Virus record (IMG/VR): IMGVR_UViG_3300013132_000171
Span: 1 to 30,764 of that record
Length of the DNA stretch: 30,764 nt
Source: a virus
Direction: 5' to 3' (one strand)
The notes beneath the pieces are model-generated. The model had not been told where the DNA came from, did no database searches, and saw only the letters and a program-made list of their open reading frames with translations. A program made the position numbers and the translations under genes. Shown one piece after another: positions 1 to 30,764 of this stretch (position 1 is the stretch's first letter; each line of letters begins with the position of its first letter).

Positions 1-715
1 TGACTGAGGCTAATGTGAAAAAATCATCTATTCCTGATAATGTAATTTTTCTTTCTACTCCATCGGTAGTTGTATATTTTATATCATATTCATATTTTGG
101 TAAATTATCAAAATAATCAATAATTTTACTAAATTGTTTCTGCGTAAGAAGCATAATACTACTTATTTTATCTTCTTCTGTATAAGAAGATGCTTCCATT
201 GTCTGATCTTTTCCATGAATATTTACCAAACATCTTGCTGTTAATTTTATCATATCATCATATGAAAAATCTTTCTTTTCAAAATCATCTATATCTGCAT
301 ATGTTGGTGGTTTGAATTCAAAAATTAAATCATCTGATATTTTTACCTTATTGATATATGAATCTAGACCAGTTATTTTAATTTCATTTAAATTCAGATT
401 TAAATCCACTCGTTCGTTAGTATCTGGACAAATAAATTTTGCATCTATAATTTCTCCTATAGATTTTGACCTTAACTGAATGTAAAAATAATCAAATTCA
501 TATGTTGGAAGTGATTCAATATTGATATCATAATAACATGATCTTAGAACATCTGTTATTCCAGAAATTATATCATTTCTTGTTCCAAGTTCTTGTGAAA
601 TTAATAATTTCTTTTCTTCTTTTACTAATATTGGTCTAAAATATACTAATTTATTATTTGTGGGTCTTTTAAATGAAAAACGTGGTAAGCTATCAATCAA
701 TGCTTTTTGAATCAT
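1..715 (-). CDS. 26: Baseplate protein gp26-like (3' end outside window)
   Basis: This reading frame starts at the ATG at 715-713 and stays open for 238 codons to the left edge, so the C-terminus is missing. The N-terminal stretch around residues 25-45 (YFRPILVKEEKKLLISQE) and the following FDYFYIQLRSKSIGE segment match the pattern of the T4 gp26 family (T4_baseplate family), a protein needed for assembly of the baseplate hub. The visible part is already longer than T4 gp26 (208 residues). It follows the tail-tube-like gene by 2 bases (stop 720-718, start 715), so the two are probably translated together in a minus-strand operon with the gp4-like gene. A weak AGG lies upstream of the start. 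Family call is from motif recall, not a search. Confidence 0.75.
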   Translation of the reverse strand, partial: MIQKALIDSLPRFSFKRPTNNKLVYFRPILVKEEKKLLISQELGTRNDIISGITDVLRSCYYDINIESLPTYEFDYFYIQLRSKSIGEIIDAKFICPDTNERVDLNLNLNEIKITGLDSYINKVKISDDLIFEFKPPTYADIDDFEKKDFSYDDMIKLTARCLVNIHGKDQTMEASSYTEEDKISSIMLLTQKQFSKIIDYFDNLPKYEYDIKYTTTDGVERKITLSGIDDFFTLASV

Positions 716-717
716 AA

Positions 718-1335
718 TTACATCAACCTATTATTGTGTGAACTTGCTGGAATTGCATCCGATAATTTATAATAACGATAACTAAAATTTACTGTAAAAA
801 TTGTATAACCTGAATTTTCAGAAGAAAATGATGTTGGAGTTATCAAAAGTGGATATGCATCAAAAAATTCAAAGGAACATTGAATATTAGCATCGAAACC
901 ACCCATTTGACCAGACGTTGGAAAATTATCTCTTGAATAAAATTCAAGTTGAATATTTCTAAGTCTTTTGGCTAAATTTTCTGGAAAAATATCTGAAGAT
1001 TGTACACCAGAATTAATAGCATTATAAGGCATAACTGCATCCATCCATGTTTCAATATAACCGCGCTCTATCCAATCCTGAAATACTATGAAATTAATTG
1101 ATAATTCATTATACTCTCTTCTTAAAGGAAGAGTAAATTCAGGACCATAATAGGAAAATGGCGTATTAATGAAGTTTCTACCAGGAAGCAAAATGCTATC
1201 AGGATATAAAATCATACTTGGTGAAGTTCCTCTGTTTGTTTCACCTGGAGAGATAGTCATCCTATAATGGGATGGATTTTGAACAAACTTACGACTTTCT
1301 ACATAATTTTTATAGCCACTAATTGTTAGAGGCAT
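718..1335 (-). CDS. Tail-tube-fold protein, probably baseplate tube initiator (gp54-like)
   Basis: A 205-residue protein with the layout of the gp19/gp54 tail-tube family: an N-terminal strand region, a LYPDSILLPGR motif near residue 45 (tube proteins have a similar ALPG segment), an FxVFQDWIE segment leading into a helix (EFxxW-like, residues 80-100), then alternating strands ending in FTVNFSYRYYKL. T4 has three proteins of this general fold near the baseplate: gp19 (tube), gp48 and gp54 (tube starters). Because gp48 is adjacent and no sheath gene is in view, gp54 is the likeliest identity. gp19 or the tube terminator gp3 remain possible. Its start overlaps the gp4-like stop (TAATG), and a good AAAAGGA Shine-Dalgarno sequence lies at 1351-1345. 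Confidence 0.7.
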   Translation of the reverse strand: MPLTISGYKNYVESRKFVQNPSHYRMTISPGETNRGTSPSMILYPDSILLPGRNFINTPFSYYGPEFTLPLRREYNELSINFIVFQDWIERGYIETWMDAVMPYNAINSGVQSSDIFPENLAKRLRNIQLEFYSRDNFPTSGQMGGFDANIQCSFEFFDAYPLLITPTSFSSENSGYTIFTVNFSYRYYKLSDAIPASSHNNRLM

Positions 1336-1766
1336 TAGAATAAATCCTTTTCTGTAAGAATTTTAAATTTTATTCCATGATCTTTACAGAATTGATCTGC
1401 CGATTTCCATTTTTCGACATTAATGGCATATGTCATTGTTTCTGTTATCATGGTTTTCTTTGATTTTTTACCTTTTTCTGGTATTTTGGTTTGCTTTTCT
1501 GGTTTAATTTCGATCATAAGTGTATCGACTGTGCCATCAGCATTTTGCTTTTCTATTAAAAAATCTGGTATATAAAAATGTACCTGATTATCTACAGGAG
1601 AAAGATAAGGTATCTTTAAAGGTTCTGATGCCCAACCTATAATATTTTTATTTTCGTCCAAATACTTACAAAACTTTCTTTCCCACAAAGAACGACATGT
1701 TATATTTTCATGATTTCCTTTGTATTTGTTTTTATTTTTGGGAAAATATTTAGTTCTGTATGCCAT
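1335..1766 (-). CDS. 4: Head completion nuclease-like protein gp4
   Basis: A 143-residue protein, close to the size of T4 gp4 (about 150). It shows a TnsA-like PD-(D/E)xK nuclease core: RSLWERKFCKYLD (residues 25-37) with a conserved Glu, YIPDF with Asp68, and MIEIKPE with Glu86-x-Lys88. T4 gp4 acts late in head maturation, after DNA packaging, so that the head can accept a tail. A nuclease fold is known for this family, but its substrate is not. It is the first gene of the minus-strand trio. Its ATG is only 14 bases from the divergent gp48 start, and no Shine-Dalgarno sequence is visible upstream, so it may be translated from a very short leader. Confidence 0.85.
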   Translation of the reverse strand: MAYRTKYFPKNKNKYKGNHENITCRSLWERKFCKYLDENKNIIGWASEPLKIPYLSPVDNQVHFYIPDFLIEKQNADGTVDTLMIEIKPEKQTKIPEKGKKSKKTMITETMTYAINVEKWKSADQFCKDHGIKFKILTEKDLF

Positions 1767-1780
1767 AATATATATTTAGT
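1767..1780. promoter_or_regulatory. 14-bp divergent spacer, possible bidirectional late promoter
   Basis: The start codons of the gp4-like gene (minus) and gp48-like gene (plus) are separated by 14 bases, 12 of them A or T. There is no AGG-type ribosome site for either gene in or next to it. The sequence contains TAAATATA on the minus strand, which resembles the T4 late -10 element TATAAATA but is not an exact match. Promoters for both operons must lie here or inside the opposite coding sequence. Confidence 0.35.
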
Positions 1781-2743
1781 ATGGCAACATCAGATCCACT
1801 GAAATTCAATCCAAATATTATTTATCCAACAAGTAAGTTGGTAAATTCGAATGAGGAACAAAGAGATAAAACTATGTTTCTTAAGTTTTGCTGTAGAAAA
1901 TGGGTTGACACCGTATCATCTGGAGCTGGTGTTTTTTCAAGTAATTATATTCAGGTGAATCCTACAGATCTTTATTCTGGCATGGATAATAGAATTAGTA
2001 CAATATTTGTTCCTGTTCCTAAACAATTGGTCAGTTCAACTAATGTTAAATATACAGATGATACAACAACTTTAACTTCATTAAAATCATTAGGTATTGG
2101 AGCTATCGAATCGGTTACTGAATTTTTTGGAATAGGTAAGCTTTTTTCTTCTCAGACTGAAGGTAGAAGAGATATTGATAATACCCAAACTCTTTTTTCT
2201 AATGCAGAAAAAAGAAATTTTAATTTAAGTTTTACTTTATTAGCAACTACAACTAGTGAGGCAAGAGAAGTCGCGCTAATTGCTAATACTTTTCATGCAT
2301 TAGCTTTACCAACAATTAAGGCTACAAGCTCTAGTACAGGTGGAGTAGCTTCGGGGGCTGCATCTGGAGCAGCGGTTGGAGCATCTATAGGCGTAGTATT
2401 TGCAGGAGTGGGTGCTGTACCTGGTGCTGGTATAGGTGCAGCAGCAGGAGCTGTAGGAAGTTTAATAAAAATTGATAAAGGGTATTCTCCACCACTTTGG
2501 AGGTTTGGAATAGGAATGGGACTTACTGGAAAGATAGATCCATCCTGGCTTGGTCAAACACAACTTTGTGTATTAAAAAGCGTAAGCATTAATACTGCTG
2601 CTGGTGGTAGCCCATATTCTATTCAGGACACTGGTAATATGCCAAAACCACTTCTTACAAGTTTTTCGTTATCATTCACTGAACTTGATCCAGTTTATCG
2701 TCTTGATGATGGAATAAATATAATATCTAAGAACTCAATCTAA
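1781..2743 (+). CDS. 48: Baseplate tail-tube cap protein gp48-like
   Basis: A 320-residue protein (T4 gp48 is 364). The C-terminal region has the gp48 pattern: SPPLWRFGIGMG near residue 235, a Gln/Cys-Leu-Lys-Ser-Val strand, then LLTSFSLSFTELDPVYR (residues 290-306) close to the LxFxELEP signature of gp48/gp54. gp48 caps the hub and starts tail-tube polymerisation. An odd feature is residues 186-228, a Gly/Ala-rich hydrophobic stretch with Gly every fourth residue (GAASGAAVGASIG), a turn at VPGAG, then GIGAAAGAVG. This looks like a glycine-zipper hairpin inserted in a loop. The start is the first gene start of the plus operon and has no clear Shine-Dalgarno sequence. The stop overlaps the gp53 start (TAATG). 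Confidence 0.8.
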   Translation: MATSDPLKFNPNIIYPTSKLVNSNEEQRDKTMFLKFCCRKWVDTVSSGAGVFSSNYIQVNPTDLYSGMDNRISTIFVPVPKQLVSSTNVKYTDDTTTLTSLKSLGIGAIESVTEFFGIGKLFSSQTEGRRDIDNTQTLFSNAEKRNFNLSFTLLATTTSEAREVALIANTFHALALPTIKATSSSTGGVASGAASGAAVGASIGVVFAGVGAVPGAGIGAAAGAVGSLIKIDKGYSPPLWRFGIGMGLTGKIDPSWLGQTQLCVLKSVSINTAAGGSPYSIQDTGNMPKPLLTSFSLSFTELDPVYRLDDGINIISKNSI

Positions 2744-3687
2744 TGTATCTAGAAAAATTTCCATTACTTACTTATACATTTAATAATACTGATTATTCAT
2801 TAGTAGATATTTTTAGAAGAGTTACTTTTAAACAAAGTACACTTGAAAATATTTCTGCTTTTTTTACATATTATGTTACTGATGACGATACTCCAGAAAA
2901 TATTGCAACAAATTTTTATGGTGATTCTTCATTATGGTGGTTGGTTTTATTACCAAATAATATAATAAGCAATAATGAATTTCCAATATCAGAAAATTAT
3001 CTGATTAAATTAATCGAAAATCAATATCCTGGAAAAATATTATTTTTTAATGAATATATGCCAGATTTAAAATCTGGTGACATCTTGGCTGGAGTTACAT
3101 TAAATGCAGAGGAAACTGCTGTTGTAGAAACAAGTGAATCTGATTATGCAGTAATTAAAGATTATAATAAAACATTTAGATATGTTGTTGTAAACGATAT
3201 AAATGGTACTTTAGAGGCCAATGATAAAGTAGGATTCTATAATAAAGATAGTGTTGAATTAAATCATGATTATATTTTAACATTTGGTGGTAATAATAAA
3301 TTAAAATCGTGGGCTACTATTAGGCGTGTCATGACAGAAAAAGAAGCACCAATAGAGTTTCAAGATGCTAATTATAATTTTGTTTCACCATATAAAGTCA
3401 ATAGTTCATATGATGCAAGTTCAACTGCAATAGGAATATACAATAATGATGATGATTTATCTGATGTAGAAACTATTAATAATACATCTTTATATAAATT
3501 TATGATATCATCAAATGACTCAAATGTTTCTTTTATTAAAAGTAATCAATCACAATTGATAAGAGACAATGAAAAATATAGATCAATAAAATTACTAAAT
3601 CCTAAATTTGTATCATTAGTTGTAAATGAGATTATTTCTTTATTAAATTCGAATAATAAAACTATATCCATAACGGTGAATACATAA
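2743..3687 (+). CDS. 53: Baseplate wedge protein gp53
   Basis: The N-terminal 90 residues carry the clear gp53 signature: FPLLTYTF, a VDIFRRVTF strand, then DTPENIATNFYGDSSLWWLVLLPNNI (in two parts here, residues 48-73), which in the family reads YGxxxLWWLIxxxNxI. gp53 is a T4 wedge subunit that helps join wedges around the hub. At 314 residues it is longer than T4 gp53 (196); the extra C-terminal part has a small beta-rich segment (residues 100-200) and a hydrophilic tail ending in a RSIKLLNPKFVSLVVNEI motif, which is also typical of longer relatives. Both ends overlap neighbours by TAATG junctions, so it is probably translationally coupled to gp48 and the hub gene. Confidence 0.88.
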   Translation: MYLEKFPLLTYTFNNTDYSLVDIFRRVTFKQSTLENISAFFTYYVTDDDTPENIATNFYGDSSLWWLVLLPNNIISNNEFPISENYLIKLIENQYPGKILFFNEYMPDLKSGDILAGVTLNAEETAVVETSESDYAVIKDYNKTFRYVVVNDINGTLEANDKVGFYNKDSVELNHDYILTFGGNNKLKSWATIRRVMTEKEAPIEFQDANYNFVSPYKVNSSYDASSTAIGIYNNDDDLSDVETINNTSLYKFMISSNDSNVSFIKSNQSQLIRDNEKYRSIKLLNPKFVSLVVNEIISLLNSNNKTISITVNT

Positions 3688-6600
3688 TGTCAATAATTAA
3701 TCTTGCATCTGTTGTTAGAAAAATTCAAATTATTAAGAATGATATTACTTTTGATATTTTACCATGGAATGGTGCTGTAGCAAATCCACTGGAAGAATTT
3801 AGATTTTTACAAGATATAAATTCTACAACTCTTGGTGGTCATCTTGTTATTAAAGATGCATTTAACTGGTCAGGTGATTTAAATCTTACAGGAACAGAAA
3901 AATTAATAGTTGAATTATTTTCTGATATAACTTATTCAAATACAAAAACAATAGAATTTAAAATATTTTCAATTCAACAAGTTACGAATACTGGAACAAA
4001 TGTCAGTATGAATCAATTTGAATATTTTAATGCAATTAAGATTGATTTTTCAACTGACAATATATTATCAGAATCAACTGAATATGACATTTTAAATCTA
4101 GGTGATGATTTTGTTGGATATATTTCTATTAACGAATCAACAGATAATAATTTTATAGAAGAAACAGCAACATCTATTAGTAATTTACAAAATAAAAATG
4201 TTCCTGGATTAATCAATGAAGTTTTTAAAAAGTTTGGAATTGATGAATATGAAATTGAAGCATCACATAATGGTGTCTGGATTCGTGCCAATGAGCTTAC
4301 ATATCCTTGGGCAAAAAGTAAAGGTCAAGTAAGTCTTGAGCAATTACTTAAATATGTTACTTCATATACAGTTTCAAGAAATAATAAGAATGCGATCAAT
4401 TATTTCTTATGGAGAGATATTGATGGTTATCATTTTAAATCTGTAGAAAAAATGATCGCAGATGCACCAGAGAATAAGAATTTTTATGTATTTACAAATG
4501 AAACAACTTATCCATTTGCTGTAAAAGCTGTATATGAAATGTCAGAAGCAAATATTTTGCAATTATCTGATAATAGTGTATTTCAATCTTTTTATGAAAA
4601 AATAACACCAAATTATGATGAGTATTATTTAGATTTCGTTGATAATAATCTATCTTTTAAGAGAGAAATAATCGATTTTAATTATCACCGAGATTATGAA
4701 TCATGGACTCCTATTGAGACAAATAAAATATTACCAGATTCAGTTACAACTTCTGTATATTCTGAAAATGGTAAAAATATATCTCAAAGTCTAAGAACTG
4801 ATGATGATGTATATGGATACTATGCAAATTCAAAATTAAACACACCATTTCCACAGAAGTGGGATCATATTGGAAAAACTGCTGATTCAAGATGGAATGA
4901 TGTTGTATTCATACCTCAATATGATATGACAGAGTTAGATATACAAACATTCTATACAATTCATAAAAAGATTCGTGAGCCTTTACGAGCCAAACGAACA
5001 AAATATTCTTATTTGAAAAATTTAAAAAGAAAATGGGAAGTCTATAGATGTTCAGTGTGTTGTCTTTCCGATAGACTTGGTGGTATACAAGATGAATTAG
5101 ATATAGCAAGAATTCGTGGAGTAACAAATCCACAAGATAGTCTTGAATTTAAATTATTATTCGGACCAACTGGAATATTTGGTGATCTTGGAGTAAATTA
5201 TAAAGTTGCCGCAGCAGGATCATTTAGCGATATTTATAATTATAATTCTGAGATAAGTGTTAATAAAGGTATTACATTATCATATGATCTCAACAGTGCT
5301 CCATTTAATGAATCAATTTCTGATTTTTATAATATAAATCCGGATTTTTCAAATTATGAAAAACATATTTTTGAAAATGGATTTAAACAATATGATACTG
5401 AAGTTGCTATTTTTAATAAACGATTGACAATGATAAATGAATTTTTATCTAATGTTGAATCATATATTCAAGGAGCAAATCAATTTGTTACTGAAAACTT
5501 AGTTGATGATGAATTTGATCAATATAGTGCTTTTAATGGACCTTCAAAAATAGATCTAGATATGAAATTTCCAGATGGAAAGTGGTTAAGCAACAATATA
5601 GCATTAATTGCTTTTGATGAAGAGACTGGTGTATATAGTTTACCACAATCAGTATTTAACTGTTCAAAAGAAAAAATATTGTCTTCTGGTGGAAATTTTG
5701 CTTATACTTATAATTTTGATGAAGAATCACCAACAATTTACAGTTACGGTAATTTTTTTAATAATTTTGATTATTTTAATAAATTTACTGATTTTAATTT
5801 TAATCCTTTATTAGCAAATCCATACACTGATGCATATAATAAACTAATATCACATATTAATAATAAAAAAGCTTTTTGTGAAACTTGTGTAAATCCAGTT
5901 ACATTAAAAGTATATCAAAGATTATTAACAAAACAAAAAACAGTTATAGAACAAAATATAAAATTAATTCAATTTATTAAAACTACATTACAAGAAAATT
6001 TTTATGATAAATGGAAACAAGCTAAAGAAGAATATTTAAATAGAAAAGCTTTTTTCATTTCTAAAGAAGAAAATAAAATAAAAAATATTGATGAAAATAT
6101 TATTTCATCAAATTTATCTCTTTATAATATAAAATCAATACAACGAAAACCAATTCGTAATTCAAGATATGAAATCTTAGCAAGAAGTCGCGGTATATCT
6201 GATAATAAAATTGGAGAATATTTACATAAAATTTATTTCAATGACGAAACTGTAAATATTTCTGAAGAAGGTAATCATCCATATTATGATCAACAATATA
6301 AACAAAATCTAGGAAACTCATCCTTTCAAAGTTTACCTAATCCTAGTAGACTAAAATCAATATCAGATGTTTTGACTTCTAATAATCCACCACTTGGTCA
6401 ATATGGTCCACCAGTAATAGGAAAACTAAGAGGTTTTATTGAAACATATGAAAATAATTATAGTAATCAATCTTTGACAGATATTGGTTTGGGTAATAGA
6501 GATTTAGATTATCAACAAAAATTTTTGAATGCTAATTTTGAAAATTTTGGCGATAGATATAATATTTTTAAAAGCAATTTACAAGATAAAAAACCACCAG

Positions 6601-8432
6601 TATTAAAAAGAGAAGAAATTGCTTCATATGTACGAATAGAATTTAAACAACCAATAGGAATTGAATCACTTTCTGATTTTCCAGAAGGATTTGTTAGAAA
6701 TGCTGGATATGAATATTTTCTTCCTTATATTGTTTCATTAACAGCAGGACCAAATGGAAGACAGACAATTAATCAAAATATTGTTGTGATTGGTATGGAT
6801 CCATATGGTTTTGATGTAGCCATGAAAAGAATTGCTGATTATAAACAAGATGGTGAATATTATTGGTGGTGGTCTGGATTAGATTCACCTCAAATGGATC
6901 TTTGGCCAGAAATTGCATTTGAAACAAAATATCCTTATTATACAAATTATGAAAATAATGAACCTAAATCTAATTCTTTTTATGGATTGAATGACGAACC
7001 AGATCCATTTTATTTGTTTGCTAATAATACATTTTTAATAAATGATGGAATATCTGAAACTAATGCTCTAAATACAACTGATGAATTCATATTAGATAAA
7101 AAGGTAAATATTAGTAAATTTTCTTATGGTATGCCAGAATATTTAGATTTTAAATATAGGTTTTTAAAAAATAGCAAATATAATAAAAATTTAAAAGATA
7201 CTAATAATTGTTCATCATATTTTTTAAATAGCAATAGAGTAACAAAAGCTTGTAGAAATTGGTGGTCATTTCATATTCCTTCAAATATTATGATCATTCC
7301 TTTGTTTAAAGATATATTTTTATCAAGTTTACCTATTAATTTAAAAAATTATGAAAATATTACTACAGCAAATACTACTACTGATTATGGTTATTTTAAT
7401 AATTTTTATGATTCAATTGTCAATAGAAACAGATCATCAACTAATGATGAGTCACTTCAATTTGATAAAAATTATGACTTTTCAGAAATATTAGACACAT
7501 TAAATTCTGAAAATATTAATTTATTCTATGATAATACAAATCAATATGAAACTGTAAGTGTATTTAAAAATAACGATACTTTTAAACAAATACATCCTGA
7601 AATAAAAGCTTATTTTAAAGAAATTACAAACTGGTGGTTATCTGGTGATCATATAATTTATAGACCTGGACTTTTAACTGAAGATGTCTGGAAATATGAC
7701 TTATCTGGTTATACCGAATATGGTATGGTTTTCCCTCCAGTAAAACAAAATCACGGAGATGTGTTTGATAATAATTTTGCTGCTCAGTTTGTAGTATTTG
7801 CAAAAACAACAGATATTTGTACAAAAAATAATTTAAAATGCATTAATCCCGGTGGATTCGTAACAACATCTGGATGCACCGCAGGCAATCCATATTGTAA
7901 TTGTCCTGCACAAAATCGTAAGCCAACAAAGGCAGAGCCATCATATCTTGAAATTTATAAATTAGAACAAGAAATGAAAGAATGTACTCTGATTACAGAA
8001 CATCTTGGTGAAGAATGGCTTGGATGTGTGTGGTCAAATCCAGAAAGTACATCCAGTTGTAATTGTCCTGAAGTGGGTGATAAGTTCATGGATTATCTTG
8101 AGTACAATCGAACTTACGCCACATTCTGGAATACCCCAGCAAAGACTCCATTATTAAGAAATGCTCAGATTAATTTGCTGTTTAGCACTAAACTTCATAT
8201 TAAAGTTCAGGCCAATCCTTCACTTAAGATCGGAGATATAGTAGCCATAATACAACCAAACACTGTACCAGATGGTCCGAATCCACATAGAAGATTTACT
8301 GGAAAATATCTGGTTACTTCTATAAACTATGTTTTCAATGGAAATGCTGTTGATTACTATGAATTAGTATTAAATAGGGACAGTTCATTCTTTGATCCAA
8401 ATAAAGGTTCAGAACCACTTGTTACTCAATAA
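3687..8432 (+). CDS. 27: Giant baseplate hub protein, gp27-like with about 1,100-residue insertion
   Basis: A 1,581-residue protein whose two ends resemble T4 gp27 (391 residues), the trimeric hub that holds the tail spike. Residues 1-330 form a beta-rich domain. NAINYFLWRDIDGYHFKSVE (from about residue 236) parallels the FVFVWQDIMG segment of T4 gp27. Residues 1490-1581 (LKIGDIVAII, then TGKYLVTSINYVF and YYELVLNRD) match the gp27/late-control-D C-terminal domain. The middle is not recognised. It contains a CSVCC motif (about 455), a CETC motif (730), a likely coiled coil (742-807), an aromatic patch (about 1057) and two CNCP motifs (1404 and 1458). The middle is much more AT-rich than the 3' end. 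It overlaps gp53 by one base. The start and the conserved ends argue against a chance fusion. No lysozyme domain (gp5) is seen. Confidence 0.78.
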   Translation: MSIINLASVVRKIQIIKNDITFDILPWNGAVANPLEEFRFLQDINSTTLGGHLVIKDAFNWSGDLNLTGTEKLIVELFSDITYSNTKTIEFKIFSIQQVTNTGTNVSMNQFEYFNAIKIDFSTDNILSESTEYDILNLGDDFVGYISINESTDNNFIEETATSISNLQNKNVPGLINEVFKKFGIDEYEIEASHNGVWIRANELTYPWAKSKGQVSLEQLLKYVTSYTVSRNNKNAINYFLWRDIDGYHFKSVEKMIADAPENKNFYVFTNETTYPFAVKAVYEMSEANILQLSDNSVFQSFYEKITPNYDEYYLDFVDNNLSFKREIIDFNYHRDYESWTPIETNKILPDSVTTSVYSENGKNISQSLRTDDDVYGYYANSKLNTPFPQKWDHIGKTADSRWNDVVFIPQYDMTELDIQTFYTIHKKIREPLRAKRTKYSYLKNLKRKWEVYRCSVCCLSDRLGGIQDELDIARIRGVTNPQDSLEFKLLFGPTGIFGDLGVNYKVAAAGSFSDIYNYNSEISVNKGITLSYDLNSAPFNESISDFYNINPDFSNYEKHIFENGFKQYDTEVAIFNKRLTMINEFLSNVESYIQGANQFVTENLVDDEFDQYSAFNGPSKIDLDMKFPDGKWLSNNIALIAFDEETGVYSLPQSVFNCSKEKILSSGGNFAYTYNFDEESPTIYSYGNFFNNFDYFNKFTDFNFNPLLANPYTDAYNKLISHINNKKAFCETCVNPVTLKVYQRLLTKQKTVIEQNIKLIQFIKTTLQENFYDKWKQAKEEYLNRKAFFISKEENKIKNIDENIISSNLSLYNIKSIQRKPIRNSRYEILARSRGISDNKIGEYLHKIYFNDETVNISEEGNHPYYDQQYKQNLGNSSFQSLPNPSRLKSISDVLTSNNPPLGQYGPPVIGKLRGFIETYENNYSNQSLTDIGLGNRDLDYQQKFLNANFENFGDRYNIFKSNLQDKKPPVLKREEIASYVRIEFKQPIGIESLSDFPEGFVRNAGYEYFLPYIVSLTAGPNGRQTINQNIVVIGMDPYGFDVAMKRIADYKQDGEYYWWWSGLDSPQMDLWPEIAFETKYPYYTNYENNEPKSNSFYGLNDEPDPFYLFANNTFLINDGISETNALNTTDEFILDKKVNISKFSYGMPEYLDFKYRFLKNSKYNKNLKDTNNCSSYFLNSNRVTKACRNWWSFHIPSNIMIIPLFKDIFLSSLPINLKNYENITTANTTTDYGYFNNFYDSIVNRNRSSTNDESLQFDKNYDFSEILDTLNSENINLFYDNTNQYETVSVFKNNDTFKQIHPEIKAYFKEITNWWLSGDHIIYRPGLLTEDVWKYDLSGYTEYGMVFPPVKQNHGDVFDNNFAAQFVVFAKTTDICTKNNLKCINPGGFVTTSGCTAGNPYCNCPAQNRKPTKAEPSYLEIYKLEQEMKECTLITEHLGEEWLGCVWSNPESTSSCNCPEVGDKFMDYLEYNRTYATFWNTPAKTPLLRNAQINLLFSTKLHIKVQANPSLKIGDIVAIIQPNTVPDGPNPHRRFTGKYLVTSINYVFNGNAVDYYELVLNRDSSFFDPNKGSEPLVTQ

Positions 8433-8444
8433 TAAATAAAATAT

Positions 8445-8828
8445 ATGGTAATACAAAAAAATCTTTATTCAGATTTAAATTTTTTTATTAGTAAAAATCC
8501 ATTTACTAATGATTTTGCCATACGTAAAGATCATAATGCGATTAAACAATCAATTAAGAATATTGTGTTAACAAATTTTGGTGAAAGACCATTTTTAAGA
8601 AATTTTGGAAGTGATATATACAATTCAGTATTCGAACACCCCGAACTTATACAATTTTATGTTGATGAAAGCTTAAGAATAGCAATCAATAAATTTGAAC
8701 CCCGTATAGCACTTATTGATATTGTTTACACTACTTTAGAAAATACATTAAGTATTGATATTTCGTATTCAATAACATCATTAAATGTACAAGATACCTT
8801 TAATATAGAAATAGCGAGAACAAGATAA
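8445..8828 (+). CDS. 25: Baseplate wedge protein gp25 (GPW/gp25 family)
   Basis: A 127-residue protein, nearly the same as T4 gp25 (132). It has the classic family pattern: a variable N-terminus ending in NDFAIRKDHNAIKQSIKNIV, then TNFGERPFLRNFGSDIYNSVFE (residues 44-65), followed by two amphipathic strands to the end. The gp25 fold is lysozyme-like but non-catalytic. The protein sits at the wedge core and contacts the first sheath ring in contractile systems, including T6SS TssE. It is followed directly by gp6 (TAATG), the conserved order in contractile tails. A 12-base spacer precedes it with AATAAATA at 8431-8438, a 7/8 match to the T4 late -10 box, but no Shine-Dalgarno sequence. Confidence 0.95.
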   Translation: MVIQKNLYSDLNFFISKNPFTNDFAIRKDHNAIKQSIKNIVLTNFGERPFLRNFGSDIYNSVFEHPELIQFYVDESLRIAINKFEPRIALIDIVYTTLENTLSIDISYSITSLNVQDTFNIEIARTR

Positions 8829-10555
8829 TGTCGAATAATATTAATTTAGGTTCTATTAACTATGAACAAATTAAGAGCAGTCTTACTGAATTTTTAAAGA
8901 CTCAAGATACTTTAAAGGATTATAACTTTGAAGGTTCTGTTTTGCAGTCAATTGTAAGTCTATTAAGTTATAATACAATGTATTATGCCTTCTATTCAAA
9001 TATGCTTGCGAATGAAATGTTTTTAGACACAGCACAACGTGAAGAATCTATAGTTTCATTATTAAAACCACTTGGTATTACCGTACCAACAAAAACTTCG
9101 GCAAGAGCAAAGATAAAAATGGGTGGTTCTCCAACAATTCCTCAGTTTGCTAAATTTTCAGGAAAAAATGATTCGGGTATAATATATAATTTTTATACTT
9201 TACAAGATTATGCTGCGGACGTAAATGCTGATGATTTTATTGATAACATTGTTATCGTTGAAGGTCGTCAATTAATAAAGCATAAAATAGTAACTAATTT
9301 GATTGATTATATAAATCAAACTTATTTTGTTGCAGATAATACAATTGATATTTCTACCCTTATTGTAGAAATTGATACTGGTGATGGTGTATGGAGACAA
9401 TGGAATTTACTTGATAATATTGGCGATTCTACTGAAAATCTAAGTCAAAATTGTTATTTTGTTGAAAGATTTGAAACTGGATTTGAAATTCAATTTGGAA
9501 AAGAAAATTCATTAGGAAACGAAGTATTAGATTCTTATAATACAAGAATAAGTTATTTGACATCTAATGGATCAGCAGCAAACAATATTGTTAATTTTGA
9601 ATATGAAATACCAGGAAATACAATAGAATTGGTTGAAACCGCAGCTGGAGGATTAAATAGTCCTGATGTTGATTATTTAAAATTCATTGGTCCTAAATTT
9701 TTTGCTGCCCAAAATAGAGCAATTACCAAAAATGATTTTTTAGCTATATCTACTGTATATTTAAGAAATAAAGGATATGATGTAACTAAAGATAATTTTT
9801 CTATTTTTGGTGGAGATGAATTATTTCCTCCAAAATACGGACGAGTTTTTATTGCAACTGATGTAATTGCGACCTCAGATATTCTTGATTTGATTTCATA
9901 TTTGAAAACCAAATGTGCAATTACAATTCTACCCGAATATGTTGAATCAACATCAGATAATTTAACATATGATGTTCAATTAAAATTCAATGATATTGGA
10001 ACAATTGAAAAACAAAAAACTATTGCAAATATTAAAAATTATTTAATTAGAAATTATTCGATAGTAAGTAAATATAATATTAATTTTGATACTGATGAAA
10101 TAAACAATAATATATTGAGTAATTTTTCGAATGTAAGATCAGTTAATATTATTTTAAATTATAATAAAACTTATACAGATGCTTCTATAAATGGTGTGAA
10201 TATAAATCTAGAAAATGAATTTAATATTCAAGTTGGAACTTCAAAATCCGTAGTTGTTCCATTTTTAGACAAAATAGGTAAGACAATTGATCTACGTGCT
10301 TCATTGGTAAGTTCAAGTGAGCTAGATTCACTTGTTAATCTTAAAACTTATGTATTAAATGCAGATGGTAATTATAAATTAAATTCAAATTTAAACTATG
10401 GTAAAATAAATGTAAAACGTGGTATTCTTCAAATTAATGATATAGCATCACAAAATATAAAAGTTAATCTTGACTTTATTAATAGAAAATTTACTACAAG
10501 TCAAAATGTAAAGTATACAATATTACCAAATAGAGTAATTGAGATTGATGCATGA
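8828..10555 (+). CDS. 6: Baseplate wedge protein gp6 (J-like family)
   Basis: A 575-residue protein (T4 gp6 is 660). The N-terminus has the gp6/phage P2 gpJ pattern: INYEQIKSSLTEFLKTQ, DYNFEGSVLQSIVSLLSYNT, ANEMFLDTAQREESIVSLLKPLG (in sequence over residues 8-90). The middle contains GGLNSPDVDYLKFIGPKFFA and RAITKNDFLAI, the typical segment where gp6 proteins have an AVTxxDY-like helix. gp6 dimers form the ring that holds the wedges together and joins them to gp25 and gp53. It follows gp25 with a TAATG overlap and runs into the gp7-like gene by a 4-base ATGA overlap, which suggests coupled translation of wedge subunits. Confidence 0.92.
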   Translation: MSNNINLGSINYEQIKSSLTEFLKTQDTLKDYNFEGSVLQSIVSLLSYNTMYYAFYSNMLANEMFLDTAQREESIVSLLKPLGITVPTKTSARAKIKMGGSPTIPQFAKFSGKNDSGIIYNFYTLQDYAADVNADDFIDNIVIVEGRQLIKHKIVTNLIDYINQTYFVADNTIDISTLIVEIDTGDGVWRQWNLLDNIGDSTENLSQNCYFVERFETGFEIQFGKENSLGNEVLDSYNTRISYLTSNGSAANNIVNFEYEIPGNTIELVETAAGGLNSPDVDYLKFIGPKFFAAQNRAITKNDFLAISTVYLRNKGYDVTKDNFSIFGGDELFPPKYGRVFIATDVIATSDILDLISYLKTKCAITILPEYVESTSDNLTYDVQLKFNDIGTIEKQKTIANIKNYLIRNYSIVSKYNINFDTDEINNNILSNFSNVRSVNIILNYNKTYTDASINGVNINLENEFNIQVGTSKSVVVPFLDKIGKTIDLRASLVSSSELDSLVNLKTYVLNADGNYKLNSNLNYGKINVKRGILQINDIASQNIKVNLDFINRKFTTSQNVKYTILPNRVIEIDA

Positions 10556-11745
10556 TCCCAATTTATTTACAAAACACAATTTTAAATAATAATCATGCTG
10601 TCAATAATTTAATAGAGTTATTGACAGAGGAAATATTAACCACACAAAATAAATCAACATCTGCATCAAATATTCTTAAAAATGATCAAAGATTCAATAC
10701 AAATAATTTAGAAACTTGTGGGACTCTTTTTGATATTACTAAATTTATTCCACTTTGGATAATAAAAGAAAAAGAAGAACGTGAAAATGGTGGTGAATCA
10801 GTACTTACAATTTATGATTTTTTACAAAAATATTATGATTGGTTGTATTGTGATAATTTTACTGGTGCTCAGTATGGTCTTTCCAAGAATATATTGGATC
10901 TTATAGATGTCAGAAAAACAAAAGAAAATTTAATAAAAAATCTATATTCTGTTTATGGAGAATCATTGACTGGTATTTTTGATTCAGATTCACTAGATGT
11001 TGGTCGAACAGAATTAGAAAAATTCTTTATTGGTATACGTAAGAATTTTTATCATAGAAAAGGTACTGAAGATGGTATAAGAAAATTACTGACCACTTTA
11101 TTTGTAATTGATAAAGCTGATATTGAAATAGAAATACCAAAACAATTTATTTTACGACTTAATGGTGGTAAATTTGCAGATTCAAACTTCACATTTAGAA
11201 CTGGAACCGGAGACACTGGTGGATATCTTGAAAAGGGTGATCTATCTGGTAGTTATCTAAATTTTTCGAGATTGCATGATACCAATTGGTATCATGATTT
11301 CTCTTATTTAGTATTTGTTGGTCCTAATTATAATGACAATGATGATTTAGAAGAAGTTTATAGAAAGAGTAATCATCCGGCTGGTACTCATTTAATATTT
11401 GGAAAGCAATTGTCTGATTTTCAACCATCAGAACCTGATGATGAAAGCGGTACAGTATGTGAATATCCAATGTTAGCAAATTATGCTCCATATAAATTGA
11501 ATATAACCTATGCCGCATTGGGATCAATTAATGGATTGTCTTTCTATGGTATTACTTCTTGTGTTGGTTGTTGTGGGGCAAGTTTTTCTGGATTTACTGG
11601 TCCGACTCATAGATTTCCAAACTGGAATCAATTAATTACTGAAGACAGTTTTGGTAATATAAATATACAAGATTTTATTATTTTATGTTATGCTGATGGA
11701 ATCACTAGCCCAAATGAAAATCTAACCTGTACTGGTTGTAACTAA
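10552..11745 (+). CDS. 7: Baseplate wedge protein, gp7-like / P2 gpI-like, short
   Basis: A 397-residue protein in the gp6-gp7-gp8 position. Residues 80-180 contain FLQKYYDWLYC and FFIGIRKNFYHRKGTEDGIR, the helix pattern (FxxxYYxWL, then YxxKGTxxGxxxLL) seen at the N-terminus of gp7-type and P2 gpI-type wedge proteins. T4 gp7 is 1,032 residues, so this is a much shorter version lacking most of the outer arm. The C-terminal 70 residues are Cys-rich (CVGCC near residue 340, CTGC at the very end), unlike T4 gp7. The start overlaps the gp6 stop (ATGA) and the stop overlaps the next start (TAATG). Assignment as gp7 rests on position plus this motif. Confidence 0.7.
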   Translation: MIPIYLQNTILNNNHAVNNLIELLTEEILTTQNKSTSASNILKNDQRFNTNNLETCGTLFDITKFIPLWIIKEKEERENGGESVLTIYDFLQKYYDWLYCDNFTGAQYGLSKNILDLIDVRKTKENLIKNLYSVYGESLTGIFDSDSLDVGRTELEKFFIGIRKNFYHRKGTEDGIRKLLTTLFVIDKADIEIEIPKQFILRLNGGKFADSNFTFRTGTGDTGGYLEKGDLSGSYLNFSRLHDTNWYHDFSYLVFVGPNYNDNDDLEEVYRKSNHPAGTHLIFGKQLSDFQPSEPDDESGTVCEYPMLANYAPYKLNITYAALGSINGLSFYGITSCVGCCGASFSGFTGPTHRFPNWNQLITEDSFGNINIQDFIILCYADGITSPNENLTCTGCN

Positions 11746-13526
11746 TGCTTAAAAGATCTAAAGACATTCAATCATATATCTCTTCTATAGGAGTAACTGA
11801 ACATCTTCATGTTTTTGTAGGTCAATCAGACAGCACTGCTGAAAATACATCAACTACATCCACAATTGATTTGTGGAGAGACATGGCATTCAGTAAAAAA
11901 GTAAGCAAAGCTGATGTCATAGGTGTAATTAATAATATACCTTGGACTTCAGGTAATGTATATTTTCCATGGAAATCGAATAAATTAAATACTGGTTCGT
12001 ATTATACATGGAATAAAGAAAATGGAAATGTTTATCTTTGTATTCAAAATAATACTTATAATCGTATAGATCGTGAAGGTCAAAATGCATCCACATATAT
12101 TCCAAATCATGCATATGGGATACAATCTTATCCAGATGGATATTCTTGGCTTCCAATCTATAGAATTACTGGAGATTTATTAAGATTTGTTAAGACAGAG
12201 TGGATTCCAGTTATTTCATTTGAAACTTTTGAAGAACAAACATTTACTACTGAATTTATAGCACAGACTGAATTTTGCTCAAATAATGTTAATGCTACTG
12301 GTTCATGTGCCTTGTATTTTAAAGAAGACAATCAGTTGCCAATATCTGGTATAAGTTTTGAGACAAATAGTAGTGGTGATTTATATACATCATTTACTAG
12401 TGAATGCTCTGAATGTTATACTCTTTTTAATAATAATCCTAAATTCTATAGTAAGTTTTATCAAACAGGAACGAGTGTTGATTCAACTTATATAATTGAA
12501 GATAAATTTGATTTAATTGGTAGATTGATAAGTGAAAATAAATTACCAGCTTCATCACCATATTATGCTTTATATGAAATTGCAAATAATGGACCAGATG
12601 ATGGTGCATTAATTTCAGCACAGTTAAATCTATCTGGTATTACAACAAATGATTTAGTGGTTACTATAGCAAATCCAGAAATAACCATCACATCTGCCAC
12701 TGGTTATAATGCCAGAATAAGATTTTTAACATATACTAATATTGATGGTAAATTTATAATAGAAGGTGTAGAAATATTAGATGGTGGGTCTAATTATAAA
12801 GATGTATCATTAAGTATTAATTCATCTATATTTGATAATAATGGAATAGTTGATATAATTTTAGCTTCTATTAATATTAATTATGATAATATTGATGGAT
12901 TAAATGTTGATCCATATGATGTATTAAATTGTAATAATGTTATGGTAGATGCTAGACTTGATACAAATGAGTTATATACTAGTTCAATTCCATTACCAGA
13001 AATAATAAATCTTTTTGGTCTTGTATCTAATCCATTAGAGGAACTTCCAACAGGTGAAGTAGTCATTTCTGGTTCTGAGTTATCACCATATAATAGTAAA
13101 TATAAATCTGGCGGTTCTACAATTTCAATTTATTATCCTGGAGATGATTCATTTGGTTCACCAACTGTTTTACCAAGTAAAGGTACTGGAAACGCGATAA
13201 CAACAACTGGTTCTGCAATAAATACTATTAGAATTTTACAAAATGTTACAAATGATCCGACATACTTAGTAGGATATCCATCACTACCATATGAATCTAT
13301 TGTTACTTTGAGTGGAATAGATTATTCAAATTTGACTGGATTAACAAATTTTACTGATACAAATGGTAATGAATTTATAGTAAATACTATAATTTCTAAA
13401 CCATCATTCAAACAATATTCTGGTAAAGTATTACAAACTAAAAAAACATCAAGGGATCTTAAATTAACAACTACATCTGGTTCTTTGTCTAGAATAATTA
13501 GAATAAATATGATTAAGGGATTATAA
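11745..13526 (+). CDS. 8: Baseplate wedge protein gp8-like, enlarged
   Basis: A 593-residue protein whose first 170 residues match the T4 gp8 (334) layout: a short helix, then EHLHVFVGQSDST (residues 19-31), a DLWRDMAFSKKVSKADVIGV segment, a YYTWNKENGNVYLCIQNN segment (T4: VYRCLD), and PDGYSWLPIYRI, where T4 has DGYVWEYLFEIP. gp8 is a dimeric wedge subunit between gp7 and gp10. The remaining 400 residues are Thr/Ser/Asn-rich beta-type sequence, with a gp8-like block including GVEILDGGSNYKDVSLSI (about residues 340-360), a motif common in gp8 proteins. It overlaps both neighbours by TAATG. An AATAAATACTATT sequence at 13217 is probably chance. Confidence 0.82.
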   Translation: MLKRSKDIQSYISSIGVTEHLHVFVGQSDSTAENTSTTSTIDLWRDMAFSKKVSKADVIGVINNIPWTSGNVYFPWKSNKLNTGSYYTWNKENGNVYLCIQNNTYNRIDREGQNASTYIPNHAYGIQSYPDGYSWLPIYRITGDLLRFVKTEWIPVISFETFEEQTFTTEFIAQTEFCSNNVNATGSCALYFKEDNQLPISGISFETNSSGDLYTSFTSECSECYTLFNNNPKFYSKFYQTGTSVDSTYIIEDKFDLIGRLISENKLPASSPYYALYEIANNGPDDGALISAQLNLSGITTNDLVVTIANPEITITSATGYNARIRFLTYTNIDGKFIIEGVEILDGGSNYKDVSLSINSSIFDNNGIVDIILASININYDNIDGLNVDPYDVLNCNNVMVDARLDTNELYTSSIPLPEIINLFGLVSNPLEELPTGEVVISGSELSPYNSKYKSGGSTISIYYPGDDSFGSPTVLPSKGTGNAITTTGSAINTIRILQNVTNDPTYLVGYPSLPYESIVTLSGIDYSNLTGLTNFTDTNGNEFIVNTIISKPSFKQYSGKVLQTKKTSRDLKLTTTSGSLSRIIRINMIKGL

Positions 13527-14179
13527 TGGCAAACGATTTATTTGGAGATATCGCAAATCCAACCTCGCTGAGTAGAAAACCATTCTATTCAAGATTTACT
13601 TCTTTTGAAAATACAGAAGATAATTATATTTTAATTGGATTTACTCCAGGTTTGGCATTACAAGCTGCTGAATTAAATGAATTGCAGGATATTTATCATA
13701 AAATTGATAAACTCAGTAATACAATGATGTCTAATTGGACATTATATGCTTTACAAAATATAAATGATGTAGATAATTTTACAGGTATTATTTGGGATGG
13801 TACTGTTCCAATAAGTCCGGATATGATTACTGTAAATGGTAGTATTATTACTTTTGCTTCTGGATGGTATTATTATAATCATTCAAGTGGTGTTAATTAT
13901 TGGATACACTCTCCAATTAATAGAACATATGATACTTCATTAGATTCGGAAACTGGATTTATCGGATTTACTATTACAACTAATGATATTTTTGCATCGT
14001 CTGATGATCGTTTATATGATAATTCATCTGGAAATGTAAACACAAATAGTCCTGGTGCTTACAGAATAGATCATTCAATAGCAAGTTCAACATTTAATCA
14101 AAATGGTGTTGGAGATATTAAAATAATAGTACAAAAAACAAATAATACATTTACATATCCAAATGGAATGCCAATTTAA
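13526..14179 (+). CDS. Baseplate-associated structural protein, DUF4815-like N-terminus
   Basis: A 217-residue protein. Residues 20-70 contain a motif known from wedge-attached proteins of T4-like marine phages: an FTSFENTEDNYILIGFTPG segment, then LALQAAELNELQDIYHKIDKL, in which G-x-x-LQAxELNELQ followed by a helix is the recognisable part. The rest is beta-rich with a likely small sandwich (WYYYNHSSGVNYWIHSPIN at about 115-133). It would link the baseplate to the fibres downstream. The position, directly after gp8 and directly before the fibre, equals T4 gp9/gp10, but no similarity to those is visible. It overlaps gp8 by TAATG, and a 12-base spacer carrying AAAGG follows. Confidence 0.6.
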   Translation: MANDLFGDIANPTSLSRKPFYSRFTSFENTEDNYILIGFTPGLALQAAELNELQDIYHKIDKLSNTMMSNWTLYALQNINDVDNFTGIIWDGTVPISPDMITVNGSIITFASGWYYYNHSSGVNYWIHSPINRTYDTSLDSETGFIGFTITTNDIFASSDDRLYDNSSGNVNTNSPGAYRIDHSIASSTFNQNGVGDIKIIVQKTNNTFTYPNGMPI

Positions 14180-14191
14180 TAAAGGTAAAAG

Positions 14192-16489
14192 ATGCCAGTT
14201 ACAAATAATACATACACAATCACAACACTAGGAGCCACGGCTACTTTTTATGATTGGTTTAATAAAGAAAATAATGATATTATTGCTAAATTAAATCTAC
14301 TCAAGGTATATGGAGCAACTAGTGGTGATGGTGTACTCGCATCTACAGATACAAGTGGTCAATTAACACTTTCAATAGGTGGTACATCTGGAATTATTCA
14401 ATCACCATTAACATTTAATAATACGATTACATTTAATGGCACTGTAAATATACCAAGTGTAAATCTTCAGGTAAGTGGTATTACAAGTGGAACCGATGGA
14501 TATACATTTGGTACACCAGTAAGAATTTATCTTGATTCTTCTACACAAATTATTGGGTATACTGCTGCAAAGGCAAATAATCCAGAAAATGCTGAAGTTC
14601 TAGGTTTACTATCATCAAGAGGAACATCATATTCAAATATAGTAATTTCAGGAAAAATTTCAGGAGATTTTTCAGGAATCTATACTCAAGGTTTAAGTGC
14701 TGGTTGTATTTACTTCTTGGATAGCAATACTGCTGGAAAAATTGACGATGATGAACCCCAAACCACAGGAACTGTATCTAAACCACTTTTAATGGGTTTA
14801 ACACTCACTGAAGGCGTTGTGTTAAGTTATCGTGGTAATTATCTAAATTATGACACAACCAGTTACGGATCTTCAGGATCAAATCAAATTGTATTTTCAA
14901 TTAATACATCAACTTATACAACAGCAAATTCTGAAATATTATTAGGAGATGTGCTTTCTTATAATGAAACATATGCAGAAACTGTAGAAAATTTAGGTAA
15001 TGATGGTGGAAATAGAAAAAATTATGGTGGATGGTTCCACTCAAGAGCTGGTGGAGATGAAGAAATTTATATTGTTGGAGTAGTAATTGAAAAAATTTCA
15101 GTAGGTGGTTATCTTTATATAACTCTTCAATTATCTGGATATACTGAAGTATTTTCACAAAATGGATTAATATTTCTTACTGATACATTTGATTTAAACA
15201 ATAGAAATGCTGATCCACAACTTGTAAGTGGATCAAGTCAAATTGAAAATCTTCCATTGATTGCAATTAATTATGATTTCCCATCTGGTTATTCAATTAT
15301 TGATATTCAGAAAACCATCACAACTTCATCAGGAAATAGTTTACGAACATCATCAAGTTCAGGAAGCCAAAATTATCTTGTAAATGGCAATTTTGAAGTT
15401 TGGCAGCGTTCAAATACAGGAAGAGATACTTCTTATACTTCTATTGGAAGTCTTGCATTTGCTGACATGTGGAGAAGACATGATGGTATTACTGGTGGTA
15501 CTTCATTCAAGAATTATTATATAACAAAACAATCATTTGCAGATTACCAGGTTGATGTTGAAGGAAGTCCAAATTTTTATATTGATATTAAAGCACTTGG
15601 TTCTTCAGCAGCATCATATCCTGGTATAACACAATCGTCATATCCAGGATTTACATTCTATGATCATTTGATGGTGGGACATGTTGTACCTGATGCTAAA
15701 TTCTTTGATGATAAAAATATTTCAGTAAGTTTTTATGCAAAGACTTCGCATTCAAATTACAATAATGTTGCTATTTATTTGGCTCGTTATAATGGTACAA
15801 CTCTATTAGATTATAAAGTAATAGGAACGGCATCACTTACAACTAACTGGAATCGTTACGACTTTACAACATATATTGATAATACTCCATCAGGTGGAGC
15901 ATTAAGTAATGATTATTCAGAAGTTGGAATTGATCTTATCCCTCTTATAACACAAGCAAACGAAGCATCAGAATCATTATCAACAAATGTTTATGTTTCA
16001 GTAGCATCATTCAACGCTTCTAGTGGTATTTCATCAATTAAGCATCATTCATTTGATCCATATGGTAAACAATTACAATATTGTCAACAATATTATTATT
16101 CAACATATGCAAGAGAAGAAAGAATTGGCACTCCAACTTTAGCCTCAACATTTGTATCATCTGAAACTACACCATATTTGGTAACAATACCAAATTATGC
16201 ATCAGTAATACACGAACTTCCTATTCATATGCGTATTACACCAAGCGTTTCGATTTATTCCCCATATAGCGGTTCAACAAGTGAAGGATATAATCAATCC
16301 GCTCAACGTGAATTGAGATATACAAATGGAACTGTTGGATATAATAGTGCCATTCGAAGTGCTGATGGTTCAACTGCAATATCAGCCACACCGAGAATAA
16401 ATAATATTAAAATAAGTTTATTGAATGGTTATGTGCCATATGATCAAGTTTATTATCACTTTATAGCAGACGCAGATTACCCAATCTAA
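14192..16489 (+). CDS. Tail fibre with carbohydrate-binding-like domain
   Basis: A 765-residue protein. The N-terminus (TYTITTLGATATFYDWFNKENNDIIAKLN) is the typical start of phage fibre proteins that attach to the baseplate. Residues 128-215 form a small module repeated in the next gene. Residues 395-620 begin YLVNGNFEVWQRSN and contain FADMWRRH, the hallmark of the jelly-roll carbohydrate-binding region in many fibres (NGNFxVWQRG, then ADRWR), followed by sandwich strands. The C-terminus has the conserved KQLQYCQQYYYST segment (about 626-640) and a beta-rich tip. It would bind host surface glycans. A clear AAAGG site at 14181-14185 precedes the ATG by 6 bases. Confidence 0.85.
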   Translation: MPVTNNTYTITTLGATATFYDWFNKENNDIIAKLNLLKVYGATSGDGVLASTDTSGQLTLSIGGTSGIIQSPLTFNNTITFNGTVNIPSVNLQVSGITSGTDGYTFGTPVRIYLDSSTQIIGYTAAKANNPENAEVLGLLSSRGTSYSNIVISGKISGDFSGIYTQGLSAGCIYFLDSNTAGKIDDDEPQTTGTVSKPLLMGLTLTEGVVLSYRGNYLNYDTTSYGSSGSNQIVFSINTSTYTTANSEILLGDVLSYNETYAETVENLGNDGGNRKNYGGWFHSRAGGDEEIYIVGVVIEKISVGGYLYITLQLSGYTEVFSQNGLIFLTDTFDLNNRNADPQLVSGSSQIENLPLIAINYDFPSGYSIIDIQKTITTSSGNSLRTSSSSGSQNYLVNGNFEVWQRSNTGRDTSYTSIGSLAFADMWRRHDGITGGTSFKNYYITKQSFADYQVDVEGSPNFYIDIKALGSSAASYPGITQSSYPGFTFYDHLMVGHVVPDAKFFDDKNISVSFYAKTSHSNYNNVAIYLARYNGTTLLDYKVIGTASLTTNWNRYDFTTYIDNTPSGGALSNDYSEVGIDLIPLITQANEASESLSTNVYVSVASFNASSGISSIKHHSFDPYGKQLQYCQQYYYSTYAREERIGTPTLASTFVSSETTPYLVTIPNYASVIHELPIHMRITPSVSIYSPYSGSTSEGYNQSAQRELRYTNGTVGYNSAIRSADGSTAISATPRINNIKISLLNGYVPYDQVYYHFIADADYPI

Positions 16490-16499
16490 GGAATAATTC

Positions 16500-16979
16500 A
16501 TGCCATCCTCTACTAGTTCAAATATACGAGCATCTAATACTGTAGTTAAGTTATCATCAGAAGGTGGTAATAGACTAATGGTACAGATTGCTTCTGCTCA
16601 AATTGCTCCTCCTGGATTATCTGCTGGAGATGTAATTTTCTATAGTGGTGCATCTGCATATTATAAACGATCAAAAGCCGATGATCCGGCAACAGCAGAA
16701 GTATTTGGCATTGTAGAAACAGTAGATGTTTCTGGAAATGCAAATGTCGTGCTATATGGATCTATTGGTTTGACAGGATTTATTGACGTAGATGATGGTG
16801 GTGCTGGAGGTCATGATATTTACTTTTTAAGTGGAAATACTGCTGGAAAATTAGAGTCATTGGCTCCAACAATCCAAGATCACATAGTTAAACCCGTATA
16901 TCAAGTAGCTCCTCATGGAAATTTTACAGGAACGGTTGTAAATTATATCGGTTATAAAGTACCAGTAAGTGACTCATAA
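16500..16979 (+). CDS. Small structural protein, paralogue of a fibre module
   Basis: A 159-residue protein whose residues 60-150 parallel residues 128-215 of the upstream fibre. DDPATAEVFGIV pairs with NNPENAEVLGLL, IYFLSGNTAGKL with IYFLDSNTAGKI, and VVNYIGYK with VLSYRGNYL, with nearly equal spacing (46/44 and 39/36 residues). It therefore looks like an independently encoded copy of that module, perhaps a fibre or virion decoration. An AAGGA Shine-Dalgarno sequence (16488-16492) with 7-base spacing supports the start, and the stop overlaps the next gene (TAATG). No enzymatic motif is seen. Confidence 0.7.
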   Translation: MPSSTSSNIRASNTVVKLSSEGGNRLMVQIASAQIAPPGLSAGDVIFYSGASAYYKRSKADDPATAEVFGIVETVDVSGNANVVLYGSIGLTGFIDVDDGGAGGHDIYFLSGNTAGKLESLAPTIQDHIVKPVYQVAPHGNFTGTVVNYIGYKVPVSDS

Positions 16980-19696
16980 TGGGATCTACAGGAAGCAGTT
17001 ATGTTTATTCTTTAGATATAGAATCCTATAGAAGAGGATTAACTGGTCCTACTGGACCAAGAGGTTTAACTGGACCAATTGGAGCCACTGGTAAAGGTAT
17101 TACAGGAGCAACAGGTAATCCTGGTGCAAGTCTTACTAATATAACAATAGCTCAAGATAAATCTTTTATATTTCATTATAGTGATAATACAACTATATCA
17201 TCATCTGAGGCGATTATAGGCGCAGATGGTTATTCAAAAATTAAATTAACTGGTATCAGCCTTGCTAATTTTAGTCCTTTAAGTGGTTCTCTAACTGATC
17301 AAACTTACGATACTGAATTTCCTGTTGATACACTAATATTTAAAGGTTTATCTTCTGCAAGTTCTCCATATGTAAGAGTAAATTATATTGATGATAATAG
17401 AATCAGAATAGATTTTGATGCGATAAATATTGGCTTTATTGGTATAAGTGGTGGAACATTAGGAAATATATTACAAAATCTACCAGGTCAAAATCAGGCT
17501 GGTATTACATCAACAAACTACGATGAAACTGAAAAATCAGTTCTTATTCAACATAAGAATATTCAAGAAAGTCTTGTAATATGTAAACCAACAGTGGTTA
17601 ATTCTTCATTAGTTTATTGGAAAATAGACTCATCACTTGGTTCAGTATTTCATATTAATCCATATACTACTACATTGAATACTAATAATGAAATAAATGG
17701 TTATGTATTCTTTATTAAAGAACCACCAGTTGGAACTTTATCAAAAGGACTTGTTGTTCAATTTCCTGATACATTTGTTTTAAATTCAAATAAAATTTAT
17801 TATGTATTGTATGACGATGATACAGATATAGATTCCGGTATTACATTTGGTGATAATTTCTTTAATCGTTTTGATGTAGCCGGACTTGAATGGCAAAATA
17901 ATACGTATTTTTGTCCAGATGGAAAATATAATACATTAAATTTAATATCATTAGGTGGACGTTATTTAGCGTATCCAGTTCAATATGAACAAGACACAGC
18001 AAGCTCGACAAGTTATATTAATTCACAAAGTTTAAGTACAACTTGTTATCCATATGAAGAAAGAGCACCAACACAACAATTCTTTACTGGTGGTCTATGC
18101 TGTTCAGGAAATTGTTCGTCTTCTGCATATGAAAGTATAAGTGGTGGATGTACTGGTTATTTTATACCAACTAAAAGAATAAGTAATTCTTCTCTTTGTA
18201 GCAGAAATGGAAGTTGTTGTATAAAAATAAACGACGATACTTATACTCAACATGAATCAACATATTGTCAATGTTCAACCATGGCTGATGAAAAAGAATT
18301 TGTTTTCCATCCATATGAAGGATTAAAAACAACAGAACGTTGGTTCAATTGTTTTGCTGCCTGTTTCGGACCAGTTACAATTGGTGCATGTTGTGATGGT
18401 TTAGGTACTTGTTATGAAGATGAAAATGAAAATGTTTGTCAATCACAGGGATATTTTTTCCAAGGAATCGGAGTAAAATGTAAACCTGATGATCAAAGCA
18501 CTAATATTTGTAGTGGTGGATCTGGTGGCTGTTGTGATTCTGGTGTTAGTTGTGTAAATGGATATACAGGCAGTCAATGTATTTCTGAAAGTAAGTCATA
18601 TCTTGGTGATCAAAAATATTGTCAATCATATACATGTTCTCCTGATTCTATTTCCTGTTCACAGACTATTCCAGGAATATCTGAACTCAAGCAAGGTGAT
18701 GAGTATGCTGGTGGTATAGTTGTTGGTATATTTAATTTAGATCAATCTAAAATATTTGGTAATCTTATATTTTCTACTATAGATAATTATACAAATTTTG
18801 ATTCAATAGATCAGATTAATTTAAATGATACATTATCAAATAATTATACTATAAAATATGATTTTCACGGTTATGGCTTTGATAAGCCATTTATTACAAG
18901 AACATCAAAAACCGATAAATTTATTTTGATTATCTCAAAAGATGATTTGACATTGAATAGTACTAATGAATTTGTATGGTCTAAAGGACAAATAGCATGG
19001 GGAAATATCTATAATCCTATAACAAATACAGTTGAAGAAATAACATCTACATCTGTGTTTAATCAGGGTGAGGGTATTATATCAAATACTAATATAATCA
19101 ACAATACTTTCGCCAGTTCTTCAATAAGAACCAGTGGAAGTGCTTTACAATGGTTGTTTAGTCAATCATCATCTGGATATACAGCAAAATGGCGTAGAAA
19201 TTATGGTCTATATAATACACATAGATTAATGACATCTAAATTATTATATTCGGAAGATACATCAATTACAGATTCGACTATTTACGAAGCCATTAAAAAA
19301 TATAATATTGATAATCCACCAACTTCAGATCGTGAGTCAAGTTGGTTTATTCCATCACATGATGAGTTGGGTTTTATTTCATATCTAACAAGAGAAATAA
19401 ATGATTTTAATATAAATGGATCATTATTATTATCTGGTTACTCTCAATTAGATGGTACATATTGGACTTCTACTGGAGCACATACAACTGCAAATGCAAA
19501 TAGTACATCAAATAAAGGATCTAACGCATGGATTCATTATATCGATGCAGCTCGTCCAGAAGATAATTATTCAATTACAGCAAATAGAATACAAAATACA
19601 TATAAAGTCAGACCAATTAAGCTAATACGGTGTGATGGGTCGTATCCTTTACCCGGCGATGAAACTTACAAACTATGGCGTTTGCCTCTAATCTAA
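16979..19696 (+). CDS. Collagen-like, Cys-repeat, lectin-like adhesin 1
   Basis: A 905-residue multidomain protein, likely displayed at the baseplate. Residues 20-51 are Gly-X-Thr/Pro collagen-like triplets. Residues 55-200 are a beta region. Residues 371-560 hold about four Cys units (LCCSGNC, GACCDGLGTC, GGCCDSGVSC and a GSCC unit). Residues 573-885 match the DUF1566/Lcl_C (C-type lectin-like) family: GDEYAGGIVVGIF, then SSWFIPSHDEL (783), YWTSTGAH (827) and a final VRPIKLIR. That family has GGxV, W-(R/x)-(L/I)-P, YW(S/T)ST and RPVR landmarks. The function inferred is binding of a host surface ligand; the exact ligand is unknown. It has no signal peptide, as expected for a virion protein. 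The last 20 codons are GC-richer than the flanks. Confidence 0.8.
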   Translation: MGSTGSSYVYSLDIESYRRGLTGPTGPRGLTGPIGATGKGITGATGNPGASLTNITIAQDKSFIFHYSDNTTISSSEAIIGADGYSKIKLTGISLANFSPLSGSLTDQTYDTEFPVDTLIFKGLSSASSPYVRVNYIDDNRIRIDFDAINIGFIGISGGTLGNILQNLPGQNQAGITSTNYDETEKSVLIQHKNIQESLVICKPTVVNSSLVYWKIDSSLGSVFHINPYTTTLNTNNEINGYVFFIKEPPVGTLSKGLVVQFPDTFVLNSNKIYYVLYDDDTDIDSGITFGDNFFNRFDVAGLEWQNNTYFCPDGKYNTLNLISLGGRYLAYPVQYEQDTASSTSYINSQSLSTTCYPYEERAPTQQFFTGGLCCSGNCSSSAYESISGGCTGYFIPTKRISNSSLCSRNGSCCIKINDDTYTQHESTYCQCSTMADEKEFVFHPYEGLKTTERWFNCFAACFGPVTIGACCDGLGTCYEDENENVCQSQGYFFQGIGVKCKPDDQSTNICSGGSGGCCDSGVSCVNGYTGSQCISESKSYLGDQKYCQSYTCSPDSISCSQTIPGISELKQGDEYAGGIVVGIFNLDQSKIFGNLIFSTIDNYTNFDSIDQINLNDTLSNNYTIKYDFHGYGFDKPFITRTSKTDKFILIISKDDLTLNSTNEFVWSKGQIAWGNIYNPITNTVEEITSTSVFNQGEGIISNTNIINNTFASSSIRTSGSALQWLFSQSSSGYTAKWRRNYGLYNTHRLMTSKLLYSEDTSITDSTIYEAIKKYNIDNPPTSDRESSWFIPSHDELGFISYLTREINDFNINGSLLLSGYSQLDGTYWTSTGAHTTANANSTSNKGSNAWIHYIDAARPEDNYSITANRIQNTYKVRPIKLIRCDGSYPLPGDETYKLWRLPLI
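17036..17131 (+). repeat. Collagen-like Gly-X-Y tract in adhesin 1
   Basis: Eleven Gly-initiated units at residues 20-51, mostly GLT, GPT, GAT and GPI, with a one-step register break at GKG. Such tracts form trimeric stems in phage fibres. Confidence 0.85.
18090..18660 (+). repeat. Cys-repeat array in adhesin 1
   Basis: About four diverged units with a Cys-Cys pair, a third Cys 3-6 residues later, and one or more further Cys before a C-terminal Cys pair. The units at about residues 467 and 514 are the clearest. Confidence 0.7.
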
Positions 19697-19697
19697 A

Positions 19698-22664
19698 ATG
19701 ACTATAGGAAGTTCATTTCTACCGTATACTAGCAACATTATAGGACCAACAGGGCCGACAGGTGCTACTGGAGCAACTGGTCCCACCGGAGCAAGTGGCC
19801 AATTAATACTTGGACCGACTGGTATTTCTGGCCTTGGGATTACCGGATTTACATATATTTCTGGTAAAAATCTTACAATTTATATTGCTGGTACTGGATC
19901 AGTTGCTTTAGATATCCAGGGAAATACATCAGCATACACTAATCAATTTGCTGTTTTAAAGGGTAATACGACAAATGGTATTTCTGTTATTGTGCATAAT
20001 ACCGCAGACTTAAGAGATTTAAATGTACAACTTTTAACCGAAGGATCGACTCTAGCACTTAAAGGTATAACATTTAAATCATCAACAAATTCATATTTGT
20101 CGATTACTTCAGATGTTAATAAAATTTCTGTTGTAGGAAAGACATATAGCGTATATCCAGTTGGTGATACTGGAAATATTGCATATATCTATGGAATAAC
20201 AAAAGCAAAAGGAATTCCAAATTCTTACTGGTATAATGGAATTTCTATGCTTGATATTCCATTAGCATCAGAAAGACATGCAATTCATAATAATATTAAT
20301 TATGGAACTTCTCTTTCATTTACACAAAATATACTTGGATTCAGTGGTGCTACTGGAATATCAACGACTTTGTTGAATTTTAATCCGGCTTATGCAATAA
20401 ATCCAAATTTTTCAAGATATCAGGTAAATTTTGATGTAAATAATAAAATAGAATTAAATCAGACATTACATATTGGCTCTACAGGAGCAACTAATTTAAA
20501 CATAACATTCCTTAAAAATACTTATAATCGTGGTTATTCATTTACACCACAATTAATTACTAATGAAAATGTAGGATCGTGTTGTTTCTGTGAATTAGAT
20601 GAAACTGTTGATGATATTAAGTGTATTGATTATGCCAATGAAGAGTATTGTTTATCAATGGGAGGTAGCTTTAGAACAACTTCATGTTCGACTAGAGTTA
20701 TAAATGGAGACTGTTTCTCAGAAGGTGCATGTTGTTTAAATGATAAATGTGTAAATACATCACAAGATTTATGTTTAAAGTATGGTGGTATTTTCCACCC
20801 ACTTCAAGTATGTAATAATACAAGTGGTGGTGATGAATATTTCACATGCCCAACAACTTGTCCAAGTGAAATCGAAACAGGAAAATGTTGTGTAAATGGA
20901 AAATGTTTTGATAATTTTACAAATTTTGAATGTTTATCATTGAATAATAGTACATTTTTTAAAGATGGTATATGTGATACTTCTTCAGGTGATTGTGATT
21001 CTGATTGTTTTGATACATCAAAGGGTGGTTGTTGTAAGCCAGATGGAACTATTGTACAAACTGATGCTAACACTTGTAAAGAACAGGCTGGAATATTTTT
21101 AGGACCAGGTATTTTTAGTGGAAAATGTTGTACAAAAGATACTTCAATTGAATATTTTAATTCTAGTGATAATCTTTCTTGTAGAGCCACGGTTAATATT
21201 CCATGTCTTGATATAGGAACAAGACTTGGTGGTGGTTATCTTGTAGGAATTATTGGTGAACCATCTCCATGTACATCATTCTCATTTCCATTAATTGCAG
21301 AAGGTCAAGTTTTAGGATGTAGATATTATCCAAGAGGATTTATATCTGGTGGAGTAGATTATCGATATAAAAATTGTTTTGGTGGATCTGGTCAAACATT
21401 TGGTACTACAGATTTACCAGCATCTAAATTAAATATTAAATATTTTGCTAGAACACATCCTGATGTATTAAATCAAGTAGATAATAGAGAAAATAAATGT
21501 TTATTTAAAGGTGGTTCACCATATGTTATGCAAACATATGAAGGTAAAGTTAGAAAAACCGAAAGTTCTGCTGATGATATACAATGGCTAAATCTTGGTA
21601 TGTACGAACCAAGTCCATATGCAAAGGCATTATCATATCCTACATCAGAATTAAACAATGTTCTATTATTTGAGGGCATTGGACTACCTAAATCAGATAC
21701 TTATAGATCATTAGCAAAGCAATTTTATGGTTCGGCTGGAATTCCAGTACTATGGGCATTGATTGTTGCACCAAATGATATAGAACTTAATGGTGGAGAT
21801 AAATCACTCAAATGGGGTATGTCAGAAGGTAGAATAAAGGGATTAAATAATTCAAATCTTGAACCAATAAATACATGTCCTTTAGATGGTTTATTGACCA
21901 CACGAATGCACGACGAAACATCAAAACAAAATAGTTTCTTCTGGTACAGAGGCGAAACAGATACATTGGCATTCGATAGATTCTGTTTCTATGACGGTAG
22001 TGTTTCTGGTAAGAAAAATTGGGCAAATAATATCAATGAAAGTAATATTGAATCAAGTAAGACTGAATTTGAATTCGCTTATTCTAATATGTGGGATTCA
22101 AATAATTCAACAGATAGTTGCACCAAACAAATATCAATAGTAAATCAAACTGGTATAAATGGATATACTGATTGGTATATTCCAAGTATAATTGAATTAA
22201 ATTACATTTATGCCAATAAAAATGATCTAGATTCATCTATGTTATTAAATGGTGATTCAATATTAAATTCAGAATCTAACTATTGGAGTTCTACAAGTCT
22301 ATGTACATTACATTCATGGGATAACAATAATCCTAATGATAAATCAAAATATAAATTATTTGAAACTGCTTCAGGATCATTTAATTCTAAATTTAGATTT
22401 ACTAAGAGTGATTTAAATCTTAATGAATCAGATTTGTATGATTTAAGCATGAATATATGTAATGGTGAAAATATGCTTGTTCAAAGTTTTGATGATGGAT
22501 TTGTTCAGTCAAAAGCAAGAAACACTAAAGCGGCTTCACTTAGACCAGTAAGAAGAATACCAATTGTAATTCTTCCAACTGATACTACATGTAATTATTC
22601 AATCATAAATGCTTATATTGATTATGATTTTGAAACATGTGATTCATGTCCAGATGGATGCTAA
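19698..22664 (+). CDS. Collagen-like, Cys-repeat, lectin-like adhesin 2
   Basis: A 988-residue paralogue of the previous gene with the same order: collagen-like residues 16-33, a beta region with GITFKSSTNSYLSI (about 125), five Cys units (residues 293-500: GSCC, GACCLNDKC, GKCCVNGKC, GGCC, GKCC), then the DUF1566-like domain. It is recognised by GTRLGGGYLVGIIGE, LWALIVAPNDIELN, DWYIPSIIEL (825), YWSSTSLC (862) and LRPVRRIP (948). The lectin part is longer than in adhesin 1. It ends in a short Cys tail (CDSCPDGC). Only one base separates it from the upstream stop, so translation is probably coupled. Baseplate adhesin is inferred from position. The ligand is unknown. Confidence 0.8.
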   Translation: MTIGSSFLPYTSNIIGPTGPTGATGATGPTGASGQLILGPTGISGLGITGFTYISGKNLTIYIAGTGSVALDIQGNTSAYTNQFAVLKGNTTNGISVIVHNTADLRDLNVQLLTEGSTLALKGITFKSSTNSYLSITSDVNKISVVGKTYSVYPVGDTGNIAYIYGITKAKGIPNSYWYNGISMLDIPLASERHAIHNNINYGTSLSFTQNILGFSGATGISTTLLNFNPAYAINPNFSRYQVNFDVNNKIELNQTLHIGSTGATNLNITFLKNTYNRGYSFTPQLITNENVGSCCFCELDETVDDIKCIDYANEEYCLSMGGSFRTTSCSTRVINGDCFSEGACCLNDKCVNTSQDLCLKYGGIFHPLQVCNNTSGGDEYFTCPTTCPSEIETGKCCVNGKCFDNFTNFECLSLNNSTFFKDGICDTSSGDCDSDCFDTSKGGCCKPDGTIVQTDANTCKEQAGIFLGPGIFSGKCCTKDTSIEYFNSSDNLSCRATVNIPCLDIGTRLGGGYLVGIIGEPSPCTSFSFPLIAEGQVLGCRYYPRGFISGGVDYRYKNCFGGSGQTFGTTDLPASKLNIKYFARTHPDVLNQVDNRENKCLFKGGSPYVMQTYEGKVRKTESSADDIQWLNLGMYEPSPYAKALSYPTSELNNVLLFEGIGLPKSDTYRSLAKQFYGSAGIPVLWALIVAPNDIELNGGDKSLKWGMSEGRIKGLNNSNLEPINTCPLDGLLTTRMHDETSKQNSFFWYRGETDTLAFDRFCFYDGSVSGKKNWANNINESNIESSKTEFEFAYSNMWDSNNSTDSCTKQISIVNQTGINGYTDWYIPSIIELNYIYANKNDLDSSMLLNGDSILNSESNYWSSTSLCTLHSWDNNNPNDKSKYKLFETASGSFNSKFRFTKSDLNLNESDLYDLSMNICNGENMLVQSFDDGFVQSKARNTKAASLRPVRRIPIVILPTDTTCNYSIINAYIDYDFETCDSCPDGC
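19743..19796 (+). repeat. Collagen-like Gly-X-Y tract in adhesin 2
   Basis: Six perfect triplets from residue 16 (GPT, GPT, GAT, GAT, GPT, GAS), followed by a looser GPTGIS piece a few residues later. GC is higher than in the flanks because of the Gly/Pro codons. Confidence 0.85.
20574..21206 (+). repeat. Cys-repeat array in adhesin 2
   Basis: Five units starting GSCC, GACC, GKCC, GGCC and GKCC. Full units read x-CC-x(4)-C-x(6-8)-C-x(4-6)-G-x-F-x(3-6)-C, for example GACCLNDKCVNTSQDLC followed by GGIF. Confidence 0.85.
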
Positions 22665-22681
22665 ATAAATTGAGATAAATT

Positions 22682-25600
22682 ATGTCTAAAAGTACTATTG
22701 GAACATATGTTATACAAGGTCCAACTGGACCAACAGGGCCAACCGGAGTCACCGGAAATACAGGAGCCACCGGAAATACTGGACCTACAGGACCAACTGG
22801 TGAATATGGCCGTTATATTCAGTCTATTGAAGCATTTACAAATAGTATTATTTTAACATTATCTGATGGTTCGACACAAGAAGTTAGCGGAAATTTTCGT
22901 GGAGCAACCAGTGAATTTGCAATTTCTGGTACAACTAGTCCAGATGACTCATATAGTTTAATATCATCATTTGATTCTGGTACACAAACTGTGTCAATTC
23001 GTGGAATGACTTTTACAGGATCTTTATATTTAACAGAAGATTCAAATTATATTTACATTCATACAAATATAACAGAGGCTCCATCTGAACTTGATATTGC
23101 AAATCTTAATCAAAATACATTAATTTATTTAAAGACAAATACACAAATATCAAGCACTTCAGTTGGTGTATCATATGATGGAAATTATTATCAAGGTACA
23201 TTAGTATATAATGATACTGGCTCTGGTAATGGAAGAGCAAAATTAAATGCATCTTCAAAAATAAATTATGTTGGTCCAATTTTCAGACAGGATGATCCAA
23301 TCTATCTTGATGCAGATGCGGCAGGAGTATTTTATCTTGCTACACCAATTGGTATTGCTGGTATTACTGGAACATTCAGAGCAAATGAATCAATATCACT
23401 AACTTTAATACCAGAAAATGAAAATATCTGGCATTTCCCATCAAATATTTATTTTGAGTCTGGTGAAAATTATTTAACATGTGGTAAATCAATAATTAAT
23501 ATTACATCCACAGACCAGGGAGAAACCTGGCTTGCAACTGTAGCCGCTAGAGGATTTGATGTTGATACCTCAACTTGCACAATATCAAATACATTAGGTT
23601 CATGTTGTTATCAAACAAGTGATCTTACACAGAAATGTCAAGATTATACGAATAAAGAAACATGTGATTCATTATTTGGCACGTTTTATCCTCTAACTTC
23701 ATGTCAAACATCATGTGGTGAAATAGGTATTTGTTGTTCTAATGGAAAATGTATTGAAAATTCAAATCCGGCTGAATGTGTTTCATTTGGTGGAATTTTT
23801 TATAGTGGATTAACATGTGGAGCCTACGAAAATAATCCAGATGCTGAAAATTTTGAAAATAGATTATGTCCTAATAACTGTGAACCTGATGGTTTAGTTT
23901 CTTGTTGTAAAGACGGCATTTGTCTAGGTGATAATTATACTAAGTTAATTTGTGAAGAATTTTTTGAAGGCGTGGCTTCAGAAGGACCGTGTAGTGAAGC
24001 AAATTGTTGTGATCAGACTGTAGGTATTGGAGCCTGTTGTACTGGAGTGGGATGCTTTCAATTAAATAAAGTTGATTGTGATAAAGCCTCTGGTATATTT
24101 CTCGGTGAAGGTTTTAGATGTGAAGAAGTAAATTGTGATTGTTTTGCACCACCTGAACCTACAGGTTCATGTTGTGTTGGAACGTCTTGTACAGAGGGGG
24201 TATTAGAAGCCACTTGTAGTGGCTCTTGGGCAATATTAACATGCGCTCAGAGAAATAATTGCCAACCAACACAGAATACAGTTACTTGTTGTAAAACTTT
24301 ATCAAATGGAAATAAAGAATGTACCCCTAATGTACTTTCTTCTATATGTACGAATATTGGTGGTGTATCTGTAGACAGTTGTGATGATTGTCAAAATCCA
24401 CAAGAGACTGGAGCATGTTGTATAAATGGTTTATGTTCAGATAAAACACAAAATGAATGTATTAATCAAGGTGGAATATTCACTGAAGGAGAAACATGTT
24501 TTGAAGTAGCTTGTATTCCTGGACGTTGCTGTAAAAATGGTGTTTGTGCAGATATGTCTCAGATTAATTGTGAAGATGCTGAAGGTAGTTTTACAGCAAA
24601 TACAACATGTATAGAATCACCGTGTGATACTGATGGTCCAGATGATCCAGATCCAGGTAAGGGAGCATGTTGCTTTGACGAAACTTGCACAAGCGATGTT
24701 AATGAGCAGGATTGCCTTGGTGATTTTTATGAAGGATCTGTTTGTAATAGTAATAATTGTGAGGATGATCCATTCGGTGCTTGTTGTGCTCCAGGAAGAT
24801 GTTTAGAAGTTCAAGAATCTTTATGTACGGCTGATGATGCTGTTTTTACTCTGTTTGATGGAGAAATAAAGAGTTGTGATGATGTTGATTGTGATGAAAT
24901 ATTAGGTGAAGGTGATGAAGGAGGAGTAGGATGGCCTGGTTTTGGTGGAGGCGGAAATGCTGGGCGTGGTGGTGGTGATGCGGGTCAACCACAAACTACC
25001 ACTAACTGTAATAGTAATCGAAATTGTTGTTGTGTTGAATATAAGTACTGTAAAGATGTTTTAGCTGGAAATTGGTCTACAGTTGCCAAGACATATAAAG
25101 ATACAATATGTACTCGAAAAAGTTTACCTCCTGTTGATTGCTCAGAAATTCAAGCTGCTTTTTCTGTTCCGTGCAATAAATATAAAGATTGTTATAAAAA
25201 AATAGCAGAATATTGTGCATATAAAAATGGTTTTAACTTGTGTAGCTATAGCAACCAGAATGACGCATTTAATACGATATTTGGTGTTGATGCGAATGGA
25301 AATTATAGTTGTAAAGATTTATATTCTAAATCTGATATTGATAACTTTTATTGTCCACAATTACAGGAACAAGATATCGTAACTTATTTAAGAAAATATA
25401 TATGTTTAGCCACCTCATATGCACAAATGTCTGATGCAGAAAAAGAAGATGTTTTGTGTCAAAATGCGCCAAGTTTGTGTAGTTTTAGCGGTTTATGTAT
25501 TAATGGAGATAGTACTCCAACATTTTTTGATAAACCTACTGGAGTAGATTGTCCCGATGAGGGTAGTTTGCCACGAACACGCCAAACTAGCCCTAATAGT

Positions 25601-25894
25601 GGGTTTATAACATCTACTAGATCTTGTGTTGGAAATTCTTGTTCATCTACCCATTTTGATCCTTGTCGTAAACAATGTATGAGTATTGTAAATCCATGTT
25701 GTAGATCTGAATGTGAAAGTTTAGGACTTTCCTCTTGTCCCGAATGTGTATTAAAAATAGGAAATTGTGGTACATCAAATCCATTTGTTGGTGTTAGAAA
25801 TCTTAAAGTAACAATAAATAATATAGATTTATGTTTACCAATTGTTTCTGACGGAGAGTTGACTGATTTTGATGAATGTGAAGGATCAATATGA
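22682..25894 (+). CDS. Collagen-like, ten-unit Cys-repeat protein (adhesin 3, no lectin head)
   Basis: A 1,070-residue protein with the same start as adhesins 1 and 2: collagen-like residues 13-42, then a beta region with RGMTFTGSLYLTEDSNYIYI (about 110). Residues 306-740 carry about ten Cys units, for example GACCINGLC, GRCCKNGVC and GACCTGVGC, with an intervening GGIF or GxF. There follows a Gly-rich linker (about 742-770, WPGFGGGGNAGRGGG) and a 300-residue C-terminal domain, also Cys-rich (NCCCVEYKYC near 783, CRKQC and CCRSEC near 995-1007). This end domain is not recognised, and no DUF1566 lectin domain is present. It is probably a long rigid stalk with its own tip. It starts 17 bases after adhesin 2 and ends in an ATGA overlap with the next gene. 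Confidence 0.78.
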   Translation: MSKSTIGTYVIQGPTGPTGPTGVTGNTGATGNTGPTGPTGEYGRYIQSIEAFTNSIILTLSDGSTQEVSGNFRGATSEFAISGTTSPDDSYSLISSFDSGTQTVSIRGMTFTGSLYLTEDSNYIYIHTNITEAPSELDIANLNQNTLIYLKTNTQISSTSVGVSYDGNYYQGTLVYNDTGSGNGRAKLNASSKINYVGPIFRQDDPIYLDADAAGVFYLATPIGIAGITGTFRANESISLTLIPENENIWHFPSNIYFESGENYLTCGKSIINITSTDQGETWLATVAARGFDVDTSTCTISNTLGSCCYQTSDLTQKCQDYTNKETCDSLFGTFYPLTSCQTSCGEIGICCSNGKCIENSNPAECVSFGGIFYSGLTCGAYENNPDAENFENRLCPNNCEPDGLVSCCKDGICLGDNYTKLICEEFFEGVASEGPCSEANCCDQTVGIGACCTGVGCFQLNKVDCDKASGIFLGEGFRCEEVNCDCFAPPEPTGSCCVGTSCTEGVLEATCSGSWAILTCAQRNNCQPTQNTVTCCKTLSNGNKECTPNVLSSICTNIGGVSVDSCDDCQNPQETGACCINGLCSDKTQNECINQGGIFTEGETCFEVACIPGRCCKNGVCADMSQINCEDAEGSFTANTTCIESPCDTDGPDDPDPGKGACCFDETCTSDVNEQDCLGDFYEGSVCNSNNCEDDPFGACCAPGRCLEVQESLCTADDAVFTLFDGEIKSCDDVDCDEILGEGDEGGVGWPGFGGGGNAGRGGGDAGQPQTTTNCNSNRNCCCVEYKYCKDVLAGNWSTVAKTYKDTICTRKSLPPVDCSEIQAAFSVPCNKYKDCYKKIAEYCAYKNGFNLCSYSNQNDAFNTIFGVDANGNYSCKDLYSKSDIDNFYCPQLQEQDIVTYLRKYICLATSYAQMSDAEKEDVLCQNAPSLCSFSGLCINGDSTPTFFDKPTGVDCPDEGSLPRTRQTSPNSGFITSTRSCVGNSCSSTHFDPCRKQCMSIVNPCCRSECESLGLSSCPECVLKIGNCGTSNPFVGVRNLKVTINNIDLCLPIVSDGELTDFDECEGSI
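22718..22807 (+). repeat. Collagen-like Gly-X-Y tract in adhesin 3
   Basis: Ten perfect Gly-initiated triplets at residues 13-42, with Thr in the third position in all but the last (GPT, GVT, GNT, GAT, GEY). Confidence 0.9.
23597..24900 (+). repeat. Ten-unit Cys-repeat array in adhesin 3
   Basis: About ten units of 35-50 residues. Openings are GSCC, GICC, VSCC, GACC, GSCC, VTCC, GACC, GRCC, GACC and GACC. Best units: CC-x(4)-C-x(7-8)-C-x(4-5)-G-x-F-x(3-5)-C-x(3-4)-C, giving six Cys per unit. The 24394-24625 part holds the two most regular adjacent units. Confidence 0.9.
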
Positions 25895-27342
25895 GTATTC
25901 AATTTCGTTCTAGAGTTAAATCAGTAGCAGATTTTGGTCCAGATTTGAAGGCCGTAGGCACTTGTTGTTTTCCAGATGGAAGTCGTGAATCAATTTCATT
26001 TTATGAATGTTTTGTAAAAAGCGGAACATTTTTTTCAGGCACTGATGTAGAATGTCCAGATCAAGGTGAACAAATATTATGTTATGCCTGTTCGTATCTT
26101 ACATCATCACAAAAAACACAAGTAATTGATGATTCTACTATACTAAATTCAAATCCAACATGGGGAACCAAAACTGTAACAAGATGTGAATGTTCACGTA
26201 TAGGTGGATCGCCTTCTAAATTAGATTCTGCTGGTAGAGATATTAGAATTCCAAAAGCATGTTGTTTTATTGATTATAATGCAAATGGATTTCCCGTAGG
26301 AATAACTTGTGAAAATGTTTGTTCAGAAAAAGAATGTTCACTTAAAGGAATTACATTTGAAAATGGTGAATTAAAAAATACACCTATTTTCACATCAGAT
26401 AAAACGTGTGAAGAAGTTTCATGTGAACCATCTAATATAACTCCAGCAACATTTACAAAAATGGCAACTGGTTCAGATGAATTTTTAAATTTTGATATAG
26501 GAACTTGCTATACTTTATCCAAGGGTGAGTCAGCATATTCATATTCATGTGATCTTAAAATGCTTCATGAATGTTCTGGTTATTGGACATCTTCCGACTT
26601 TGGAGATAATGGAACAATATTCTGCAATCATCCCTACGCTCCCCAGACTCCAACTATTGAATCTGGTCGTATAATAGAGCCAGAAATTATGTCAGAATCA
26701 TCATTTGATGCGTTAAATCTAAAGATTGGAGATTCATATAAAGGTGGAATTTATATTGGTAAGTTTCAAGTTAATTCAGTTGAATCAAAAGTATATGGAT
26801 CTTTAAATCTTAAACAGCCAGAAGAAAGATATTATGAAGATAATTCTCCAAGAGATCAATATAATAAATGGGCATTGATTGTTGACTTTGATGAATATAA
26901 TCTAGCCTTTTTAACATCAGATGAGATGAAATATGATCCAGCCGAAACTTCTTTATCAGATGGTTTCTATAATTGTTATGGAAATAAAAATAGTTTCTTT
27001 GGATTAAGTAATATTACTCTTAATACAATTAAAGGCAAAATAAGAAATGGTTTTGCTGATTATTATATTCCAAGCATTATTGAGTTGTATTTTCTAAATA
27101 ATGCTATTCGTAATAATTCTGCATTAAATGATATATTAGGAATCGAAAATAATTTAACATCATCATCATTTTTCTTCGAAGATCTAACTTCTCAGAAAAC
27201 AAAACAAAGTAGATTTAATAATCTGCTTTTAAACTATAATACAAGTATAAATAATAGTACAGAAGAATTCGGTAAAACCTATTTGATTCCGAGTACAACT
27301 AAAGGAAATGTGAGATTTTTTAGAAAGGTAATACTAACATGA
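25891..27342 (+). CDS. Short Cys-repeat protein with degenerate lectin-like domain (adhesin 4)
   Basis: A 483-residue relative of the three upstream genes that lacks the collagen-like stem. Residues 23-180 have two Cys units (GTCCFPDGS and KACCFIDYN). Residues 279-483 match the DUF1566-like domain at IGDSYKGGIYIGKF, KWALIVDFDEYNL, DYYIPSIIELYFL (388) and a terminal RFFRKVIL in place of RPVRR. The YW(S/T)ST landmark is replaced by LTSSSFFFED, so the ligand site may be changed or lost. It could be an assembly partner of adhesins 1-3 or a decaying copy, although the frame is intact. Its start overlaps the adhesin 3 stop (ATGA) and its stop overlaps the next start (ATGA). Confidence 0.75.
   Translation: MSIQFRSRVKSVADFGPDLKAVGTCCFPDGSRESISFYECFVKSGTFFSGTDVECPDQGEQILCYACSYLTSSQKTQVIDDSTILNSNPTWGTKTVTRCECSRIGGSPSKLDSAGRDIRIPKACCFIDYNANGFPVGITCENVCSEKECSLKGITFENGELKNTPIFTSDKTCEEVSCEPSNITPATFTKMATGSDEFLNFDIGTCYTLSKGESAYSYSCDLKMLHECSGYWTSSDFGDNGTIFCNHPYAPQTPTIESGRIIEPEIMSESSFDALNLKIGDSYKGGIYIGKFQVNSVESKVYGSLNLKQPEERYYEDNSPRDQYNKWALIVDFDEYNLAFLTSDEMKYDPAETSLSDGFYNCYGNKNSFFGLSNITLNTIKGKIRNGFADYYIPSIIELYFLNNAIRNNSALNDILGIENNLTSSSFFFEDLTSQKTKQSRFNNLLLNYNTSINNSTEEFGKTYLIPSTTKGNVRFFRKVILT
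25957..26430 (+). repeat. Two-unit Cys-repeat array in adhesin 4
   Basis: Two units begin at residues 23 (GTCC) and about 126 (KACC), separated by a linker with its own Cys residues. Both retain the later GxF/GITF and Cys-x(3)-Cys elements. Confidence 0.7.
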
Positions 27343-27845
27343 GCTGCAATTGTGGAAAAAATAAAGATAATGCTAAATTTAGAACAGAAGAAATTAAAAA
27401 AGAAAATGTAGTTGCAGAAAAAGTCACAATGATGCAAAATTTTGCATCAGCAATTGTTTCAAGGGGCGTTTCAAATAACAAAGTTAGTTTGCCTGTAAAG
27501 CAACTTAGAGTTGCATCCTGCTTTGGAAACATGAAGCAGGGTGGAGAATTGCCACCATGCGAACATCTTAAACCAAGCACTACATCTGGAAAATTCTTTT
27601 GTGGTGGCTGTGGTTGTGGAGATAGAGAAGGTACGTGGCTTGTGGCAGAAGGCGATAAGTATTCAAAACTAGACTATCCAAAATTAGCATGTCCTCTTCA
27701 AATGCCAGGATTTTCTAACTACAAAAAATCAGATCCTTCAGAAGCCGAAGAACCAATTACGAGAAGATATTATATTGAAAATAATCTTACATATAAGGAT
27801 CTTGAAAAAATACCAGTAACGATTCATGCACCGACTAATAAATAA
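27339..27845 (+). CDS. Small Cys-rich putative metal-binding protein
   Basis: A 168-residue protein that I cannot assign to a named T4 gene. It begins MSCNCGK. The middle (residues 72-130) has PPCEH followed by FFCGGCGCGDREGTW and then LACPLQMPGFSNY. The C-E-H, CGGCGC and C-P pattern suggests a zinc or other metal site, possibly with disulfides. The region encoding it is richer in G+C than most of the window. It has a GAAAGG site upstream inside the adhesin 4 gene, and the start overlaps that gene by ATGA. It lies between the adhesins and the neck genes, roughly where T4 has fibritin (wac), but shows no coiled coil. It could be a virion or assembly factor. Confidence 0.65.
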   Translation: MSCNCGKNKDNAKFRTEEIKKENVVAEKVTMMQNFASAIVSRGVSNNKVSLPVKQLRVASCFGNMKQGGELPPCEHLKPSTTSGKFFCGGCGCGDREGTWLVAEGDKYSKLDYPKLACPLQMPGFSNYKKSDPSEAEEPITRRYYIENNLTYKDLEKIPVTIHAPTNK

Positions 27846-27853
27846 TATCTCCA

Positions 27854-27861
27854 TATAAATA
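27854..27861 (+). promoter_or_regulatory. Candidate T4-type late promoter upstream of gp13
   Basis: An exact TATAAATA octamer, the T4 late -10 element, lies in the 30-base spacer between the Cys-rich gene and gp13. This is the longest gene-free gap in the window. An AGGAG ribosome site follows at 27866-27870, 5 bases before the ATG. With T4 spacing the transcript would start near 27867, at the ribosome site itself, which is very short and weakens the call. By chance about nine such octamers per strand are expected in DNA this AT-rich (my estimate). Confidence 0.4.
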
Positions 27862-27875
27862 AAATAGGAGATTTT

Positions 27876-28679
27876 ATGGCAGCACCAAATTCAAGAGATT
27901 CTATTATAGATTATGCTCTAAGAACTCTTGGTAGTCCAGTTATTGAAATTAACGTAGATAGAGAACAATGTGAAGATCGTCTTGACGAAGCTTTACAATT
28001 CTTTATAGAACGTCATTTTGATGGTGTTGAAAAAGTATTTTTTAAATATCAAATTACTCAAACTGATATGATAAACAAATATATTGATGTAAATAATATT
28101 GGTGGTTGGGATGGAAATGCTAATTCACGACCAAATGGTACTGATATTATCTCAGTAGTAAAATTATTTCAATTTGGTAATTTTGCTAATATTGATATGT
28201 TTGATCTTAAATATCAATTAGCTCTGGTTGACTATTTCGGTATCAATAGAGGTATGAATGGTGGTGGATCAATGGGTCTTGCATCATATCATTATACAAA
28301 ACAATATATTAAATTGATTGAAGACTTCTTTCAGGGTGAGAAAGCTTTACGATTCAGTAAAGTGACCAATAGAATTCATATTGATGGGACTTTGACCGAT
28401 TTAATTGTTGGTGATTATATAGTATTTGAGACATATGCAGCACTTGATCCAGAAGAATATACAAAAATATTTGATGATCGTCTTCTTAAAAAATATCTAA
28501 CTGCACTCATAAAAAGACAGTGGGGTGCAAATATGGCAAAATACGATGGTGTCCAGCTTCCTGGTGGCATAGTAATGAAAGGCGGACAGATATATGCTGA
28601 AGCAGCTAGTGAAATAGTCGCCATAGAAAATGAATTCATAACTACTCACGAATTGCCAGTAAATTTCTTTGTAGCATAA
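27876..28679 (+). CDS. 13: Neck protein gp13
   Basis: A 267-residue protein (T4 gp13 is 309). The N-terminus (IIDYALRTLGSPVIEINVDREQ, in two pieces over residues 10-31, then ERHFDGVEKVF) is the standard gp13 pattern, and the helix-strand layout continues to the end. gp13 and gp14 form the neck that closes the packaged head and receives the tail. It has the best ribosome site in the window (AGGAG, 5-base spacing) and a possible late promoter in front, which fits the start of a new transcription block. gp14 follows after one base. Confidence 0.92.
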   Translation: MAAPNSRDSIIDYALRTLGSPVIEINVDREQCEDRLDEALQFFIERHFDGVEKVFFKYQITQTDMINKYIDVNNIGGWDGNANSRPNGTDIISVVKLFQFGNFANIDMFDLKYQLALVDYFGINRGMNGGGSMGLASYHYTKQYIKLIEDFFQGEKALRFSKVTNRIHIDGTLTDLIVGDYIVFETYAALDPEEYTKIFDDRLLKKYLTALIKRQWGANMAKYDGVQLPGGIVMKGGQIYAEAASEIVAIENEFITTHELPVNFFVA

Positions 28680-28680
28680 C

Positions 28681-29562
28681 ATGGCAACTAATCCATTTTT
28701 CAAATATTCAAACCTAGATCAGAAATTAATAGATGATCTTACCATAGAGACTATTAAAGTCACTGGTGTAGATATTCTTTATATTCCAAGAGAATATTTT
28801 AAATTGGATAATATTTTAGGTGAAGATATACAATCTAAATTTACAAAAGCATATCCATTAGAATGTTATGTGCAAACAGTACTATCATTCGATGGACAGG
28901 CTGATGTAATAAGTAAATTTGGTGTATTAATTACCGATAGAATGACGATTCAGGTATCAAAAACTAGATTCAATCAAGAAATAAAATCAAAAAATACTGA
29001 AATATTAAGACCAAGAGAAGGAGATTTGATTTATTTTCCATACTCAGGCACTATTTTTGAGATTAATAAGCTTGAGGATGAGATTCCATTTTATCAATTA
29101 GGAAAACTCACCACCTATACTCTTACTTTAGAAGCATTCGTGTATTCACATGAAGAATTCGATACAGGAATTGATATACTTGATAATGCCACAAAGGATA
29201 GAAAATCATTTGTTTCTAGAATATTACTTAAAGGTATTCAAGGTGGTAATTATTTACCAGGTGAATATGTAAGTCATTCTGGTTATACAGCAACTGTTCA
29301 ACAGTTTACAAAGGGATTCAGTTATTCATATATGTACGTATTTGATGAGCTTGGAACATATGCAAATGGTCTAACACTTTCTGGTGCTCTATCGGGTGCT
29401 GGATATACTGGATTCAATCGTTCAATTACAACTACTATTATTCCAACTGATCCAGTTAAGGATAGAAGTGATGGTGATAATGTTGATTTTGATATAGAAC
29501 GAGCGAAGAAAGATCTATTTGATTTTACTGAAACGGATCCATTTAGCGAAGGGAAATACTAA
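28681..29562 (+). CDS. 14: Neck protein gp14
   Basis: A 293-residue protein (T4 gp14 is 256). It starts ATNPFFKYSNLDQKLIDDLTIE, split here as NPFF and LIDDLTIETIKVTG, and contains DILYIPREYFKLDNILGED and a GDLIYFPYSGTIFEI segment followed by FEI-type strands (residues 117-131), all typical of gp14. It works with gp13 in head-tail joining. There is one base between the gp13 stop and its start, and the stop overlaps gp15 (TAATG). A C-terminal acidic tail (residues 260-293) is longer than the core. Confidence 0.92.
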   Translation: MATNPFFKYSNLDQKLIDDLTIETIKVTGVDILYIPREYFKLDNILGEDIQSKFTKAYPLECYVQTVLSFDGQADVISKFGVLITDRMTIQVSKTRFNQEIKSKNTEILRPREGDLIYFPYSGTIFEINKLEDEIPFYQLGKLTTYTLTLEAFVYSHEEFDTGIDILDNATKDRKSFVSRILLKGIQGGNYLPGEYVSHSGYTATVQQFTKGFSYSYMYVFDELGTYANGLTLSGALSGAGYTGFNRSITTTIIPTDPVKDRSDGDNVDFDIERAKKDLFDFTETDPFSEGKY

Positions 29563-30311
29563 TGTTTGGAGAAAATGTATCATTTTACAATGAAACTATT
29601 CGTAAAAACATAGTTGCTTTTGGTACTTTGTTTAATCAAATTACAATATTACGTAAAGATGCTAATGACGAAATCACTAATAGAATTAAAGTTCCAATTT
29701 TATATGGACCAAAAGAAAAATTTATCTATAGATTGACTACTGAAACTGGTCTAACTGATAATACCCATATTCAATCAACATTCCCAAAGATGGGATTTGA
29801 GATAATTAATATTTTATATGATCCTACAAGAAAATTAAATAGAATTTATAAGAAAAAAAATTCAACAGTCAGTTATAATGAAAGTACTTTTGTTGAAATA
29901 CCATATAATATAAATTTAAATCTATATTCTTTTACTAGAAATCTTGAAGATAATTTACAAATTATAGAGCAGATTATTCCATATTTTGCTCCAGATTTTA
30001 CTGTAACAATTAATTATAATTCACTAAATGAAAAAGTAGATATTCCTATAGTATTAAATGATGTAAGTACATCCGAAGATTATGAGGGTGATTTTAGTAC
30101 CAGAAGAAGCGTTACTAGTGTATTTAATTTTACAATGAAAACATATGTTTATGGAAATATTAAGAGAGATTCTGGTGGTATTATAGAGAATGCATTGGTT
30201 AATATTTACAATGGTATGACAATGCAATCTAATCCATCGAATCTTGTTTCAAGTCCAGGTTATACTGGAAATTCAGTTACAGGAAGCATAACTTATTATG
30301 ATGGTGTTTAA
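29562..30311 (+). CDS. 15: Tail terminator / sheath stabiliser gp15
   Basis: A 249-residue protein (T4 gp15 is 272). It matches T4 gp15 along its length: MFGENVSFYNETIRK (T4: MFGYFYNSSFRRY), ILRKDA...IKVPILYGPKEKFIYRL (T4: RVPITYASKEHFMMKL), IPYNINLNLYSFTRN (T4: MIYELSIFTRYED), IIEQIIPYFAPDFTVTIN (T4: IVEQILPYFQPHFNTTM) and YEGDFSTRRSVTSVFNFTMKTYVYG (in parts). gp15 forms the hexamer that caps the tail and binds the last sheath ring and the neck. It overlaps gp14 by TAATG, and a 2-base gap separates it from gp16. Confidence 0.95.
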   Translation: MFGENVSFYNETIRKNIVAFGTLFNQITILRKDANDEITNRIKVPILYGPKEKFIYRLTTETGLTDNTHIQSTFPKMGFEIINILYDPTRKLNRIYKKKNSTVSYNESTFVEIPYNINLNLYSFTRNLEDNLQIIEQIIPYFAPDFTVTINYNSLNEKVDIPIVLNDVSTSEDYEGDFSTRRSVTSVFNFTMKTYVYGNIKRDSGGIIENALVNIYNGMTMQSNPSNLVSSPGYTGNSVTGSITYYDGV

Positions 30312-30313
30312 TA

Positions 30314-30745
30314 ATGTCAAAAGATCCATTTGAAAATATATCGAAAGCTTTAGAGACTACGTTTGATAAAGCTCCTGAAAAAAAGGATATTCAGATCGTA
30401 AAAGAAATTAAACGATCAAAAGAAGAAGTCCTTGATGCTGATTTTAATTCAGCAAGAACAAATATGAAGGAGCTTATTGATAATGGAATGGATGCACTAG
30501 ATGGTATATTAAAAGTTGCTTCTGCTAGTGATTCTCCAAGAGCATATGAAGTGGCTGCATTATTATTAAAAACTCTTTCAGATATGAATAAAGATTTAAT
30601 GGTTGTTCATGAAAAATCTGAGAATATACAAAAAGAAAAAATAACAAATATTACAAACAATTCAATATATGTTGGATCTACAACTGAATTACAAAATTTA
30701 ATTAATAAATCTAGATCACAAAATAAGCAGATAGATAATGCCTAA
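30314..30745 (+). CDS. 16: Terminase small subunit gp16
   Basis: A 143-residue protein (T4 gp16 is 164). It lies between gp15 and the gp17 start, the conserved order in T4-like phages. The central helices (about residues 45-95: LIDNGMDALDGILKVAS, then SPRAYEVAALLLKTLSDMNKDL) are typical of gp16 proteins of marine T4-like phages, with a predicted coiled-coil character. gp16 recognises DNA and controls the packaging motor gp17. The N-terminus is Lys/Asp-rich (DNA-binding candidate). Its last eight bases overlap the gp17 ATG. Confidence 0.85.
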   Translation: MSKDPFENISKALETTFDKAPEKKDIQIVKEIKRSKEEVLDADFNSARTNMKELIDNGMDALDGILKVASASDSPRAYEVAALLLKTLSDMNKDLMVVHEKSENIQKEKITNITNNSIYVGSTTELQNLINKSRSQNKQIDNA

Positions 30746-30764
30746 AGAATATCAGAAAAAACCA
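30738..30764 (+). CDS. 17: Terminase large subunit gp17, first codons only
   Basis: An ATG at 30738-30740 opens nine codons (MPKEYQKKP) to the right edge, overlapping the gp16 stop by eight bases. The identity comes only from position after gp16, as in T4. The visible residues are too few to judge. Confidence 0.55.

Follow-up and report, generated by a model that had tools for sequence, protein, structure and literature searches.

The hub locus

The window (the whole stretch of 30,764 nucleotides of viral DNA analyzed here) contains a run of baseplate genes on one strand, among them an expanded hub gene:

1781..2743, + strand: gp48-type baseplate tail tube cap (context; phrog_230, E 5.6e-16)
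2743..3687, + strand: gp53-type baseplate wedge subunit, 314 aa (context; phrog_232, E 1.9e-21; PF11246, E 2.9e-7)
3687..8432, + strand: expanded hub gene, 1581 aa (single open frame, ATG start; phrog_350 matched in three stretches)
3687..4616, + strand: hub part 1, residues 1-310 (phrog_350 positions ~35-282, profile-profile)
4617..8138, + strand: insert, residues about 311-1484 (gap between phrog_350 stretches)
8139..8429, + strand: hub part 2, residues 1485-1581 (phrog_350 positions ~349-435, profile-profile)
8445..8828, + strand: gp25 baseplate wedge (context; phrog_261, E 8e-32; PF04965, E 1.5e-13)
8828..10555, + strand: gp6 baseplate wedge (context, source of the tree; phrog_219, E 2.2e-69)
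10552..11745, + strand: gp7-position wedge protein, 397 aa, without the large middle insert of short-hub relatives (end-only alignments)

The gene order, gp48-gp53-hub followed by gp25-gp6, places the open reading frame at 3687-8432 in the hub slot of phiM7, Kuttervirus and HTVC008M. The gp53-type protein is longer than its counterparts in HTVC008M, phiM7 and T4 (168-196 aa; sizes from annotations). No Pfam family matches the hub protein. When compared with uninterrupted phrog_350 proteins (hhalign), residues 1-345 match with a probability of 98.5% (E 1.9e-15) and residues 1470-1581 with 97% (E 9.4e-11), and all 24 expanded-hub members scanned match this family (best E 3.5e-30). Whereas its uninterrupted members are 393-500 aa long, the expanded hubs span 1526-2175 aa and their profile match is split. 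By these comparisons, the gene encodes a T4-like hub whose two phrog_350 parts are separated by an insert of about 1,175 residues. A prior sequence-only reading had placed about 1,100 inserted residues at 4700-8150, an estimate borne out by the measured boundaries.

That reading had also likened the two ends of the protein to the two parts of T4 gp27. Both ends do match a hub family, but direct comparison with the gp27 profile is not significant (probabilities of 2.9% and 0.1%). By profile, the nearest direct relatives are instead the phrog_350 hubs of Kyanoviridae, Ackermannviridae and phiM7-like phages. These "tail protein" hubs (P-RSM4 and HTVC008M in the Kyanoviridae, PST-D24 in the Ackermannviridae, and phiM7) have homologous ends and the same gp48-gp53 neighborhood and are the nearest true family, but lack both the insert and the conserved cysteine cluster. 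The short phrog_350 hubs in turn match T4 gp27 (phrog_1135, 391 aa) weakly, though collinearly over nearly its full length (57%, E 1e-4), and gp27 is a probable distant homologue of the window protein, related to it indirectly through phrog_350. T4 differs in that gp27 has no insert and is accompanied by a separate gp5 spike.

Conservation and content of the insert

There are 54 distinct complete homologues of the expanded hub, from many metagenomes, within a lineage that lacks an isolate and counts at least 153 relatives in IMG/VR. Neither a provirus nor a host for the lineage was found in the 84,980 bacterial and archaeal genomes searched. The expanded hubs form one side of a branch with 100% support in the gp6 tree, which, with the 54 distinct complete proteins, points to a stable and old expanded form; the sequences place an old, conserved insert within one clade of uncultured T4-like phages. 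The insert itself is uneven:

5007..5366, + strand: conserved insert block 1, residues 441-560, with CxxCC at 455-459 (5049-5063) (block alignment; invariant Cys)
5310..5504, + strand: amphipathic helical segment, residues 542-606 (periodicity of 3.5-3.6 residues stronger than elsewhere in the protein)
5487..5846, + strand: hypervariable stretch, residues about 601-720 (mean column identity 0.25-0.36)
5898..6068, + strand: Pro/Gly-poor, probably helical segment, residues 738-794 (periodicity not significant)
6567..6926, + strand: best-conserved insert block, residues 961-1080 (mean column identity 0.64-0.83; block alignment)
6927..7646, + strand: second variable stretch, residues 1081-1320 (mean column identity 0.24-0.49)
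7818..8066, + strand: nine-cysteine cluster with two CNCP motifs (invariant in 54/54; block alignment)

The best-conserved blocks of the protein sit in the insert and not in the hub parts, a feature newly recognized here. Mean column identity in hub part 1 is 0.41-0.63, below that of residues 961-1080 (pattern ..YVRIEF..GFVRxAG.EYFLPY..GPNGRQ..DPYGFDVA..), and invariant residues number 7.2 per 100 in the insert as compared with 2.3 in hub part 1. Across the 54 homologues, the invariant set is mainly G, F, Y, C and P. The coiled coil proposed from the sequence alone is plausible but unproven: residues 542-606 are strongly amphipathic-helical, but residues 738-794 lack significant periodicity.

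Also new are collagen repeats (GPP/GPT) in 10/54 homologues, the window protein not among them, located within the hypervariable stretch. Three expanded-hub members have matches to tail-fibre PHROGs. The insert blocks match no Pfam, PHROG or PDB profile, and no relative of the insert outside the lineage was detected in 50,697 phage records or in the bacterial and archaeal genomes. Derivation of the insert from gp7, gp5, gp8-12, gp26, gp28 or gp29, or from the Kuttervirus 646-aa neighbor or the phiM7 peptidase, was rejected by hhalign. MIDAS-like motifs in the one-chain hubs were likewise discarded, the matches being scattered and the companion motifs missing.

Conserved cysteines

Twelve of the 17 cysteines are invariant in 54/54 homologues, each of them within the insert (P 8e-12 against random placement). 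C455, C458 and C459 form the CxxCC motif of block 1; the other nine (C1378, C1385, C1397, C1404, C1406, C1433, C1447, C1458 and C1460) form the cluster near hub part 2. Together with a CxxC at 731-734, these account for the CxxC motifs noted previously.

C455 is present in 29/29 fused hubs and 0/4 split hubs, and C1378 in all 54 fused hubs and none of six C genes of the three-gene form described below. C1397 and C1404 are jointly absent in L159, L162 and L155, as are C659 and C734 in L037 only, and in the three-gene form new cysteines likewise arise as a pair. Cysteines that vanish two at a time suggest disulfides, although the pairwise losses amount to few independent events. Both the conserved insert cysteines and their loss in pairs, as would be seen with disulfide partners, are newly described here, and the paired losses make specific bonds predictable. 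T4-like baseplates are assembled in the reducing cytoplasm, which counts against disulfides.

It may be instead that the cysteines bind metal, perhaps as a [4Fe-4S] cluster. Lambda gpL and the RcGTA hub have a four-cysteine [4Fe-4S] site in the part equivalent to the hub insertion, and eight cysteines kept in nearly all forms (458, 459, 1385, 1406, 1433, 1447, 1458 and 1460) would be enough for two sites; a metal site is conceivable because these eight never vary. However, loss of the remaining cysteines two at a time is what disulfides predict and four-ligand sites do not, and the paired gain in the three-gene form also tells against metal, which we consider rather unlikely. Disulfides, the preferred reading, have a precedent in Agrobacterium phage Milano, in which many of them hold the baseplate (PMC10811340). 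Those are in the sheath and wedges, and the Milano hub is ordinary.

The hub as three genes

Sequence comparison assigns the same expanded hub in a sister clade to three adjacent genes (N, a Cys-rich middle gene, M, and C), an arrangement first recognized here. The M gene product is extremely Cys-rich, with cysteine contents of up to 15% and as many as 170 cysteines in a protein of 1420 aa. No relation was detected between the M genes or the tail of the N gene and the one-chain insert, and a PDB match of an M gene to a growth-factor kringle was set aside as a low-complexity Cys match. The prior reading had proposed checking relatives for a normal-length hub plus a separate gene, and the outcome was unexpected: the normal-length hub occurs in distant relatives, while the sister clade has the expanded hub spread over three genes. 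With close relatives whose hub is so split, the T4 tail core would be more changeable than thought, and the two forms side by side offer a natural test of tail-module fusion and splitting.

They also provide a contractile-tail parallel to lambda and T5, in which the hub is either split over several genes (gpL/gpI/gpJ) or one chain with an inserted module (pb3), with a four-Cys [4Fe-4S] site at the insertion (PMC10721106). Those are siphophages, however, with the insertion in hub domain II and other cut points, whereas the window lineage has 12 invariant cysteines.

Proposed structure and role

In a contractile T4-like tail, the gene product would form the trimeric hub of the baseplate. Its two hub parts may fold jointly into the usual ring closing the tail tube, with the insert leaving that ring near the junction equivalent to gp27 domains 3 and 2 and projecting outward. 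The conserved cysteines would anchor the returning chain on the ring, probably through disulfides, and in the three-gene form could join separate chains. The variable stretches, and in some members the collagen-like segment, would then constitute a contact or adhesion module at the center, reaching the host surface before the tail contracts or while it does so. A collagen-like segment fits a three-fold hub, since collagen needs three chains. The adhesin-like contents (collagen repeats, tail-fibre matches and Cys-rich middle genes) are consistent with this, but the insert has no sequence relation to any known adhesin or known fold, which counts against adhesion. Taken as a whole, a trimeric hub from which a disulfide-linked module for contact or adhesion projects outward has, in our judgment, an even chance of being correct in fold and function.

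The hub-spike complex is viewed as a core that contractile injection machines conserve, and here the hub is about fourfold larger. If the insert is an adhesin, these abundant uncultured T4-like phages would have a host-range determinant that escaped notice because their hub gene is taken for a "tail protein".

Relation to gp7 and gp5

The gp7 homologues of the lineage align to the 1016-aa HTVC008M and 1006-aa phiM7 proteins at both ends only. Among profile-confirmed complete gp7 proteins, 8/9 from short-hub phages have an insert of 230-1,760 aa at one place, whereas 11/12 from the expanded-hub clade lack it; the exceptions are the gp7 proteins of G010 (620 aa), L117 (1178 aa) and the short-hub L219 (324 aa). 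The expanded hubs are one clade whose gp7 mostly lacks the insert of short-hub relatives, an association not noted before that represents about one branch of the tree. It may be that the hub insert takes over mass or contacts given elsewhere by the gp7 middle domain.

A rival reading gives the insert a chiefly architectural role, in which it would stand in for the gp7 middle domain and further outer parts of the baseplate and join the hub to the wedges without itself touching the host. The reciprocal sizes of gp7 and hub in the two clades, the enlarged gp53, and the stronger conservation of core insert blocks relative to the hub parts all favor such a role. The hypervariable stretches, collagen repeats and Cys-rich middle genes, however, look exposed and fast-evolving, unlike an inner scaffold, and insert and gp7 share no sequence similarity; we regard a purely architectural insert as unlikely. 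To return to the contact module, a bolder and decidedly doubtful extension is that in this lineage the outer machinery for host contact has shifted from gp7 in the six wedges to the three-fold hub, as a disulfide-linked, sometimes collagen-stalked central adhesin made of one chain or of three Cys-joined chains, perhaps without a gp5-type spike.

In the prior reading, the expansion would enclose or lengthen the central spike complex, a putative arrangement, and the insert may possibly take over part of the gp5 role. The gp5 spike families (PF04717, PF06714, phrog_430 and phrog_694) were not found on five lineage contigs, which are possibly incomplete, and hhalign against four gp5 proteins detected no OB fold or gp5 in the insert. 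Cell-envelope enzymes within the insert could stand in for the gp5 lysozyme. In Anabaena phage A-1(L), a myophage, the hub gp15 is enlarged by lysozyme, endoglucanase and peptidase domains (PMC10966104), and the Deep-Blue gp189 and Vp4 gp110 hubs, whose match to Mu gp44 falls into two segments ~130-170 residues apart, are lytic (PMC11406892). However, the extra domains of A-1(L) gp15 are recognizable enzymes, one of them C-terminal, and the window insert matches none; the Deep-Blue and Vp4 inserts are about eight times smaller, and the peptidase there is C-terminal. Given the lack of profile matches, and an invariant set in which conserved polar triads of the hydrolase type are not evident, an enzymatic insert appears improbable.

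The chance that the gene is a misjoined assembly or annotation artefact is negligible: although the frame is long and AT-rich and the hub of the related contig G012 is broken, apparently into two genes, the G012 break coincides with a scaffold gap filled by N, and 54 distinct complete homologues exclude a misjoin of two genes. Nor is the AT-richness pointed out in the prior reading a signal, of foreign origin or otherwise, because the window averages 30% G+C, the insert (26.7%) resembles the N-terminal part (26.2%), and 7/512 sixty-base lines in the window are at or below 15%. The G+C values previously counted by hand were exact, at 15% for the line at 6061, 10% for that at 7141, and 38% and 40% for those at 8041 and 8101.

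The expanded hub and its gene neighbourhood

By sequence comparison, the 1581-aa window protein is shown to be an expanded T4-like hub. The window covers part of the genome of a T4-like phage, and the hub gene lies between gp53 and gp25 in the following arrangement:

Structural genes of the window
from 1781, + strand: gp48
2743-3687, + strand: gp53
3687-8432, + strand: 1581-aa hub gene
from 8445, + strand: gp25
from 8828, + strand: gp6
10552-11745, + strand: gp7-position protein, 397 aa
from 11745, + strand: gp8-like wedge protein
downstream of the gp8-like gene, + strand: more structural genes, among them fibre genes containing collagen repeats, followed by gp13-, gp14-, gp15- and gp16-like genes

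In phiM7, Kuttervirus PST-D24 and HTVC008M, an uninterrupted gene of phrog_350 (the PHROG family of uninterrupted T4-like hubs; 416-462 aa) directly follows gp48-gp53; in P-RSM4, the phrog_350 gene is found at a different location, not after gp48-gp53. On the minus strand of the window (1335-1766), a TnsA-like endonuclease N-terminal domain (PF08722, E 3.4e-22) is encoded where the T4 gp4-type head completion gene sits.

In other T4-like phages the phrog_350 match is single and unbroken, and the frame that contains it measures 393-483 aa; complete short-hub genes encode 417-500 aa. The window protein instead matches in three stretches, at profile positions 35-161 and 174-277 with its N end and 349-428 with its C end. 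Compared separately with the short phrog_350 proteins in profile-profile alignments, both ends match (N end, 98.5%, E 1.9e-15; C end, 97%, E 9.4e-11), and the insert therefore comprises approximately residues 311-1484, in place of a link of about 70 residues.

The sequence-only reading had called the protein gp27-type. T4 gp27 is assigned to a separate family, phrog_1135, to which the short phrog_350 proteins align collinearly (56-434 with 49-360; 57% probability, E 1e-4), but the ends of the window family compared directly with gp27 reach 2.9% and 0.1%. The term thus holds for position and probably, via phrog_350, for descent, but not for direct similarity. Carried over by the phrog_350-gp27 alignment, the insert would fall at about residues 225-300 of T4 gp27, which we take to be the domain 3/domain 2 junction of its structure.

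Relatives and conservation

At least 153 relatives are present in IMG/VR. Among them, 54 distinct complete homologues of 1526-2175 aa establish a single gene rather than the misjoined assembly considered earlier. A hub in one related contig is broken in appearance only, at a scaffold gap. No relative was detected among the 84,980 bacterial and archaeal genomes searched, nor any match to the insert in 50,697 phage records, and the divergent homologue L037 matches phage hubs through its last ~80 residues alone. The terminase of G010, a 156.7-kb member, is 55-57% identical to those of Synechococcus T4-like phages.

An alignment of the 54 proteins contains 98 invariant residues. Their density per 100 residues is 2.3 over residues 1-310, 7.2 over the insert and 6.2 over the C part. 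The best-conserved blocks of the entire protein, 961-1080 and 1321-1480, are both in the insert, where conserved blocks are separated by hypervariable stretches (601-720, 881-960 and 1081-1320). In 10 of the 54 members, the first of these stretches includes 24-69 residues of GPP/GPT collagen repeat, with a helical segment at 542-606 on one side and the C659 motif on the other. Twelve of the 17 window cysteines are invariant in all 54 proteins, every one within the insert (455, 458, 459, 1378, 1385, 1397, 1404, 1406, 1433, 1447, 1458 and 1460); random placement would give at least 12 cysteines among the invariants with P about 8e-12. C659 and C734 are retained in 53 of 54.

Hubs encoded by three genes

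T4-like loci at widely varying distance were gathered with a gp6 profile scan. In L151, L160/L170, L161 and L163, three neighbouring genes encode the hub between gp53 and gp25. N (650-723 aa) carries the first hub part and the CC motif, M has 294-1420 aa, and C (241-281 aa) carries the cysteine cluster and the second hub part. The M-C half is visible in L150 and L154. N and C match phrog_350 (hhalign, 97.8% and 95.8%). Each frame stops and the next restarts with its own start codon, and these loci contain no run of N. A CCC motif opens every complete M product.

M genes (4-15% cysteine)
L151: 6812-7696
L160: 4841-7792
L161: 3447-7709 (170 cysteines in 1420 residues)
L163: 2185-4932
L154: 2-2689 (partial; 135 in 895)

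M family matches are limited to one weak hit each, for L163 to phrog_26928 (of unknown function, E 1.2e-4) and for L151 to Pfam CobT-type VWA (E 0.043). By eye, the L151 product has a VWA/MIDAS-like set, DYSGS, GGT and LSDG. A search for similarity between the M genes and the insert of the one-chain form found none; M may therefore be a substitute for the variable part rather than a homologue. L155, whose C gene has 369 aa, is cut elsewhere, which points to an independent second split.

A gp6 tree of 66 sequences, built by a quick method, places all 38 expanded-hub loci on the same side of a branch with 100% support and a length of 0.76. All six three-gene loci group together (94), and the one-chain L037, L159 and L162 fall outside this group. 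The simplest reading is a single expansion followed by at least two splits; the alternative is the opposite order of splits and expansion.

Paired cysteines

C455 occurs in 29 of 29 one-chain proteins and 0 of 4 three-gene proteins; C1378 occurs in 54 of 54 one-chain proteins, is absent from all six C genes of the three-gene clade and is retained in L155. C1397 and C1404 are jointly absent from L159, L162 and L155, as are C659 and C734 from L037 only. Such losses in twos fit disulfides 455-1378, 1397-1404 and 659-734. Most three-gene C proteins have two extra cysteines, one after each CNCP motif. By analogy with lambda gpL and the RcGTA hub, the remaining eight cysteines may constitute a candidate metal site.

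We infer that the module linked by these cysteines most likely extends out from the ring and contacts the host or outer baseplate parts. Enlarged hubs are already known from A-1(L) gp15 (PMC10966104), split or fused hubs from lambda gpL/I/J and T5 pb3 (PMC10721106), and a disulfide-tied baseplate from Milano (PMC10811340). As far as the searched literature shows, the combination of all three, and the hub size, are new.

Other baseplate and fibre proteins

Models phrog_430, phrog_694, PF04717 and PF06714 detect gp5 in P-RSM4 and phiM7, and both Pfam models detect it in T4. They found no gp5 in the related contigs G000, G001, G010, G011 and G012 (phrog_694: G010-G012 only), which are possibly incomplete and in which a divergent spike could be missed. 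Profile search of G010 (L132-L139) and other lineage contigs revealed no gp5-type spike or lysozyme family.

The gp7-position proteins of HTVC008M and phiM7 have 1016 and 1006 aa; those of the lineage (372-426 aa) align with residues 155-275 and 760-805 of the HTVC008M protein, without its middle. With a profile built from the short form, and counting profile-confirmed complete proteins, hypervariable inserts (230-1,760 aa) were found at one fixed gp7 site in 8 of 9 short-hub phages and in 1 of 12 members of the expanded-hub clade. The loci concerned are the window (10552-11745, without insert) and short-hub L164-L218; exceptions are G010 (620 aa), L117 (1178 aa, with its extension at the opposite end) and short-hub L219 (324 aa). 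This single contrast over one branch suggests that mass may have shifted from wedge to hub.

The gp53 protein has 314 aa in the window and 302-359 aa in the lineage, versus 168-196 aa in HTVC008M, phiM7 and T4; a third inner baseplate protein is therefore enlarged as well. Three consecutive fibre genes (905, 988 and 1070 aa; 16979-25894) all encode a collagen-like repeat near the start, inside the first ~50 residues; this suggests a common attachment design.

Follow-up and report, generated by a model that had tools for sequence, protein, structure and literature searches.

The locus described here raises the question of which proteins a T4-type myophage encodes between gp8 and gp13, the interval that in T4 holds gp9, gp10, gp11, gp12, and fibritin (wac). 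The window, i.e., the whole stretch of DNA that was analysed, spans an entire IMG/VR record (30,764 bases), and its gene content is that of the tail operon of a T4-type myophage. Genes of the tail tube, gp4, gp48, gp53, a 1581-amino acid tail protein, gp25, gp6, a gp7-position protein, and gp8 are located upstream of the cassette under study, and gp13, gp14, a sheath stabiliser of the gp15 type, and gp16 downstream of it. The left border of the interval is gp8 (11745..13526; both borders, the genes between them, and the parts of these genes are on the + strand), which matches PHROG 438 as does T4 gp8, and whose family profile retrieved T4 gp8 from the PDB (E 6e-10). The right border is gp13 (27876..28679). 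Eight genes lie between them (13526–27876), designated u217, u765, u159, A, B, C, D, and u168. The initial annotation had reported A to D (16979–27342) with their exact lengths of 905, 988, 1070, and 483 amino acids, but erred in regarding these four as the whole content of the interval, which also contains the genes of 217, 765, 159, and 168 amino acids.

Gene A (905 amino acids; 16979..19696) encodes a short N-terminal peptide followed by a collagen-like run (residues 20–52; 17036..17134), a beta module (56–360), a Cys region (368–562), and an Lcl_C-type head (563–905; 18665..19693). The same succession is found in gene B (988 amino acids; 19698..22664) with N-terminal peptide, collagen (16–48), beta module (50–288), Cys region (290–502), and head (497–988). 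Gene C (1070 amino acids; 22682..25894) has the N-terminal peptide, collagen (13–43), beta module (44–300), Cys repeats (301 to approximately 740), an exchanged distal half, and a short C-terminal cap without any lectin head. Gene D (483 amino acids; 25891..27342), whose start overlaps the end of C, consists of a Cys-rich N-terminal part (15–235) and an Lcl_C-type head (236–483) and has no collagen. N-terminal peptide, collagen run, beta module, and Cys repeats are thus common to A, B, and C, and the C-terminal head is common to A, B, and D. Collagen-type Gly-X-Y triplets number 7 in A, 7 in B, and 11 in C, with none in D; runs of at least six were obtained in 0–2 of 2000 shuffles, and collagen stalks of this kind are, according to the PHROG matches, typical of phage tail fibres.

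In whole-profile comparisons A aligned with B over the first approximately 580 positions (E 1e-37), and B with C over approximately 480 positions (E 4e-44). Since these scores owe part of their strength to collagen and Cys composition, each module was excised from the deep alignment of its family (18 sequences for A, 22 for B, 24 for C, and 43 for D), and the modules were compared separately, profile against profile. For the beta module the profile probability was 97.9% between A and C, 79% between B and C, and 46% between A and B (E 3e-5), the A–B pair alone thus being weak. The Cys regions matched with 99.9% (B–C), 97.3% (A–B), 96.8% (A–C), 77.9% (B–D), 67.3% (A–D), and 27% (C–D), and the heads with 99.4% (A–D), 98.9% (B–D), and 98.2% (A–B); head matches were short with earlier profiles of 6–12 sequences and became clear with the deeper ones. 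The tail of C reached 0–0.1% against the heads, and controls with unrelated modules 0–0.3%. The proposal that all four proteins are built from shared parts, each with a different subset, is therefore borne out, with C devoid of a head and D of both collagen and beta module. A genome scan for a cellular source of the Cys repeats yielded no confirmed relative.

In A, B, and D the head is C-type-lectin-like and of the DUF1566/Lcl_C type. Within the B head, Lcl_C (PF07603) was matched at 22092..22316 (E 1.7e-6; 28.7 bits, below the cut-off of 34.9), and at E<0.01 the domain was detected in 20 of 22 members of the B family, 7 of 18 of the A family, 7 of 43 of the D family, and none of the 24 members of the C family. 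An AlphaFold model of D (mean pLDDT 86.8) had as its best PDB match in Foldseek the C-terminal domain of Legionella Lcl (8q4e; probability 0.98, TM-score by target 0.59, with a weak E-value of 0.034), far ahead of snake C-type lectins, and its best viral matches in BFVD were DUF1566 phage proteins (E 5.7e-6). The structure model of B, calculated from 8 sequences, reached a pLDDT of 31.8, too low to be of use.

Comparison of the gp8–gp13 interval across related metagenomic phages, which had been suggested as a check, revealed a constant order of the cassette. Dozens of divergent viral contigs share the succession A-B-C-D-u168-gp13, with 27 distinct A–B junctions, 35 B–C, 40 C–D, 52 D–u168, and 55 u168–gp13, while the identity of A–D orthologues to those of the window falls to approximately 25%. 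Variation within the clade is confined to the distal part of C, extra copies of C, and the u765/u159 region. Throughout the relatives, a given gene is more similar to its counterpart in the window than to any paralogue, and the duplications thus predate the clade. Recent duplication was considered as well and was rejected, as orthologues always outscored paralogues. Of the scenario of duplication and module loss in the initial annotation, duplication with differing modules holds, but the duplications are ancient, loss is indistinguishable from gain, and the distal half of C has been exchanged.

These findings are best explained, and in our judgement probably so, if an uncultured T4-type myophage resembling the Kyanoviridae uses A to D as its receptor-binding proteins and encodes them in a host-recognition cluster flanked by a VrlC-like baseplate gene and by the neck genes. 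The old paralogues A, B, and C start with a short conserved peptide that probably attaches to the baseplate or neck; their collagen run would form a trimeric stalk, their beta module and repeated Cys modules would lengthen it, and their C-terminal part would reach the host. The heads of A and B would bind surface glycans as trimers by analogy to Legionella Lcl. Instead of a lectin head, C has a rapidly exchanged segment of another kind that is closed by a conserved cap, and D is a stalkless head on a Cys-rich base. Trimeric stalks and glycan-binding heads are proposed on the precedent of collagen and Lcl, and the host-recognition role suggested earlier is supported by resemblance, through modules and locus. 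Counting against this explanation, the Foldseek match of D to 8q4e has a weak E-value, the heads of A, B, and D change no faster than the remainder of their genes, and Cys-rich modules are unusual for assembly in a reducing cytoplasm. The abundance of conserved cysteines in these modules points to disulfides or metal sites.

Alternatively, one or more of the four proteins, most likely D, might serve as whiskers or head fibres and be mounted on the neck or head instead of the baseplate. D lacks a collagen stalk, and the pair D–u168 is always located directly upstream of gp13, the place of the fibritin gene in T4; however, gene order alone does not give a location in the virion, similarity to wac is absent, and the head of D is the same as in A and B. 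A neck or head location appears unlikely, if conceivable.

A lower probability still is assigned to the view that A to D are true orthologues of T4 gp9, gp10, gp11, gp12, or fibritin that have diverged past recognition. They occupy the same syntenic interval and are all elongated and probably trimeric, but only this generic fibre-like plan is common to both sets, and no module is. The profiles of A to D compared with T4 gp9, gp10, gp11, gp12, and wac, which were represented by single sequences, gave probabilities of 0–1.1%, whereas in the same comparison the gp8 profile, serving as positive control, recovered T4 gp8 at 89.9%. PHROG and PDB profile searches with A to D did not match T4 gp9–12 or wac either, and no T4 baseplate or fibritin chain was among the best 50 Foldseek matches listed for the D model. 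The stated lack of resemblance to T4 gp9–12 is thus confirmed, and it is very improbable that these are the T4 proteins in disguise, although with single sequences on the T4 side a very remote homology keeps a small probability. That the cassette stands in place of T4 genes 9–12 and wac is correct as to the interval, but the absence of these genes is not peculiar to this phage. A search with T4 gp10 matched 1462 phage records, with no Synechococcus or Pelagibacter phage among the names and matches listed, and in pelagi- and cyanomyophages this stretch has been described as the ‘host recognition cluster’ (PMC7029224); together, these indicate that phages of this branch of the T4 superfamily generally have the replacement.

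The published cluster (PMC7029224) has the same place in the T4-type structural module, from VrlC to the neck genes, and likewise contains fibre-like genes whose products have collagen and carbohydrate-binding domains while lacking gp9–12 and wac. It is, however, large, hypervariable, and non-syntenic, whereas the cassette described here is compact and fixed in order, with VrlC cut to 217 amino acids and with A to D unmatched in phage records: A, B, the N-terminal half of C, D, and u168 found no match among 50,697 of them. The cluster itself is thus already known, and what is new is the fixed A-B-C-D-u168 content, to which cultured phages have nothing related. Tentatively, with somewhat less than even confidence, the cassette might represent an undescribed type of T4-family adsorption apparatus, clade-wide and with a minimal VrlC, in which three lectin-headed proteins and one fibre with an exchangeable tip are borne on Cys-repeat stalks or bases.

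Exchange of the distal half was observed in C. Relative to contig IMGVR 3300042478_000653, whose gp14 is 93.5% identical to that of the window, the identity of C drops in the part comprising residues 491–1030 (24152..25771), from 89% in the beta module and 65% in the first Cys part to 31% in the second Cys part and 14% in the tail, the last two being alignable only in part. The protein is lengthened from 1070 to 1510 amino acids in this contig and is longer still in other relatives, while the C-terminal cap (25772..25891) keeps a similar sequence in most forms, whether short or long. Wholesale exchange of this kind is restricted to C and does not occur in A, B, and D; the distal segment of C is probably the main specificity determinant. 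C itself is duplicated in some contigs (4 distinct C–C junctions). In one relative of 156.7 kb, C-like genes form a tandem pair whose second member encodes more than 2400 amino acids, and tRNAs and a tmRNA are present as well; the last approximately 25 kb of this relative contain many overlapping, odd ORFs and may be chimeric.

DUF1566 C-type-lectin-like heads are a classic target of diversity-generating retroelements, phages included (PMC8143477), but such a retroelement acting on the heads of A, B, and D is most improbable, because no reverse transcriptase was found in 19 relatives (mostly incomplete contigs, some larger than 100 kb) with positive control genomes, no template/variable repeat pair exists in the window, and the heads, similar in identity to the rest of their own genes, evolve no faster than it. 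Equally implausible is that the products leave the infected cell or are exposed on its surface rather than being virion proteins, as the secreted cell-surface adhesin Lcl of Legionella might suggest, since the genes lie within a conserved baseplate–neck operon with overlapping starts and stops.

Receptor-binding proteins on the virion, the preferred reading, have a close parallel in the architecture of Lcl, a trimer consisting of an N-region, a collagen region, and a DUF1566 head that binds glycosaminoglycans (PMC11162425). A and B likewise combine an N-terminal region, a collagen run, and a DUF1566 head (PF07603/NF046116; 8q4e), of which D has the head only, but the phage genes add the beta module and Cys repeats, have much larger heads, and lack a secretion context. 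Scores against the NCBIfam equivalog NF046116 were 16.5 and 17.3 bits at a cut-off of 500; the phage proteins would thus work like Lcl but are not to be filed as Lcl. In other phages, DUF1566 receptor-binding proteins with the same head fold class are tail or tropism proteins (BFVD; PMC8143477), linked to tropism in Bacteroides phages (PMC8143477). Such target genes occur singly or in pairs, some of them under diversification by a retroelement, in contrast to the three head-bearing paralogues found here, beside which no retroelement was seen.

The host range of uncultured T4-like phages is unreadable from their genomes, and a search for the host by exact tRNA match returned none in the genome collection. 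A syntenic, alignable set of four genes, as opposed to the usual scrambled cluster, offers a handle on this problem because its orthologues can be compared across the clade, with the exchanged half of C as the obvious candidate for a specificity determinant. The adhesin plan of collagen and DUF1566, studied in Legionella, would in addition be extended to phage tails.

The remaining genes of the interval adjoin the cassette on both sides. u217 (13526..14179; PHROG 358) is a short relative of VrlC, a protein whose gene comes after gp8 and which has approximately 2000 amino acids in Pelagibacter phage HTVC008M and in Methylophilales phage Melnitz; in the window and its near relatives it is reduced to 217 amino acids and retains parts akin to the N-terminal region of the family. 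u765 (14192..16489) encodes a second fibre-like protein, similar over its C-terminal half to a Stenotrophomonas phage tail fibre (E 4e-7), and PDB searches with u217 and u765 retrieved nothing convincing. The small protein u159 (16500..16979) has a stretch in common with u765 (34% identity, 36 bits), which suggests that part of a gene was duplicated here too, adjacent to the cassette; u765 and u159 both have other sizes in distant relatives. u168 (27339..27845), always located between D and gp13 in the relatives, had no PHROG or PDB match; it is highly conserved and contains cysteines in an invariant CxxCGCGD-type motif that may be a metal site. A promoter scan gave fewer sites than shuffled sequences (61 vs 88). 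Farther upstream, the gp7-position protein (10552–11745) has only 397 amino acids and has PHROG 26741 in common with the 1016-amino acid protein of HTVC008M at that position, and the tail protein after gp53 (3687–8432), with 1581 amino acids, possesses a large extra part beyond the 436 positions of the PHROG 350 family, and relatives have this extra part too.
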